Source of the DNA: Rhodothermus bifroesti
GTDB lineage: Bacteria > Bacteroidota > Rhodothermia > Rhodothermales > Rhodothermaceae
Length of the DNA stretch: 64,000 nucleotides
Assembly (NCBI RefSeq): GCF_017908595.1
Contig: NZ_JAGKTL010000001.1
Location: 186,001 to 250,000, forward strand
Direction: 5' to 3'
In this document: positions 1-64,000 of the stretch, in pieces
How the letters are laid out: each line of letters starts with the position of its first letter
Numbering within the stretch: position 1 is the first letter of the stretch
The notes under the pieces: model-generated
What the model was told of the DNA's origin: nothing
Database searches by the model: none
The model's input: only the letters and a program-made list of their open reading frames with translations
Position numbers and translations under genes: made by a program

Positions 1-1
1 C

Positions 2-1825
2 TGCCAGGCTGAATACGACGACCCTCAAAACCGGCGCTTTCATGCCCAACCCAACGCATGCCCTGACTGCGGCCCTCAGCTGCAACTTTGGGATCAGGCA
101 GGACATGTACTCGCTGAACGGGACGAAGCGCTCCGGCAGGCCACCGAGGCTATTCGACAAGGGCAAATCGTGGCTGTTAAAGGGCTAGGCGGTTTTCACC
201 TGATCGTTGATGCCCGCAATGAAGCCGCGGTGCACCGACTTCGGCTACGCAAAAATCGAGAGGCCAAGCCGTTTGCCCTGATGTATCCATCGCTCGAAGC
301 CGTGCAGGCACATGCCTTTGTCTCGGCATCCGAAGCTGCCCTGCTGAGTTCATCGGCTGCACCGATTGTGTTGCTGCGCCGCACCGAAGCCAGCTGGGAC
401 GCGCTAGCCCCTTCGGTAGCACCAGGGAATCCTTATTTAGGCATCATGTTGCCCTACACGCCCTTGCACCACCTGCTGCTGCAAGAACTCGACTTCCCTG
501 TAGTAGCCACCAGCGGCAATCGTTCCGAAGAGCCTATCTGTACCAGCGAGCACGAGGCATTGACGCGGCTTAGCGGGCTAGCCGACCTATTTTTGGTGCA
601 TAACCGACCCATTGCTCGTTACTGCGACGACTCGGTGGTGCGCTTGGTGGCCGGACAGCCTGTTTTTCTCCGGCGGGCACGCGGTTATGCCCCTTTACCT
701 GTCCAGCTCGCTGAAGACTGGCCCGATCGCCCCTTGCAGGTGCTGGCTGTTGGCGGCCACTTGAAAAACACCGTGGCGCTGGCTGTAGGCCACACTGTTT
801 GGCTTAGCCAACACATTGGCGATCTGGAAACGGCCGAAGCACGCGCGGCTTTTGTCCGCGTCATCAACGACTTGCAACAGCTCTATGAGCAAGGCCCCGA
901 GGCCGTAGCTTGCGACGCTCATCCCGACTATGCTTCCACACACCATGCCTACCGGCTAAAGCGACCAGTAACCACCGTCCAACATCACTTGGCACACGTG
1001 TGGGCTTGCATGGCCGAGCACCACCTAAAGCCTCCTGTAGTGGGCTTTGCCTGGGACGGCACGGGCTACGGTCCAGATGGTACGGTCTGGGGTGGAGAGT
1101 GCTTTTTGATTACTTCGGAGCGGGCCCTGCGGCTAGCCTATTTGCGACCGTTTCGGTTGCCAGGGGGCGAGGCTGCCCTGCGCGAACCTCGCCGAGCAGC
1201 ACTGGGCTTGCTGCATAGCTGGAAAGGCGCTGAAGCCTTAGAGCTAGTGCCCTCCATGCGTGAGGTGTTTTCACCTACTGAGCACCAGCTACTCTGTCGT
1301 ATGCTTGAACGCGGCCTAAACGCTCCATGGACTACCAGTGTGGGACGACTTTTCGATGCTGTAGCAGCCCTACTGGGTTTGTGCCTGTACAACCGGTTCG
1401 AGGGCGAGGCCGCTATGCGGTTGGAGTTTGAAGCCGAAAAGGCTGCGGCGTCAGGCATGCCATATTCCCTTACGCTCCAGCCTCAGGGCCACCAGCTTGT
1501 GCTCGACTGGGGGCCGCTGCTTGAAGCGTTGCTGGCCGATCATCGTCAAGGCGTGCCGAAAAGCCTTATGGCGCGACGCTTTCATGATGGGCTGGCTGTT
1601 GCTATCCTACACATAGCCCAGCACATCGGCTGCCCCCATGTTGTGCTCAGCGGCGGGTGCTTTCAAAACCGATTGCTTACCGAAAGTGCACTCCGGCTGT
1701 GCGCAGCAGCCGGATTTCTCCCCTATATTCACCGTCAGCTACCCCCTGGCGACGGCAGCTTGGCCCTAGGCCAGGTCGCTGCACTGCGCTGGGGCATAAC
1801 CCAACCCGAACGACCATGTGCTTAG
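2..1825 (+). CDS. hypF: Carbamoyltransferase HypF, 5'-truncated by window start
   Basis: HypF makes the cyanide ligands of the [NiFe]-hydrogenase active site by carbamoylating the C-terminal Cys of HypE, using carbamoyl phosphate and ATP. The frame is open from base 2, so the gene begins before the window; 607 C-terminal residues are visible of a family length of about 750-780. The first visible residues are the end of the zinc-finger region (CQAEYDDPQNRRFHAQ, then ACPDCGP). A YrdC-like domain follows (KGLGGFHLIVDA near residue 58, TSGNRSEEPIC), then a Kae1-like domain with the metal motif HHLAH and LSGGCFQNRLL near the C terminus. The acylphosphatase domain lies upstream of the window. The stop codon overlaps the hypC start, so translation is probably coupled. 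Identity is secure. Confidence 0.96.
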   Translation, partial: CQAEYDDPQNRRFHAQPNACPDCGPQLQLWDQAGHVLAERDEALRQATEAIRQGQIVAVKGLGGFHLIVDARNEAAVHRLRLRKNREAKPFALMYPSLEAVQAHAFVSASEAALLSSSAAPIVLLRRTEASWDALAPSVAPGNPYLGIMLPYTPLHHLLLQELDFPVVATSGNRSEEPICTSEHEALTRLSGLADLFLVHNRPIARYCDDSVVRLVAGQPVFLRRARGYAPLPVQLAEDWPDRPLQVLAVGGHLKNTVALAVGHTVWLSQHIGDLETAEARAAFVRVINDLQQLYEQGPEAVACDAHPDYASTHHAYRLKRPVTTVQHHLAHVWACMAEHHLKPPVVGFAWDGTGYGPDGTVWGGECFLITSERALRLAYLRPFRLPGGEAALREPRRAALGLLHSWKGAEALELVPSMREVFSPTEHQLLCRMLERGLNAPWTTSVGRLFDAVAALLGLCLYNRFEGEAAMRLEFEAEKAAASGMPYSLTLQPQGHQLVLDWGPLLEALLADHRQGVPKSLMARRFHDGLAVAILHIAQHIGCPHVVLSGGCFQNRLLTESALRLCAAAGFLPYIHRQLPPGDGSLALGQVAALRWGITQPERPCA

Positions 1826-2073
1826 CTATTCCGGGTAAGATTGTCGCTATCACCCAGGACGAACCGCTCTCTCGCGTCGGCAAGGTTGACTTCGGGGGCA
1901 TCTTTAAGGAAGTCAACCTAACGCTTGTGCCGGAAGCCCGCGTGGGTGACTACGTCATGGTGCACGTAGGCGTAGCTATTAGCGTCGTGGACGAAGCCGA
2001 AGCCTATCGCGTCTTTGAGTACCTGCAGCAAATAGATGAGCTGACCGAGCTCAAGCCCCCAGAAATGCCATGA
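1816..2073 (+). CDS. hypC: Hydrogenase maturation chaperone HypC
   Basis: HypC (85 aa) is the small chaperone that, with HypD, assembles the Fe(CN)2CO unit and delivers it to the hydrogenase large-subunit precursor. The start is the ATG at 1816, inside the 3' end of hypF, because it gives the family's invariant N terminus MCLAIPGK, whose Cys2 is needed for function. A longer in-frame ORF begins at 1657 but its extra residues have no family similarity. The OB-fold pattern [13 protein letters not shown] is visible at residues 40-56. The gene overlaps hypF by 10 bp and hypD by 4 bp (ATGA). Confidence 0.96.
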
Positions 2074-3179
2074 AATTCATCGACGAATACCGCAACCGTG
2101 AGGCCGCACTGCGCTACGCCCAACGCATTGCCAAAATCACGACGCGGCCCTGGACCATCATGGAAGTCTGTGGGGGCCAAACGCACGCCATCGTGCGCTT
2201 TGGCATCGATGAACTGCTCCCTCCAGGCCTGACGCTGGTGCATGGCCCAGGTTGTCCGGTTTGCGTCACCCCCGTGGAGCTGATCGACAAAGCCCTGGCG
2301 ATTGCTTCCCTGCCCGGCGTGATCTTTTGTTCTTTTGGAGACATGCTGCGCGTGCCAGGAAGCCGTGGCGACCTATTTTCGGTCAAAGCGCAGGGCGCAG
2401 ACGTCCGCATTGTTTACTCACCCCTAGATGCGGTGCGCCTAGCGCAACAATACCCTGATCGCGAGGTCGTTTTTTTTGCTGTAGGCTTTGAGACCACGGC
2501 CCCGGCCAACGCGCTGGCTGTGCTCGAAGCCCATCGACGCGGCTTGAAGAATTTTTCGATGCTCGTAGCGCACGTGCTTGTTCCTCCCGCAATGGAAGCG
2601 ATCCTACAGTCTCCCAATAACCGCGTGCAGGGTTTTCTGGCCGCTGGCCATGTGTGCACGGTGATGGGCTACAGGGAGTACGAGCCAATTGCGAAAAAAT
2701 ACCGGGTACCCATTGTTGTAACCGGATTCGAGCCCCTTGACCTGCTCCAAGGATTGTATATGTGCATCCGGCAGCTGGAGGCGGGCCGCTTCGAGGTAGA
2801 AAACCAATACACGCGTTCGGTTCGGCGCCAAGGCAACCTAACAGCGCAGCAGCATATTCGGGAAGTGTTCGAGGTCGTGCCCCGCAAATGGCGCGGCATC
2901 GGCGAACTGCCTCAAAGCGGGCTAGGCCTGCGGGCTCCCTATCGTGCCTACGACGCCGAGCAGAAATTCGGTGTCGCCCCCCTGGCTGCCCAAGAAGCCT
3001 CGGAGTGCATCGCTGGAGAAGTGCTACAAGGGGCCAAAAAGCCGACCGCATGTCCAGCATTTGGCACGCGCTGCACCCCTGAACATCCGCTGGGTGCACC
3101 CATGGTGTCGTCCGAGGGAGCCTGCGCAGCCTACTACCGCTACCGTCGCTTTACACCGTCGTACGTCTCAGGGTTATGA
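2070..3179 (+). CDS. hypD: Hydrogenase maturation Fe-S protein HypD
   Basis: HypD (369 aa) is the [4Fe-4S] scaffold on which the iron of the [NiFe] site receives its CN and CO ligands, working with HypC and HypE. Signature segments are CGGQTHAI (about residue 33), [11 protein letters not shown] (about 57), [11 protein letters not shown] (about 90) and GFETTAP (about 137). Several conserved cysteines near the C terminus ([18 protein letters not shown]) probably ligate the cluster. Length is normal. It starts within hypC (ATGA) and its stop overlaps hypE in the same way, so the four genes form one tightly coupled operon. Confidence 0.97.
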
Positions 3180-4225
3180 GTGACGCCTTCTCCCTTGAAT
3201 GCCCACTGCCCCTGCAGCAGTATCCACACGTACTGCTCGCCCATGGTGGAGGGGGCCGGCTCATGCAACAGCTCATCGACACCTTCACGGCCGCTTTTGC
3301 CAATGCCGAGCTGCACCGCCGTCACGATGGGGCAGTGCTTACCCTTGCAGACGCCAGGCTAGCGTTCACCACCGATGCGTTCGTGGTGCATCCGCTTTTC
3401 TTCCCCGGAGGCGACATTGGCAAGCTAGCGGTTTTCGGCACGGTAAACGACCTGGCCATGTGCGGTGCCCGAGCGCTATATCTAAGCGTCAGCTTTATTC
3501 TCGAAGAAGGACTACCTATGGAAACGCTCTGGCGCGTGGTGCAGTCGATGCAGGCCGCTGCCCAGGAAGCCCATGTCCAAATCGTCACCGGCGACACCAA
3601 AGTGGTTGATCGCGGCAAGGGCGATGGGCTTTTTGTGAGCACCTCCGGCATCGGAATCATAGAACACAACCAGCACATTGGTCCCGAAGCCGTGCGGCCA
3701 GGCGATGCCATCCTCCTGAGCGGCGACATTGGCCGCCACGGCATTGCCATTATGGCTGTACGCGAGGGACTGGCCTTTGAGACCGAAATCGCAAGCGATT
3801 GTGCCTTGCTCTCTACACCGGTGCTGCAATTGCTTGAAGCTGGCATCGAGGTGCATTGCCTACGCGACCTAACCCGTGGGGGACTGGCCGCAGCCTTAAT
3901 TGAAATTGCCCAAACCGCCAGGCTATGCTTCCAGCTCGAAGAGACGGCCATTCCCGTGCGGCCAGAAGTGCAGAGCGCTTGCGAGCTGCTGGGACTTGAC
4001 CCCTTGTACGTAGCCAATGAAGGGCGTTTTGTAGCCTTCGTGCCCGAAACCGAAGCAGCACGGGCTCTGGACGTGCTGCGCAAAGTGCCCGTAAGTGCCG
4101 GCGCCTGCCTTATCGGTCACGTAACAACCGACGATCCAAATGGACTTGTCACACTCCACACTGCCATCGGTACCCAGCGCATTCTTGACCTGCTCAGCGG
4201 CGAGCAATTGCCCCGCATCTGCTAA
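3176..4225 (+). CDS. hypE: Hydrogenase maturation carbamoyl dehydratase HypE
   Basis: HypE (349 aa) is the ATP-dependent dehydratase that turns the thiocarboxamide on its own C-terminal Cys into thiocyanate, the cyanide donor. It belongs to the PurM/ThiL fold. Visible family motifs are the N-terminal [12 protein letters not shown], the ATP-binding [28 protein letters not shown], and the diagnostic C-terminal PRIC with Cys as the final residue. The start ATG at 3176 overlaps the hypD stop. It is the last gene of the hyp operon on this side. No hydrogenase structural gene, hypA or hypB is in view, so these must lie upstream or elsewhere. Confidence 0.97.
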
Positions 4226-4280
4226 AGCTGCATCGTGACGAAACAGCCAACGCCGACACCTAGAGCGATGGCCCTTCCTT

Positions 4281-4475
4281 CTAGGCTTTTAGATCAATAT
4301 GTTGGCCTATTGGTCCAACAGGGGAAGCAGGCGCCTCTGAGGACGCGTTTGGAGCATCGGGCTTTGGACGCTTGCGACGCGGGCGTTCCTCAGCACTACC
4401 CTCCCGATAAGGGTCTCTATCGGCCGATGCTTCCGTTACCCTAGGTAGCCATCCAATATCGCCGGGCTGCATCAT
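4281..4475 (-). CDS. Possible small charged protein (64 aa), unknown
   Basis: This 64-residue frame begins with two adjacent ATG codons preceded by a reasonable Shine-Dalgarno stretch (GAGG about 5-9 nt upstream). It follows the EamA gene on the same strand after 50 bp. The predicted product is hydrophilic and low in complexity: an acidic/basic N-terminal half (EERPRRKRPKPDAP), then a Pro/Ala/Ser stretch, ending in HIDLKA. Composition differs from the Ser/Arg-rich shadow frames seen opposite other genes. I do not recognise a family. Without a homologue search it remains a candidate; the 4226-4525 interval otherwise shows nothing I can name. Confidence 0.4.
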   Translation of the reverse strand: MMQPGDIGWLPRVTEASADRDPYREGSAEERPRRKRPKPDAPNASSEAPASPVGPIGQHIDLKA

Positions 4476-4525
4476 AAGCCCTCACAATGCTGATACTTTC
4501 TGTTAAACATCGGACATTGCTAAAA

Positions 4526-5425
4526 TTATTTAAAGTTCCCGTGCACAGCGCCCGGAACACTGCGTCGGGAAAAGGGGCGAAGTTGAGACAGCAGCATACC
4601 CCCGAGCATTAGGCCGCAGCCGATAAGCTGGCGCAGGGTAAGCGTTTCATCTAACAGCCACCAGCCGCCTAGCGCCGCAAAAACAGCTTCTAGGCTGAAG
4701 AGAATCGCGGCATGTGTGGGATGCGCTTCGCGCTGAGCCACAACTTGAAGGGTATAGCCAATGCCTACGGAAAGCACCCCTGCATACAGTAACGCTCCCC
4801 AGGCATCGCGAGCCACAAGAAAGGAAGGGGCTTCCCAAAGGATAGCCGCCAAACTACTTAACCCGGCGCATGCCACAAACTGCATAAAAGCTAACCGAAA
4901 GGGCGGCATGCGATGCGCGTAGCGATCAATCAGATGAATGTGAAAAGCCCAGCAGATGGCGCTTGCCAATACAAGCACATCGCCAGGATTAACCGAGGGC
5001 GTCTCTGCAACGCTGAGCAGGTACATTCCTGCGGCAGCCAGCCCAGTGCCTAGCCAGGCTTCTTTGTAGGTGCGTTGCTTGAGCAGCACGCCTAGCAAAG
5101 GCACGAAAACCACATAAAGTCCCGTAATAAAACCAGCCTTGCCAGCCGTGGTATAAACAAGCCCGATCTGCTGCGTCGAAGCCCCCAAAAACAAAATCCC
5201 CCCGGCCAGTAATCCTACCCGAAGCTGGACGGTTGCCGGAAGCGCCCCCGGATCGCGTCGCCTCAGCAACGGCACGAGGACCAGACTGCCCATCGCAAAG
5301 CGTAGCGCGTTAAACCAAAATGGCCCCATATGCTCCATACCTACACGCTGCGCCACAAACGCAAAACCCCAGATGGCCGTAGCGAGCACAATGAGCAAAT
5401 CGGATTGGAGCGTTCTGGTCTTCAT
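4526..5425 (-). CDS. EamA/DMT-family inner-membrane transporter
   Basis: This 299-residue protein has the duplicated five-helix architecture of the drug/metabolite transporter superfamily. The N-terminal repeat opens with LIVLATAIWGFAFVAQR and the second begins near DVLVLASAICWAFHIHLIDRY, giving about ten hydrophobic helices. The first repeat ends before a short basic loop (RRRDPG), and the tail is cytoplasmic and basic. Substrate cannot be inferred; family members export amino acids, metabolites or drugs. The start ATG at 5425 has a clear purine-rich site (GGGAGAGAGGT) just upstream. It is transcribed away from rsmB. Confidence 0.88.
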   Translation of the reverse strand: MKTRTLQSDLLIVLATAIWGFAFVAQRVGMEHMGPFWFNALRFAMGSLVLVPLLRRRDPGALPATVQLRVGLLAGGILFLGASTQQIGLVYTTAGKAGFITGLYVVFVPLLGVLLKQRTYKEAWLGTGLAAAGMYLLSVAETPSVNPGDVLVLASAICWAFHIHLIDRYAHRMPPFRLAFMQFVACAGLSSLAAILWEAPSFLVARDAWGALLYAGVLSVGIGYTLQVVAQREAHPTHAAILFSLEAVFAALGGWWLLDETLTLRQLIGCGLMLGGMLLSQLRPFSRRSVPGAVHGNFK

Positions 5426-5747
5426 ACCTCTCTCCCGTCATCTGTGGGTGGCGCATAATACACCGTTGTCTTCTTTTCCACCAAATGCTTTGCGATTTTT
5501 ACTGGAACCTGCGCTTCAGGCTTTTGTCTTAAGAGGCCCGTCACAAGCACGCCCCAAAGGCGCCTTCACGGTTGCCCTGAAGCATAATCTTGACCCCTAG
5601 CCCGAGCTGACGCGGCATAGTGCACCGCCGATCAGGCACGTGCCTCAATCGGTCGAGCAAAACAGCTAGCGCTCGGTGGGCTGCCTGCGGGAATCCTACC
5701 CAGGCATCCTTCACCTGGGGTAAAAAACCGCTTAAACGTTTCGTTTT
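5426..5747. other. 322-bp intergenic region with palindrome and competing stems
   Basis: This gap separates the divergent EamA and rsmB genes and holds no convincing ORF. By eye it contains a 12-bp perfect palindrome, AGGCACGTGCCT (5634-5645). Near rsmB, TGCCTG (5682-5687) can pair with CAGGCA (5701-5706), and ACCCAGG (5698-5704) with CCTGGGGT (5714-5721, one bulge). These two stems share bases and exclude each other. No TAnnTTTG-type promoter box was found. Confidence 0.5.
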
Positions 5748-7037
5748 ATGCTGCTTCGCGTCTATCCGTTTTGGGTCGCCTCAGTAGTTGACGTGCTGCA
5801 GGAGATCCGCTGTTCTCCGCTACCTGCCGACACCGTGCTGCAGCAGTTCTTTCGCAAACACCGAAAAATGGGCAAACGGGATCGGGCTTTTGTAGCCGAG
5901 ACCGTTTATGGCATGCTGCGCCACTACCGACGGCTGGCCTATGCTGCCCAAGACCAAGCTAGCGATGTACGCTTTCTCGTGCTGCTCTATCTTCGGGTAT
6001 TCGGCTTTGGAGCAGCGAGCTTGGATCTGCCCATAAGCTTGTCCGAGCGTAGCAGGCTTGAGGCTGCGGCTCGACGTTTTCAAGCGCCTGCGCTGCCTGC
6101 AGATCCGGTCGCAGCGCTTGGCATCACCTATAGTTTGCCCGACTGGCTGGTGGCTGCATGGATGGCCGCGTTGCCTTACGAGGCTGTCGAGAGGCGTTGC
6201 GCTGCCTTAAAAGAACCCGCTCCCCTAACTATCCGGGTCAATACGCTGAAAGCCGATCGCGAAACTGTCCGGCAACGCCTACGGGCTGAAGGCTTTCCCA
6301 GCCAACCCACACCGTACAGTCCTACAGGACTGATTCTTGAAGAAAAAGCTTTTATTTTTCGAACGCGTGCTTTTCAAGAAGGCTTATTTGAAGTGCAGGA
6401 TGAAGGCAGCCAGCTGATCAGCTTACTTACTGAAGCCAAGCCAGGACAAGTAGTCGTGGATGGATGCGCAGGAGGTGGAGGCAAAACGTTGCATTTGGCC
6501 GCTCTAATGCAAGGTAAAGGGCGGCTGTATGCCTTCGACGTCCACAAAGCCCGTCTGCAGGAACTGCGCCCACGGGCGCGCCGCGCCGACGTGCACAACA
6601 TCCGACTCCACGTGCTCCCGCACAACCGGGCGCCGATTGTGCAGCGGCTCTATGGCAAGGCCGATGTGGTCCTGATCGACGCCCCTTGCAGCGGCAGCGG
6701 CGTGCTTCGACGCAACCCAGACGCAGCCTGGAAAATCACACCAGAGCGCCTCGCTGCCCTGGTCGCGCAGCAGCAACAAATCCTCGAAGCTTATGCCCCT
6801 CTCGTCCGCCCAGGCGGCAGACTCGTCTATGCTACCTGTTCCCTGCTCGCTGAAGAAAACGAACGCCAGATCGAAACTTTTCTAGCACAACATCCCGAAT
6901 TCACCCTACTCAGTGCTGCTGAAGTGCTTCAGCGACAACACATCGCCCTGCCCGGACAAACCGATGCCTTTCTGCGTTTAGAACCTGCCACGCACGGCAC
7001 CGACGGTTTCTTCGCGGCCATACTCCTACGCACCTAA
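5748..7037 (+). CDS. RsmB/NOL1-NOP2-Sun family rRNA cytosine-C5 methyltransferase
   Basis: This 429-residue SAM-dependent enzyme is expected to methylate a cytosine at C5 in 16S rRNA (RsmB-like) or another RNA. The N-terminal region (about 20-130) resembles the NusB-like RNA-binding domain of RsmB (KRDRAFVAETVYGMLRHYRRL). The catalytic half shows the SAM motif VVDGCAGGGGKTLHL (about 235) and both Sun-family cysteines, DAPCSGSG (about 311) and YATCSLLAEEN (about 360), the latter being the usual nucleophile. No strong ribosome-binding site precedes the ATG at 5748, so a slightly later start is possible. Exact target base is not determinable here. Confidence 0.9.
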   Translation: MLLRVYPFWVASVVDVLQEIRCSPLPADTVLQQFFRKHRKMGKRDRAFVAETVYGMLRHYRRLAYAAQDQASDVRFLVLLYLRVFGFGAASLDLPISLSERSRLEAAARRFQAPALPADPVAALGITYSLPDWLVAAWMAALPYEAVERRCAALKEPAPLTIRVNTLKADRETVRQRLRAEGFPSQPTPYSPTGLILEEKAFIFRTRAFQEGLFEVQDEGSQLISLLTEAKPGQVVVDGCAGGGGKTLHLAALMQGKGRLYAFDVHKARLQELRPRARRADVHNIRLHVLPHNRAPIVQRLYGKADVVLIDAPCSGSGVLRRNPDAAWKITPERLAALVAQQQQILEAYAPLVRPGGRLVYATCSLLAEENERQIETFLAQHPEFTLLSAAEVLQRQHIALPGQTDAFLRLEPATHGTDGFFAAILLRT

Positions 7038-7146
7038 GCTCTTAGACCTCACGCTGCCACTGCTAGCACGAGCAAGCTGCTTTGGGCATGCATTTCACGC
7101 AGCTAGTTCATTCCCAAAATGAATCGATTCAAAAATGCTATCAAAA

Positions 7147-7177
7147 TTTAACAACCCGTAGAAAGGGTCGATATTTG
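7147..7177 (+). promoter_or_regulatory. Candidate Bacteroidota-type promoter for the propeller-MCP gene
   Basis: A TTTA box (7147-7150), a 19-nt spacer and GATATTTG (7170-7177) fit the Bacteroidota pattern TTTG-N19-21-TAnnTTTG with two mismatches in total. The implied start site near 7184 leaves a 5' leader of about 27 nt before the ATG at 7211. This is pattern matching only. Confidence 0.33.
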
Positions 7178-7210
7178 AAGCCAAAGCGTATCTAGCAGGT
7201 GTAGCGCAAC

Positions 7211-10200
7211 ATGGCATATAAGCACTGGACCTGGACCGTAGCCCTACTGCTAGGGATTGCTACGCTCCAAGCACAACCGACACGGCTTCGGTTCACCCAT
7301 CTGACCAGCGATGAAGGGCTTTCCCGCTCATGGGTGACTGCTATAGTGCAGGACTCGTTGGGCTTTTTGTGGATTGGTACGGCTGGGGGTTTAAACCGCT
7401 ACGATGGCTACCGCTTCACGCTTTACGAGCACGATCCGCGCGACAGCTCGAGCCTGAGCAGCAGCTACATTCGTTGCCTGTATGTTGACCGTCGGGGTAC
7501 GCTTTGGGTTGGTACCGATGCTGGCCTAAGCCGCTACATTCCTGAGCAAGACGCTTTTTATAACTACACCGTAAGCAGTCGCACTGGCTTTCAAGGTGGA
7601 GCCGTCCAAGATATCGTAGAAGACCGTAGGGGTATGCTTTGGATGGCCAGCACCAATGGCCTATATCGTTATGATCCTAAACGCGGGGTTTTTACCCTTT
7701 ACCGTAACGATCCCGCCCAAGCATCTAGCCTGAGCCACAACGACGTGCGGGCTTTACTAGAAGACCGTAAAGGTAATCTTTGGGTGGCTACCGCTGGTGG
7801 ACTAGACCGCTTCGACGCTGCCAGTGGCACGTTTGAACACTTCCGCCATGATCCTCGCGATGCACGCAGCCTGCCGCACAATGTGCTTATGGATTTGGTC
7901 GAAGATCCTTACGGCTACCTCTGGGTGGCAACCGATGGCGGTGGGCTGGGGAGGTTGAATCTGCAGGCGATTGGCCGCGGCTTTGATCGCTTTCGCCATG
8001 ACCCTCGCAATCCTCGAAGCTTGGCCATCGATCGCGTACGCGTGCTTTATGTCGATCGCAAAGGCCAACTCTGGGTTGGCACAGAAAACGGGGGGCTAGA
8101 TCTTTTCGACTACAAAACCGAAACATTTTATCACAACCGACGCAGTCGTACTGATCCTAGTAGCTTAAACAACGAATCGATCTGGGCGCTCTTTCAAGAT
8201 CGGACTGGTAACCTGTGGGTTGGCACGTTTGCTGGCGGGCTCAACGTGCTTAAGCCAAACAGCAATGCCATCGAACACTACCGCAGCATTCCCGGCGATC
8301 CCTACAGCCTGAATGCTAATGCCATAAGCCGTTTTTACGAAGACCGAAAGGGAAACCTTTGGGTAGCTACGGATGGCGGGGGCTTTCATCGATTCGACCG
8401 CCAAACAGGTCGCTTCTATGGCTACAGTATGGCCAATACGAACCTCCGCACCGATGCGATTTTTGCTATGACAGAGGATGCCGAAGGCAATCTCTGGGTT
8501 GGCGGCTGGGGTGGGGGCATTGCCCGTTTCGATCGCGCACGGGAGCGCTTTACCGAGCATTTCGACGAAACCAATCTGCTTCTTACACCCCACGTGTTTG
8601 ATGCCCTTGTGGATGAACAGAACCGGCTTTGGGTGGCGAACTTTCTGGGTGGGCTGGTGCGCATCGATCTCAACACCCGAAAGTCCCACGTATACACTCC
8701 AGAAAACAGTGGCCTAAGCAGCAATCAGATTCTCCGCATGCTGCGCGATCCGGAAGGGCGCCTTGTACTAGCCACACAAAATGCCGGCGTAAGCATTTTT
8801 GATCCACTTACGGAAACGTTTACCACCTATCAACACGACCCCAACAATGCCAACAGCCTCAGCAGCAATTCGGTGCTTGCTATCCTTGCGCCTGATGCGT
8901 ACACGCTCTGGGTAGGGACGCAACACGGTCTCAACCACATCGACCGCCGTACAGGCGCCACGGCCCGCTACTATCGCGAAGATGGCCTTCCGAGCAATAT
9001 CATCGTTGGTTTGGCACGCGACCACGCAGGACGCCTATGGGTGGCGACCAACAGCGGCTTATGTCGCTTCGATCCTCAGGAAAAAAGCTGCGTGCTTTAT
9101 ACCAAAGCAGATGGTTTGCAGGGCAACGAGTTCAACCGCTTTTCAGATTACGTCTCGCGAGATGGGGCTCTTTACTTTGGGGGCTTTAACGGATTCAACG
9201 TGATTTATCCCGAACGCTTTGTGCAGAACACCACACCGCCTTTGATCGTGTTGACCGACTTCCGGCTGTTTAACCAACCCGTACGCATTGGCACCAAAGA
9301 TAGTCCGCTGCAGCAACACATTAGCGTAACACGCACGCTGAAGCTTGCTTACTGGCAAAACGTCGTGACTTTTGAGTTTGCTGCACTGGACTTTACGGCG
9401 CCTTCGAAAAATCGTTATGCCTACAAGCTCGAAGGTTTCGACCTGGACTGGAACGAGGTGGGGCCACAGCGAACGGCTACCTACAGCAATCTGGATCCAG
9501 GTCGCTACGTGCTGCTTGTTCGCGGTACGAATAACGATGGTCTCTGGAGCACGCAACCAGCCAAACTGGAGCTTATCATCACGCCGCCTTTTTGGGAGAC
9601 GTGGTGGTTTCGCGCTTTTGTCGTTTCAGCGCTTATCGCCTCTGTTGCAGCCGTGGTCCAACGCACCAGGCAACGCCATAAGTACCTAGAATCCGTCAAT
9701 GCCGAACTGGCCGCCATGAACCAGCGGCTTGAAGCTGAGATGCGGCATGCTGCCGAAGCTGAACAGGAAAAACGGCGCGCACTCGAAGAGGCTGCCGAAC
9801 ACGATCGCCAAGCCAAAGCCCAGCTCGAAGCCCAGCAGCAATACCTGGAGCATAGCGTGCTGGAAATGCTCTCAGCAATGGAACGCTTCTCACGGGGTGA
9901 CCTTACCGTATCGCTTAGCGCCACTCAGGAGGATGCCATTGGTCGCCTGTTTACTGGATTTAACCAGGCAGTAGCAAACATCGAAGCCATCCTGCGTGAA
10001 GTCACTTCGGTCGTCCAGGCTACGGCCGACACCAGCCGGGAAATTTCGCATAACTCAGACGAACTAGCCGCAGGCGTGCAGCAACTTACCTATCAGACGG
10101 CCGAAGTGGCTAGCGCGATCGAAGAGATGGTGCGCACCACTGCAGAAACCACGCGCAGCCTTAGCCAGGCTGCAGCACTAGCCGAACAATCTTCTGCCCA

Positions 10201-10861
10201 GGCCGAACATGGCGGTCAAGTCGCAAAGGACGCCGTCCAACGCATGACCGAAGTCGCACAGGCCGTTGCCCAATCTTCAGAAACCATTCGTGCCTTGGAC
10301 GAAAACACGCAGAAAATCAATGCGATGGCGCGCATTATCGACGAAATTGCAGACCAAACAAACCTGTTGGCGCTCAATGCAGCCATCGAAGCCGCTCGGG
10401 CCGGCGATCAAGGCCGTGGTTTTGCGGTGGTAGCTGATGAGGTACGTAAGCTGGCTGAACGAACCGCTGCCGCAACGAAAGAAATCGAGCAGATGACGGC
10501 CCAGATTCGCCGCGACACTTCCCGGGCTGTAACCTCTATGCATCAGGTCAACCGCGAAGTGGACGCGGGCAGGCGCCTGGTAGACCAGGTAGGTATGCTC
10601 TTGGAAGACATCATTGCCCGCTCCAAACAGGTACAAGATTACATTGCACAAATTGCCACAGCAAGCGAAGAGCAGTCTGCAACCATCCAGCACATTAGCG
10701 AAAACGTGGAAACCATCGCCCAGATCACCCAGCAGGCGGCAGCAGGCAATACGTCTATCGCTTCCGCCATGCAGCAACTTGCCCAGCGCATGGAAAATCT
10801 CCGCCGCCTAGTAGCTCGCTTCCGCTTCGACAGCGCGGTTTCTGCAGAAACAAGCGCCTGA
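7211..10861 (+). CDS. Two-component-type propeller sensor fused to HAMP and methyl-accepting chemotaxis domain
   Basis: This 1216-residue membrane receptor has a signal peptide (1-22, ending LQAQ) and 14 reg_prop repeats (about 35-680) of the type LWVGT..GGL.R(Y/F). Fourteen repeats would make two seven-bladed propellers, as in Bacteroides hybrid two-component sensors. A Y_Y_Y domain follows ([14 protein letters not shown], about 735-795), then a transmembrane helix (about 799-817), a coiled coil rich in Glu/Ala/Gln, a HAMP-like segment ([11 protein letters not shown], about 890) and a full MCP signalling hairpin with the conserved tip ([20 protein letters not shown], about 1045). There is no histidine kinase or AraC output. 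It should sense a periplasmic ligand and signal to CheA/CheW; no che genes are in view. It ends 44 bp from the convergent pectin operon. Confidence 0.93.
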
Positions 10862-10905
10862 GACCTACCTAGACACTTTGGACTCCGTACGCTTGCGTAA
10901 GGCTC

Positions 10906-12153
10906 TTAAGCCTTTAGCCACTGATCAAACCAGCTAAAGGCCTCCGTTTGCATCGCCCGGCCAAAACAGTGGCCGCTATCGTAAAAGCTGCACTGCAGCT
11001 GCGCTTCGGCAGATACGCAGCGGTACACTTCCTGCAATTGATCAACAGCACGCTGCATTTCTGCAAGGGTAAAGAGCGGATCTTGCGTGCCGCATTGCAC
11101 AAGCGTTGGGGCTGGCACGCGCAATCCTAAGAGCTCTGGATAGTCCAGCTCGTGTGCTAAAAGAGGAACGTAAAGCATCCAGGTATGCGTGTAACTCCGG
11201 TTCACCACCAAATCGCGCCATGTGGTCATCATGCAGCTGACCACAGCGCAGCGGATGCGATTGTCCATTCCAGCTAGCAGGACCGTTTGCCAACCGCCAC
11301 CGGAAAATCCTCCACACCCGATGCGCTCGGGGTCCACCTCAGGCAAACTACACAGCACATCCAAAGCGTAGCGAAGCTCCGCAAGCAGCACACCCGGCCA
11401 GGTCGTACCCGCAGCCAGCAGCGAACGGGCAACCATATGCTCATGCCAAGCTGCCCATTCATTATAGGCACGAATTTCGACCTCTGTCTTAGGGTCTTCA
11501 GGGGGCAGGCCGCGACGCACGCGCTCTGGCACTGCTTCAAGCCGAATGCGCCGGCTGCCAAACGGAAACACGTCGGGTACGAGCACCACATAGCCCCGTC
11601 GGGCTAGTTCATTGGCCCAAGCCTGTCCCTCATAGTGTTTTTCCTGGTGGGCTACCATTAATGGATGACGTGCACCTGGATCGACAATCTTCTCCCGGCC
11701 GAAAAACTTATCCCCACCATGATCATGAAAAGCCAGCACGCCGGGCAAAGGCCGGGAGGCGTTTACTGGGCGTAGTAGATAAGCCCGCGTAGGTGGCCCA
11801 AAAGGAAGTTGCCAAACCAAGTCTTCAACCACCACATCCCTATAGACAAGGCGCGCCTGTACCTTAAGGGAGCGATCTAGCCCGATTTCCGGTGCAGCCA
11901 GCAAGGCCTGCACCCGAGCACGCGCCTGCACCTGCCATGCCCTTAGGTCTACTGGCGCTAGGCGCCGAAGGGACAACCTTGGGGGATCCTCAGCCAAACA
12001 AGCAGCCCAACGGCCATAAGCGCCAAGCACAGATCCGGCTTCTTCATCATTTGTCAGCGCTGTTAGGCATTCCTCGGGGCGTACGCTACTTTTGCTGCCG
12101 AGCGCAGCTGCCCCCAGTAAAAGCTCCAGGAACGCTCTGCGATCTAAAGGCAC
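10906..12153 (-). CDS. Secreted alpha/beta hydrolase, probable acetyl- or carbohydrate esterase of the pectin operon
   Basis: This dienelactone hydrolase/acetyl-xylan-esterase-like protein is about 415 aa. I place the start at GTG 12153, five bases after the pectinesterase stop, because it gives PLDRRAFLELLLGAAALG, a twin-arginine-like signal peptide; the ATG-like start further upstream (12276) would lie inside the pectinesterase gene. The oxyanion/core region reads GVLAFHDHGGDK. The nucleophile elbow is GGFSGGGWQ (Ser near 281), and a candidate catalytic His lies in DSGHCFG (near 396). As last gene of the pectin operon it probably removes acetyl or other ester groups from pectic fragments; the substrate is inferred from context only. 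Confidence 0.82.
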   Translation of the reverse strand: MPLDRRAFLELLLGAAALGSKSSVRPEECLTALTNDEEAGSVLGAYGRWAACLAEDPPRLSLRRLAPVDLRAWQVQARARVQALLAAPEIGLDRSLKVQARLVYRDVVVEDLVWQLPFGPPTRAYLLRPVNASRPLPGVLAFHDHGGDKFFGREKIVDPGARHPLMVAHQEKHYEGQAWANELARRGYVVLVPDVFPFGSRRIRLEAVPERVRRGLPPEDPKTEVEIRAYNEWAAWHEHMVARSLLAAGTTWPGVLLAELRYALDVLCSLPEVDPERIGCGGFSGGGWQTVLLAGMDNRIRCAVVSCMMTTWRDLVVNRSYTHTWMLYVPLLAHELDYPELLGLRVPAPTLVQCGTQDPLFTLAEMQRAVDQLQEVYRCVSAEAQLQCSFYDSGHCFGRAMQTEAFSWFDQWLKA

Positions 12154-12157
12154 GGCT

Positions 12158-14395
12158 TTAAGACAGTTCTTGCCAAGGCATCCACCCTGCCAGTACATGT
12201 TCTGGCGCGTAGAACACAGCCTCTTGGGCCGAGAGTTGCGGACGGTCTGGATAGGCACCTGGTCCGGTGCTCCCATATTCGAACAGTCGCTCTCTAGCCG
12301 GATCTATCCCGCGCATCTCCGTCCAACCTTCTGCCCGGACGTGATCTTCCATATAACAGTGCAAGAAAACAGCACTGCTACTTACCAGGCCAAGCTGGTT
12401 TGAAGGATGCCAGGGGCGTCCGAGCCATACCGAAGCCGCATTCATCTTTGGCGATTCTTTAAGCAATCGGCACCGGTAAAACACGAATCCGTAAGGTTGG
12501 CTTCGGGGCGTACTGGGTGCTGTAATGTAGCCATTGTTAGACTGCCCTCGGTCACGCGAGATCAGATCGCATTGTTCAAATACCGCTATGCCGCCGCCAA
12601 AGATAAAATCGACGTGCCCTAGAATAATGCAATCGCGAAAGTAGCTGCGTCCTCCGTCTACAAACAGCGTATCCTGGTAGCCACGAATAACGCAGTCGTA
12701 AAAAACCGTGCGATCGGCTTCACGATCTACCAGTACGGCCACAGCCTGTGGGTCTTGGAGCGCAACGTGACGCGCAGGATAATCGAAAGCGTTTTCGATC
12801 GTTAGGTGCGCAATGCGCACATTAGGCGCGGCAATCCGAAGCGTAAAACTCCCCCGCGTGCCGCAGCGCCCGGCCTCACGGGGCTGCGCCGAGCGATTTT
12901 CAGCGCGCCAATGCGCTTGCAGCACCTGCCATTGGGGCGTATCCCTGCAAAGACCGCCGGCTACATCACCGTAGCTTAAAATGGTCGCTGCTCGCTCTTC
13001 ACCGATCAAGTAGACAAACGGCCGATCAATGGAGAGCTTTTCGTAGTAACGGCCGCGGCGCACAAAGATTACGTAGGGTGCTGCATTATCGGGGGGCACA
13101 TCGGCCAGAGCGCTTCCAATCGTTCGATAGTGTCGCACACCGTTTATTTGCAATCCTTCAGACCCTTCATAAGCAGGGTCGACTACGGCAGCATAGGTAT
13201 AGGATTCTGCAGGAGACCGTAGGGCTCCTGTCGCTGCTTCCATAATGCTCACCCGAAGTGGCTCCCGTAGGCGCTGCACAAAACGGTCCAAATACGCCCA
13301 CCAGTCTTCAACACGCTGAAATTCACCTGCAGCTGTCCAGCCTGCCCCAACGTAGTGCGTAACAGGCTGTCCGGGATGGATGTGCCCTAAAAGCAAGTAA
13401 TGGTTTTCAGTTTCGCGTACCCCTAGCAGGTGTTCTCCGGGCATCAGAATGGCCGTGCCCAAGTCCCCGTGGCCGCCGTTTTGACGACTCACTGGCCCCC
13501 AAACGCTTAGCCAGGTCCAGTCGCTGCGCTGCTTCCAAGCGCCCGTCACACCTTCCCGCTTAACCAGTCCGATCGCGTAGGTTAACGGCTGCTTGGTAGC
13601 TGCGTGAAACGTTACTTCCTGGCGAAATAAGTACTGTCCTGCATCGATGGTGATGCGCCGCGTTTCGGAGACCTCTACGCCGCTTATCTGCCAGGGCTCG
13701 TAGTACAGTTCTACTATAGCCCGAAGCGGTCCCTGCGCTACAATGCGGTAGGCCTTGAAGTTACGGGCCGGATAGAGGCGGTCCTGGTGCCAGATGGCCG
13801 TCCCGCCTGTCCCCAAGGTTGGACCCACTGAGAAAAAGTCGGCCCCTTCACCCGTGTCGATGTGGTAGGCCTCTTGTCCCTTTGCATACCAGCGCGTGAT
13901 CACCAGGTCGCGCACGCGCTTCAGCCAAACATCAATGCCGCTTGAAACCAGCGACTCCAGCCGCCACAGCCCTTGGCCATAAGTACGAAAGGCTACGCGG
14001 TCACTTTCCCAAGCCACATCATCCCGCCGCGGTTCATGAAAAGCAAACGCCCGGGCAGCGAACGTTGTCTCCGGTGCAGCAGCTTCAATCCGATAGCCGC
14101 GCGTTTCACGGGGCCAGAGTTGTACCAAAAAAAGCAACGCGTCGGGCCGTCCATCGCCATCTTCATCCATCACTTGATGCGGGGCAAGCTGACCGCTGGC
14201 GACATCCCGCACGCGTACCCGTTCGGGAGTAAGTGTCGACAAACGCTCCTGCAATGCTGCCCAGGAAAGCTCTACGAGCTCATCAGGACGTGCAAAGTCC
14301 GATGGATTGGTCACGCGCACGTGTACGTACGCTGGGACTTCAGCGGCACCACTGAGCAACAATAGCCCGACACAAAGCAGCTTGCACCCACGCAT
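12158..14395 (-). CDS. DUF4861-pectinesterase (CE8) fusion
   Basis: This secreted 745-residue, two-domain protein has a signal peptide at 1-23 (LLCVGLLLLSGAAEVPAY). Residues about 24-410 match my recollection of DUF4861, found in Bacteroidota pectin loci (RPDELVELSWAALQ, MDEDGDGRPDALLF, GADFFSVGPTLGTGG). Residues about 430-740 form a right-handed beta-helix pectin methylesterase carrying all CE8 motifs: GRYYEKL, PQAVAVLVDREAD, GYQDTLF with its catalytic Asp (about 573), DFIFG with the second Asp (about 597), and LGRPW (about 660). It should release methanol from methyl-esterified galacturonan. It starts 14 bp after the GH105 gene. Confidence 0.93.
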   Translation of the reverse strand: MRGCKLLCVGLLLLSGAAEVPAYVHVRVTNPSDFARPDELVELSWAALQERLSTLTPERVRVRDVASGQLAPHQVMDEDGDGRPDALLFLVQLWPRETRGYRIEAAAPETTFAARAFAFHEPRRDDVAWESDRVAFRTYGQGLWRLESLVSSGIDVWLKRVRDLVITRWYAKGQEAYHIDTGEGADFFSVGPTLGTGGTAIWHQDRLYPARNFKAYRIVAQGPLRAIVELYYEPWQISGVEVSETRRITIDAGQYLFRQEVTFHAATKQPLTYAIGLVKREGVTGAWKQRSDWTWLSVWGPVSRQNGGHGDLGTAILMPGEHLLGVRETENHYLLLGHIHPGQPVTHYVGAGWTAAGEFQRVEDWWAYLDRFVQRLREPLRVSIMEAATGALRSPAESYTYAAVVDPAYEGSEGLQINGVRHYRTIGSALADVPPDNAAPYVIFVRRGRYYEKLSIDRPFVYLIGEERAATILSYGDVAGGLCRDTPQWQVLQAHWRAENRSAQPREAGRCGTRGSFTLRIAAPNVRIAHLTIENAFDYPARHVALQDPQAVAVLVDREADRTVFYDCVIRGYQDTLFVDGGRSYFRDCIILGHVDFIFGGGIAVFEQCDLISRDRGQSNNGYITAPSTPRSQPYGFVFYRCRLLKESPKMNAASVWLGRPWHPSNQLGLVSSSAVFLHCYMEDHVRAEGWTEMRGIDPARERLFEYGSTGPGAYPDRPQLSAQEAVFYAPEHVLAGWMPWQELS

Positions 14396-14409
14396 GGCTC
14401 AAGCACGAT

Positions 14410-15597
14410 TTACTCACCTAGGGCTTCTATTTCTAAGCTGGCCAGAATGAACGGTCCCACCCCTTTGGGGTCATCGCGGACAATCGGTTCACTTAGGTAG
14501 TAGGCGACCGAACCGTCACGCTGTTGCGGTCCACCTAGACCAGCTACCTGGCAAATCTGATTCAGATGCACGGTACCATCGGGATCAACGGTGACCAGGT
14601 GTTGGATAAGCCCCCGATAGCCGCGACGCGCTACTTCAAGATACGCTGGCGCCAAATATCCTTTACGCACGCCTTTAGCCAAGGTGTAGACAAACATACT
14701 GGAAGCTGAGGCTTCCAGGTAATTGCCGGGGTGGCTTGGCCGATCCAAGACCTGGTACCAAAGACCAGTGACTGGGTCTTGGACACGGGAAATCGCCGCC
14801 GCCAAATCGCTAAGCACGCGTAGAAGGGCCGGGCGGTCGGGATGCGCAAGCGGAAGAAAATCTAACACGTCAACCAAGGCCATAGCATACCAACCCATAC
14901 CGCGACCCCAAAAGTTGGCTGAGAGCCCTGTAATCGAATCGGCCCAGACCTGCTGGCGCTTTTCGTCCCAACCATGATAGTACAGACCGGTGCGCGGATC
15001 ACGCAAGTAGCGGGCTACCAACAAAATCTCGTGGGTCGTCTCATCGATTGCTTTGGGATCGTTAAATGTCACGCCATAGCGTACCAGAAACGGTCCCATC
15101 ATGTAGACCCCATCGAGCCAGAGTTGGTAAGGGTAGATTTTTTTATGCCAGAAGCCCCCTTCGCTGGTACGAGGGTGGTGCCGGAGCTGGTCGCGCAACG
15201 TATCGATAGCCCGACGGTAGCGCTCTGCTCCCGTTTGCTCGTAGAGCAAAAAAAGGAGCTTGCCCGTATTGATCTGATCCAGGTTGTACTCCTCTTTTTC
15301 GTAGGTCCGGATAGCGCCTTCAGGCGTGATGAAGCGATCGAGGTTTGTGCGAATAAACTCCATGTAGCGCGGCTCGCCCGTACGTTTCCAAAGCTCTTCA
15401 AAAGCGCGCAGCATCACGCCAACTTCGTAGTGCCAGCGCTCAGAAAGCACGGGCCGCTGCCGCATTACCGATTCAGCCATGCGAACCGACCAGGGCCGCA
15501 CTTCCGGCACCTGCGCCCAAGCCGCAAGCCCCAGCAAACAACCCAGCCCAATCCCCCAGATTCGTCCGTACCAGCCCATCGTTTTGCTTTGATTCAT
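14410..15597 (-). CDS. GH105 unsaturated rhamnogalacturonyl/galacturonyl hydrolase
   Basis: This (alpha/alpha)6-barrel hydrolase (395 aa from ATG 15597) removes the unsaturated uronic acid left by pectin lyases. The YteR/YesR-like core shows EYNLDQINTGKLLFLLYEQT (Asp near 106), the catalytic-acid region YQLWLDGVYMMGPF (Asp near 160) and FWGRGMGWYAMALVDVL. The N terminus from 15597 is a normal signal peptide (GLGCLLGLAAWAQ). A longer frame to 15678 would run through the inverted repeat at 15622-15656 and adds a polar, non-signal-like leader, so I reject it. Export suggests it works in the periplasm on imported oligosaccharides. Confidence 0.92.
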   Translation of the reverse strand: MNQSKTMGWYGRIWGIGLGCLLGLAAWAQVPEVRPWSVRMAESVMRQRPVLSERWHYEVGVMLRAFEELWKRTGEPRYMEFIRTNLDRFITPEGAIRTYEKEEYNLDQINTGKLLFLLYEQTGAERYRRAIDTLRDQLRHHPRTSEGGFWHKKIYPYQLWLDGVYMMGPFLVRYGVTFNDPKAIDETTHEILLVARYLRDPRTGLYYHGWDEKRQQVWADSITGLSANFWGRGMGWYAMALVDVLDFLPLAHPDRPALLRVLSDLAAAISRVQDPVTGLWYQVLDRPSHPGNYLEASASSMFVYTLAKGVRKGYLAPAYLEVARRGYRGLIQHLVTVDPDGTVHLNQICQVAGLGGPQQRDGSVAYYLSEPIVRDDPKGVGPFILASLEIEALGE

Positions 15598-15621
15598 GAG
15601 ACGTTGATCCCGGCACCAAGA

Positions 15622-15656
15622 GACGCCCCAGGAGCCCACAACGCGCCTGGGGCGTC
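15622..15656 (-). repeat. 11-bp perfect inverted repeat between two pectin-operon genes
   Basis: GACGCCCCAGG (15622-15632) and CCTGGGGCGTC (15646-15656) are exact reverse complements with a 13-nt loop. The hairpin lies in the 83-bp gap between the beta-helix gene and GH105. No T-run follows it on either strand, so it is not a classical terminator. It could stabilise the upstream mRNA end or partially attenuate transcription. Confidence 0.75.
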
Positions 15657-15680
15657 CGTCCTGTCCCCTCCCATGCAACC

Positions 15681-17399
15681 TCAGTTAGAGGGGAGGAGCA
15701 GCATTTTGCGCGTTAGCACCGTGCTACCGGCCTCCAGGCGGTAGAAGTAGACACCTGGGGTCACCTTTCGGCCCACCAGGTCGGTACCATCCCAGGTAGC
15801 CGTGTAGACCCCAGCCACCTGCCGGACACCGTCGGCCAGGCGAGCCACCTCCTGCCCCAGGAGGTTGAACACGCGCAGCGTAACCGTAGCCGGCTCGGGC
15901 AGCGTGTAGGTAATGCGCGTTTCCCGCGTAAACGGGTTCGGATAATTCTGGTGAAGCTGGAATGCCAGCGCTGGCAGGTGGCTGGACTGACGCTCAATAG
16001 CCGTCAGTTCCCACTGCGCCTTTTTCTCTGGAAACCAATTCAGATCGCCAACTGGGAAACCACCAGCCGCTCCAGTATAAGCCGGGGAAGTAGTGGGATA
16101 GGAGGCATCAAACTGCCGCATGAAGTACGTGATCGGTTGCCGGTCGAAGTCATGTTGATCGCGCACAAACGCTGTGGTGGCTTTTGTACGGCCAGTTTGC
16201 GTGCGATACCACTCGGCCAGGCGGAGCATTTTGCTAATAGAAGGTCGACTAGCCACGGTCAATTCGCTTAACTCCACAAAGGCGCTGGCAGAGTCGGCCC
16301 CTAGCCGCCGATTGATGTGATAGGACAACGGTGCCCCAGGGCCAATGATGTCGTTGTCGCCATCGGTGCCGTTGTCTGGGTTGCCGTCATCGCCCCGGCC
16401 ATCGCCATACTTGGCATAGAACGCTTTTACCGAATCAGACACCGCCCAGTAGTTGTTCGCCACAACCCAACGGGTGGTATCGTTAGGCACCGAGAAAATC
16501 CAGATCATGCGCGGTTTACCGTTTGGGTAGAGCTCGCCATGTTCGTCAAATTCGGCTTGCCGGCTGGCATCACTGGTATCGGCCCCGAGCACAAAAGAAT
16601 CGAAGAAGAGATTATTTGTAATGCGGACGCTTTTACCTACCCATCCTAAAGCTAATGTGCCGTGATAGGACGTGCCATTGAGGATAGTGTTATGGTCAAA
16701 GATAAGGTTGTTAATTGGGGCGGTGCTGGACCGATGGCGGATGATGCGATCTAAAAAGTTTACAAAAGTGCAGTTCTGGATAAACAGCGTATCGACCGAG
16801 GTGTCACGCAGGTCGATGGCTTTACCGGCACCAAAATTTGAACGCCCCAGGTCTCCCATATTGGCAAAGATCGTATTTGTAATGCGCATGACCCGAACAG
16901 CTGCCTCTGTGCGGATGTGTTGCCCGCGCGTATTAGACATGATTACACCATCGATGATCAGGTCGTAGCCTGGAGCTGTAGTGCGTACAATGGTACTGCT
17001 AATGTTGGCCACTTCTTCCGGAAACACATCTGCATATCCCACGAGCACGACGTCCTTCAACCACACATTCCCTTCCATCCGAATGCTGGGATCTGGGAAT
17101 TGTCCTGTGCTTTGGTTAACCACAGGAAAGATGATCGCCTTTTCCCCTTCCCCAGCTTCTGTCATGAGGCGTAGGTCAAACCCGCGCACAATGATAGGGG
17201 CATTGATCAAGTAGATTCCATTCCGCCGAAGCACGTAAACCCGGTTAGGATCCCGGGGCGTATCGTTAGCAATAACCTCATTTAAGTATTGCCCTGAGAC
17301 CTCAAAGGGTTCGATAATAAGCGCTTGCGCCTTTGCAGTCTGGGTGCACCATAAAAATAGCACGCCCAGCAGGATCAGCATTCGGGTAGCGGTGTGCAT
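15681..17399 (-). CDS. Secreted right-handed beta-helix protein with T9SS C-terminal sorting domain
   Basis: This 572-residue protein has a signal peptide (1-25, ending TAKAQ) and parallel beta-helix-like repeats at about 60-330, rich in [18 protein letters not shown] and [11 protein letters not shown] turns typical of pectate-lyase-fold proteins. A mixed region with an acidic Asp/Gly/Asn stretch ([15 protein letters not shown]), possibly Ca-binding, follows. The C-terminal type A T9SS sorting domain (about 485-572) starts [14 protein letters not shown] and ends [10 protein letters not shown]...LTRKMLLL. It may resemble DUF5123/DUF4957 pectin-locus proteins. A lyase role is likely from context, but I cannot point to catalytic Arg/Asp residues. 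GAGAGG lies about 6 nt before ATG 17399. Confidence 0.85.
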
Positions 17400-17420
17400 A
17401 GCATCCTCTCAGGTTTAGGG

Positions 17421-20400
17421 TTACAAAAGCAGACGTAATCCTAGATCTATCGTGGTACCGTAGATTTCCCGGTCGTTAGGCAGCTGCCAATCCTGCACGC
17501 GATTCAGTACGATGCTGCCTTCCTCGACATTGGTCAGGTTATTTACGTTAAGCAGGAGAAACAAATTGGAGCGCAATTGCTGCCGCAGTGCCAGGTCCCA
17601 ACGCGTAAAACCCTTAACCATGCGATCGTCACGGCCATCTGGCGAGAAACGCGTATTAAATGCCCCTTGATGAAACATCGAAAGGCGCGCTGAAAAACCT
17701 CGATAGTCGTAACCTATCGCCACATTAGCCAAGAGCTCCGGCTGCCGTTCTAGTTTGTGCTTACGCTCGACAAACACATAGCGCAAGCGAGGAATAGGCG
17801 GTAAAGGGGGCCGGTGAACGTAATAGGTCTCGGTTTCTGTGCCTGGGATGTAGGTCTCTGAGCGAATGAATGAAAGGTTATAGTTAAGCACCAGGTGGCG
17901 CAGCAAGCCAGGCAAAAACAGGAAGTTCGCCTGATGCTCGATTTCTAAGCCCCAAACACGCGTGGGTTTGGTGGAATTGTAAGGGTAGGTAAGCGCTAAT
18001 CCTTGATTCTGGAAGGGATTGGTTACGTTAATCCCCAATGTTCTGAAAAGCGAGTCGGCCCCAGATGGATCAAAAAAGACCCCATCGATAAGGTGATACA
18101 TCTGCCGGATATCCTTGTAAAAGGCCGATACAGAAAACAGCCCAAAGCGACTGTCGTAAAGCGCAACGTTCACCTCATAATTCCAAGCCTGAGCTGCCCG
18201 AAGACTTGGATTACCCACAATCAGTGAATTGCCCGGATAAAACGTGCCGGCCTTGCGCGCTACAAAATTGGGGAGACGTTGGTTATAATCTGGACGTGCC
18301 AGCGCTTTATAGGCTGCCAAACGCACAGTAAGAAAGCCTGTGGGCCGTAGCGTAAGGTGCACGTTAGGAAGCCATACGGTTTCGTCAAATCTGCCTGTTG
18401 TGTCCCGCATTACACCTTGCGGCACAGGAAAACCCGAAAGGTCCTTTGGGGTGTAGCGCGTGGCATAGTCGTTATGCTCTCGCTCCACCCGCACGCCCCC
18501 AATGAGCGTCACCCGACGACCTAAGTTCAGCGTATGCATCACATAGGCGGCCGATACACGTTCGGTGAGATCGTAAAACAGCGCCTCGGCCTCCAAATTG
18601 CGCTCAAATTCAGGGTTTGTGCCCGCTGCATCCGAAAAACCATTTCGGTTAAGCGTCCACCATTGCCGTAGCCGATCGCGATCGAGCAGTGGATACAAAC
18701 GAAAACGATCGAACAGGGCGCGATCTTCCGGATGAAGTCCTAAGAAATTCGTTACCAGGAGTCGATCGCCAGCCATCTGAAGCGTTTCAAAAGGCGTCCC
18801 TGAAAAGTTTTTCGGCACTACCTGCCCCTCTGCTGTTTTCACATACTGCGGAAAGGCCTCGTTGTAATAGGGCGCCAGTAGTTCGTGACGCTCACGGAAA
18901 CGGCTTTTTTGCCGGTACTTTGCGCCTATCTTGAATTGGCCAGCTAGCCCACCACCAAGCGCGTAATCCCGAGCGATATCAAGGTAAAGGGAGGTTTCGG
19001 TTTCGCGGCTTTCTTCTCCTCGGTAAAAAGCCGTGTAGAAATAGGCTCGTTCAAAATTATTTAGTGCATAAGCAATAATCCGCTCTGGGGGACCTTTGAG
19101 TTCTTCCGGTGGAATGCGGCCCATCCCAGCAATCGGATTCCCTTCCGCATCGGTAGCCGAAGGCTCAGTAAAGCGGATGTCAAAATCAAACGGATAATGC
19201 GATTGCGAACGGGCGTAGGAGGCCCCCCAGTTCATCTGCCACCGGCCAAAATACTGCTCTCCGCGCAGAGCACTGGTCAGCGTGTAAATGCGCTGATCAC
19301 GATCCCGCGCGCCATAGAATATCTCCGAGCCTTCGGTGGGGTAATTCCGATAATAGTCAACAAAACTGCGTCGCGTAGCATTGTAAACGTTATTCAAGCG
19401 AATGGTCCCCCCATTCGGGGTATCCAGATCCAACAAAACACTTAAACCTTGCCGCGTTCGAATCTCATTTCTAAAGTTCAGCTCAATATCTGAGATCTCA
19501 TAGTCTGTCCCACTAGCCAGACTCATGTCATACGCCAAATCGTAGTACTCTCGACTGCGATCACGCCGCTCCAACCCACCAATGAACTGCACACCTAAGC
19601 GCTGCTTCCAGAAGCGTTCTCCATAACGGGCACTCAGATCGTACTGCCCCCAAGCCTGATTCAGCTCATTGTAAGCCCCTCGCGTATCCAAACGTATCAG
19701 GCGCTGCTCCGGAGCCTTCTTGGTGACCAGGTTGACGCTACCTGCAATGGCATCCGCATCCTTGTCTGGCGTCAGGGCTTTATACAACTCGATACCGGCA
19801 AGCGAACCTTGAGCAATCGTGCTAAGGTCAACCCCTCGCGCATCTGCATCCGTAGCCGCCAACCGAACCCCATCGACCGTAATCGTAGCAAACCGATCAC
19901 TCAACCCCCGCAAGACAATCTTGTTAGCCTCACCTCCAGAACGCTGAAGAGCAACCCCAGGCAGCCGCCCTAAAGCTTCTGCAGCATTCGCATCAGGAAG
20001 CTCTTGAATTCTTTCTTCCGAAACTACATTGACAATCGTATGGGCATTAAGCTGCTGGTTGATCGCGGCAATTTGACCCAAAGCCTGCCCTACAATAATC
20101 ACTTCTTGCCCGCCAATGGCTTCTGGCACTAAGGCAATGTCCAATAAGATCGTCTCGGCTCCTTGAATGTGCACAGATAGGTTTTTGGTCTGATAGCTTA
20201 AGTACGAGACGCGCAGCGTATAGGTACCCGGAGGAATATTCGTAATGCGATAACGCCCTTCAATGTCGGTTGCGCTCCCCTTTCCCGTACCTACCAAATA
20301 GACGTTTGCACCGGGTAACACGTCACCTGTTAACGAGTCAGTCACTACACCATAGATGGTCCCCTGCGCCCAAGCCGGTAGCGCTCCCAAAAGCAACAAA

Positions 20401-20441
20401 CAGCTCCAGAACCAAACCATTCGATTTACCCGCATAAGCAA
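17421..20441 (-). CDS. TonB-dependent receptor with carboxypeptidase-regulatory-like domain (pectin operon)
   Basis: This 1006-residue outer-membrane transporter is the first gene of the pectin operon. A signal peptide ends near LPAWAQ, followed by a CarboxypepD_reg-like domain (GTIYGVVTDSLTGDVLPGA, about 27-110). The plug (about 130-240; EERIQELPDANAAEALGRL, VLRGLSDRFATITVDGVRL) and barrel are of the type common in Xanthomonas/Caulobacter carbohydrate TonB receptors rather than SusC. No SusD partner accompanies it. The start is uncertain between TTG 20441 and ATG 20435; an AGAGG motif 7 nt before the TTG favours the TTG. It probably imports pectic oligosaccharides, by context. Confidence 0.92.
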   Translation of the reverse strand: MLMRVNRMVWFWSCLLLLGALPAWAQGTIYGVVTDSLTGDVLPGANVYLVGTGKGSATDIEGRYRITNIPPGTYTLRVSYLSYQTKNLSVHIQGAETILLDIALVPEAIGGQEVIIVGQALGQIAAINQQLNAHTIVNVVSEERIQELPDANAAEALGRLPGVALQRSGGEANKIVLRGLSDRFATITVDGVRLAATDADARGVDLSTIAQGSLAGIELYKALTPDKDADAIAGSVNLVTKKAPEQRLIRLDTRGAYNELNQAWGQYDLSARYGERFWKQRLGVQFIGGLERRDRSREYYDLAYDMSLASGTDYEISDIELNFRNEIRTRQGLSVLLDLDTPNGGTIRLNNVYNATRRSFVDYYRNYPTEGSEIFYGARDRDQRIYTLTSALRGEQYFGRWQMNWGASYARSQSHYPFDFDIRFTEPSATDAEGNPIAGMGRIPPEELKGPPERIIAYALNNFERAYFYTAFYRGEESRETETSLYLDIARDYALGGGLAGQFKIGAKYRQKSRFRERHELLAPYYNEAFPQYVKTAEGQVVPKNFSGTPFETLQMAGDRLLVTNFLGLHPEDRALFDRFRLYPLLDRDRLRQWWTLNRNGFSDAAGTNPEFERNLEAEALFYDLTERVSAAYVMHTLNLGRRVTLIGGVRVEREHNDYATRYTPKDLSGFPVPQGVMRDTTGRFDETVWLPNVHLTLRPTGFLTVRLAAYKALARPDYNQRLPNFVARKAGTFYPGNSLIVGNPSLRAAQAWNYEVNVALYDSRFGLFSVSAFYKDIRQMYHLIDGVFFDPSGADSLFRTLGINVTNPFQNQGLALTYPYNSTKPTRVWGLEIEHQANFLFLPGLLRHLVLNYNLSFIRSETYIPGTETETYYVHRPPLPPIPRLRYVFVERKHKLERQPELLANVAIGYDYRGFSARLSMFHQGAFNTRFSPDGRDDRMVKGFTRWDLALRQQLRSNLFLLLNVNNLTNVEEGSIVLNRVQDWQLPNDREIYGTTIDLGLRLLL

Positions 20442-20448
20442 CCCAAGA

Positions 20449-20453
20449 CCTCT
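20449..20453 (-). promoter_or_regulatory. Ribosome-binding site favouring a TTG start
   Basis: AGAGG on the minus strand sits 7 nt before TTG 20441, but 13 nt before the in-frame ATG at 20435. Spacing therefore supports the TTG as initiation codon of the TonB receptor gene. Confidence 0.5.
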
Positions 20454-20464
20454 TTAAACAAAAG

Positions 20465-20498
20465 CAAAAGTTAACGGTTACTTTATCGTTTGCCAAAA
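20465..20498 (-). promoter_or_regulatory. Candidate Bacteroidota-type promoter of the pectin operon
   Basis: Read on the minus strand, TTTTG (20498-20494), a 20-nt spacer and TAACTTTTG (20473-20465) resemble TTTG-N19-21-TAnnTTTG, with one extra T in the downstream box. It lies about 24 bp upstream of the TonB receptor start. The rest of the 193-bp divergent region to 20635 shows nothing else I can name. Confidence 0.4.
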
Positions 20499-20634
20499 GT
20501 AGATGTGCCTACCTGTCCGCTGCAAGCCCTTACCGCGTCTCCCAGGCTGCTTAACACGGATTTCACAAAAATCTTTTGTTAACAGCCCCGAACCTGTCGC
20601 TTGCACGCGTTTACCTTAATAAAAAAACTAAGCC

Positions 20635-21000
20635 ATGAAACTGCGCCTGACCGACCGCTCCCTGCGCCTGCGCCTGGAGGCCGATGACCTGCAAACCCTG
20701 CAGCACACCGGACGCGTAGAGCTAATCACCCCTTTTGATGCCCAAACGGTCTTTTCCTGCACGCTGCGCATCGACGCCCAGACAGCTGTGCCCGTTGCGC
20801 ATCTGGACGGCAGCCAGCTCACGGTGCATCTTCCCCCCGAAGAAGCCCAGCGCTGGCTCTGTAGTGACCAGCTCGGCATCGAGGCAATCCAACAGGCCGG
20901 GCCTAACCGCACGCTGAAGTTGCTGATCGAAAAAGACCTAGGCTGCCAACATCAGCCGCATCCCTCCGCACCCAATGCCGCTAATGCCAAAGCCGAATGA
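20635..21000 (+). CDS. Small conserved hypothetical protein, DUF7009-like
   Basis: This 121-residue protein has a basic beta-rich N terminus (MKLRLTDRSLRLRLEADDL) and alternating strands. A Cys/His element near the C terminus (LLIEKDLGCQHQPHP) resembles the end of small DUF7009-type proteins, as I remember them. There is no signal peptide. Its last 26 bp overlap the start of mobA, indicating translational coupling and perhaps a role linked to molybdenum cofactor. Function is unknown, and the family assignment is from memory. Confidence 0.7.
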   Translation: MKLRLTDRSLRLRLEADDLQTLQHTGRVELITPFDAQTVFSCTLRIDAQTAVPVAHLDGSQLTVHLPPEEAQRWLCSDQLGIEAIQQAGPNRTLKLLIEKDLGCQHQPHPSAPNAANAKAE

Positions 21001-21586
21001 CCTAACCGCCCTACTTTTGGCCGGCGGGCAAAGCCGCCGCTTTGGACGTGATAAGGCGCGGGCACGCGTAGGCAGCCAAACGATGCTGCAACACGTCTAT
21101 TGTGTCGTGCAAGCGGTTACACCTCATGTGCTGCTCAGCATACGCGCCGACGGTGACGCCTACCTCGACTTGCTTCCTGAAGCCATACCCCGCCTGCCCG
21201 ATCCCCTTCCGCACGCTGGACCTTTAGCTGGCCTTGTCGCTGGCCTTCGCGCGGCCACAACCTCCTGGCTGCTGGCTGTGGCCTGCGACCTGCCTGGCCT
21301 AACCCCTGAAACGTTGAGCTGTCTGCTCAAAGCCCGGACCGCTCAGGCTAACGCTGTCGTCCCCATAACGCCCGACGGCCAACGCCACCCGCTCTGCGCT
21401 CTCTATCACGTACCCTCCGTACAACCTATTGCCGAAGCCCATCTGGCTGCCGGATGCCTTGCCCTACACGCCTTACTTGAGCGGCTGCATGTAATGACGG
21501 TGCCTTTGGCTCCTTTTGCCTTACATAACATCAATACTCCCGCTGATTTAGCTGCCTTCGGGCGTAACTGGCCGCTGGCCCATTAG
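20975..21586 (+). CDS. mobA: Molybdenum cofactor guanylyltransferase MobA
   Basis: MobA (203 aa) transfers GMP from GTP to molybdopterin-Mo to make the guanine dinucleotide cofactor. The NTP-transferase signature LLAGGQSRRFGRDKA is at residues about 14-28. Further family features are the sugar-nucleotide-like PLAGLVAGLRA, the metal-binding AVACDLPGL (about 105-113) and the C-terminal NINTPADLAAF. It overlaps the DUF7009-like gene at its start. Its 3' end overlaps the convergent kinase gene by 39 bp (21548-21586). A second Met three codons in (20984) could also be the start. Confidence 0.93.
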   Translation: MPLMPKPNDLTALLLAGGQSRRFGRDKARARVGSQTMLQHVYCVVQAVTPHVLLSIRADGDAYLDLLPEAIPRLPDPLPHAGPLAGLVAGLRAATTSWLLAVACDLPGLTPETLSCLLKARTAQANAVVPITPDGQRHPLCALYHVPSVQPIAEAHLAAGCLALHALLERLHVMTVPLAPFALHNINTPADLAAFGRNWPLAH

Positions 21587-22456
21587 CCCTACTTCGGCCG
21601 GATCCAATCGAAAACGTCCAAACTGCACCGTGGTAATCTCGCGGGCACGAAACGGCGGCGCCCAAAGATAGAGCATTTGAAGCTGGGGATCAAAACGCAC
21701 CACAATACCTAGCACACGGGAAAAACCTTGCGCATCGCATAGCGCCACTACGCGATGGCGCCACGCCTCTGGATTCGCCCACGAGGGCACCATCCCGTGC
21801 AACCCTCGTGCTGCAACCGATAGCCTGCATAGGCGAGCTGCCGCAAAGTATCGCTGGAATCGCTCACGCCGATAACCACTCCGCACAAGACGGTCCCGCT
21901 CCTGAACAGCTTGAGCCACAGCCATCCGCACCATCTGTGGCCGCCGGCTTTTCCGGAAACATTGCCATACCGGCTTGAGCTCCTCTTCCCGCTCAAGCGC
22001 CACGACATAATCGGGCCGAAGCACATCCAGGATTTGGAACAACAACTCCCGACCAATCTCGCCAGGAATATGCCCAGGCAGATCCACCACAAGCCGTTCG
22101 GCTCGGTACCAGCGTGCAGCTTCTACCAACCGGCATAGACCACTGAGCATCTGAAGCAAATGCCCCTCAGGCGAAATATGCCCGACAAACCGAAGTCGTA
22201 GCCAGCGATCCGGATCGAGGGGCAAAGAGCTTAAGGCCAACGTGGTCGGCGGACCAATGAGCGACTGTCCAGGATCAGCATCCAGAAAAAACGTACGATA
22301 GCGGTCACTGAGCTGCTGGGCTAACCAGGTGGCCAGGGTGGTTTTACCTGCATTCACAGGACCTGCCACCATGAGCATGCGCCATGGAGACCCTTCGCGC
22401 AACTGCCCAAGCAACGCTTCCCATGCTGAAGGAACCTGAAGCGCCAAAGCTTGCAT
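21548..22456 (-). CDS. Clp1/Grc3-like polynucleotide 5'-kinase family P-loop protein
   Basis: This protein (about 302 aa from ATG 22456; GTG 22504 gives 318) carries a Walker A GPVNAGKTTL, a DADPGQSLIGPPTTLAL segment strongly reminiscent of archaeal Clp1-type RNA kinases, VVDLPGHIPGEIG, and the lid-like RSGYRRERFQRYFAAA. The C-terminal third is beta-rich (VLGIVVRFDPQLQMLYLWAP), as in the Clp1 C-terminal domain. Known relatives phosphorylate 5'-OH RNA or DNA ends with ATP. The bacterial role is unclear. I prefer ATG 22456 because the GTG lies only about 20 bp from the upstream terminator, leaving little room for a promoter, but the Shine-Dalgarno evidence is weak both ways. Confidence 0.75.
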   Translation of the reverse strand: MQALALQVPSAWEALLGQLREGSPWRMLMVAGPVNAGKTTLATWLAQQLSDRYRTFFLDADPGQSLIGPPTTLALSSLPLDPDRWLRLRFVGHISPEGHLLQMLSGLCRLVEAARWYRAERLVVDLPGHIPGEIGRELLFQILDVLRPDYVVALEREEELKPVWQCFRKSRRPQMVRMAVAQAVQERDRLVRSGYRRERFQRYFAAARLCRLSVAARGLHGMVPSWANPEAWRHRVVALCDAQGFSRVLGIVVRFDPQLQMLYLWAPPFRAREITTVQFGRFRLDPAEVGLMGQRPVTPEGS

Positions 22457-22524
22457 ACAGAACAGGTTTAAAGAAAAATCCCCCTTAAAATAAACAGCGG
22501 CCACCTACCTCGCCCTTAGAACAT

Positions 22525-22557
22525 AAAAAAGCCCTGCCTCGAGGTTCGAGGCAGGGC
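22525..22557 (-). terminator. Rho-independent terminator of the TonB receptor/T9SS/PorV operon
   Basis: GCCCTGCCTCGA (22531-22542) and TCGAGGCAGGGC (22546-22557) form a 12-bp perfect stem with a 3-nt loop. On the minus strand the stem is followed by six T (22530-22525). It starts 30 bp after the PorV-like gene stop, a textbook intrinsic terminator. Confidence 0.95.
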
Positions 22558-22586
22558 CCAGCGTAGCGCTCTCTTTAAGAAGGCTA

Positions 22587-23615
22587 CTAAAACTGCCCGC
22601 GCAGGGTGAAAATGTGATTGTTCTCAAAAAATTGAGCCGGCATGAATCCGTAGTCAATCGCCATATTCACCCCCAAAACAGGCTGCAGGTTCAAAGTTGC
22701 ACCAAAAGCCGGCCGGTTGTCAAACGGTCCTTTCAAATCTCCTTGGCGCTCCACATTCTGCACAAAGGCTCCGCGCACAATGATGTAATTCTGAAGGTTG
22801 TAGGCAAGCTGTCCCTGAACCTGACTGGGGCCATAGGTGTTTTCCATATAGGTCATGCTTACCGAAAGCCCCTCAAACAACCGGTAGCTTAGGCCCACAT
22901 CCACGACGGTAGGGACGTCGGCACTGGCAGCGATAACCTTGTATTTGGTGGTTGCCCGACCCCCTTCAGGCGTGCGGGCATCGATAATTAGGGGCGAGCC
23001 ATCATAGCGCATCGAGGTCCCAATATTCCGGATAGCTACGCCCACCGAAAGCCCACCAAAACCTAAGAAGTTGTCATACTGCACACCCGCATCGAACGTC
23101 ACCCCGCTCGTGCTCACATTGGCGAAGCTTTCGTAATTCAGGTTAACTGTAGCCCCTACACGGATGCGATCCGTCATAGCCCGGCTGTAGGAAGCACCCA
23201 GCGTGAAAAACGTAGGCGAAAACGTCTCGCCAGTGCCATCCATGTTGAACTCATCGGTCTTCTGAATTTCACCGATATCCAGGCTGCGCAGGTGCAAGGC
23301 AATGGCCCCCAGGGAGCCAAAACGCAAGCCCACGGCAGCGAAGTTGATGCCAATATCGGCAATGTAATTGCGGCGTGAGACCATCACCAGCACATTGCCT
23401 TCGCCATAGTCGAGGCCCGCTGGATTCCAAAGCACGCTCTCGATGCCGGTAATCGCTGCGGCCGCGCCGCTACCACCTAGAAACTGCGCACCCAGCGGAA
23501 TCAACAGTTGAGAAGCGGCATTGGTGCCATTACGCGCTTCCTGGGCTTGGGCTATTCCGCTTATGCCCAGCAGGAGTAAAAGCCCTAAGCCTTTTGCAAA
23601 TCGACGCGGGTTCAT
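22587..23615 (-). CDS. PorV/PorQ-family outer-membrane beta-barrel protein
   Basis: This 342-residue protein has a signal peptide (1-24, ending GIAQAQ) followed by repeated amphipathic strands and the family-typical N-terminal segment SQLLIPLGAQFLGGSGAAAAITGIESVLWNPAGL. The Trp-Asn-Pro-Ala-Gly element is characteristic of PorV/FadL-like barrels. It ends in aromatic Phe (LRGQF), the usual barrel C terminus. PorV is the T9SS outer-membrane shuttle that carries substrates to the sortase; this paralogue probably serves the large T9SS-tailed protein encoded just upstream. GGAGGG lies about 8 nt before ATG 23615. Confidence 0.85.
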   Translation of the reverse strand: MNPRRFAKGLGLLLLLGISGIAQAQEARNGTNAASQLLIPLGAQFLGGSGAAAAITGIESVLWNPAGLDYGEGNVLVMVSRRNYIADIGINFAAVGLRFGSLGAIALHLRSLDIGEIQKTDEFNMDGTGETFSPTFFTLGASYSRAMTDRIRVGATVNLNYESFANVSTSGVTFDAGVQYDNFLGFGGLSVGVAIRNIGTSMRYDGSPLIIDARTPEGGRATTKYKVIAASADVPTVVDVGLSYRLFEGLSVSMTYMENTYGPSQVQGQLAYNLQNYIIVRGAFVQNVERQGDLKGPFDNRPAFGATLNLQPVLGVNMAIDYGFMPAQFFENNHIFTLRGQF

Positions 23616-23643
23616 GATCTATGCCCTCCGTTTGGCTTCAGGA

Positions 23644-26600
23644 TTAATAGCGTTGCAGAATTTGCTCTTCCTGCACAATAGCCAGCTTGAGCACCTTCTC
23701 GCCATAGGGTGTATCCACATGTACGAGGTAGATCCCACTCGCCACAGGGATGCCATCCTGGTTTGTCAGATCCCACCGCTCAAACTGGGAGGGACTGTCG
23801 TGCTCGATCACCCGTACAGGGATACCAGCCAGCGTGAAAATGCGGATTGTTGCCCGCTCCGGCAGATGGGTAAAGGTAACGAACTTCTGGAACCGGTTGG
23901 TTTCTAACCGGCTGAAGCCAAAGTAGGGGTTCGGGAATACATTAATATCCTTCACCGCTTGCCGTTTCAGTTCAGGATCGTCGGTAATGGCTCCCTGAAC
24001 GGAGAAAGTATACTGATCCCCTGGAGAAAGCGGCACTGCCGGATAGAAGTACAGCTTAAAGGGCGCCTGAAGGTAAGGCCGCGTGCCCCGACGATTGGGC
24101 CAGATGGCGTACATCACGTCTGCGACCGGTGCAAAGTTGTCGTCGTTGTAGCTGGCCCCCTCATCGTAATCCGACTTATGGATGAAAATGTACTCCCGGC
24201 CGCCCAGGCTCAAAGCGCACTCCTCAGGAATCTCATCCCCGAAACGATTCGACAGCAGCAGGCCCATATCCCAGCGCATGTTGCTGCACGCAACGGTTGC
24301 CTCTACAAAGCTCACGTTCACCTGGCGTCCTTTGGACCCATCAGGATTGAGCACATAGGCTGCAAAGGGCAAATACCCCGTCCCCGCATAGGCATATCCT
24401 GCACCCCGAATGTAGACAGCGCCCTTGCTCGCCCAACCATCGGCAGGACCGCTGGTCGTGTCGCCTTGGAACTCCAGGACGACCGGTTCTAGGTCGCTGG
24501 CAGCAAGCGTGCTTCCAAAGAAATGTGCTCCAATGGTAGCTCCGCCAAAGAAGGCTTCACCCCCAAAATCCACCCCTGTCACCCAGCGTTCCCCTTCCGA
24601 GGTCCAGTTAGCAATCTGGGCCACCACCAAGGGTACGTACACCTGCAACCCGCCCACCAAAGGCGCCTCTTGGGCGGTCACAGGTCCATCGGGGTCAATT
24701 TGTGGGAACCAAGCGTTGACTACCGGCTGGTCGTTACGGAGCAAGCGCCAGCGCAGCGGCCAGGGGTCACCCACGTTATACCGATGGCCTTCGCTATAGT
24801 ACTCGTGCTCAAAAAGACCCTCTACAGAAGTTAGGACGTCGTCTTCATCTAGTTGGGTCTTGGTTTCTCCAGTAGCTGGGTTGTAGTAGGCAAATTCAAT
24901 CTTATAGTTGCCCGTTTGCACCGCAGCCGGATTGGCAATTTTTACCTGTATTGTAGCCGTCGAAGAGCCCTGATGCGCGATCTCCACATCGCTTTCTGCT
25001 TCCGGCGGCGCTGTAGAACCCGGCTTAGGTGGCTGCGGCACAGCAGCTACCACAACCGGCGTGCTCTCGAGTACCCGGAACGGCGAATCCACGTCTTCAG
25101 CAAGTACGGCATACGACGTCACCGCAAAGTAGTAGGTTACACCGTTTGACAAAGGCCGCTGCCGTATTGCGTCTTGGGTTATGGAAATGTAGCGCTTAAT
25201 ACCTTCATCAGAACCAAACTGAACGGGTTTTTCCAGCACAAAGCCAGTCTGTGGATCAAAGGCGTTGTCAAAAACAATCGTGACCAGATTCTTTTTGTCA
25301 AACGTTGCCAGCCGCACCCCTTCGGCTATCGAAGCTGTGGGTGAGGGAAGCTGATAAACGTTGTAACCCTCAAACACAAAGCCGGCATTCCGGTAGCTTT
25401 CTACTTGCGCTACGGCCTCTAGGTTATGTCCCCAGTCCAGCACAATCTGCTGGTCCAGCTCGCTTACACGTACTGGGGGCACATTGGGTGGTGCAGGCAG
25501 CACGAAGTTGTTATCGTAAGCAAACTGGGCAAACAGGTCATAGTATTTAAGCAGACTGATGCTGGACAGGTTGTTCGTACCTAGGGCGGCAATTTGCCCG
25601 ACGACCACATCGACCGTGTCTCCTTTCTGCATAGCAAATGGTCCGCTAGAAAGCACAAGGCGTCGGTCGCCAGGAGGCAACTGCTGCCCATCGACCCAAC
25701 CCCTTCCGGTCACCGGATCGCCCGTAAGGGCAAACTTGGTGATGTGCCCCGTAGTGGGATCCACAAAAGGATCTCCAGCCGGGTATTCTGGCCGCGGCCG
25801 GTAGCCCCGCATGAGGTTGAACCACTGAAGCGTACCGCTATACTCTCCAAGATCAGGGTCACTGATATCCGAACCCGCCGCAAAGTAGACAAAGGTTGTC
25901 ATTCCCAGCGTATCCCCTTCGGCATTGACCGGCCCTTGCAGGAAGTCCCAGCCTACCGCTGGCGGGGGGAGATTAAACGGTTCGTACTGGTCATCGCGCG
26001 GATTGGCGTTGTAGGCGTAGCCCAGCGACAGCGTAGTGTCGCTTCCAGCAAAGTCATCAGAGTAGTTGCCAACGTCGGGGTCTGTCCACCAGACAACAAA
26101 CATCGAGTCCAAACGGGCGTCGGGTGGACTGTCCGGACGGCCAGTAAAAATCAGCCGCGTGCGAATGAAATTGATGTTGCCCAGCGGGTTGGTGGCTGGG
26201 AAATCATAAGCCCAAAGGGTGAACTGATACTCCATGCCCACAGAAGGGGAGCCGTAGCTCCGCTCTGAAGTGCCCGGCTGCAGGTCGTTGGTCACAATCC
26301 AGATGGTCTGATCGGCCCCTGGATAGCCGGGGATGTCTCCTTCTGTAGCGCAATCGAATTCCCCATCATTGTTCGTATCCTGGGCTGGTTGATATCCAGG
26401 AGTGCCGTTGCATTCCTGGTAAGGCGCGCCCCAGGCGGCCGGCCAGTTGTTCCAATCGTACTCGTACTGATCTAGGATCGCTTGCCGGTCGGCATCAGTT
26501 ACCTCACTAGGCTGCTTACCAAAGAAATAGGCAGCCGCAGCGGTAACGTCGAAAGCCCGGGACTTCCACCGGCGGTGTACCCGCCAGACATGGTATTTTT

Positions 26601-27018
26601 CTGGCGAGAAGGCATCTGGCCCTGTAACTACTCCGGTCTGCGGATCCCAGAGTACGCGCCCGGGATCCATGCCGGTTTCGTACGTGCTGCCGTTGACGCG
26701 GACACCCTGGCGCACCCCGTTCTCATACAACACACCTCCCCAAACGAACCCCTGCGCAAAGACAGGCCCGGCAGTCCGCTTCGGCATCGTCCCGTTTACA
26801 TGCGAGAACGGGTCGACCCAGTCGAACTTGCCGTTGTTTCGAAGCCAGATGGTAGAGTTGTTCACATCCAGTACAGAAAGACTTGGATGGGCCGCCGCTG
26901 TAATTGCAGGCGTGCGTTTCATGAGGGCTGCTTTATCCTGTGCTTGCGCCCCAAGCCCTATCGGCCCAAGCAGCAGCAATCCCAGCGCAAACGCCCTAAG
27001 GTATATGTTCGTGTACAT
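23644..27018 (-). CDS. Large secreted protein with T9SS type A sorting tail, function unknown
   Basis: This 1124-residue protein starts at ATG 27018; GAGGAG lies 5 nt upstream, and this start gives a clean signal peptide (ALGLLLLGPIGLGAQAQ). The extra 11 codons of the longer frame (to 27051) lack this. The middle contains Asp/Asn-rich loops (DTNNDGEFDCATEGDIPG, resembling a Ca-binding type 3 repeat) and a fibronectin-III-like stretch near VRVSELDQQIVLDWGHN. The C terminus is a T9SS/FlgD-like domain: NVFPNPYFG, IRIFTLAGIPVRVI, GIYLVHVDTPYGEKVLKLA. I see no catalytic motif. It sits between a TonB receptor and a PorV-like gene, suggesting a secreted or surface partner of that transporter. Confidence 0.85.
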   Translation of the reverse strand: MYTNIYLRAFALGLLLLGPIGLGAQAQDKAALMKRTPAITAAAHPSLSVLDVNNSTIWLRNNGKFDWVDPFSHVNGTMPKRTAGPVFAQGFVWGGVLYENGVRQGVRVNGSTYETGMDPGRVLWDPQTGVVTGPDAFSPEKYHVWRVHRRWKSRAFDVTAAAAYFFGKQPSEVTDADRQAILDQYEYDWNNWPAAWGAPYQECNGTPGYQPAQDTNNDGEFDCATEGDIPGYPGADQTIWIVTNDLQPGTSERSYGSPSVGMEYQFTLWAYDFPATNPLGNINFIRTRLIFTGRPDSPPDARLDSMFVVWWTDPDVGNYSDDFAGSDTTLSLGYAYNANPRDDQYEPFNLPPPAVGWDFLQGPVNAEGDTLGMTTFVYFAAGSDISDPDLGEYSGTLQWFNLMRGYRPRPEYPAGDPFVDPTTGHITKFALTGDPVTGRGWVDGQQLPPGDRRLVLSSGPFAMQKGDTVDVVVGQIAALGTNNLSSISLLKYYDLFAQFAYDNNFVLPAPPNVPPVRVSELDQQIVLDWGHNLEAVAQVESYRNAGFVFEGYNVYQLPSPTASIAEGVRLATFDKKNLVTIVFDNAFDPQTGFVLEKPVQFGSDEGIKRYISITQDAIRQRPLSNGVTYYFAVTSYAVLAEDVDSPFRVLESTPVVVAAVPQPPKPGSTAPPEAESDVEIAHQGSSTATIQVKIANPAAVQTGNYKIEFAYYNPATGETKTQLDEDDVLTSVEGLFEHEYYSEGHRYNVGDPWPLRWRLLRNDQPVVNAWFPQIDPDGPVTAQEAPLVGGLQVYVPLVVAQIANWTSEGERWVTGVDFGGEAFFGGATIGAHFFGSTLAASDLEPVVLEFQGDTTSGPADGWASKGAVYIRGAGYAYAGTGYLPFAAYVLNPDGSKGRQVNVSFVEATVACSNMRWDMGLLLSNRFGDEIPEECALSLGGREYIFIHKSDYDEGASYNDDNFAPVADVMYAIWPNRRGTRPYLQAPFKLYFYPAVPLSPGDQYTFSVQGAITDDPELKRQAVKDINVFPNPYFGFSRLETNRFQKFVTFTHLPERATIRIFTLAGIPVRVIEHDSPSQFERWDLTNQDGIPVASGIYLVHVDTPYGEKVLKLAIVQEEQILQRY

Positions 27019-27023
27019 AGTCG

Positions 27024-27029
27024 CTCCTC
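27024..27029 (-). promoter_or_regulatory. Ribosome-binding site fixing the T9SS protein start
   Basis: GAGGAG on the minus strand lies 5 nt before ATG 27018 and inside the longer alternative frame. It supports the shorter start with its clean signal peptide. Confidence 0.65.
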
Positions 27030-27068
27030 GATGCATTCCTGAATAGGCCATGGTCCCTGTTGATTGCC

Positions 27069-30000
27069 TTAGAATTCCAACCGCAAACCCAAGCGCACTT
27101 GCCGAGGCCGATCAAGGAGATCTACCCCTTCATCGGCAATGTAGTGTTGCCGGTTACGCAGGTTAATTTGTTGATAGTAGTAGACATAATCGGGTCCCTG
27201 AGCAGCCACAATTTCCTGGCTGAGTTCTGGGTTGTTCAGGAAGCCGTCATCTGTGGCACTGCCCGTCCGCAAGTAGACATTTACAGGGTTGCGGCGGTTG
27301 AGCAGGTTTTCGATGTACATGTAGGCGGTAGCTGTTGCCCGACCGAACGTAAAGCCTTTCTCCAGCCGCAGATCGGTCCGGAAGTACCATGGCGTTGTGG
27401 AGGCATTGAGCGGCTCTAGGGGCACGCGGTTACGCGGATCGGAGCTGGTTAGCAGTGCGCCTTCATCGGCTGCGCGCTGGCCAATGCCTCCTGTGCTCCG
27501 CGTATAGCGATGGCCGCTGTTGAACGAAAAGAGCAGATTCACCGAGAGGTTCTGCAGCGCCACGGGGTCGGTTGGTCCCGTGCGATAATCGAGCACCACA
27601 CTTCCCCGGTGCCGCTGCTCAAAACTTAGGGGCTGCAAGAGCGAAGGCGGGGCGGTGCCGTTTTCTAGCGCCGAGACTTGCCCACCAGGCTCCGAGTTCG
27701 TTCCCTTGGCATCGGTCAGCGTGTAGTTAAAGATCGCCATCACGCCGCCAACGCGCCGCGTGCGCAGGCTGATCTCAATACCACGGGCGATGGCAAAGTC
27801 GCCGTTGACAAACAGGTTATAATCGCTAGCTGGAGACCGCGGATCGGTGTTTTGGCGGATGATTTCCAGCTGCCCCTCGGTCTTTCGATAAAAGGCTGTA
27901 ATGTCGAAGGCCGAGTAGTCGGTAAACTGATGGCTAAAGCCAATCTCGTACTGTGTGGTTTTGATAGGATCGAGATCAAAAGCAAAGGGGCTGGCAAAGA
28001 AGAACCGACCGCTAAAGATCAACGCCATGCGCGAGCGCCGCGTATACACGTAGGCCATGTCTGGCATTTGGGCAAACTTCCCATACTGCAGATGGAAGAC
28101 CGTGCGCTCGGTCACCGGGAAGGAAAGCCCCAGCCGCGGCTGCAGGACTGTCTTGGCCGGTGCTGACTTTAGACCGTTTGGTGCTTCATCCGCCCCAAGG
28201 ACAGTTGCATTGCTGGCGTCATAGGCTGGATTGGTCAGGTCATCCACGGTCCACAAATCCATGTCAAAGTAATCCAACCGAAGGCCAGCATTGACGATGA
28301 TATCGTTGAATTCGATTTTATCGTTGATGTAAACAGAAGCCGTAACAGGGCGCTTAGGTCCGTCTAGCCCACTGTTGATTTTGTTCATAAACTCGTCATA
28401 TCCGTAGCCGCCCCATCCATCCTGGCGAATGCGGAAAGCAACCTCGGCTGCTTCGGCTTGAATCTGCTGGAGATAGTTTGGATTACTTTGGAGCACTGCG
28501 GCCAGGCCGCTTCCACTTAGCGCATAGTCGCGTACCGTCCACCGCTGATAATGTCCACCCAGGCGCAGCTCATGGTTTTGCTGCTGCGAGACCAGTCCTA
28601 GAGACACATTCCAATAAGACTGCTCCCGGCGCTGATAGTTGGTCATTACCCGTCCAGGCCGATGGAAGCGGAAGGTGCGGAATTGATACCACGGGGGTTG
28701 GATATATTGCCCTTGCCAAAACCGCGTGTACAGGTCAGCTAGTTCAGGATCCTTCGCCAGCGCCTCACGGATAGCATCTCGATTATAGTAGTTCACGATG
28801 TTGACCACCGCGCCGCCTTGACCATCCGCTTCAGGCTTCCCCAAAAGGGGATCGTACACTTCAAAGTTGTACTGGAAAAACCCTACGTTACCTTCCAAGT
28901 AGGTGTTGGAGCCCAAAAAGTACGTTGCCTGTAAGTTGGCTAGCCGGCGCAGGTCATCCCGACGCGGGAGGCGTTCCTGATTGTAGAAGTTGCGAATGGG
29001 CAATGTATTAATACGCCGGTTACCGCTCAGCTGCGCAAAGCCCAGCCGCAACCGCAAGGGATTGAAGTCAAACTGCAGCGTTCCATTAACGCGCAGCTCC
29101 TCTAGCGGCCGCCCAATTCCCGGGAGTTTTCCGTCTTCCCAGCGCAACGATCTGACCGCCATATCCCCCCGGATATCATCGATAGGAGGAATGCACTCTT
29201 GATTCGGATCGTTAACGCACAAACCACCATTGCGGCTATAATCCAGATTGGCGCCATACCAGTACATCGGGTCGTAATTGTCCGTAGTCCGGTAGTTCAG
29301 CGCCACAAAGAACCGGTGCTGGTTCCACACCAGGGGTCCACCGAGCGTAAAGGTAAGGTCGTTGTAGCCATAAGAATAGGTGTTGTTAAAAGCATCGGCG
29401 GCAAAATCGCTCTCATACTGTACCAAGCCGCTCAGGCGCGGACCACCGGTACGCAGCACTTGCTGGACAATGCCTGCGTTGGCCCCACCCAGCTCTGCAC
29501 TATAGCCCCCTGCAAAAACCTGCACTTCCTCCAGCGCTTCGGGGATAACTGGAATGACGTTGTCCGTCCCCAACAGGCTACGGGAGCTGATGCCTTCCAG
29601 CAGGAATTCGGTCTCGTCCGGGCGTCCACCTCGGATATAAATTTCATTATTCAAGAACGTCACTCCTGGCTGGATAGCGTAGTAGGTAGTGACATCGCGC
29701 GTGGGAAGCTTTTCAAACTCCTCGCGGTCCAGCCGGCGGACGGCATTCGTTGCCGTTGGGTTCACCAACGGTCGCGCGGCCACTACCACAATCTCCTCAC
29801 CTTCAATGGTAGCCGGCCGAAGCTCAAAGTCTAGACGGGTAGTAATCCCAGCGATAATCTGGACATTCTCCTGCCGCACCGTCACATAGCCGACAAAGCT
29901 GGCCACCACGGTATAGGTACCGGGGGGAACTTCAAAGATGTTGTACTGGCCATCGACATCTGCGGAAGTCCCTAGCGTAGTCCCCTCTAAGAAGACGTTA

Positions 30001-30128
30001 GCACCGGCAAGGGGTTCACCGGTGCTAGCGTCTATTACACGTCCTGAAAGCTTTCCGGTATTCTGGGCCACAGCCCAACTAGGGAAAAGCAGGAGTGCCA
30101 AAAGTCGTAGGCTCCATGCGCGAACCAT
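27069..30128 (-). CDS. TonB-dependent receptor with carboxypeptidase-regulatory-like domain (PorV triad)
   Basis: This 1019-residue outer-membrane transporter heads a three-gene operon. The signal peptide ends LFPSWAVAQ. A CarboxypepD_reg-like domain (about 25-110) is seen as KLSGRVIDASTGEPLAGAN. The plug has AIQPGVTFLNNEIYIRGG, and EALEEVQVFAGGYSAELGG matches the usual plug end. The barrel ends in LRLEF with terminal Phe. It is not SusC-type and has no SusD. AGGAGGA lies 4 nt before ATG 30128, a strong site. Substrate is unknown; the neighbours (T9SS protein and PorV) hint at uptake coupled to a secreted surface protein. The 205-bp upstream gap gave no secure promoter. Confidence 0.92.
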   Translation of the reverse strand: MVRAWSLRLLALLLFPSWAVAQNTGKLSGRVIDASTGEPLAGANVFLEGTTLGTSADVDGQYNIFEVPPGTYTVVASFVGYVTVRQENVQIIAGITTRLDFELRPATIEGEEIVVVAARPLVNPTATNAVRRLDREEFEKLPTRDVTTYYAIQPGVTFLNNEIYIRGGRPDETEFLLEGISSRSLLGTDNVIPVIPEALEEVQVFAGGYSAELGGANAGIVQQVLRTGGPRLSGLVQYESDFAADAFNNTYSYGYNDLTFTLGGPLVWNQHRFFVALNYRTTDNYDPMYWYGANLDYSRNGGLCVNDPNQECIPPIDDIRGDMAVRSLRWEDGKLPGIGRPLEELRVNGTLQFDFNPLRLRLGFAQLSGNRRINTLPIRNFYNQERLPRRDDLRRLANLQATYFLGSNTYLEGNVGFFQYNFEVYDPLLGKPEADGQGGAVVNIVNYYNRDAIREALAKDPELADLYTRFWQGQYIQPPWYQFRTFRFHRPGRVMTNYQRREQSYWNVSLGLVSQQQNHELRLGGHYQRWTVRDYALSGSGLAAVLQSNPNYLQQIQAEAAEVAFRIRQDGWGGYGYDEFMNKINSGLDGPKRPVTASVYINDKIEFNDIIVNAGLRLDYFDMDLWTVDDLTNPAYDASNATVLGADEAPNGLKSAPAKTVLQPRLGLSFPVTERTVFHLQYGKFAQMPDMAYVYTRRSRMALIFSGRFFFASPFAFDLDPIKTTQYEIGFSHQFTDYSAFDITAFYRKTEGQLEIIRQNTDPRSPASDYNLFVNGDFAIARGIEISLRTRRVGGVMAIFNYTLTDAKGTNSEPGGQVSALENGTAPPSLLQPLSFEQRHRGSVVLDYRTGPTDPVALQNLSVNLLFSFNSGHRYTRSTGGIGQRAADEGALLTSSDPRNRVPLEPLNASTTPWYFRTDLRLEKGFTFGRATATAYMYIENLLNRRNPVNVYLRTGSATDDGFLNNPELSQEIVAAQGPDYVYYYQQINLRNRQHYIADEGVDLLDRPRQVRLGLRLEF

Positions 30129-30333
30129 ACGTTCCTCCTCTATCGTTGGCTTAGTGGAAATAAAAAAGCGCTTTCAAAAGCCCATTGGCTAATATTTTAC
30201 ATTCCCTTCAAAAAGTCAACACCTACGTCCAAGAACTTGCTACATATTAAACCAGATAACTTTAGCAGCCAAAAGTGCCTTTAGGGAGTTGTTGGCAAGC
30301 CTTGTTGAACGGTAGGATGGCTGCCCTGAACGG

Positions 30334-31779
30334 TCAAAGCGCACGGACCAACTTCCAGTGGCGCAGGCGATCTTGAAGGTAATTCAGCAGCTGCGCTTCG
30401 GCAATGCGCTCCTGCAGCATTGTGTCGCGGTCGCGTACCGTGACGGTACCGTCTTCAAGCGTCTGGCTATCGATCGTCACGCAAAACGGCGTGCCTACTT
30501 CGTCCATGCGACGATAGCGCCGGCCGATGGCACCTTTTTCATCGTAGAAAGTGTGGACAAACGGCTGCAAATCACGCAAAATGGCTTGCGCGCGCTCAGG
30601 CATGCCATCTTTACGCACCAAGGGCAATACCGCTACAGTTATCGGCGCTAATCTGGGATGCAGCCGTAGCACGACGCGCGTTTCGCCCTCGACCTCTTCT
30701 TCATCGTAAGCTTCGCAGAGCAGCATCAGAATGGTCCGGTCAAGTCCTACGGAGGTCTCCACTACATAAGGGATATAGTGCTCCTGCGTTTGTGGATCAA
30801 AGTATTCCATCCGTTTACCCGAAAACTCCTGATGCCGTCGCAGGTCATAGTCGGTGCGCGAGTGAATGCCTTCGACTTCCTGCCAGCCCATAGGGAATAG
30901 GTACTGAATGTCTACCGCAGCATCGGCATAATGCGCCAGCTTTTCATGCACATGAAAGCGCAGGTGCTCAGGCCGAATGCCATTTTCGATATGCCACTGC
31001 AGACGTTTTTCTTTCCAAGCTTCGAAGGCTTCCATCTGCGTACCCGGCTTAACGAAATACTGCATCTCCATTTGCTCAAATTCACGCATGCGAAAAATGA
31101 ACTGCCGGGCTACGATCTCATTCCGAAAGGCCTTGCCAATTTGGGCAATGCCAAAGGGAATCTGCAAGCGCGCAGCATCCTTGACGTTGTGGAAGTTGAC
31201 AAAAATGCCTTGCGCAGTCTCCGGACGCAGGTACACTTTGGTTTCCTCAGAAACCACCGGCCCCACGTGCGTTACAAACATCAGGTTGAACTGTCGCACC
31301 TCGGTCCAATCAAACGCGCCGGAATCTGGCGATGGAATACGCTCATCCAGAATAATCTGGTAGAGCGCTTTGGGCATATCCGCGGCATTCAGCGCTTCAA
31401 TGAGTCGCCGGTGTAGCGCTTCGGCCCGTTCGGTTTCGCCTTTGGCGCGCAACTTTTCAATGTAATCCTCAATAAGCTGATCGGCCCGGTAGCGACGCTT
31501 CGACTGGCGATCGTCGATCAGCGGATCGTTGAAAGCATCCACATGTCCTGAGGCCTTCCAAACCGTTGGGTGCATGAGGATGGCCGCATCCAGCCCCACA
31601 ATGTTGTCGTGCTCGTAGACCATGGCCTGCCACCAGCGCTGCTGCACGTTGCGTTTAAGCTCAACCCCTAGTGGGCCGTAGTCATACACCGCCGCCAGTC
31701 CACCGTAAATCTCCGAAGAGGGAAAAATGAACCCTCGACGCTTGCAAAGCGAAACGATTTTTTCGAGCCGATCTTGCAT
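30334..31779 (-). CDS. glyS: Glycine-tRNA ligase, dimeric class II type
   Basis: This cytoplasmic enzyme (481 aa) charges tRNA-Gly. It is the alpha2, eukaryote/archaea/Gram-positive-type GlyRS rather than the alpha2beta2 form. Evidence: N-terminal MQDRLEKIVSLCKRRGFIFPS and YGGLAAVYDYGPLGVELK, a class II motif 2 around GKAFRNEIVARQFIFRMRE, and motif 3 near VETSVGLDRTILMLL. The C-terminal anticodon-binding domain begins at LAPITVAVLPLV. Length is at the short end of the family, as in many bacteria. It is transcribed divergently from the lipoprotein gene, 72 bp away. Confidence 0.96.
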   Translation of the reverse strand: MQDRLEKIVSLCKRRGFIFPSSEIYGGLAAVYDYGPLGVELKRNVQQRWWQAMVYEHDNIVGLDAAILMHPTVWKASGHVDAFNDPLIDDRQSKRRYRADQLIEDYIEKLRAKGETERAEALHRRLIEALNAADMPKALYQIILDERIPSPDSGAFDWTEVRQFNLMFVTHVGPVVSEETKVYLRPETAQGIFVNFHNVKDAARLQIPFGIAQIGKAFRNEIVARQFIFRMREFEQMEMQYFVKPGTQMEAFEAWKEKRLQWHIENGIRPEHLRFHVHEKLAHYADAAVDIQYLFPMGWQEVEGIHSRTDYDLRRHQEFSGKRMEYFDPQTQEHYIPYVVETSVGLDRTILMLLCEAYDEEEVEGETRVVLRLHPRLAPITVAVLPLVRKDGMPERAQAILRDLQPFVHTFYDEKGAIGRRYRRMDEVGTPFCVTIDSQTLEDGTVTVRDRDTMLQERIAEAQLLNYLQDRLRHWKLVRAL

Positions 31780-31851
31780 TCGTGGTCTTCAGGATGATTT
31801 ATTTAGGCGCTGCGAAATAAGCGTTAAAAAGTAGCTCGACCGTAGGGCCTA

Positions 31852-32316
31852 ATGCAATCCATCCCTGTTGAATTCCCCTTAAACCCCGCTCTTCTGCCCA
31901 GGCTGTGGATTTTGGCCATACTGTTGCTTGCAGGATGTGCTGTTCAGGAGCAACCGGAGTTGCGGACCTACCTGTTTGTGAGTACTGCCACTGGATCGCT
32001 TTTTCGTGCCCAAACCCGTAATGAAGAAGTCATCCAACAGGCAGAAGCAGAGCTGAGGCTGCCGCCAGCCGAGCGGCGTCTGTTTCCTAATGGACCCATT
32101 GCGCGTGGTGATGGGGGGCATAATGCCCCCTGGAGCTGGCATTTTGTACCCGACCGTTGGGAACTGGTTGAAGTGAGCATAGAGCTGTGCGACGCTACGC
32201 CGGAATATGTTGAAGCCCATCTGGCCATGTTTGTCGATACCATTGGTCGCTTTTGTCCTTGGAGCGCACGCCTGGTCCGATCGCCTGAGGAAGCACAAGC
32301 GCTTTTGCAGCCCTAA
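31852..32316 (+). CDS. BP74-like domain lipoprotein
   Basis: This 154-residue protein has a lipoprotein signal (LAILLLAGC, Cys at about 29). The mature part matches the N-terminal domain of Dictyostelium calmodulin-binding protein BP74 and its bacterial relatives, as I recall them: an FVSTATGSLFRAQT-like start, GPIARGDGGHNAPWSWHF, VEVSIELCDATPEYVEAHL, and CPWSARLV near the end. Calmodulin binding is not expected in bacteria and the domain's function is unknown. It probably sits on the outer leaflet or periplasmic face of a membrane. No operon partner is evident; radC converges on its 3' end with 4 bp between stops. Confidence 0.75.
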   Translation: MQSIPVEFPLNPALLPRLWILAILLLAGCAVQEQPELRTYLFVSTATGSLFRAQTRNEEVIQQAEAELRLPPAERRLFPNGPIARGDGGHNAPWSWHFVPDRWELVEVSIELCDATPEYVEAHLAMFVDTIGRFCPWSARLVRSPEEAQALLQP

Positions 32317-32320
32317 TCCA

Positions 32321-33097
32321 TCACCCCATCAATCCGCGCTCGGCAAGCGACGTGTAGGTGGTTCCTGCAATGATGATATGATCCTGCACCGGAATGCCCA
32401 GCAGGCGTCCAGCCTCAACCAGTTGCCGTGTAAGCTGCAAGTCTTCTCTGCTGGGCTCAGGGTTACCGGAAGGATGATTATGTAGGCAGATGATGCTGGC
32501 AGCGTGGTCTAGAATCGCCCGATGGAAGACCGCGCGGGGTTCGACAATGCTGGCGGCTAGCCCTCCCTCGCTAATCGTATAGTCGGCGAGGATATAATTA
32601 GCGGTGTTGAGCAGCACAATTTTAAACACTTCGCGCTTGAGGTCACGCAGCAGTGGTCCGTAGCAGGCCACCACATCGGCCGGCGTGCGCACCTGGATGC
32701 GCTGCCCAGGGCGTTGGGCTTCAACGCGACGGCCAATTTCGAAAGCCGCCATAAGCTGAACCGCCTTGGCTGGACCAATACCAGCCACGTGCGTAAGCTC
32801 TTTGAGGTCCCGCTGCGCTAGGCTGTAGAGTGAACCATAGGTACGGAGCAGCGCCTGGCCGAGCTGTACTGCAGAAAACGTCCCTGTGCGGGTGCGCGTG
32901 CCACTGCCAAAAATCAACGCGATAAGCTCGGCATCAGAGAGCACCGAAGGACCACGACGCATGAACTTTTCCCGAGGCCGGTCGGCTTCATCCCATTGTC
33001 GGATAGGCACCTGATAGCGCAGCTGAGGTGCTGTAGCGCTGTCGCGTTGGCCAGCCATTGGAAGGCGCTGTAGGTTTTTTCCTACAGACACCCCCAT
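32321..33097 (-). CDS. radC: RadC-family JAMM-domain protein
   Basis: This 258-residue protein has the DUF2466/RadC architecture: an N-terminal UPF0758 segment (REKFMRRGPSVLSDAELIALIF), a helix-hairpin-helix (VAGIGPAKAVQLMAAFEIGRR) and a C-terminal JAB/MPN+ domain with its metal motif HNHPSGNPEPSREDLQLT (about 203). The historic DNA-repair role is doubtful; the biochemical function is unknown. Two starts are possible, ATG 33097 or ATG 33058. The first 13 codons of the longer form contain a perfect inverted repeat (33068-33087), so the shorter form with the repeat in its leader is conceivable. It follows rho by 10 bp. Confidence 0.92.
   Translation of the reverse strand: MGVSVGKNLQRLPMAGQRDSATAPQLRYQVPIRQWDEADRPREKFMRRGPSVLSDAELIALIFGSGTRTRTGTFSAVQLGQALLRTYGSLYSLAQRDLKELTHVAGIGPAKAVQLMAAFEIGRRVEAQRPGQRIQVRTPADVVACYGPLLRDLKREVFKIVLLNTANYILADYTISEGGLAASIVEPRAVFHRAILDHAASIICLHNHPSGNPEPSREDLQLTRQLVEAGRLLGIPVQDHIIIAGTTYTSLAERGLMG
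33068..33087 (-). repeat. Hairpin with A6 loop between rho and radC
   Basis: CTGTAGG (33068-33074) and CCTACAG (33081-33087) are exact complements around a six-base loop that reads AAAAAA on the minus strand. It lies 21 bp after the rho stop and just before the second possible radC start (ATG 33058). No T-run follows, so it is not an obvious terminator. Confidence 0.6.
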
Positions 33098-33107
33098 GCC
33101 GCTCTTG

Positions 33108-34229
33108 TTACCTTTCGAGCTCTACCGGTACCAGACTGTTGAGCAATTCTTCGTTGGACTGCGTTTGCTGCATGTGGCGCAGCAGCGCCTGCATTGCCTC
33201 GATTGGCGGTCGGGAATTTAGCGCCCGAAATAGCCGGTGATGCTGAAGCGTTCGCTCACCCAACAGGCGCTCTTCGTTGCGTGTACCGCTTTTGCGTAGG
33301 TTAATGGCTGGGAAGATACGTTTATCGGCCATTTCGCGGTCAAGCACAATCTCGGCGTTGCCGGTGCCTTTAAATTCCTCGAAAATGACCTCATCCATGC
33401 GGCTGCCTGTCTCAATCAGCGCCGTAGCAATGATGGTCAAGGAACCGCCGCCTTCGATATTGCGTGCGGCCCCAAAAATGCGACGCGGAATTTGCAAAGC
33501 GCGGGCATCCAGGCCGCCTGAGAGCGTACGTCCGCTACCTTCGACATAGAGGTTAAAGGTGCGTCCCAGCCGCGTCAGCGAGTCCAGCAAAAGCACCAGG
33601 TCGTGCTTGAGTTCTACAAGGCGCTTGGCAAACTCTAGGGCCAGCGTCGAGACGCGCACATGGTTATCCTCTTCGCGGTCGTTTGAAGAGGCAAAGACGA
33701 TCGCCGGCGTCGAGCGCCGAAAGTCGGTCACTTCTTCGGGCCGCTCGTCGACCAACAGCGCCACCAGTTTGACCTCTGGATGATTTTGGGCCAGCCCAGC
33801 AGCAATCTGTTTGAGCAGAACGGTTTTGCCTGTACGCGGGGGCGCTACAATCAGCGCACGTTGGCCTTTGCCAATCGGTGCTGCTAAGTCCACCACGCGC
33901 ATGGCATAGTCGGTGGGACCGGTAACTAGGTTAAACTTTTCATCCGGATAAACAATCTGGCCCGCGTCGAAGTCCTCTGTTTCGGCCCAAACCTCGGGAG
34001 CCACGCCCATGATGGAGTAAATTTCTTCCACCTGCAGGTCTCCTTTGCGGCCAGGCCGCAAAAGCCCTTCGATCAGCACGCCGTCACGGAGCTTATAGCG
34101 CCGGATGATGGGCGGAGCCACAAAAGGATCGTTCTTACCTTTCGGCAAATCGGGGCGAAATTCTCGAACAAAGCCAAATTTTTTATCCCCGATTAACTCC
34201 AAAATGCCACGAAACGGTTGCTCATTCAT
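33108..34229 (-). CDS. rho: Transcription termination factor Rho
   Basis: Rho (373 aa) is the hexameric RNA helicase that terminates transcription. The N-terminal part begins directly in the cold-shock-like RNA-binding domain (GILELIGDKKFGFVRE); the helical Rho-N bundle of longer Rho proteins is missing. The motor domain shows Walker A APPRTGKTVLLKQI (about 128-140), Walker B LVLLLDSLTRLGR, the Q-loop region SGGLDARALQIPRRIFGAA and the R-loop element FKGTGNAEIVLDRE. It is shorter than E. coli Rho (419 aa) and much shorter than Rho of many Bacteroidota with large insertions. Upstream is a 262-bp region with a nested inverted repeat. Confidence 0.96.
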   Translation of the reverse strand: MNEQPFRGILELIGDKKFGFVREFRPDLPKGKNDPFVAPPIIRRYKLRDGVLIEGLLRPGRKGDLQVEEIYSIMGVAPEVWAETEDFDAGQIVYPDEKFNLVTGPTDYAMRVVDLAAPIGKGQRALIVAPPRTGKTVLLKQIAAGLAQNHPEVKLVALLVDERPEEVTDFRRSTPAIVFASSNDREEDNHVRVSTLALEFAKRLVELKHDLVLLLDSLTRLGRTFNLYVEGSGRTLSGGLDARALQIPRRIFGAARNIEGGGSLTIIATALIETGSRMDEVIFEEFKGTGNAEIVLDREMADKRIFPAINLRKSGTRNEERLLGERTLQHHRLFRALNSRPPIEAMQALLRHMQQTQSNEELLNSLVPVELER

Positions 34230-34409
34230 AGATGCTGCATCACCTAATCACGTGCGAAGGGATTGGTTACATTTTCTATGCCTGCTCCGGCAATTACCGG
34301 AAGGGCCCTATATTCCATCCACCGCAAAGTACACAGGAAAGCTCGTTTAAACCCTCTACATGCCACGTAACGCACGCCCACGTTCTTTTCGTAGGCTTAA
34401 GGAGAGAAA

Positions 34410-34464
34410 GGGAAACTTACATCCCTACGGAGGTTGGAACGACGGCTAGCCGGGATGGTTTCCC
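34410..34464. other. Nested inverted repeat, possible structured leader RNA
   Basis: GGGAAAC (34410-34416) pairs with GTTTCCC (34458-34464). Inside it CATCCC (34420-34425) pairs with GGGATG (34452-34457), leaving a 3-nt bulge on one side. The 26-nt apex can add a short GGTT/AGCC stem. In total 13 base pairs stack. The element is 28 bp before the plus-strand hydrolase start and 181 bp upstream of rho on the minus strand, so it could act in either leader. I match it to no known riboswitch. Confidence 0.5.
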
Positions 34465-34491
34465 GCACGCACTAAAGTATCGGCACTGGGC

Positions 34492-35295
34492 ATGCATCCT
34501 GAAGCGTTTGTAGATCGGCTCCACGTAGAAATCAGCGGACCAGACGACGGACCGGCAGTGCTTTTGCTGCATGGCTGGGGCAGCAATGCTCGGCTCATGG
34601 CACCCATTGCCGCAGCCCTATCCGACCGCTATCGCGTTGTGAACATCGATCTGCCAGGCCATGGGCTTACCCCTCCACCCCCAGCTCCTTGGGGCGTAGC
34701 CGAGCACGCAGCGCTGATTGCGCATTTGATTCGCACGCGCATTGGCCGTCCGGTCGTGCTTATTGGCCATTCCAATGGGGGTCGCATTGGCCTTTACCTC
34801 GCTGGTGAACCAGAAGGCCCTACGCTGCTGCGCGCACTGGTGCTGATCAGTCCCTCAGGCATGCGCCCTCATCGCCCCTGGCATTACTACCTACGGGCAA
34901 CGCTGGCCCGGCTGCTTAAGGCGCCTTTTCAGGTGCTGCCTGCTCCGCTACGCGAAGCAGGACTCGCCTGGCTGCGGCATACGCTCGTCTGGAAAGCCTT
35001 GGGATCTTCGGACTACCGGCAGCTCACCGGGGTAATGCGTGAAACGTTCGTACGCGTGGTCAACACCTACGTCGAAGACCGGCTTGCGCGTATTTCCATC
35101 CCCGTACTGGTCTTCTGGGGCGAGCGCGACCAAGCCGTGGGCCGCAAGCAGATGGAACGTCTTGTCCAAAACTTACCTGATGCCGGTTTGGTCGTGCTGA
35201 AAAACGCCGGCCACTACGGCCACCTGGACGACCCCGCCACGTTTGTGGCCGCTACGCGGCATTTCCTGGCAACCCTCCCCCCACTGTCGATGTAG
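34492..35295 (+). CDS. Alpha/beta-fold hydrolase, unknown substrate
   Basis: This 267-residue cytoplasmic protein shows the canonical fold marks: VLLLHGWGSNARL with the oxyanion region (about 24-36), DLPGHGLTPPP, nucleophile elbow IGHSNGGRIG (Ser near 92), PVLVFWGERDQAV with the acid (about 205) and NAGHYGHLD with the catalytic His (about 243). No cap-domain signature identifies a substrate. It is separated from the membrane-tethered MurF by an opposing transporter gene whose 3' end overlaps this gene by 44 bp (35252-35295). Confidence 0.85.
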   Translation: MHPEAFVDRLHVEISGPDDGPAVLLLHGWGSNARLMAPIAAALSDRYRVVNIDLPGHGLTPPPPAPWGVAEHAALIAHLIRTRIGRPVVLIGHSNGGRIGLYLAGEPEGPTLLRALVLISPSGMRPHRPWHYYLRATLARLLKAPFQVLPAPLREAGLAWLRHTLVWKALGSSDYRQLTGVMRETFVRVVNTYVEDRLARISIPVLVFWGERDQAVGRKQMERLVQNLPDAGLVVLKNAGHYGHLDDPATFVAATRHFLATLPPLSM

Positions 35296-36637
35296 CCAAA
35301 GCACCTGTCTTGACTCCCATCGGCACATCATCTTCATCCCGTACCCAAAGGTTCATGACAGCAGCAATCAGCATGCTGCCCCCACCCAACAGCATGGCAT
35401 AAATGCTCTGGTTGTCAAAGAAAACCTGAATCAATACCCCTAGAATCAGTGCAGCGACAATCTGTGGTATCACGATAAAAAAGTTGAATACACCCATGTA
35501 GAACCCCATCTTTTCAGGCGGCAACGCTCCCGCTAAAATGGCATAGGGCATGGTTAGCGTGGAAGCCCAAGCCAGACCAATAGCAAGCATTGGAATAAGC
35601 AGCAACCAGCGATCTTGAATAAAAAAGATGCTACTTAAGCCTATCCCCCCAATGGCTAGGGCCAGCAGGTGCGTGCGGGTTCTCCGGATGCGCCGGGCAA
35701 TGACTGGCAAAAGAAACGCCAAAAACGCTGAGACACCGTTATAAACCGAAAACAACACCCCCACCCAGTCTCCCGCATCCTGAAAGGCCTGCGTTTGCGC
35801 ATCTGTGGTGTGATACACCTGCTGGGCTACGGCAGGGGTAGTGTAGATCCACATGGCAAAAAAGGCGATCCAGGTAAAAAATTGCACTACGGCCAACTGC
35901 AGCATCGTTTTGGGCATATGCACAATACCTCGGCTAATTTCGACGAGGCTCCGGATCAAGCCACGCGTCTGCTGCTTTTGGTGTCTCCAAGCACTCAGAT
36001 CCTCCGGCGGATACTCACGCGTGGTAAACACTGTCCAGCTAACCGCAGCAAAGAAACACAGCGCCCCCACGTAAAAGGCATACTTCACCGAAAGCGGCAC
36101 TTGCGCATCAATAACCGCATTGCTAATTCCACCCCAATGGGTCATGAGGTAGGGCAACTGAGACCCTAAAACAGCCCCTAACCCAATAAAGAAGGTCTGC
36201 ATAGCAAACCCTAAGGTTCGCTGCGCAGAAGGCAACATGTCGCCCACAAAAGCCCGAAAAGGCTCCATGGAAATGTTAATAGAGGCATCCAAAATCCAAA
36301 GCATCACCGCAGCCTGCCAAACGGCCTGCGTGTTGGGCATTACGATGAGGGCAACCGCAGCAAGCAGCGATCCCACAAAGAAAAAGGGCCTTCTACGCCC
36401 CCAGTACGGATGCCACGTCCGGTCACTCAAATAGCCTACAATCGGCTGCACCAACAATCCCGTCACCGGAGCTGCAAGCCATAGCAAGGGGATTTGCTCG
36501 ATAGAAGCCCCCAAGGTTTGAAAAATGCGGCTGACGTTGGCATTTTGCAGCGCAAAACCAATCTGAATGCCAAAAAAGCCTACGCTCATGTTCCATATCT
36601 GCCAAAAGCGCAGGCGCGGTTTGTTTACTGAGGACAT
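35252..36637 (-). CDS. MFS sugar transporter, SLC45/maltose-permease-like
   Basis: This 461-residue inner-membrane carrier has about 12 hydrophobic helices. The loop between helices 2 and 3 reads GYLSDRTWHPYWGRRRPFFF, the RxGRRRP motif typical of SLC45/GPH-like sucrose and maltose permeases of Bacteroidota and Caulobacter. Helix 1 opens with IWNMSVGFFGIQIGFALQNAN, also typical of that group. It is expected to move a disaccharide with a cation. No phosphorylase or glucosidase neighbours it, so the sugar is unknown. The promoter at 36672-36702 fits the Bacteroidota consensus well. Its tail overlaps the convergent hydrolase. Confidence 0.86.
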   Translation of the reverse strand: MSSVNKPRLRFWQIWNMSVGFFGIQIGFALQNANVSRIFQTLGASIEQIPLLWLAAPVTGLLVQPIVGYLSDRTWHPYWGRRRPFFFVGSLLAAVALIVMPNTQAVWQAAVMLWILDASINISMEPFRAFVGDMLPSAQRTLGFAMQTFFIGLGAVLGSQLPYLMTHWGGISNAVIDAQVPLSVKYAFYVGALCFFAAVSWTVFTTREYPPEDLSAWRHQKQQTRGLIRSLVEISRGIVHMPKTMLQLAVVQFFTWIAFFAMWIYTTPAVAQQVYHTTDAQTQAFQDAGDWVGVLFSVYNGVSAFLAFLLPVIARRIRRTRTHLLALAIGGIGLSSIFFIQDRWLLLIPMLAIGLAWASTLTMPYAILAGALPPEKMGFYMGVFNFFIVIPQIVAALILGVLIQVFFDNQSIYAMLLGGGSMLIAAVMNLWVRDEDDVPMGVKTGALATSTVGGGLPGNAA

Positions 36638-36671
36638 AGCTTTGTGTAAGCGCTAACATCGATACATGGTG

Positions 36672-36702
36672 CAAAGTTAATCTTTTGTTTGCATCGGGTA
36701 AA
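36672..36702 (-). promoter_or_regulatory. Bacteroidota-type promoter of the MFS transporter
   Basis: On the minus strand TTTA (36702-36699), a 19-nt spacer and TAACTTTG (36679-36672) give an exact TAnnTTTG box and a one-mismatch TTTG box at the canonical spacing. The predicted start site is about 30 bp before ATG 36637. This is the best promoter match in the window. Confidence 0.55.
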
Positions 36703-36740
36703 CAGGTCCCCATAAAGATTTCCTGTTTAACTGATTCTCT

Positions 36741-38420
36741 GTGGAACAAACCGCCATAGGCCAGAGCATAACCGCAACGTTATTATTAATGCTGCGACAT
36801 GCTATGCTGTGGTTGCTTGCGATCGTAGCCTCTTTGTTTGCTGGATGGCGTGCTTGGCGCCGGCTGCAGTTTTTTTTGCATTTGTTTCAGTTGGAGGGCT
36901 ATAAGCCAAAAGCTTTTTTGCGTTGGCTACGCATGCATCCCGACGTGGTGCTACGCCGTTCCCATGGTGTGGGCCTCTTGCTTCTGCTCGCAGGTGTGCT
37001 GGCACTGCCGATCCTAGGTTCGCACTGGACCCCCGCATTGGTGCTTCTGGGTTGGTGCATCGCCTTTGCTTCGTCACGCCGCTATCGCCGCGATCGCCCC
37101 AAAAAACCGCTTGTATACACCCCTCGCCTGCTGCGACTTCTCAGCGCTGCGGCACTCCTGGTGCTTACTTGGCCGGTGGTCGGGGCCCTTCTAGGCTCAA
37201 GCTTTGGTCCAAAAGGCTGGCTGGTTTATCTGGGAGGCTGGCTTGCAGCCGATCTGGGCGTGCCTGTCTGGGTGCTTTTGGCGGGCGTGCTCCTTACGCC
37301 AATAGAACGCGCCATTCAAGAAGGTTTTAAACGCCGAGCCCGCCAAAAGCTGGCGGCCCGTCCTGACCTGACGCTTATTGGCATCACGGGCTCCTATGGT
37401 AAAACAAGCACCAAATTTATTATCGCCGAGATCCTTAGCCTGCGCTACCAGGTGCTTGCCACACCGGGTTCTTACAACACGCCCATGGGCATCTGCAAAG
37501 TAATTAATGAACAACTCCGGGCGGAGCACCAGGTGCTCGTGCTCGAAATGGGCATCCGGCATCCTGGGGACATCCGCGAGTTGTGCGCCATTGCTCAGCC
37601 GCACATTGGGGTGGTAACCGCAGTTGGGCCGATGCACCTGGAAACGATGGGTTCCCTTGAGGCGATTGCTCGAGAAAAAAGCGAACTGGTTGCCTGCACG
37701 CGCCCTGGTGGTCCCGTGGTGCTGAATGCAGACGACCCCCGTGTGGTGGCCATGGCTGAGCGCGCGCAAGGACCGGTGTGGCGCGTTTCGGTTGAAGGCC
37801 ATCCTGAAGCCGACCTCGTCGCCCGAGACATCACCTATGGCCCTGAAGGGACCCGTTTTATCGTACGCGATGAAACAGGTAGGGAGCAGGTCTTTCAGAC
37901 ACAGCTTTTGGGCCGTCATAACGTGCTCAACATTTTGCTGGCACTAGCTGTCGGACGCATTTTTGGGCTCCGATTGCGCCAGATGGCCCATGCGGTAGCT
38001 CGCCTTCGGCCAGTTGAACACCGGCTCCAACTGCGCCGAGAGGGTCCGATTACGGTCATCGACGATGCTTTTAACGCCAACCCTATAGGTGCCCGAAACG
38101 CTTTAGAAATCCTGGGCCAGTTCCGAACAGGCCGCCGCGTTGTGGTTACCCCAGGTATGGTTGAACTGGGGGACCGTGAGGCCGAAGAAAACCGTGCGCT
38201 AGGGCGCTTTATGGCGCAGCACGTAGACTTGGCGGTGCTCATTGGTCCACAACGCACGTTACCTATCCAGGAGGGCTTGCGTGAGGCAGGCTTTCCAGAA
38301 GCCCAAGTGCGTGTCTTCAAAAGCTTGTTTGATGCACAAGAATTTTTAAAAACGTATCTTCAGCCAGGCGATGTGGTCCTCTACGAAAACGATCTTCCGG
38401 ATCAGTACGACGAGCCATGA
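36741..38420 (+). CDS. MurF-like Mur ligase with N-terminal membrane domain
   Basis: This 559-residue protein starts at GTG 36741. Residues 1-200 hold about four to five hydrophobic helices (LLMLRHAMLWLLAIVASLF; GVGLLLLLAGVLALPIL; LVLTWPVVGALLG; VPVWVLLAGVLL) instead of the substrate-binding MurF N-terminal domain. From about 205 it is a Mur ligase: ATP loop LIGITGSYGKTSTK, then TPGSYNTPMGICKVIN, VLEMGIRHPGDI, PGGPVVLNADDPRV, GRHNVLNILLALAVG, the C-terminal PVEHRLQLRREGPITVIDDA and PGMVELG. It should ligate an amino acid or dipeptide to a UDP-MurNAc-like substrate at the membrane. It overlaps the ChbG gene by 4 bp (ATGA). Probably a paralogue of the cell-wall-cluster MurF, which is not in view. 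Confidence 0.85.
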   Translation: MEQTAIGQSITATLLLMLRHAMLWLLAIVASLFAGWRAWRRLQFFLHLFQLEGYKPKAFLRWLRMHPDVVLRRSHGVGLLLLLAGVLALPILGSHWTPALVLLGWCIAFASSRRYRRDRPKKPLVYTPRLLRLLSAAALLVLTWPVVGALLGSSFGPKGWLVYLGGWLAADLGVPVWVLLAGVLLTPIERAIQEGFKRRARQKLAARPDLTLIGITGSYGKTSTKFIIAEILSLRYQVLATPGSYNTPMGICKVINEQLRAEHQVLVLEMGIRHPGDIRELCAIAQPHIGVVTAVGPMHLETMGSLEAIAREKSELVACTRPGGPVVLNADDPRVVAMAERAQGPVWRVSVEGHPEADLVARDITYGPEGTRFIVRDETGREQVFQTQLLGRHNVLNILLALAVGRIFGLRLRQMAHAVARLRPVEHRLQLRREGPITVIDDAFNANPIGARNALEILGQFRTGRRVVVTPGMVELGDREAEENRALGRFMAQHVDLAVLIGPQRTLPIQEGLREAGFPEAQVRVFKSLFDAQEFLKTYLQPGDVVLYENDLPDQYDEP

Positions 38421-39352
38421 AACGTATAGGGTTTTTGGCGCTAGCCGTGCTCCTGAGCGCACTGCCCACACCAGCGCAGTCGCTGCTGGAGCGCCTAGGC
38501 TATCCCCCTGATGCCAAGCTGCTTGTTTTGCACGCCGACGACGTGGGCATGTCCCGCGCAGTTAACCGGGCTTCGATCGAAGCACTGGAGGCTGGCTGGA
38601 TCAGCTCAGCAAGCATCATGGTGCCCTGCCCATGGTTTTCTGAAATTGCTGCCTACGCGCGTCAGCATCCCGAATTTGACTTTGGGCTGCACCTGACGCT
38701 AACCAGCGAGTGGAAATACTACCGCTGGGACGGGCTGCTGGGCGCGCTCCAGACTCCTTCCCTGCACAACTCAGCCGGTTTTCTGCATGCCACCACTGAG
38801 GAAGCCGTGACCAATATCAAACCCGAAGAAGCCGAAGCCGAGCTGCGCGCTCAGATTCGGCGTGCTCTGGATGCCGGCATTGCGCTCACGCACCTAGATA
38901 CGCACATGGGCGTGCTCTTTCAAACGCCCGCACTGTTTGCCGTATACCTTCGCCTGGGACGCGAATTTAAACTGCCGGTCTTGATTCCCCGAGAGCAGCT
39001 TGCGCAGCAAGCCCCTCACCTGCTAGAGCTCCTGACGCCTGAAGATCTTGTTATCGATCGCGTATGGCTGGTGCCCACCGATACCCCTCCAGCACAATGG
39101 CAAGAGGCTTACCTTAGGCTCATCGAAAATTTGCCCCCAGGCATTACAGAGCTGATCGTGCACCTGGGCTATGCCACCGATGAGCTGCAAGCCATCACAG
39201 TCGACCATCCCGACTTTGGTGCAGCCTGGCGCGAACGCGACCTCGAGGTCGTGCGTAGCGAAGCTTTTCGCAACGCGCTGCGCCGCCACAACGTGACGCT
39301 AGTCACCTGGCGTGAACTCGCCGAGCGTTTTCAAAAAGCCCGTCATGAGTGA
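38417..39352 (+). CDS. Exported ChbG/YdjC-family carbohydrate deacetylase
   Basis: This 311-residue protein has a signal peptide (1-20, ending ALPTPAQS). The YdjC/ChbG fold motifs are LLVLHADDVGMSRAVN (metal Asp-Asp near 40), FGLHLTLTSEW with its His pair, and ALTHLDTHMGVLF with further metal-binding His. Characterised members deacetylate N-acetylglucosamine in chitobiose-type disaccharides. An exported form translationally coupled to a membrane-bound MurF-like ligase suggests action on peptidoglycan or another periplasmic glycan; that is inference. RNase HII begins inside its last codons. Confidence 0.88.
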   Translation: MKRIGFLALAVLLSALPTPAQSLLERLGYPPDAKLLVLHADDVGMSRAVNRASIEALEAGWISSASIMVPCPWFSEIAAYARQHPEFDFGLHLTLTSEWKYYRWDGLLGALQTPSLHNSAGFLHATTEEAVTNIKPEEAEAELRAQIRRALDAGIALTHLDTHMGVLFQTPALFAVYLRLGREFKLPVLIPREQLAQQAPHLLELLTPEDLVIDRVWLVPTDTPPAQWQEAYLRLIENLPPGITELIVHLGYATDELQAITVDHPDFGAAWRERDLEVVRSEAFRNALRRHNVTLVTWRELAERFQKARHE

Positions 39353-39941
39353 TCCGTGGCCGGAAGCACGCCTTTGGGCCCAAGGTTACCGCTATGTAGC
39401 CGGCATCGATGAGGTGGGGCGAGGATGCCTGGCCGGTCCCGTTTTGGCTGCTGCGGTTATCTTGCCTCCCTATTTTCAGCTTAAAGGCCTACGCGATAGC
39501 AAACAATTAAGCCCTCAGGCGCGCCAGGTGCTCTCGCAAAAAATTCGGGCGCAGGCCTTGGCCATTGGCATCGGGCTGTGCTTACCCGAAGAGATTGACC
39601 GCCTAAACATCCTTCAAGCTTCCCTTGAGGCTATGCGGCGTGCCGTAGCTACCCTGCCCTTGCAGCCCGACTACCTGCTCATCGACGGCAACCGATGTTT
39701 TCCAGAGCCGCCCTGTCCGGCTGAACCTCTAGTGCAAGGCGATCGGCGTAGTCCCCTCATCGCCGCCGCCTCCATCTTAGCCAAGACAACGCGCGACGCG
39801 CTCATGCGTGAGCTGCATCGCGATTTCCCTTGCTATGGATGGGACCGCAACGTGGGCTACCCGACCCGGGAGCACTACGAAGCTTTAGCACGCCATGGGC
39901 CCTCGCCCCATCACCGACGTTCGTTTCGACTTGAACGATAA
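39345..39941 (+). CDS. rnhB: Ribonuclease HII
   Basis: RNase HII (198 aa) nicks RNA-DNA hybrids at embedded ribonucleotides. I start it at ATG 39345 (MSDPWPEARLWAQGY), which overlaps the chbG stop by 8 bp; the longer frame from 39312 adds residues that belong to the overlapping gene. Catalytic acidic residues lie in GIDEVGRGCLAGP (Asp/Glu near 18-19) and LLIDGNR (near 105), followed by GDRRSPLIAAASILAKTTRD. Length is normal. Its last 31 bp overlap the convergent shikimate kinase gene. Confidence 0.95.
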   Translation: MSDPWPEARLWAQGYRYVAGIDEVGRGCLAGPVLAAAVILPPYFQLKGLRDSKQLSPQARQVLSQKIRAQALAIGIGLCLPEEIDRLNILQASLEAMRRAVATLPLQPDYLLIDGNRCFPEPPCPAEPLVQGDRRSPLIAAASILAKTTRDALMRELHRDFPCYGWDRNVGYPTREHYEALARHGPSPHHRRSFRLER

Positions 39942-40486
39942 ACGCGCAAGGCCTGCAGCACGGCCTCAACCGTCTCCGCCACCGACAGACCGTCGGTGCT
40001 CACAACACAATGCGCCCGAAGATACCAGGCCTCGCGGCGCCTGAGTAGCGAAGCAATGCGCTGCCGCAGGGCCGCCCCTTGCAGCGGCTGCCGACGCCAA
40101 TCTTGCAGCATCGGACGATCTCTAGCTGCTGGTGCAAGCCTTTGGACCAGCTCTTCGATGGATACCTGTAAATACACGACACACCCGTTGCGAAGCGCCC
40201 AGTCTAGGTTTTCTTCTGAAGCCAGCGTTCCCCCTCCTGTGGCAATCACATAGGCCTCGAGCATGGCTGTCTGGCGCAGCACAGCCCGCTCTACAGCACG
40301 AAAGGCCCCCTCGCCCCCCGTAGCAAAGATTTCCGGAATGGTTTTCCCGGTCTGCCGCTCGATCAGCACATCAAGGTCCACAAAGCTATAGCCCAAGCGT
40401 CGGGCTAGCAGCGGCCCAATGGTGCTCTTGCCACAACCCATAAAACCGGTCAAGTAAAGGCGGATGGGTGGCCAGCGCTCTTGCAT
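39911..40486 (-). CDS. aroK: Shikimate kinase
   Basis: AroK (191 aa) phosphorylates shikimate at the 3-hydroxyl, two steps before chorismate. Its partner EPSP synthase (aroA) is elsewhere in this window at 52537. Start ATG 40486 is chosen because GGAGGG precedes it by 7 nt and the protein then begins close to the conserved strand LYLTGFMGCGKSTIGPLLA (Walker A about 15-22). Other motifs are FVDLDVLIERQTG (shikimate Asp), ATGGGTLA and the lid RDRPML. It follows the zinc-ribbon/HEAT gene by 17 bp. Confidence 0.95.
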   Translation of the reverse strand: MQERWPPIRLYLTGFMGCGKSTIGPLLARRLGYSFVDLDVLIERQTGKTIPEIFATGGEGAFRAVERAVLRQTAMLEAYVIATGGGTLASEENLDWALRNGCVVYLQVSIEELVQRLAPAARDRPMLQDWRRQPLQGAALRQRIASLLRRREAWYLRAHCVVSTDGLSVAETVEAVLQALRVYRSSRNERR

Positions 40487-40503
40487 AAAATCGCCCTCCA
40501 AAC

Positions 40504-40884
40504 TCAATGTGGCTTTGCCAACAACTGCTGCGCCCAATGGCGGACAAGCGGAAGCGGATGCCGAGCAGCTGCATCAGCTAGCAATGTGCGGCTCTCGTCT
40601 GTAGCTAACCGCTCAAGTGCCAGCAATACTTCCTGCAGTATATATACGTCCGTTTCAGACCACAATAGCTGCTTAAAATGAGGCAATGCTGCACGGCTTT
40701 GGATCTGGCCAAGTAGCCGAATGGCCAGTAGGCGGGACTCCCGCACTGGATGCGCTAAGGCATGGAGGAGCTTTTCCTCATAAGGTACTTGCGCAAATGC
40801 CTCGAGCTTAGCCCCGCAGTGCGGGCACACGATGGCTTCGGCCGGCACTTCTTTCCAGCAGTAGGGACAGAAAAACGTCACCAT
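40504..40884 (-). CDS. Small zinc-ribbon and HEAT-repeat protein
   Basis: This 126-residue cytoplasmic protein has an N-terminal zinc ribbon (CPYC at 6-9, CPHC at 20-23), followed from about 35 by two to three HEAT-like helical repeats ([53 protein letters not shown]). Such domains usually mediate protein or nucleic-acid contacts. It lies upstream of aroK in a likely two-gene operon. Its start codon at 40884-40882 shares bases with the possible truA ATG on the other strand. Function unknown. Confidence 0.82.
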
Positions 40885-40942
40885 GAGCCCAGGGCAACAC
40901 TTCGGTCACGCCGGCGTACATCGACGCAATGCCGAAGTGGCC

Positions 40943-41701
40943 GTGCCTACCTATCGATTACTGATTGAGTACGACGGAACAACGTTTAGCGGCTGGCAGA
41001 TCCAGCCCAAGGGTCCCAGCATTCAAGGCGCGTTGGAAGCAGCGCTAGCCGTGGTGCTGCGCGAGCCTGTGCGCGTCATAGGCTCAGGCCGTACCGATGC
41101 GGGCGTGCACGCCCGCGGACAGGTGGCCCATTTTCGCACGCGGCAAACCATTGATCCCAAGCGCCTGCAGGGTTCGTTAAACGGACTGCTGCCGCCCAGC
41201 ATTGCCATCCGTGCGGTCACGCTGGCCGCTGAGGATTTTCATGCCCGCTATGATGCCCGATGGCGCCGCTATCACTACTACGTAGCCACTGTACCATGCG
41301 CCCTCGAACGCCACCTGCGTTGGTACCTGCGCCCAGCACCTGACTTTGCGCGCATGAACCGGGCTGCACAAGCGCTTTTGGGAACGCATGACTTTACGAC
41401 GTTCTGCCGCACGCAATCGGCCACCCGTAACCGTCTGTGCACGGTGTACCTAGCGCGCTGGGTACCGGATCCCAGACCGGGTGACTGGCACTTCGAGATC
41501 ATAGCCGATCGCTTTTTGCACGGCATGGTACGCGCTATTGTGGGCACTTTGGTCGAAATCGGACGTGGTCAACGCGAAGAGACAGCACTTGCCGAACTGC
41601 TTGCACAGCGCGATCGACGTTTAGCGGGCCCGGCTGCACCGGCCCATGGATTGGTTTTAGAGGCTGTTGGCTACTTGGAGGACCCATGGCCACTTACGTA
41701 A
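40943..41701 (+). CDS. truA: tRNA pseudouridine(38-40) synthase TruA
   Basis: TruA isomerises uridines 38-40 in the tRNA anticodon arm. The catalytic Asp is in [18 protein letters not shown], and [14 protein letters not shown] and [17 protein letters not shown] are family-typical. The longer frame begins at ATG 40883 (272 aa) but its first 20 residues are not TruA-like. Starting at GTG 40943 gives the canonical opening [19 protein letters not shown] (252 aa) and leaves room for divergent promoters, so I prefer it; the choice is not certain. The last 16 bp overlap the kelch lipoprotein gene. Confidence 0.93.
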
Positions 41702-43002
41702 AAACGCTACGGGGCCTCGCAGCTGCAATCCTGGTGCTCATGGGGTGCGAACGACCGTTTGTGCCTGCGCGCGTACCTGAGATTGAAATCTTGGCACCGG
41801 ACTTTTCAGAAGTGCACACCGATTCGCTCCTCATGCTCGAAGTGCGGGCGACTTCGTTTCGGCGCATCGCCGGGGTCACCCTTGAAAACCAGCCTCTGCA
41901 CTATGACAGCCTACGAGCCGTATGGAAGGGAATCGTAAAGCTGCACTGGGGACTTAACCGCTTGCGCTTAACTGCAGTGGACGAGCAGGGGGTATCGGCT
42001 ACCGATACGATCTGGGCTCTACGTCTTCAGGCAACGCTATACCCTGGCCCCCCCTTGGTGGGAGGGCGTGGAGCTGGAACGCTGACCCGCCTGCCCGATG
42101 GCCGTTTGCTCTTTGTCGGTGGGGCCAGCACTTGGAATGGCCCCGCCAGCCGTCAGCTTTACGCCTGGACACCCGGCAATCCTGCCTTTACGCGCTTTCC
42201 AGGATTGCTCGCAGAACCGCGGGCAGGCCACACGGCCACGTTGCTTTCTGACGGCCGCTTAATCCTTCTGGGCGGTAGCCTCCAGGGACGCCCAGAAACA
42301 GCCGACGATTTGCGCCCCAATGCCGAAGTTTTTGACCTGCACGCGGGTAGGGGGCGCATCTTTCCTATTGCTCCCACCGCTGCCCGGGCCTGGCATACTA
42401 CCGCTCTGCGTCACCACGCAGACCGCTGGTTCTTAGAAGTCCTCGGAGGATACCGCCGCCTGCGCCGTGATGCTGCCGAATTGGGCGTAGCCAGCGACCT
42501 GATCACCTTTGAGGTCTATCCCGACTCTCTACGGTTGCTGACGCCCGGAATCGGCTATTACCTTGCACCGCTAGCCGGCCACATTATGGCCCCTCTGGAT
42601 CCAGATACAACGCGGTTCCTTGTAGCCGGCAGTCTTTCTCGTACAGAACACCCGGAAATCCAAACGTTTCGCTTGCGGCTCGACCCTGCGGGACCTATTG
42701 ATCTTCTCAGCGCTCCACCCCTACCTGAACCGCGCCAGTTTGCCACAGCTGTCTCCATAAAACCGGGAGTCGTGATGATCCTCGGGGGCTTTAACGGCCA
42801 GCCTACCCAAACTTATACGTATCCCCTGTTGTACGTTGAGACAGCGAATCGTTTCTTTCGCTATCGAACGCTTCCCCTGGAAGCTCGGTTTAACGCCAGT
42901 GCAACCCTCCTAGAAAATTTCCGAATACTGATTACAGGCGGCTTTGGACCCGACGGCCAGGGCCTGTCGGTGACCGAAATGGTGGAACTGATGCCGTTTT
43001 GA
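41686..43002 (+). CDS. Kelch-type beta-propeller lipoprotein
   Basis: This 438-residue protein has a lipoprotein signal ([11 protein letters not shown], Cys near 20). A short Ig-like strand region (about 30-115) precedes five or so kelch repeats: [76 protein letters not shown] and [19 protein letters not shown]. The propeller probably binds a ligand or protein at the periplasmic or outer face of a membrane. The gene is coupled to truA by overlap and followed by a small membrane protein after 13 bp. No enzymatic motif is seen. Confidence 0.82.
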
Positions 43003-43015
43003 CCAGAACTATAAT

Positions 43016-43201
43016 ATGGACCTTCAGCAAATCTTACGCGCACTGATTGTAGTGATCGTGCTGCTTGTAGCAGCCACGCTGCTGGGCGTGATCCTTCAAG
43101 TGGCCACTGCGCTGCTGAAGATCGGCCTAAAGATCTTGTTGGTCTTAATGATCGTGCTTGTGGTGCTCCGTTTTTTTGAGCTTCTGCTTCGTCGGCGCTG
43201 A
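43016..43201 (+). CDS. Small hydrophobic membrane protein (61 aa)
   Basis: The 61-residue product is almost entirely hydrophobic, with two predicted helices (about 8-30 and 34-54), an acidic/polar start and a basic end (ELLLRRR), consistent with a positive-inside rule. It lies in line between the kelch lipoprotein (13 bp before) and arginine deiminase. No Shine-Dalgarno is obvious. I do not recognise a family; the composition makes a real small protein more likely than chance. Confidence 0.65.
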   Translation: MDLQQILRALIVVIVLLVAATLLGVILQVATALLKIGLKILLVLMIVLVVLRFFELLLRRR

Positions 43202-43261
43202 CCTTCGAAGGGCTTCCGACGTATTTTGGACCCTGGCCTCCATGGGACAATCTGCAACCAC

Positions 43262-44515
43262 ATGCCCCAACGTACCTCTGCACTGCCTCCGCTAAGCTTT
43301 GCGGTTCGCTCCGAAACGGACCGGCTACACCAGGTGATTGTCCACACACCTGGACCTGAGCTGGAGCTGGTGGCTCCTGAACACCGGCTGACGCTGCTTT
43401 TTGATGATCTCCTCTTTTTAGAAGAAGCGCAGGCAGAACATCGCTGCCTGTGCCAGCTCTTCGAAAAGGTCGTAGGCCCTGAAGGCGCCGTACTGCAAAT
43501 CACCGAGCTGCTACAGCAAGCGTTTGCTGTAGAGGACGCACGTATGCAGTTTGTCGAACAGCTTTGCCAACTGCAACCGGAAGCGAATCTGCAGGCTTTT
43601 GCCCGTGAGCTGCGGGCGCTTTCTCCGGAAGCCTTACTGCACTTTGCGCTCACCGGGCAGAGCCCGCTCCCGCTCAATGCTCTGCCCCTGCCCAATTTGC
43701 TCTTTACCCGCGACTTGGCTGCCGTCGTGGACGACCATCTGATCGTCAGTCACCCAGCTACCGCTGTACGGGCCCGCGAAAGCCTTATCTTACGCATTAT
43801 CCTGGAACACCATCCCAGCTTTGCCGGGCTACGTGACCGCATCCTCTACCTGCCAGAAGGCGTGACCTTTGAAGGGGGCGACCTATTGGTAGCTTCGCCC
43901 GAGGTCGTTCTTCTTGGACACTCGGAACGAACCTCCCTAGGTGGGGTGGCTCATGTAGCCCGAGCGCTGTTTGCCCACACCTCGGTACAACACGTGCTGG
44001 TGGTCGACTTGCCCAAACAACGTGCCTCCATGCACCTCGACACCGTATTTACGTTTGTCTCCCCCGATGAATGCGTCGTCTTTCCCCCGATCTTCCAGCA
44101 GGAAGGGCATTTGCTCCACCTGATGCGGACCGACACGCCAGAACGCATCCTTACAGCAATGCCATCCGACCTTAAAGCCGTATTGGAGGCGCTGCTCGAT
44201 CGCAAGCTGACGTTTATTCCTTGCGGTGGGAGCAACCCCATACACCAGCGGCGGGAGCAGTGGACCGACGGGGCAAACTTTTTTGCCCTGGCCCCTGGTG
44301 TTGTGGTGGGCTACGAGCGCAACCATTATACGTTCGAAGAAATGCGCCGCCACGGCTATCGCGTTGTCACCGCCGAGAGCTTTCTGGCATACTATGCGGA
44401 AAGTCCCTTCGAGCCCGGTGAAGAAAAACTGGCCATCAAGCTGGAAGGCAATGAGCTATCGCGTGGCCGTGGGGGCCCACGTTGCATGACACTTCCCCTG
44501 GCGCGGCAGTCTTAA
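43262..44515 (+). CDS. arcA: Arginine deiminase family protein
   Basis: This 417-residue protein hydrolyses L-arginine to citrulline and ammonia if the family assignment holds at the substrate level. Start ATG 43262 is chosen since the 12 earlier residues are not family-like. Guanidine-group enzyme motifs are all present: [39 protein letters not shown] with catalytic His, and the nucleophile loop [14 protein letters not shown] (Cys near 408). Usual arcB and arcC partners are absent. The 3' end overlaps the longest possible tadA frame only, not the preferred tadA start. Confidence 0.88.
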
Positions 44516-44544
44516 GCGGCCTAAAAGCAAATCCGTCCCTTGCC

Positions 44545-45021
44545 ATGAGCTTAGATCGCTTGTTAGCACCCCACAGGCGTTGGATGGAGGTGGCCCTGCG
44601 CGAAGCCGAACGTGCTTTTGAAGAAGGGGAAGTGCCGGTAGGCGCTGTGGTTGTCCAAAACGACCGGATTATCGGCCGGGGCCACAACCGCGTTGAGCAG
44701 CTCAAAGATCCTACAGCGCATGCCGAGATGCTAGCCATCACGGCAGCCTGCAGCACCTTAGGCACGAAATACCTGAACGGATGCACGCTTTACGTCACCC
44801 TCGAGCCGTGCCCCATGTGTGCAGGAGCTATTCTCTGGGCCCGGATTGACCGCGTCGTCTTTGGAGCATTTGATGAAAAAGCTGGGGCAGCTTCGACGTT
44901 GTACAACCTGCTCCAAGACGCTCGCCTGAATCACCAAGTAGAGGTACTTTCAGGCTTAGAAGCGGATCGGGCTTCGGCACTGCTACAAGCCTTTTTTCGC
45001 CAACGCCGCAGCCCAAACTAA
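44545..45021 (+). CDS. tadA: tRNA-specific adenosine deaminase TadA
   Basis: TadA (158 aa) converts A34 of tRNA-Arg(ACG) to inosine. Start ATG 44545 ([18 protein letters not shown]) avoids the implausible leader of the longer frame at 44482 that overlaps arcA. The zinc and proton-shuttle motif is AHAEMLAI (about 58), and the second zinc motif is [16 protein letters not shown] (Cys near 88 and 91). [16 protein letters not shown] and a C-terminal helix complete the fold. Length is normal. Confidence 0.95.
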
Positions 45022-45100
45022 GACTTCACAGCATCGCGCGAAACCCTGCTTGGCAAGCCGCGGTACAGCTTTGCAAGTTGCTTAGCCCTCCAAAGGTAAG

Positions 45101-46108
45101 ATGTGGGATGTCGTCATCGTTGGTGCAGGTCCAGTAGGCCTGGCCTGTGGCATTGAGGCCCGTCGGCGTGGTCTGGAGGCGTTGATTATCGAAAAAGGCG
45201 CCTTGGTAAACTCATTTCTGGGATATCCAACCAACATGGAATTCTTCTCCACGCCGGAGCTCATGGAAATCGGTGGGCATCCGTTTCCTACGCAGGGCTA
45301 CAAACCAACACGTGAAGAAGCCATCGAGTACTACCGACGCGTTGCAGCCGCCGAGCAGCTGCGCATTCGGCTCTATGAACGCGTGCTGCAGGTCACGGGC
45401 GAAGATGGTGCTTTCACTGTCCTTACGGAAAAGGGGACCTATGCCGCGCGCAAGGTCGTGATCGCTACGGGTTTTTTTGACCTTCCGAACTACCTAGGCG
45501 TACCTGGGGAGGACCTCCCTAAGGTTTCGCACTACTTCAAAGAGCCTTTCCCTTATACGGGGCAAAAAGTAGCTGTGATTGGCGGGCGCAATTCAGCAGC
45601 CAAAGCTGCGTTAAGCTGCTACCGCCATGGTGCTGAAGTGACCCTTATCCACCGAGGTCCATCGCTTTCGGACAAAATCAAGTACTGGATTCGCCCGGAC
45701 CTCGAAAACCGCATTCGTGAAGGCAGCATTCGGGCATTTTTCAACACGCGCGTGCTGGAAATTCGCCCCAGCAGCCTGTTGCTCCAAACGCCCGACGGAA
45801 AGCTGGAAATCGCAAACGACTGGGTACTGGCTTTAACTGGCTACCGGCCTGATCTCGAATTTCTCGCGCGCCTTGGTATCCAGATCGGCGACGACCCAGC
45901 CCGCACACCTTATTATAACCCAGAAACGTTTGAGACCAACCGACCAGGTCTATATCTGGCTGGAACGGTTTGCGGGGGCCTAAACACCAGCCGCTGGTTT
46001 ATTGAAAATGGCCGTTTTCACGCTAGCCGCATCATGGAGCACATTGCTACGGGTCGTGTTGCCGAGGCACCTGCCCTCGACGGTCAGCACTGGAAAACCG
46101 CCGAGTAG
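45101..46108 (+). CDS. ypdA: YpdA-family (bacillithiol-disulfide) NADPH-dependent reductase
   Basis: This 335-residue flavoprotein has an N-terminal FAD-binding dinucleotide fold (DVVIVGAGPVGLACGIEA), the family-typical LGYPTNMEFFSTPELMEIGG, a second NADPH-binding fold (VAVIGGRNSAAKAALSCYR) and the C-terminal FAD-binding GLYLAGTVCGGLNTSRWFIE. It lacks the CxxC pair of thioredoxin reductase. YpdA/Bdr proteins reduce oxidised bacillithiol in Firmicutes and related proteins are common in bacillithiol-producing bacteria. AAAGGTAAG precedes the ATG. The stop is 6 bp from the convergent sulP stop. Confidence 0.92.
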   Translation: MWDVVIVGAGPVGLACGIEARRRGLEALIIEKGALVNSFLGYPTNMEFFSTPELMEIGGHPFPTQGYKPTREEAIEYYRRVAAAEQLRIRLYERVLQVTGEDGAFTVLTEKGTYAARKVVIATGFFDLPNYLGVPGEDLPKVSHYFKEPFPYTGQKVAVIGGRNSAAKAALSCYRHGAEVTLIHRGPSLSDKIKYWIRPDLENRIREGSIRAFFNTRVLEIRPSSLLLQTPDGKLEIANDWVLALTGYRPDLEFLARLGIQIGDDPARTPYYNPETFETNRPGLYLAGTVCGGLNTSRWFIENGRFHASRIMEHIATGRVAEAPALDGQHWKTAE

Positions 46109-46114
46109 CCTCTT

Positions 46115-47854
46115 TTAGTGGGCTGGCGTTGCGGTCGCTTGTTCACGCCGCACTTCAGGAACTGCATCCGGGGGACGCTCACGCGCCGGAAGTCCCAACA
46201 CGGCATACGCCCGGTTCAGCGCGTCGTCAATGTTCCCAAAAACGTTTTCCTCTCCTACCCGATTCAGAAACCCTGACCGCTGCATCACTACCAAGGGCTG
46301 CGCGTGCACCCCAGAAAGGATCAGCACAGTCCCCTCTCGACGTGTGCGGTCCAACAAATCTTCCAGTGCCATCAGTCCGGTAGCATCCAAAGAAAGCACC
46401 TTGCGCAGGCGCAGAATAAGTACCCGCGGAGGCTTTTCCACCTGACGTAACGCATCCTTGAACTTGTCCGCTGCCCCAAAGAAAAAGGGCCCGTTCACCT
46501 CAAACACCTCGACCCCTTCTGGGATAAAACGGGTTCGAAGGGGATTAGGATCTTCTTCCTCTTCTTCTTCTAAAAGAGAACGCGTAACATAGCTCATCTG
46601 CGTTACTTCGGCCATACGGCGCATAAAGAGTAAAGCAGCCAACACAACACCAACTTGGATGGCTACGGTCAGGTCTACCAGTACCGTAAGCAGAAACGTG
46701 GCTAGCAGCACCAGCACATCGCTCTTAGGCCCACGGAAAAGCTTCACAAACAGATGCCATTCGCTCATGTTGTAAGCCACCACCAGCAAGATACCCGCCA
46801 GCGTAGCCATGGGCACCAGAGCGGCCCATTTACCAAAAAAGAGCATAATAAGCAGCAACACCAAGGCATGGATCATACCAGCTATGGGCGTACGACCCCC
46901 ATTTTTGACGTTCGTGGCCGTCCGTGCAATCGCTCCAGTAGCAGGAATACCTCCAAAAATCGGAGAGAAAACATTTGCTATGCCTTGGGCGATGAGTTCC
47001 ATATTGGAGCGATGCCGCCGGCCTGTCATCCCATCGGCCACAACCGCCGAAAGCAACGATTCGATACCTGCCAGCAGCGCAATCGTCAGCGCAGGCGAGA
47101 ACAGCTCAGGTAAAGCCTCCCAGGAAATCGCAGGAAATACTGGTTTGGGAAGCGTGTTGGGAACCGCACCAAACCGGCTTCCTATGGTCTCTACAGGAAG
47201 GTTCCCCAAATGCACCAGCGCCGTGGTCACCAGCAAGGCGATCAGAGATCCAGGCACCCGATGGGTTAGACGCGGCCAGTAGACCACGATCATCACGGTC
47301 AGCAACCCAACCCCTACCGCATAGGGATTAAACGTGTGAAGATGCGCTCCATAGGCCACCCATTTTTCAATAAACGCCGCAGGCACCGAAGACATCTGCA
47401 GGCCCAGAAAGTCCCTAAGCTGCCCGGCAGCAATGATCAGCGCTATACCTGCCGTAAAACCTACCGTGACCGGATATGGGATGTACTTAATTACGGTGCC
47501 CAAACGCGCCAACCCCATCACCATCAGCAGCAAACCCGCCAGCAGGGTTGCCACGGCTAACCCTGCATAGCCATGCTGCTGCACAATCCCATAGACAATA
47601 ACAATAAAAGCGCCCGTTGGACCACCAATCTGGACCCGACTACCGCTAAAACAGGAAATCAAAAAACCAGCAACAATGGCGGTGTAGAGTCCTTGCTCTG
47701 GCTTTACCCCTGAAGCAATCGCAAATGCAATTGCCAGCGGCAAGGCTACAATCCCTACAATAACCCCTGCGCTAAGATCTTTTATGAACTGCTCCTTGGT
47801 ATACCCTTCACGAAGAACAGTTAGCAGCTTAGGTTCGAGCTTACTTTGGGGCAT
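46115..47854 (-). CDS. SulP-family anion transporter with STAS domain
   Basis: This 579-residue inner-membrane carrier has the SulP/SLC26 core: DLSAGVIVGIVALPLAIAFAIASGV (helix 1), GGPTGAFIVIVYGIV, and about 11-14 helices to about residue 430. An acidic linker (EEEEEEDPNP) and a cytoplasmic STAS domain (about 450-560; LSLDATGLMALEDLL, ILSGVHAQPLVVMQRSGF) follow. Family members move sulfate, bicarbonate or other anions; substrate is not predictable from this sequence. It is the last gene of a five-gene minus-strand run from tatA, though a weak hairpin precedes it. Confidence 0.92.
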   Translation of the reverse strand: MPQSKLEPKLLTVLREGYTKEQFIKDLSAGVIVGIVALPLAIAFAIASGVKPEQGLYTAIVAGFLISCFSGSRVQIGGPTGAFIVIVYGIVQQHGYAGLAVATLLAGLLLMVMGLARLGTVIKYIPYPVTVGFTAGIALIIAAGQLRDFLGLQMSSVPAAFIEKWVAYGAHLHTFNPYAVGVGLLTVMIVVYWPRLTHRVPGSLIALLVTTALVHLGNLPVETIGSRFGAVPNTLPKPVFPAISWEALPELFSPALTIALLAGIESLLSAVVADGMTGRRHRSNMELIAQGIANVFSPIFGGIPATGAIARTATNVKNGGRTPIAGMIHALVLLLIMLFFGKWAALVPMATLAGILLVVAYNMSEWHLFVKLFRGPKSDVLVLLATFLLTVLVDLTVAIQVGVVLAALLFMRRMAEVTQMSYVTRSLLEEEEEEDPNPLRTRFIPEGVEVFEVNGPFFFGAADKFKDALRQVEKPPRVLILRLRKVLSLDATGLMALEDLLDRTRREGTVLILSGVHAQPLVVMQRSGFLNRVGEENVFGNIDDALNRAYAVLGLPARERPPDAVPEVRREQATATPAH

Positions 47855-47938
47855 GGGTTAGAAAAGCTTTGTGAGAAAAAAAAACGGGTCTTTGTACTTG
47901 TCGACCTCAAGAAGATCCGAGAATTTTAACCTAAAACC

Positions 47939-47965
47939 GCAAAAGCTCTTCGGCTTTAGCTTTGC
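47939..47965 (-). terminator. Weak terminator-like hairpin after engB
   Basis: GCAAAGCT and AGCTTTTGC can pair with one bulged base around an 11-nt loop spanning the engB stop, and GCGGTTTT follows on the minus strand. The stem is A/T-rich, so at most partial termination before sulP is likely. Confidence 0.3.
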
Positions 47966-48555
47966 CTGCCTAAGGCTACTTGCGCAATCCAACCCCAAAG
48001 CTCCCGAAGGCCTAAGCCTGTGTGCGCAGAGGTCACGACAACAGGGACTTCCAGCGCCCGCTTCGCTAACGCCTGCGCTACCTGGCGCGTAGCCTGCACG
48101 CGCCGGGGAGCAGACACTTTATCGGCTTTAGTCAGCGCAATCAGGTAGGGGACGTGCTGGCCACGCATGAGGTCCATCATGGCTTCATCTAGGGCCGTAG
48201 GCGGATGGCGGCTGTCGACCAAATGCACAACAAGCGCTAGCGTAGGACGCTCTTGCAGATAGCGTGTGATGAGCTGCGCCCATGCACGCCGCTCAGCCTG
48301 AGCCGCACGCGCAAAGCCGTAGCCAGGAAGGTCTACAAAATAAAGGTGGTTATCGACCAGGTAAAAATTGAGTTGGCGCGTTTTGCCCGGCGTACTGCTA
48401 ACGCGAGCCAGGCCAGGAGCCCGAAGTAGCGCGTTGATCAAGGAGCTTTTACCTACGTTCGATCGTCCAGCAAAAGCCACTTCGGGCAGCCCCTCGACCG
48501 GCAAATCCTCCCAGCGCGTCACGCTGCGCAGAAAACGCGCGGCAGGTTTTTTCAC
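47956..48555 (-). CDS. engB: Ribosome-biogenesis GTPase EngB/YihA
   Basis: EngB (199 aa) is a GTPase needed for large-subunit ribosome assembly. I start it at GTG 48555 (MKKPAARFLRSVTRWEDL), 13 bp after sucD; the longer frame to 48633 overlaps sucD and is not conserved in character. G motifs: G1 GRSNVGKSSLINALL, G2 STPGKTRQ, G3 DLPGYG, G4 TKADK, G5 TSA. Length matches the family. Confidence 0.94.
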   Translation of the reverse strand: MKKPAARFLRSVTRWEDLPVEGLPEVAFAGRSNVGKSSLINALLRAPGLARVSSTPGKTRQLNFYLVDNHLYFVDLPGYGFARAAQAERRAWAQLITRYLQERPTLALVVHLVDSRHPPTALDEAMMDLMRGQHVPYLIALTKADKVSAPRRVQATRQVAQALAKRALEVPVVVTSAHTGLGLRELWGWIAQVALGRQS

Positions 48556-48568
48556 GGTTGAGCGTCTT

Positions 48569-49447
48569 TTATGCCTGCACTCCCAAATGCTCGCGGACGG
48601 TCTCGCCAATAAGCGCCGGGTTGCGTACCACAACAGCCCCAGCTGCTTCTAGCGCCTTGAATTTTTCTTCAGCCGTGCCTTTCCCACCAGCAATAATGGC
48701 ACCTGCATGGCCCATCCGTCGTCCCGGAGGAGCCGTTGCACCGGCAATGAACGCAAAGACAGGCTTGGTCATGTAGGCCTTAATAAAAGCCGCGGCTTCT
48801 TCTTCAGCCGTACCGCCGATTTCGCCGATCAGCACCACCGCTTCTGTTTCTGGGTCGTCTTGAAACAACCGGAGCACCTCGGTAAAACGCAACCCAATAA
48901 TCGGATCGCCCCCAATCCCAACCGCCGTGCTCTGCCCCAATCCCATACGCGTCAGCTGGTCTACGGCTTCGTAGGTCAGCGTACCTGAGCGCGACACAAC
49001 ACCAATGGTCCCTTCTTTAAAAATCATCCCTGGCATAATGCCTACTTTCGCCTGGCCAGGCGTAATCACACCAGGGCAATTGGGACCAATAAGCTTAGCC
49101 CCTTTTTGCCGCACATAATGATAGACCGGGATCATGTCCCGCACCGGGATGCCTTCTGTAATGCACACAATTACCTCAATACCAGCATCGACAGCTTCTA
49201 CGATAGCATCCGCTGCAAAGGCAGGAGGCACAAAGATAATCGACGTGTTGGCGCCTTCTTTTTCTACTGCCTCTGCCACAGTATTAAAAACAGGCCGATC
49301 TAGGTGTTTCTGCCCGCCTTTGCCTGGAGTAACGCCAGCCACAACGTTGGTCCCGTATTCAATCATCTGCTGGGCATGGAAAGTCCCTTCTTTACCCGTG
49401 ATGCCCTGTACCACCAGACGTGTATGTCGGTCAACCAAAATGCTCAT
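48569..49447 (-). CDS. sucD: Succinate-CoA ligase, alpha subunit
   Basis: SucD (292 aa) forms, with SucC, the TCA-cycle enzyme that makes ATP or GTP from succinyl-CoA. It shows the CoA-binding [39 protein letters not shown] and [17 protein letters not shown]. The phosphohistidine segment is [20 protein letters not shown] (His near 246). sucC is not adjacent; in this window gatA lies directly upstream with a 22-bp gap. Confidence 0.96.
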
Positions 49448-49469
49448 GGTTTTCTGAGGTTTAGCCTGT

Positions 49470-50942
49470 TTATAGGGTGCTAAGCTCCATCAGCGTTTTT
49501 CCTACCTGTAGCAGGGTGGCCTCGTCAAAATGCCGTCCCAAAAGCTGAGCGCCCACAGGGAAGCCACTTGAATGCGTACCTACAGGTACCACCAGACCAG
49601 GGATGCCAGCTAAGTTCGCCGTCACGGTGTAGACATCGCTGAGGTACATTTCGAGTGGGTCCGAGAGCTTGCTCCCCAGAGGGAAAGGCGGGGTGGGCGA
49701 AGCCGGCGTAAGCAGCACATCGACCTGCTCAAAAGCCCGGTCAAAATCCTGTCGAATTAACCGGCGTACCCGCTGTGCTTTGGCATAATAAGCTTCATAA
49801 TAGCCCGCCGAGAGCACGTAGGTGCCCAGCATAATGCGGCGTTTGACCTCAGTTCCAAAACCCTCGCTACGAGAGCGCACATAGAGACGATAGATTACCG
49901 CGTCGTCGCTACCGCTTTCGGCCAGCTCACGTCGGATCTGCTGCACATCGGCGCGGTAGCCATAGCGAATGCCATCATAACGCGCCAAGTTACTTGAAGC
50001 CTCCGCTGTGGCCAGAATGTAGTACGCAGCAATGCCGTATTCGGTGTGCGGTAGCGATACTTCTTGCACTACGGCTCCAGCAGCTTCAAGCTGCGCAGCG
50101 CGCTTTTCGAGCACCTGGCGGATCTCCGGATCCAGGCCTTCGGCGAAGTATTCACGCGGCAATCCAATCCGCAACCCTTGCATGGGGCGGTCCAGCGCTG
50201 CCACATAGTCGGGCACAGCTACCGGCGCGCTGGTCGAATCCCAGCGGTCAACCCCAGCCATCACTTGCAGTAGCCGGGCCACATCTTCAACCGTGTGCGC
50301 AAAAGGCCCAATCGTATCCAAAGATGAGGCATAAGCGACCAATCCATAGCGGCTGACGCGCCCATAAGTAGGCTTAAGACCTACAACCCCACAAAAGGCG
50401 GCTGGCTGACGAATAGATCCCCCAGTATCGCTGCCTAGTGCGGCATGGCACATTTTTGCGGCAACCGCCACGGCCGATCCCCCGGAAGACCCCCCAGGCA
50501 CGTAGTCTGGGTTGATCGGGTTACGCGCCGGACCAAAATACGATGTTTCGTTCGACGAGCCCATGGCGAACTCGTCACAGTTGGTCTTGCCAATAAAAAT
50601 CGCCCCTGCCGCGCGCAAGCGCTCAATGACTGTGGCGTCGTAGAGGGAAACAAAGTTTTCCAGCATGCGCGAGCCGCAGGTGACGCGCTGGTCTTTGATG
50701 CAAATCACGTCCTTTACCGCCAGCACCAATCCACCCAGAGGCGGCAACGGTTCCCCTTGGCGCAAACGCTGATCCAGCGTTCGTGCCTGAGCAAGCGCAC
50801 CAGCTGCATCTACGGAAATGAAGGCGTTTAGCCGAGCATTTTCGGCCTCAATGCGCTCCAAAAAAGAAGAGACCAGCGCTTCGCAACTGGTCTCACCCTG
50901 CTCCAGCGCCCGACGGGCGTCGGCGTACGTCACATACTCCAT
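49470..50942 (-). CDS. gatA: Glutamyl-/aspartyl-tRNA amidotransferase subunit A
   Basis: GatA (490 aa) is the glutaminase/amidase part of GatCAB, which converts misacylated Glu-tRNA-Gln or Asp-tRNA-Asn. The amidase-signature triad is visible: Lys77 in [11 protein letters not shown], cis-Ser near 152 in [12 protein letters not shown], nucleophile Ser176 in [32 protein letters not shown] and a normal C terminus follow. The gene lies 17 bp downstream of tatA. gatB and gatC are not in the window. Confidence 0.96.
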
Positions 50943-50959
50943 AACGCGATCAGACGGGG

Positions 50960-51238
50960 TCAGTTCTGCGTCGACTCCGGCTGCTGTGCCGACTCTGATT
51001 GCTGCGTCGACGAGGAAGTCGTCCGCGCCGTCGCTGTCCCTTGCTGTGGTGGCCGAATCTGTGGCCTTTCTTCTACCTCTACAGAAAGCTCACGCGAAAC
51101 CTCCCGCGTAGCCTCCTTAAATTCCCGAATGCCTTTTCCAAGTCCACGCGCAATCTCTGGGATACGCTTAGCCCCAAAAACCAGAAGGACCACCAAAAAG
51201 ATCAGTAAAAGCTCAGTCGCACCGATGTTGCCAAACAT
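50960..51238 (-). CDS. tatA: Twin-arginine translocase subunit TatA/E
   Basis: This 92-residue protein has the TatA layout: one membrane helix ([20 protein letters not shown]), the hinge [14 protein letters not shown], an amphipathic helix ([17 protein letters not shown]) and a Gln/Ser/Thr-rich tail. It forms the pore of the Tat system, which may export the twin-arginine-like esterase of the pectin operon. TatB is similar, but the short [12 protein letters not shown] start favours TatA. tatC is not in view. Confidence 0.93.
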
Positions 51239-51441
51239 GACGTCACCTCAGCGAAAGTTTGCGGGCGGTCTCGTATTGGAATCAATAATAGAAAAATTTA
51301 CGCAACCTCTCCCCTTACCATGGCAAAATCTTACAAAAGATCACACCGGTTGGCAAAGCCAAAACGACCGCCCTAAGCTAGGGTTCCGCCTCCCAGAAAC
51401 CCCCTGCAGCCACGACCGTTTTTTCTAAGCAAAAAGTTGCT

Positions 51442-52521
51442 ATGCAAACTTTTGCCTTGCTCTCCAAAACGGCCCTTCAGGCTTGGCCTAAGGCAGAGCT
51501 GCACTGCCACTTAGATGGCTCCTTGCGTCTGGAAACACTTCTGGACCTAGCCCGCCAACAGGGAAAAACTGCGCTCCTCCCTGCCGACAGTCTTGAAGGA
51601 TTAGCAGAGATTTTACAGCAGGTCGATACCTCGGCCTCGCTAGAGGCCTATTTGCAGTGGTTTCGCTACACGGTCCCCCTGATGCAAACGCGAGAGGCGC
51701 TCCGCCGGATTGCCTACGAACTGGCCGAAGACGCTGCCCGAGAAAACGTCTGCTACCTCGAGGTACGCTATGCGCCGGTGCTGCACACCGAAGAAGGCTT
51801 AACGCTCGAACAGGTCAATGAAGCCGTACTTGATGGCTTGCGGGCTGCTGAACGCGACTTTGGCCTACGCATCGGATTGATTCTTTGCGGCTTGCGCCAC
51901 CTACCGGAAACGTTCTCGCTACGTACAGCCGAGCTGGCCGTAGCCTATCGCAAACGTGGCGTAGTGGCCTTCGACCTGGCCGGTGGCGAAGCTGGACACC
52001 CGCCTAAGCACCACCTGCACGCCTTTTACTACGCCCGCAACCATCTGCTCAACCTAACGGTCCATGCTGGAGAGTCTTGGGGACCGGATTCCATCCATCA
52101 GGCCTTGTTTTACTGCGGCGCCCATCGCATTGGCCATGGCGTCACGCTTTACCAAGATCCTGACCTCTTGCAATACGTGCTCGATCATCAAATTCCCTTG
52201 GAGATTTGCCCTACAAGCAACGTGCAGACGAAAGCCGTTGCCGACTATGCCACCCATCCGCTCCGGTATTACGTAGAGCATTCGCTGGCCGTGACCATCA
52301 ACACGGACAATCGCCTCTTCAGCCGTACCACCATGACCGAAGAATTGTGGCGTGCGCACACTGCCTGTGGCCTAAGTGTGCAACAACTCCGAGAAGTCGT
52401 GCTCAACGGATTCCGGCACGCCTTTTTACACTGGGATGAGAAACAGGATCTTTTGCGCAACGTGGAAGCGTCGCTCAAGCAGCTTACAGCCGACCCAACA
52501 CAGCCAAGCCTTACCCACTAA
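51442..52521 (+). CDS. add: Adenosine deaminase
   Basis: This 359-residue TIM-barrel enzyme deaminates adenosine to inosine in purine salvage. Zinc and catalytic motifs are AELHCHLDGSLR (about 18-27), VHAGESWGPDSI (catalytic Glu), AHRIGHGVTL, PLEICPTSNVQT and VTINTDNRLFSRT. The last has Asn where the classic enzyme has a second Asp (NTDD), a form I recall as common in one bacterial subfamily. The 203-bp region before it, shared with divergent tatA, shows no promoter I can name. Confidence 0.93.
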   Translation: MQTFALLSKTALQAWPKAELHCHLDGSLRLETLLDLARQQGKTALLPADSLEGLAEILQQVDTSASLEAYLQWFRYTVPLMQTREALRRIAYELAEDAARENVCYLEVRYAPVLHTEEGLTLEQVNEAVLDGLRAAERDFGLRIGLILCGLRHLPETFSLRTAELAVAYRKRGVVAFDLAGGEAGHPPKHHLHAFYYARNHLLNLTVHAGESWGPDSIHQALFYCGAHRIGHGVTLYQDPDLLQYVLDHQIPLEICPTSNVQTKAVADYATHPLRYYVEHSLAVTINTDNRLFSRTTMTEELWRAHTACGLSVQQLREVVLNGFRHAFLHWDEKQDLLRNVEASLKQLTADPTQPSLTH

Positions 52522-52536
52522 GCTTTATCGCCGTCC

Positions 52537-53838
52537 ATGATACGTCGCGTCTCTCAAGCCCAAAGTTTACTAGGCCTTGTTGAGCTTCCGCCCGACAAAT
52601 CCATTGCCCATAGGGCAGCCCTGCTGGCAGCCTTAGCCGACGGCACCTCACGCTTGGTGAACTACCCTTCAGCTGCCGATCCGCAGTCGACGCTTTCCTG
52701 CCTGCGCCAGCTGGGCGTGCCCATCTATGAAGATGCGCACGGCATCCTAGTGGTAGAAGGCCGCGGTTTAGAAGGCTTGCGAGCACCCAACCAACCCCTT
52801 GATTGCGGCAACTCGGGCACCACAATGCGACTTTTGGCGGGTATACTGGCGGGGCAACCCTTTGCCAGTACCCTCGTGGGCGACGCTTCGCTAAGCCGCC
52901 GCCCTATGGAACGCATTGCAGCACCACTGCGCCAGATGGGCGCTGTGGTCACGCTTACCGATGGGCACCCCCCCCTCTACGTTCAGGGTTGCCGCCCGCT
53001 ACGCAACATTACCTATCGCCTGCCTGTGCCCTCAGCTCAGGTCAAGTCCTGCGTCCTGCTGGCTGGCTTGTTTGCTGAAGGGGAGACGACCGTCATCGAA
53101 TCCGTACCTTCGCGGGACCACACCGAACGCATGCTGGGCTTAAATGTGGTAGAGCTAAACGGCGAACGCTACCTGACCGTCCAGGGCGGTATGCGCATTC
53201 CTGCACGCACTTGGGCTATCCCGCGCGACTTCTCGGCAGCTGCGTTCTTTTTGGTCGCTGGCACCCTTGTACCCGACAGTGAAATCCGCCTACCTGGGGT
53301 GGGACTGAACCCTTCCCGCAGCGCCTTGCTCGACGTACTCCGGGCCATGGGCGCCAACATCCAGGTCGAAAATGAACGCGTCTACGGTGGCGAGCCGATC
53401 GCAGACCTTGTAGTGCGCAGCAGCACACTACACGGTGTGCAGGTAGCGGGAACGATTATCCCTAACCTGATTGATGAGATTCCAGTGCTGGCTGTAGCCG
53501 CTACCTGTGCCCATGGCCGCACCGAAATCCGCGATGCTGCCGAGCTGCGCGTCAAAGAAACCGATCGCATTGCTGCCATGGCCGAAAACCTGCAAGCCCT
53601 CGGGGCACGTGTCGAAGTGTTCGACGATGGACTAGCCATCGAGGGACGCTGTCGGCTACGGGGAACCACCGTGCGTAGCTTCGACGATCACCGCATTGCT
53701 ATGGCCATGGGCGTAGCCGGACTGGTTGCCGAGGGCGAAACCCTGATCGAAGGGGCCGAATGCGCCCGCATTTCTTTCCCCGGCTTCTGGGAGGTGCTAG
53801 ATCGCCTGGCTGGCCGACCTATTCCAGCCAACCCCTAG
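52537..53838 (+). CDS. aroA: 3-phosphoshikimate 1-carboxyvinyltransferase (EPSP synthase)
   Basis: AroA (433 aa) joins PEP to shikimate 3-phosphate to make EPSP, the penultimate chorismate precursor. Motifs: PPDKSIAHRAALLAALADGT near the N terminus, LDCGNSGTTMRLLAG (PEP/glyphosate region), SLSRRPMERIAAPLRQMGA, and RVKETDRIAAMAENLQALG. Both six-repeat lobes are complete. It follows add by 15 bp and overlaps the convergent MGMT gene by 4 bp. Functionally related to aroK at 39911. Confidence 0.96.
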   Translation: MIRRVSQAQSLLGLVELPPDKSIAHRAALLAALADGTSRLVNYPSAADPQSTLSCLRQLGVPIYEDAHGILVVEGRGLEGLRAPNQPLDCGNSGTTMRLLAGILAGQPFASTLVGDASLSRRPMERIAAPLRQMGAVVTLTDGHPPLYVQGCRPLRNITYRLPVPSAQVKSCVLLAGLFAEGETTVIESVPSRDHTERMLGLNVVELNGERYLTVQGGMRIPARTWAIPRDFSAAAFFLVAGTLVPDSEIRLPGVGLNPSRSALLDVLRAMGANIQVENERVYGGEPIADLVVRSSTLHGVQVAGTIIPNLIDEIPVLAVAATCAHGRTEIRDAAELRVKETDRIAAMAENLQALGARVEVFDDGLAIEGRCRLRGTTVRSFDDHRIAMAMGVAGLVAEGETLIEGAECARISFPGFWEVLDRLAGRPIPANP

Positions 53839-54224
53839 GCCGCTTCATCCTGGCCTGGAATCCATAAATGACGCGACAAATCCACCCGACCGTCTTCGGT
53901 AAACGTGACGCCCTCACTACGCAAACGCTCTTCCATCACAAAAGGCCCCTCAAAGTGCATGCGACCCGTTAGCTCTCCCCGACGGTTGACCACCCGATGA
54001 CAGGGCAAATGCGATCCAGCTGCCGCATTGAGCGCCCAACCCACCGTGCGCGCTGCACTGCGCGCACCTAAGTATGCCGCAATGTGCCCATAGGTCGTCA
54101 CCCGCCCTGGTGGAATCTGCGCCACCACCGCCCAAACACGCTCAAAAAAATCTCCTTGCACTGCCTGCGACAATTTGCGCGGGTTTTGCTTTACGAGATC
54201 AGCTCGAAATTGATGGCGCGCCAT
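53835..54224 (-). CDS. MGMT-family protein, DNA-binding domain only
   Basis: This 129-residue protein contains only the C-terminal domain of O6-alkylguanine-DNA alkyltransferases: VWAVVAQIPPGRVTTYGHIAAYLG (DNA-binding helix-turn-helix), ARTVGWALNAAAGSHLPC, and active-site PCHRVVNRRGELTG with Cys75 intact. Alkyltransferase-like (Atl) proteins have Trp in place of this Cys, so this one may still accept alkyl groups or may only flag lesions for repair. Its start at ATG 54224 has AGGA just upstream and overlaps the GWxTD gene by 34 bp, implying coupled translation. Confidence 0.88.
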   Translation of the reverse strand: MARHQFRADLVKQNPRKLSQAVQGDFFERVWAVVAQIPPGRVTTYGHIAAYLGARSAARTVGWALNAAAGSHLPCHRVVNRRGELTGRMHFEGPFVMEERLRSEGVTFTEDGRVDLSRHLWIPGQDEAA

Positions 54225-55999
54225 ACTTCCTGACCTGAATGCAAATCCCGAACCCGAACAACTACCTCTACCGACCGCATATCTTTCCAGGTCTGTAAAT
54301 CCAAAACAATATACTCTCGTGCCTTGCGGCTTGTCCCTTCATAAACGGTCCGTGAACCTATCTGTACGAGTTCACCTCGCCGCAACAGCCCACCTTCTGC
54401 CCGACGCCGCACTTCATAGGCAACCTCATAGCGCGTACGCTCCCCTGCTCCAAGCCGTAAATGATATACCTCAAAATACAGCGCTAGCGGCACCTCTGGG
54501 CTTAGCTGCACAAATGGATAGGGCCGCCCAGGCAACGTGTCGCTTGCTGCAGCATCATACCAGAGGGGAAGCAAATCGCTCATCTCCAAAAGCTCCGGAT
54601 CGGCCTTAAGTGCCCTTAGCGAATCCAAGCGGATTGCAAAAAGCTTTACCAGAATAGCTTGTTCAGGCGAAAAACGATGGGGCAACGTCGCGTATTGATC
54701 CACTTCAAAGGCCAGATGATATAGATCACGCGGGCTTTCTACCACGTAGCGCTGAGGTGCCAGCCAGCCCTGCAGCTGCTCAAGGGCTGCAGCAGTTAAA
54801 CGATAATAAAACTTGGCCGGAGCAGTGATGCGGTAATCGGCATCATACTGCAAAAGCGAACTTTCCAACACATAGGCCGCTTGCGCAGGATCGACGCCCT
54901 GCCGCTCTAGTCGCCGCTGCTGCGCTTTTGACAAACGAAATGTCGCCACTGGACCAGACCAGTAAACCTCGGTGCGCGTTACTCCATCGGGATTGAGAAA
55001 ACGGGCTATGCGAAGCTGAATCGCTAAGGTATCGACTTCCTCGAGCACGTTCGAATAAAAAGGCGGGCGCAATGCTTGCTGGCGCTCACGTACCGTAAGG
55101 TCTTGCTGCTGGACTTTAGAAAGTATGCCCTGAGCAAAAGCAACGGCCGAGGGCAATTCAGGCCGTGGAATGCGACTTTCTACGGCAGTAATATAGGTGG
55201 CGAGTTCGTCATAGAGCATCCCATAGTCAATGTGATAGATCGAAAGCTGTCGGTAAATCTCTTCTAGCGTGCGCAGCAGGGCCATAACGCGCCGCGGACT
55301 TTGGTAGAGGCCGCGCGGAATGAGCTCCTCAGAAGTCCCGATGCGATAACCCTCAGCCCCCTTCCGGACAAAAAGGAAATGCAGGTCTTTATGAAGGTGA
55401 GCATAAACCCAGAATTCGTTTTCTGGGAATCCGCTTAGGCTTAGTGTAGGCTCCCGATCCAAAACCTGCTGTCGGTAGCGGGCATGGTCTAAACGAACGG
55501 ACGTTTTTCGGCTAGGAGGGCCGTAGCAAACGTACACAAGCCCCCGATCATCCAATTTACCCCCTACGCTGTAGTGACGTATCGCATAAGCCCAACGCTC
55601 CAGATGCTCTTCCAAACGCTCATTTCGTGGCGTAGCCGGCCGCGGATCTTGCCATTGCCACCAACGCTGCAAAGCAGCGCCAGAAAGACTACGCCGCGCA
55701 TCTGGATAAATGGCCTCTAGGGCTTGCACATGTGGGGCAAGAATACGCGCTTCCGCCTCCGTGAGCGAATCGTCCAGCAGTGTCAGCATGCGTAGGTAGC
55801 GCTGCGCAGCCTCCGGATACTGCAGCCGGTCCTGACGCGTAAAGACATCACGAATGTACCGATCGGCAGCTTCCAGCCAAGCCAGCCGTTCTTCGCGTGT
55901 TGGACCCTCGGCTACCGCCAGTTCTTTCTGGGGCTCTTGCGCCTGTGCTCTAGGCAGCAAGCTAATCCAAAGCATGCCCCAGCTTATCCAGCGCACCAT
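54191..55999 (-). CDS. GWxTD-domain exported protein
   Basis: This 602-residue protein starts at ATG 55999 (AAGG 4 nt upstream) with a signal peptide (ISWGMLWISLLPRAQAQ). The first third is helical. A GWxTD-type core spans about 100-200: LQRWWQWQDPRPATPRNERL, HLERWAYAIRHYSVGGKLDDRGLVYVCYGPP, where GGKLDD stands for the usual GWxTD, so the name-giving motif is degenerate. The rest is beta-rich and includes a C-terminal Ig-like strand region. GWxTD proteins are of unknown function. The gene is followed by MGMT with overlap and preceded by the SusCD terminator. Confidence 0.8.
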   Translation of the reverse strand: MVRWISWGMLWISLLPRAQAQEPQKELAVAEGPTREERLAWLEAADRYIRDVFTRQDRLQYPEAAQRYLRMLTLLDDSLTEAEARILAPHVQALEAIYPDARRSLSGAALQRWWQWQDPRPATPRNERLEEHLERWAYAIRHYSVGGKLDDRGLVYVCYGPPSRKTSVRLDHARYRQQVLDREPTLSLSGFPENEFWVYAHLHKDLHFLFVRKGAEGYRIGTSEELIPRGLYQSPRRVMALLRTLEEIYRQLSIYHIDYGMLYDELATYITAVESRIPRPELPSAVAFAQGILSKVQQQDLTVRERQQALRPPFYSNVLEEVDTLAIQLRIARFLNPDGVTRTEVYWSGPVATFRLSKAQQRRLERQGVDPAQAAYVLESSLLQYDADYRITAPAKFYYRLTAAALEQLQGWLAPQRYVVESPRDLYHLAFEVDQYATLPHRFSPEQAILVKLFAIRLDSLRALKADPELLEMSDLLPLWYDAAASDTLPGRPYPFVQLSPEVPLALYFEVYHLRLGAGERTRYEVAYEVRRRAEGGLLRRGELVQIGSRTVYEGTSRKAREYIVLDLQTWKDMRSVEVVVRVRDLHSGQEVWRAINFELIS

Positions 56000-56038
56000 A
56001 ATACCTTCGGAAGCCTTTGCGTTCATAAGGCATACGCC

Positions 56039-56084
56039 AAAACAGAAGCGGGGAGCCCGACCTGGACTCCCCGCTTCTGTTTTT
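56039..56084 (-). terminator. Strong terminator after susD-like gene (17-bp stem)
   Basis: AAAACAGAAGCGGGGAG (56039-56055) and CTCCCCGCTTCTGTTTT (56067-56083) form a perfect 17-bp stem with an 11-nt loop. Because the stem ends in A4/T4 it can terminate in either direction. It lies 15 bp after the SusD-like stop and 39 bp before the GWxTD start, so it separates the two transcription units. Confidence 0.93.
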
Positions 56085-56098
56085 GTTGCCGCGTTCTT

Positions 56099-57322
56099 TT
56101 ATCCGCCTAAGTTGGGATTGCTTAAGCGCTCACGCTCCGTGATCTCTAGGTATTTCCAAGTGCCCGCCGGCAAATGCCACCGGTTAAAACGCCGCTGGTC
56201 CATGAGCCGCTGACCTTGCACAAACAGCTCTTTGTCACGCTCTACATAAATAACGTCGAGGTCTACAGCACTCAAGGGGCTCAGGTTGCGGGAAGCCCGC
56301 ACCTCGTTGACCAGCGTAAGGGCCCTCGTAGCATCGTTATCCAGACGCAGGGCCAACTCAGCCAGCATCAGGTGGTTTTCCTGCCACGTGATGATCGGTA
56401 AGCTCGATTCCCGGTCCGGATACTTGGCTTGGCGGTAGAAAACAGTGCCTGCAGCTGATGGAGCCCGTTCAATAGGAATACGGGAGGCCTCCGCAGGATC
56501 TGCTGCCAAATAGGCCTGGAAACGGTCGGCCACCACAATCTGCGTTCGCCCACGCCCACCTCCAAAATACCAGGGGTTATTGTCCTGCGTAGAGTAGCGC
56601 GCTACAAACGGGGCATCCCCAGGCCGCATTCCTCGCTGCGCTGCGTCACGGGCTTGGGCATACTTACCGTTGTACAAATGCGCACGGGCAATCAGGGAGT
56701 AAAGCGTCCGCTGCTGCACCTCATTAGCGTATTGCAACGCCTCGGTCCAGAGCGCTACAGCCCGGTCATACAGCTGGGCACTGGGGACAAAAGGTCCTCC
56801 CCCTTCATCAAATCCCCCTCCCTGGTCTGGGCCCAGGCCATAGTAGGAAGCCCAGGTGAAGCGCACTAGGCCACCGTACAGGTAGGCATTGTAGAGCGCT
56901 TGTTGCCGCAGCGACTCGTCCTGGAACGTCCCAATCCGATTTACCCGTTCGATCAGGTCCTTAGAGATATAGTAAGCCCGCCCCAGCGGCAGCATTGCTG
57001 CTGTGGTCGAGTTGTTATCCCGCAAGGGGTTGCCCTGATCGATATTGGCATAGGTAGGGAACGTGGCATTCTGCACGCGGGTGTCAAAAAAGCACTGATC
57101 CGAGAGCAGATCCCCTAGCATGGCCGACTGCCCATACCCCTGCCCAAACTGCTGCTGCAAGCCAATGATTTCGTAGGGAATCTGGCTTTCGTCCAAGAAT
57201 TGGTCCTGGACTTCATCGATAGGGGGCTCAATGTCTTGCACAAAGTTGCTGCACCCCCCTGTAAAGCTCAGTCCTACGGCCACCAGAATCCAGGCGGCTA
57301 TGGGAGCAATATATCGTTTCAT
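56099..57322 (-). CDS. SusD/RagB-family outer-membrane lipoprotein
   Basis: This 407-residue surface lipoprotein starts at ATG 57322, which gives a lipoprotein signal (VAVGLSFTGGC, Cys near 24). The SusD helical core is visible (LGRAYYISKDLIERVN, LYNAYLYGGLVRFTWASYYGL, AVALWTEALQYANEV, YSLIARAHLYNGKYAQARDAA, IITWQENHLMLAELALR, LTLVNEVRASRNLSPL), ending with the typical IYVERDKELFVQGQRLMDQRRFNRW. It is shorter than most glycan SusD proteins (about 500 aa), so a non-glycan ligand is possible. It caps the SusC barrel encoded 28 bp upstream. Confidence 0.93.
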   Translation of the reverse strand: MKRYIAPIAAWILVAVGLSFTGGCSNFVQDIEPPIDEVQDQFLDESQIPYEIIGLQQQFGQGYGQSAMLGDLLSDQCFFDTRVQNATFPTYANIDQGNPLRDNNSTTAAMLPLGRAYYISKDLIERVNRIGTFQDESLRQQALYNAYLYGGLVRFTWASYYGLGPDQGGGFDEGGGPFVPSAQLYDRAVALWTEALQYANEVQQRTLYSLIARAHLYNGKYAQARDAAQRGMRPGDAPFVARYSTQDNNPWYFGGGRGRTQIVVADRFQAYLAADPAEASRIPIERAPSAAGTVFYRQAKYPDRESSLPIITWQENHLMLAELALRLDNDATRALTLVNEVRASRNLSPLSAVDLDVIYVERDKELFVQGQRLMDQRRFNRWHLPAGTWKYLEITERERLSNPNLGG

Positions 57323-57350
57323 GGTTGTTTGCCTGTAGGTTGGTGGTCGT

Positions 57351-60338
57351 TTATAACCCAATGCGTACCCCTAAGGTATAGACACGCGGTCCAGGCAACG
57401 TCAGGAAGTCCTGACCGTTGGTGGTGGTAATCCCACCATTAAAGTTGACCTCAGGATCAGGATTGCGATACTTGGTCGCAATCAGCAGATTGCGTCCTGC
57501 GGCGGTTATCACAAAAGACCGCAGCCCCGGGAAGCGCGTCAGGCGACGCAACCACGAGGTAGCATCCAGGCTGATGGCCACCTCGTCGAGCTTCCAGAAA
57601 TCTCCAGGCTCGATGTAGTTTTCCACCTCGTTGTTGGTCCCCAGCAGGCGTACGTACCGTTCAGCCGCTTGCTGGTATTCAGGCGTTCCGGGTGTCAGCG
57701 GTGTAATAGGCTCCCAGAGCTCCCGCGGGACATTTTGGCCAATCGATAAGCCCAGCTTGCGGCGCAGCTCTAGGTATTCCCGGTGGTTCATGAAGTCGCC
57801 CGTGCGCGAGGTAAACGCCAGCGTATAGTTGAGCACCTTATGCCCAAGCGCATAGCGGGAGTTGGCCGTCAGTGTAAGCACCCGGAACAGGCGCAAGTTC
57901 ATTCCAATGGCACCCGTATACCGTGGAATGGGAGTTCCATGATCGAAGCGTTCCCCGTTGTTCTCCAACTCTACCCCAGCGAAACGGCCTTGATTATCAT
58001 AGCGGGGGCCTTTGATTTTCGGCACGTAGAACGTATTGCGCCGCAGTCCTTCGTCGATCACCGTGAAGCTAAAGGCATCGAAGATGGGCGACGAGCCGCC
58101 TAGGCTTCTTACTTTGTTGTCCTGCCAGGTAAAGGTAGCATTCAGGGAAAGCTGCACATTGCGTGTGCGAATGGGGTTAGCATAGGCTGCTGTTTCTAGT
58201 CCCCATCCATCGATGCGGCCTACGTTCCGGGGAATACCTCCTGAGTTCACGCCTGTGCCCCCAGAAGGTGGCAGCAGGAAGGTCACAATCGAATTTGAGG
58301 TGTATTGGCGATAATAGGTTAGCTCCACGCCATGCCCACCCCGGAACTCAAAGTCAAGGCCCAATTCAATCTCACGTGTGCGCTCTGGCTTGATGGCCGT
58401 GTTGCCAAAGCGGCTTACGACCAGCCCCACGCCATACCCCGACGGGGGTGTAGGCGCCCACAAAAGCGGCTGACCGTCCAGAAGGCCAGGCAGCGCGCCC
58501 GATTCTCCATAAGCAATACGGGCCTTGAAGAGGTTAAACTGGTTAAAAAAGCCGGGCAGGAAGCCTAACTGATCAAGGCGTGCCGACAGGTCTGCCCGGG
58601 GATAGAAGATATCGCCCGCATCACGACCATAGGCACTTGCAAAGTCCCAGCGAAAACCACCCGACAGGAAGAGCTTGTCTTGCCAGTTGAACTCCTGCTG
58701 CAGGAAAACGCCAGCCTCGCGCGCGTTGGTAAAGCCTTCGTTGGCGTTGATAAAATCAAGCCCCGAGCCAATGTTTTTCACCAGCTCCGAGCCAAAGTTT
58801 TGCTTCGTCACCCAGAACGTACGCTGCGTCACAATGAACGCTTGCGTACCCGTAATGGTGGTCGCGCGAATTTGGTTCGGCAAGGTATAGCTATAACGCA
58901 CGCTGAGGTCGTAGTTAAACTGGTTACGGCTCAGCTGGTAGATGTTACGCTCGCCGCGAACCCGTCCGCTATACCTGTAGATAGGCGGATAGGTGGCATC
59001 GTTGCGCGTGTCGAGCCCATCGTAGCCCATCACGCCACGCAGCTCTAGTTGGGCAATCGGAGACCAGATCATTTCGATGGAGCCCACAAAGCGGTTTTCG
59101 CGGAATTTGTTTTCGATTGCCCGAACAGCAGCGCTATCGGTGAAATACCATGTGATCGGCGTTAGCAGCGTGTTGCCCAAATAGCCGAAAATGTTGTTGT
59201 CATTTTGGGGGCGATCGTTTTCGGTCAGCGAGAAAGCCGAGCTTACCCGCACCGTGACCCTATCCGAAGGATAGGCATCGAAGTTGGCCCGAAAGGCCCG
59301 CCGATTCAATGCATTGCTGGGCAAGTGTCCTTCTTCCCGACGGAGGTCCAGCGAAGTGTAGTAGCGCGTCCAGCCCGCTGTGCCCTGGATGGATAGAGCG
59401 TGATCCTGGATGGGCCCGCGCCGGAACAGCGCATTGGCCGCATCAGCAGTTATGTAGATGTCAGGATCGTATTTGCGGGCCTGCGTATTGTAGCCAAACG
59501 TCGAACGGTAGTCTACCTGCAACGCGTTAGCAAGCCGGCGAGCCCGCTTCGTTGTAATGAGGATGACGCCGTTTTGGCCACTGGTACCGTAGAGCGCACC
59601 GCCTGCTGGACCCTTGATGACCTCGATCGACTCGATATCTTCAGGATTCAAGCCAGCTAAGGTAGAATATTGCTGGCCACCAACGCCAAAGCCACCGATT
59701 TCGATATTGGTGACGCGTACCCCATCGATGTAAACCACAGGCTGGCCGGTACCGTAGAGCCCACCACCCGAACGCATGAAAAACCGAAAGCCACCGCCCA
59801 GGTTACCCGAAGGGTTCACAATCTGCAGTCCAGCCACTTTACCACTAATGAGTTGTGAGACCGAGCTGTACTGTCCCACCACCTCTAGATCGGCCGTGTT
59901 AATCCGCGAGACGGCCAGCGGCGCAATAGCTTTGGCTGTACGAGAAGCGACGCCCGTAACCACAATTTCTTCTAAGCCCCGGACGTCAGGCTCCAGCAAA
60001 AAGTTCAGCGTTACTGTAGCGCCTGCGGCAACACTGACTTGCTGCTGCGCTGAGCGGTACCCTACATAGGAAACCGATACGGTATAGGTCCCTGCGGGTA
60101 CGTTTGCGATCTCATAGCGCCCCTCAATATCCGTAGCTGCACCCAGTGTGGTCCCCTGCACCACAATGTTGGCTCCCGGTAACCCTTCACGGGTATCCCG
60201 GTCTATCACCTGACCCCGAATGACACCCTGCTGCGCATAGGCTACCCACACTGGCGATAAAACGAAGAGCATCCCCAAAAAGAGACCTCTTCCCAGAATG
60301 TGCTGCAGCACATTCCTTGGCCTGGTCCGATCGTCCAT
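57351..60338 (-). CDS. SusC/RagA-family TonB-linked outer-membrane transporter
   Basis: This 995-residue transporter starts at ATG 60338, supported by AGGAGG 7 nt upstream; the longer frame to 60377 lacks such support. A signal peptide (LFVLSPVWVAYAQ) leads to a CarboxypepD_reg-like domain (GVIRGQVIDRDTREGLPGA). The SusC plug signature follows: VSQLISGKVAGLQIVNPSG, GQPVVYIDGVRVTN, IESIEVIKGPAGGALYGTSG. The beta-barrel reaches to the terminal LGVRIGL. With the SusD-like gene it forms a lidded import pair. No degradative enzyme lies in the operon, so substrate is unknown. Confidence 0.95.
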   Translation of the reverse strand: MDDRTRPRNVLQHILGRGLFLGMLFVLSPVWVAYAQQGVIRGQVIDRDTREGLPGANIVVQGTTLGAATDIEGRYEIANVPAGTYTVSVSYVGYRSAQQQVSVAAGATVTLNFLLEPDVRGLEEIVVTGVASRTAKAIAPLAVSRINTADLEVVGQYSSVSQLISGKVAGLQIVNPSGNLGGGFRFFMRSGGGLYGTGQPVVYIDGVRVTNIEIGGFGVGGQQYSTLAGLNPEDIESIEVIKGPAGGALYGTSGQNGVILITTKRARRLANALQVDYRSTFGYNTQARKYDPDIYITADAANALFRRGPIQDHALSIQGTAGWTRYYTSLDLRREEGHLPSNALNRRAFRANFDAYPSDRVTVRVSSAFSLTENDRPQNDNNIFGYLGNTLLTPITWYFTDSAAVRAIENKFRENRFVGSIEMIWSPIAQLELRGVMGYDGLDTRNDATYPPIYRYSGRVRGERNIYQLSRNQFNYDLSVRYSYTLPNQIRATTITGTQAFIVTQRTFWVTKQNFGSELVKNIGSGLDFINANEGFTNAREAGVFLQQEFNWQDKLFLSGGFRWDFASAYGRDAGDIFYPRADLSARLDQLGFLPGFFNQFNLFKARIAYGESGALPGLLDGQPLLWAPTPPSGYGVGLVVSRFGNTAIKPERTREIELGLDFEFRGGHGVELTYYRQYTSNSIVTFLLPPSGGTGVNSGGIPRNVGRIDGWGLETAAYANPIRTRNVQLSLNATFTWQDNKVRSLGGSSPIFDAFSFTVIDEGLRRNTFYVPKIKGPRYDNQGRFAGVELENNGERFDHGTPIPRYTGAIGMNLRLFRVLTLTANSRYALGHKVLNYTLAFTSRTGDFMNHREYLELRRKLGLSIGQNVPRELWEPITPLTPGTPEYQQAAERYVRLLGTNNEVENYIEPGDFWKLDEVAISLDATSWLRRLTRFPGLRSFVITAAGRNLLIATKYRNPDPEVNFNGGITTTNGQDFLTLPGPRVYTLGVRIGL

Positions 60339-60632
60339 AGATAAACCTCCTCGGCTGGTTTTGGGAATCTTCCGCAAGGTATACCCCGGATGTCCTCCTC
60401 ATCCGGTACACTGTCCCCACTGGTGGATACTTAAAGATTTTCCCTGCAACCCTACCGCTCCAAGCGAAACCGGCCCAACGGTATAAAACCTATGCTCACC
60501 GGTTTTAAAAAAGAGATAGATCGCAAATCCAAAAGCGCTTCCGAGTTAAAATTAAATTTTGTTCTAACAGGCTGTCAAGCCAGACGAATCTAAATTCGTC
60601 GCAGCGTGGTATAGAAAAAACTTTTTTATCCT
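60339..60632. other. 294-bp divergent region between susC-like gene and murB
   Basis: No ORF or confident promoter was found. GACGAAT (60583-60589) pairs with ATTCGTC (60594-60600) around a 4-nt loop, 33 bp before murB. Further left AAACCGG and CCGGTTT flank about 27 nt. A TAGGTTTT box on the minus strand lacks a matching upstream box. Confidence 0.4.
60346..60351 (-). promoter_or_regulatory. Ribosome-binding site fixing the susC-like start
   Basis: AGGAGG on the minus strand is 7 nt before ATG 60338. It selects this start over the longer frame to 60377. Confidence 0.7.
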
Positions 60633-61649
60633 TTGCATGACGCCGTGTGGTTGGTTTCCGAAGTATTGTGCTATCTGCAAAAACGCCTTGATGCTCGGCG
60701 GCTTCGGCTAAACGTGCCCTTGGCCCCGTATACCACTTTTAAAATCGGTGGGCCAGCGGACCTATTTTTCGAAGCCTACAGGCGTGATGAGCTTGCTACA
60801 GCGGTTTTGGCTGCGCGTGAACTAGGCATCCCTTATTTTGTACTTGGCCTAGGTGCCAACATCTTGGTCGGTGACCGGGGTTTTCGAGGTCTGGTCATCC
60901 GCAATGCCGCCCGGGCTTACCGGTTGCTAGATGGCCACCGTCTTTGGGCCGAAAGTGGCGCCATCGTCTACCCCGACCTCATCGAAGTAGCCGTCAATGC
61001 TGGCCTTTCCGGACTGGAACACTACGTAGGCATTCCTTCCACTGTGGGAGGTGCGCTGTGGCAAAACCTGCACTTTCTCTCGCCGCCGCCTGAGCGGGCA
61101 CGCACGATGTTTATTGCCGAGGTGCTGGCCGAGGCTGAAGTGCTGACGGCGGAAAACATGCGCCAGACGGTCGGGCCAGAGTACTTCTGCTTTGGCTACG
61201 ACTATTCGATCCTCCATGAACGCGACGACATCGTGCTGGCCGCAACGTTTCAACTTGCTCCTGGTGACCCAGCCCGCATGCGGGAAATCATGGAGGCGAA
61301 CCTGGCTTGGCGGCGAGAACGTCACCCTCCACTGGAAACTGAACCCAGTGCCGGCTCGATCTTCAAAAAAATCGATGGCATTGGTGCCGGACGCCTTATC
61401 GACCAGTGTGGCCTCAAGGGCACGCGCATTGGTGATGCTGAAGTCTCGCCAAAACATGCAAACATCATCGTTAACCGCGGCCGTGCTACCGCGACGCAGG
61501 TGCGTGCGCTCATCGCTTATGTGCAACACGTGGTCGAAACCCGCACCGGCTACCGGCTAGAACCAGAAATCCGTTTTGTGGGCGAGTTTGACCCCTTGCC
61601 CGACGTAGAAGCCTTGGCGCAATGGGTACACGCAAAAGCATCAACGTGA
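60633..61649 (+). CDS. murB: UDP-N-acetylenolpyruvoylglucosamine reductase
   Basis: MurB (about 338 aa) is the FAD enzyme that reduces UDP-GlcNAc-enolpyruvate to UDP-MurNAc. FAD-binding segments: PLAPYTTFKIGGPADLFFEA, FVLGLGANILVGDRGFRGLV and GLEHYVGIPSTVGGALWQN. C-terminal active-site marks are EPSAGSIFKK (proton-donating Ser), GRLIDQCGLKGTRIGDAEVS, HANIIVN and the Glu of LEPEIRFVGEF. The frame opens with TTG at 60633; GTG at 60645 is an alternative. The stop overlaps the next gene's ATG by one base (TGATG). Confidence 0.95.
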   Translation: MHDAVWLVSEVLCYLQKRLDARRLRLNVPLAPYTTFKIGGPADLFFEAYRRDELATAVLAARELGIPYFVLGLGANILVGDRGFRGLVIRNAARAYRLLDGHRLWAESGAIVYPDLIEVAVNAGLSGLEHYVGIPSTVGGALWQNLHFLSPPPERARTMFIAEVLAEAEVLTAENMRQTVGPEYFCFGYDYSILHERDDIVLAATFQLAPGDPARMREIMEANLAWRRERHPPLETEPSAGSIFKKIDGIGAGRLIDQCGLKGTRIGDAEVSPKHANIIVNRGRATATQVRALIAYVQHVVETRTGYRLEPEIRFVGEFDPLPDVEALAQWVHAKAST

Positions 61650-62452
61650 TGGAAGCTCCTGCAGCACCGGTTGACTTGGCGTACCGTGCCTATGGAACCG
61701 AGGGTCCGGCCCTCCTGATTTTGCACGGCCTATTGGGCAGCAGTGGCAACTGGCACACGCTAGCTAGCAAAGCGTTTGCGCCGCATTTCCGCGTTTGGGC
61801 TTTAGACCTGCGGGGCCACGGCCGCTCGCCCCATGCTGAACCCATCGACTATCCCACCATGGCAGCCGATGTGCTGGCTTTCATGGACCGCCATCAGCTT
61901 GGCCGAGCGCACGTACTGGGCCACTCGATGGGCGGCAAAGTGGCGATGGAACTGGCGCTCCGTGCTCCCGATCGGGTCGATCGTCTCGTGGTCGTGGACA
62001 TCGCCCCGCGTGCTTATGAAGCGCGCCACAACCACATTCTTCAGGCCCTCAGGGACATCGATCTTGCTCAGTACAATAACCGTCAAGCTATCGACAAGGC
62101 CCTGGCGGCCTCTATTCCTGAAGACAGCATCCGCCAGTTTCTGCTCAAAAACCTGCTCTATGATGCGGCCACGCAGACCTATCGCTGGCAGGTTGACCTG
62201 CAAGGCCTGATGCGCTACTATGACCGCATCAATGCGGCCATTAACAACCAGCGGCAGTTTACCGGACCGGCACTTTTTGTGCGTGGGGAGCGCTCCGACT
62301 ACCTCACCGAATCCGATGCTACCCATATGCGCCGCCTGTTTCCCAGAGCCCAAATAGTCATCATTCCTGGGGCTGGCCACTGGGTGCATGCTGACGCTCC
62401 CGAGGCCTTTGCCCACACCGTAGTAACGTTTCTTCTCCAACCCGAAAGCTGA
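61649..62452 (+). CDS. YbfF-like alpha/beta hydrolase
   Basis: This protein (about 267 aa from ATG 61649) shows LLILHGLLGSSGNWHTLA, ALDLRGHGRSPHA, nucleophile elbow VLGHSMGGKVAMELAL, the acid in ALFVRGERSDYLTE and the catalytic His in IPGAGHWVHADAPEAF. It closely fits the YbfF/ABHD11-type esterase group, whose natural substrate is unsettled. The ATG shares a base with the murB stop, suggesting re-initiation; the in-frame ATG at 61622 is an alternative. Its stop lies 1 bp from the convergent RNB gene. Confidence 0.9.
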   Translation: MEAPAAPVDLAYRAYGTEGPALLILHGLLGSSGNWHTLASKAFAPHFRVWALDLRGHGRSPHAEPIDYPTMAADVLAFMDRHQLGRAHVLGHSMGGKVAMELALRAPDRVDRLVVVDIAPRAYEARHNHILQALRDIDLAQYNNRQAIDKALAASIPEDSIRQFLLKNLLYDAATQTYRWQVDLQGLMRYYDRINAAINNQRQFTGPALFVRGERSDYLTESDATHMRRLFPRAQIVIIPGAGHWVHADAPEAFAHTVVTFLLQPES

Positions 62453-62453
62453 T

Positions 62454-64000
62454 TTAGACCCGCTCTAGGCGCAGGCTACCTCGTCGTGGGTCAACGGCTT
62501 CGATGCGCACCTCGAGCAACGTGCCAGGAACCAGCACATCTCCCGTAGCCAATAGACCGCGCAAACCGTAGGGCTGCAGTTCGACGACATAGCCAGCTGG
62601 ACGCCGTGCTACCACCAGCGCTTCAAATACCTGGTCGGTTTGTCGACTAAGCCACACCAACGCCCAGTAGCGGTTGACCTGTTGCTCTAAGGCCCGCGCT
62701 TCTTGCTCTGCTGCTTCAGCTGTAGCCAGCACTTCCAAAAGCTTTGTTGTATCGTAGGGTAAGGGGTCCCCTGCTAAAGCAGCCACAAGCTGGCGTTGAA
62801 GCACCAGATCGGCGTAGCGCCGAATCGGCGAAGTTATTTGCACATAGGCTTCAAGGCCCAAGCCCGCATGCGGCTGCGGGTGCGTCGAGAGGCGCGTGCG
62901 CCGCAGCCCCCGCAGCCGAGTCTCCAGCACGACTGGATCATAATCTAGGCATTGCCCCTCGAGCTCAGGGTCTTCCGGAGGGTCTTGTACCCGATAAATC
63001 ATGGGTAACCCTTGATCAGCTGCCCAACGCGCGGCCGCGGCATTCGCCAGAATCATCCATTCGCTCACCAGCCGTCGTGCTGGCGTGTGCGGATCAATCA
63101 CCTGCACGGTGATCGCTTCGCCTACAACCCGCACCTTGAGCTCTGGCCTGCGGATGATCAAAGCACCGCGGGCCAGTCGGGCTGCTGTAAGCTGCGTGCT
63201 CAGGTGAAAAAGCACGTGCAGGGCTTCGGCAAGCGCATGCGTAGCCTGCCCGCTAAGCAGGGCATCAACGGTTTCGTAGGTGAAGCCGTAAGCGATGCGC
63301 ACCTGCCCACGGGTGAGTTGCGTCGCCTGAATTTGTCCCTGGGCATCGACAGTAACGACGACGCTGAGGCTTGGCCTGAGTGTTCCAGGACGTAGGCTAG
63401 CCAAATCGTAGCTGAGTCGCTCGGGCAGCATCAGCATGGGCCCATCAGGAAGGTAACGGGTTAGCCCGCGACGCTGCGCTTCAAGGTCCAGCACGTCCCC
63501 TGGCCGAACAAAGTAGGGGACGTCGGCCAGGTGCACGCCAATACGCCAACCGCCTTCGGGAAGGGGTTCTACGGTAAACGCATCATCGATTTCTTGCGTT
63601 GTAGCGTCGTCGATGTGGAATGCCTCCAAATGGGTAAAGTCAGTGCGGCCTTCCTCGGGGGCAAAAGGCATCAGCGCTCGAGCAGCAGCAAGCACTTCAG
63701 CAGAAAATTCCGGATCGATACCTGAAAGCAATGCCAAGCTGCTGCCGGAAGCTTCTAATCGGCCAGCACGGACCAGGATTTCCAGGGCGGCCTCACGCAC
63801 CGTAAGCCCACGCTCGCGTGCCAACGTCTCGAGCACAGCTGCGGCTTCAGACGGTTGCCGCTGGCGCAGCAACGCCTCGAGCGCGTCGAGCAGTGCTGGC
63901 GAAGCCTCCACGCCCGCTGCGTCCCCAGCCTCTAAAAGCTGCGCAAGCTGCTGGCGGAGTGCTTCTCGCGCAGCGACTTGCTCCTGGCGACGCTGCTCGG
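62454..64000 (-). CDS. RNB-family exoribonuclease, 5' part beyond window end
   Basis: This is an RNase II/R-superfamily 3'-5' exoribonuclease. The frame stays open to base 64000 with a charged Gln/Arg/Glu-rich helical stretch (EQRRQEQVAAREALRQQL), so the gene starts outside the window; about 515 residues are visible. The RNB metal site reads FHIDDATTQEIDDAF, followed by VHLADVPYFVRPGD, YLPDGPMLMLPERLSYDL and ITSPIRRYADLVLQRQL. One acidic ligand is Glu where E. coli RNase II has Asp, as I recall for plastid/cyanobacterial-type enzymes. A C-terminal S1-like barrel ends LEVRIEAVDPRRGSLRLERV. Confidence 0.92.
   Translation of the reverse strand, partial: EQRRQEQVAAREALRQQLAQLLEAGDAAGVEASPALLDALEALLRQRQPSEAAAVLETLARERGLTVREAALEILVRAGRLEASGSSLALLSGIDPEFSAEVLAAARALMPFAPEEGRTDFTHLEAFHIDDATTQEIDDAFTVEPLPEGGWRIGVHLADVPYFVRPGDVLDLEAQRRGLTRYLPDGPMLMLPERLSYDLASLRPGTLRPSLSVVVTVDAQGQIQATQLTRGQVRIAYGFTYETVDALLSGQATHALAEALHVLFHLSTQLTAARLARGALIIRRPELKVRVVGEAITVQVIDPHTPARRLVSEWMILANAAAARWAADQGLPMIYRVQDPPEDPELEGQCLDYDPVVLETRLRGLRRTRLSTHPQPHAGLGLEAYVQITSPIRRYADLVLQRQLVAALAGDPLPYDTTKLLEVLATAEAAEQEARALEQQVNRYWALVWLSRQTDQVFEALVVARRPAGYVVELQPYGLRGLLATGDVLVPGTLLEVRIEAVDPRRGSLRLERV

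Follow-up and report, generated by a model that had tools for sequence, protein, structure and literature searches.

The best studied glycan sensors are those of the hybrid two-component systems (HTCS) of Bacteroides, among them BT4663 (PDB 4a2l and 4a2m), BT3049, BT4673 and BT0366, in which two seven-bladed Reg_prop propellers and a Y_Y_Y domain are followed by one transmembrane helix. The periplasmic Reg_prop/YYY domains of this family bind specific oligosaccharides directly, and binding has been reported for four sensors (PMC3243724). BT4663 is dimeric, and the entry faces of its propellers bind disaccharides (PMC5121618); a scissor-like movement has been reported for its signalling (PMC8534201). 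A similar domain layout is found outside glycan sensing in PorZ, a component of the type IX secretion system (T9SS) (PMC5121618). The receptor analysed here is encoded by Rhodothermus bifroesti in a window of 64,000 nucleotides, by which we mean the whole stretch of DNA that was analysed (Table 1). It has the same two propellers, Y_Y_Y domain and single membrane helix but, unlike the Bacteroides proteins, no Pfam match to HisKA, HATPase, receiver or AraC domains was obtained in its chain, and its output is an MCP hairpin that would act via CheA instead of on transcription. It is a chemoreceptor with an HTCS-type sensor, not an HTCS.

In common with other MCPs, the protein has a complete hairpin with a conserved tip, an EE methylation-type motif, and gap-free register and identical hairpin length with respect to the other MCPs of its genome. 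In contrast to them, a double propeller of about 770 residues takes the place of the common 4HB, Cache or PAS sensors, and a coiled coil lies between the membrane and a weak HAMP. Chemotaxis to polysaccharides is known in a few bacteria. Sphingomonas sp. A1 offers a likeness, chemotaxis to the plant polysaccharide pectin (SPH1118), but there taxis is triggered by a periplasmic solute-binding protein that is tied to an ABC transporter (PMC7055323), whereas in Rhodothermus we propose that the sensor is located inside the receptor. Taken singly, both modules are well known. Joined in one protein they are rare, though recurrent, and apparently undescribed in the literature searched: no papers joining Reg_prop or Y_Y_Y with chemoreceptors were found, in a search that covered little of the subscription literature and is thus weak evidence of absence. 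Our verdict is that the gene represents a real, little-noticed type of chemoreceptor, predicted from sequence, by which a sensor normally used for gene switching probably steers swimming in Rhodothermus.

Domain architecture and signalling output

The receptor gene is a single uninterrupted open reading frame without stop or frameshift. Pfam searches detected Reg_prop (E 5e-65, 10 stretches above threshold), Y_Y_Y (E 5e-18) and MCPsignal (PF00015; E 4e-49, 167 bits as compared to a cut-off of 34.6, residues 989-1173), and inspection of the blade motifs gave exactly 14 starts, at residues 53, 98, 143, 190, 237, 287, 335, 383, 428, 473, 518, 566, 609 and 654. The ectodomain is homologous over its full length to PDB 4a2l (E 2.9e-120, phmmer). 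Moreover, the AlphaFold model of residues 22-880, based on 41 sequences (mean pLDDT 91.2, pTM 0.83), displays successive four-stranded blades, 14 in number, then the beta domain corresponding to Y_Y_Y and a single continuous helix through membrane and linker, with less confident helix blocks at the far end. It is on the homology to 4a2l together with this model that the statement of a double-propeller fold is based. These results support the assignment of the ectodomain to the HTCS sensor type and bear out the sequence-only reading, which had described the periplasmic half as 14 Reg_prop repeats plus Y_Y_Y and had proposed the fold prediction. One hydrophobic helix was located, at residues 797-818, and the predicted topology places the propellers in the periplasm.

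Table 1. Features of the receptor gene and of the neighbouring operon (positions in the window).
Feature	Residues	Position	Strand	Basis
Receptor CDS (Reg_prop/Y_Y_Y chemoreceptor)	1-1216	7211..10861	+	1216 aa ORF; orthologue in G001
Probable signal peptide	1-21	7211..7273	+	inferred from sequence
Two seven-bladed propellers, 14 Reg_prop blades	22-668	7274..9214	+	Pfam, blade motifs, AlphaFold, PDB 4a2l
Y_Y_Y domain	727-790	9389..9580	+	Pfam
Transmembrane helix	797-818	9599..9664	+	hydrophobicity; continuous helix in AlphaFold model
Coiled-coil-like long helix, from membrane to HAMP-like stretch	819-880	9665..9850	+	model pLDDT 52-67 (lower confidence); sequence
HAMP-like stretch	884-925	9860..9985	+	Pfam 18.5 bits, below cut-off 25
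MCP signalling hairpin	931-1206	10001..10828	+	Pfam; gap-free alignment to three other MCPs
Hairpin tip	1031-1095	within 10001..10828	+
Methylation-type motif (EE), ten residues, in MCP hairpin	1149-1158			motif inspection
Convergent pectin-type operon, separate from receptor: esterase, DUF4861-pectinesterase, GH88, T9SS-tail protein, SusC-like receptor		10906..20441	-	Pfam; candidate ligand source only

For the output, HAMP plus a complete MCP hairpin had been claimed, of which the hairpin stood and the HAMP did so only in weakened form. The hairpin, about 280 residues long, aligns without gaps to every one of the other three MCPs, the genome having four in total; both arms are complete and in register with them, and the tip matches theirs. 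The gap-free alignment thus places the four MCPs in one length class, and they could share arrays. By contrast, the HAMP match covers only profile positions 11-52 and lies about 60-65 residues beyond the membrane helix, with a helix in between, not directly after the membrane. A HAMP directly after the last transmembrane helix is usual in MCPs, neither universal nor obligatory for membership. Since the HAMP of the receptor scores under the Pfam cut-off and lies at a distance from the membrane, its coupling may differ from that of standard MCPs.

The source genome possesses a complete chemotaxis-flagellar cluster on contig 3, with genes for FliN, FliM, MotB, MotA, CheB, CheA, CheZ, two CheY, CheR and CheW as well as a flagellar hook-type gene. 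A lack of CheA or CheW, which would have spoken against a chemotaxis output, is excluded by this finding, and CheR and CheB, included in the same proposed search, were likewise located. The motif at residue 1149 is a candidate methylation site, and CheR and CheB are encoded in the genome. In a window-wide scan, FliA-type promoters were matched no more often than expected by chance, and the stretch 7038-7210 upstream of the receptor gene had no match.

Following this, we propose, and consider it likely, that the protein is a transmembrane chemoreceptor whose HTCS-type double propeller binds a small ligand, alters CheA activity and thereby biases flagellar rotation. The periplasmic double propeller, which like its Bacteroides homologues is probably a dimer, would bind a small ligand. 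This is most likely an oligosaccharide from polysaccharide breakdown, and its binding would change how the two Y_Y_Y domains are placed relative to each other. This change may be relayed via the single membrane helix, the long coiled coil and the HAMP-like stretch to the MCP hairpin, which would alter the activity of CheA in a CheA-CheW array; in the last step, CheA would act via CheY to bias flagellar rotation, the direction of the response being predicted as is the coupling to CheA, with adaptation via CheR and CheB.

Recurrence and origins of the architecture

When the C-terminal parts of the 88 proteins with the most closely related ectodomains were compared, a kinase ATPase domain was found in 62, SpoIIE in 13, AraC in five and MCPsignal in one, which supports the view that an MCP output is unusual for this type of ectodomain, as had been suggested by comparison with the customary histidine kinase and AraC outputs. 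Full-length matches from Y_Y_Y to MCP were present in at least 7 of 394 genomes of the phylum (G000, which is the source genome, G001, G004, G345 with two, G353, G402 and G157), and full-length matches to the receptor of L007, a Zodletone locus, in at least 4 of 82 genomes of the phylum to which that genome belongs. These counts are lower bounds because the large searches scored no more than a few candidates from each genome; domains were verified by Pfam for L123 (the G001 orthologue), L134-L138 and L007, and the remaining matches in the phylum of L007 were judged by match coverage and frame length. No Reg_prop-MCP receptor was detected in 400 Chloroflexota genomes at E 1e-40 with the three best candidates per genome scored. 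The count of the architecture across genomes that had been recommended therefore returns it as rare and recurrent in two phyla. The other Reg_prop-Y_Y_Y-MCP proteins (two in G345, one each in G353, G402, G157 and L007, G449:C49, and those of G863, G865 and G866) share the three modules and their order, at about 28-40% identity, and their ectodomains belong to several separate lineages; no HAMP match was obtained by Pfam in L137, L138 and L007.

In the ectodomain tree, the receptor groups with kinase-type proteins of L007 and L020 nearer than with the MCP protein of L007 (98/94 support). A single origin of the Reg_prop-MCP ectodomains was rejected: forcing them into one clade cost 78 log-likelihood units (p-AU 4.4e-5) in a 30-row set that contained long branches and in which domain content defined the group. 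The MCP halves, too, are scattered over several places in their tree, which requires three changes or more; only one of these is enforced when just the starred branches are counted, and support is weaker because of long branches. Judged from these trees, the best reading is a repeated exchange of output modules across several lineages. More tentatively, HTCS-type glycan sensors may have been coupled to MCP hairpins repeatedly and independently, giving a class of chemoreceptors that directly read polysaccharide fragments and steer swimming, with the one of Rhodothermus reporting pectic breakdown products; we regard this extended reading as possible and rather doubtful. A chemoreceptor built on the best studied glycan sensors would show that one sensor type can serve gene control in some proteins and movement in others, and it would open a route to chemoreceptors with predictable glycan specificity.

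At L007 (4430-15149 of a Zodletone metagenome-assembled genome), three Reg_prop proteins are encoded in tandem; two of them have a histidine kinase as output and the third an MCP, and a response regulator is encoded between them. G449:C49 is a second Reg_prop-MCP of the same genome on a separate contig. Other Reg_prop-type frames of 1352, 1007 and 1097 aa occur in the source genome (G000:C2) at about 348-350 kb, 733 kb and 116 kb, without MCP halves in the matches seen.

Ligand of the ectodomain and the pectin operon

Glycan sensing by the receptor is likely, as judged from the kinship of its ectodomain. The sequence-only reading named pectic oligosaccharides as candidate ligands, since the receptor gene converges on a pectin operon. 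The more specific proposal, that this chemoreceptor responds to a pectic oligosaccharide which that operon sets free, is a possibility that we consider less probable than its negation. The five-gene pectin block is conserved as a unit elsewhere on the chromosome in both G001 and G004 (taken to be Rhodothermus marinus DSM 4252, because the MCP gene on its second contig has the coordinates of the one on plasmid NC_013502 of that strain), where receptor and block have other neighbours and are hundreds of kilobases apart; in G001, the receptor is located at 0.385 Mb and the pectinesterase at 3.05 Mb of a contig of 3.43 Mb. The upstream neighbours of the receptor (window ORFs 4526-5425 and 5748-7037) are kept in both genomes while its downstream side differs, and the pectin block there adjoins the same genes that follow it in the window; hence about 10,861-10,906 of the window marks the boundary of a rearrangement relative to G001 and G004. 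Adjacency, present only in the source genome, consequently says little about the ligand, and a pectin link by adjacency was rejected: no conserved genetic linkage of the receptor to a glycan operon was found in the comparison with G001 and G004.

What remains of the proposal is the co-occurrence of the two genes. The receptor and the DUF4861-pectinesterase show an identical pattern in the seven genomes of the genus, both being present in G000, G001 and G004 and absent from G002, G003, G005 and G006 (92-99% complete), and this pattern was displayed by none of the blocks compared in the window at 20.5-40.4 kb. The three carriers do not form a clade in the rpoB protein tree, but the rpoB DNA tree, in which base composition differs, places G000 otherwise, so that the co-occurrence represents only one or two independent events and is suggestive, not proof. 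Pectin chemotaxis as such exists, by the different route of Sphingomonas sp. A1 described above (PMC7055323). On the other hand, identity to relatives whose output differs does not exceed about 40%, which is too low for a transfer of ligand.

It is less probable still, and on the whole unlikely, that the ectodomain detects no free glycan but a protein of the periplasm, a component of the envelope or polysaccharide of the cell itself, with the MCP reporting the state of the envelope or surface. PorZ sets a precedent for such a role with its similar domain layout in type IX secretion (PMC5121618). Moreover, the other Reg_prop-MCP genes adjoin unrelated genes (cobW, peptidase, helicase, cytochrome), with no glycan-utilisation neighbours evident among the flanking genes scanned. 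However, the nearest solved relatives of the ectodomain are HTCS sensors, and the four of these with reported binding take oligosaccharides (PMC3243724), which argues for an oligosaccharide ligand of the proposed chemoreceptor. The question of the ligand lends itself to direct testing, as ectodomains of the HTCS type have yielded crystals and calorimetric evidence of binding.

Integrity and conservation of the gene

The orthologue in G001, an independent single-contig genome of the genus, encodes 1235 aa with identical Pfam architecture and shows 77% identity to the receptor over residues 10-1208. The 1198 residues compared contain a single gap, one residue long, which falls at residue 452 and thus well away from the junction of ectodomain and MCP half. 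Values of pN and pS between the two species were 0.13 and 0.67 for the ectodomain, 0.18 and 0.69 for the linker and 0.14 and 0.70 for the MCP half: both halves are under purifying selection, with pN/pS of about 0.2 in all parts. The hairpin tip is 92% identical. This constraint, together with the near absence of gaps, makes it very unlikely that the fusion is decaying or non-functional and persists without signalling, even though its HAMP is sub-threshold, its presence across the genus is patchy and the R. marinus DSM 4252 copy is interrupted by an in-frame TGA at about codon 99 (locus L124, about 11652-11654), which may reflect either real decay or a record error. Given its absence from four of the seven genomes and this interruption, the receptor is dispensable. 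An artefact in which two genes were fused by a frameshift or assembly error, the concern raised for 9600-9900, can be dismissed as next to impossible, since the reading frame is intact, the only gap to the G001 orthologue is remote from the junction and the same fusion occurs in the independent genomes G001, G402, G353, G345 and G157, in L007 and in others.

A second variable island of the window extends over 22591-30152 and encodes a PorV-like protein, an unmatched protein of 1135 aa (23644-27051, minus strand; no Pfam match at E 0.001) and a TonB-receptor-like protein; at the DNA level the island is found in G002 and G003 and not in G001 or G004.
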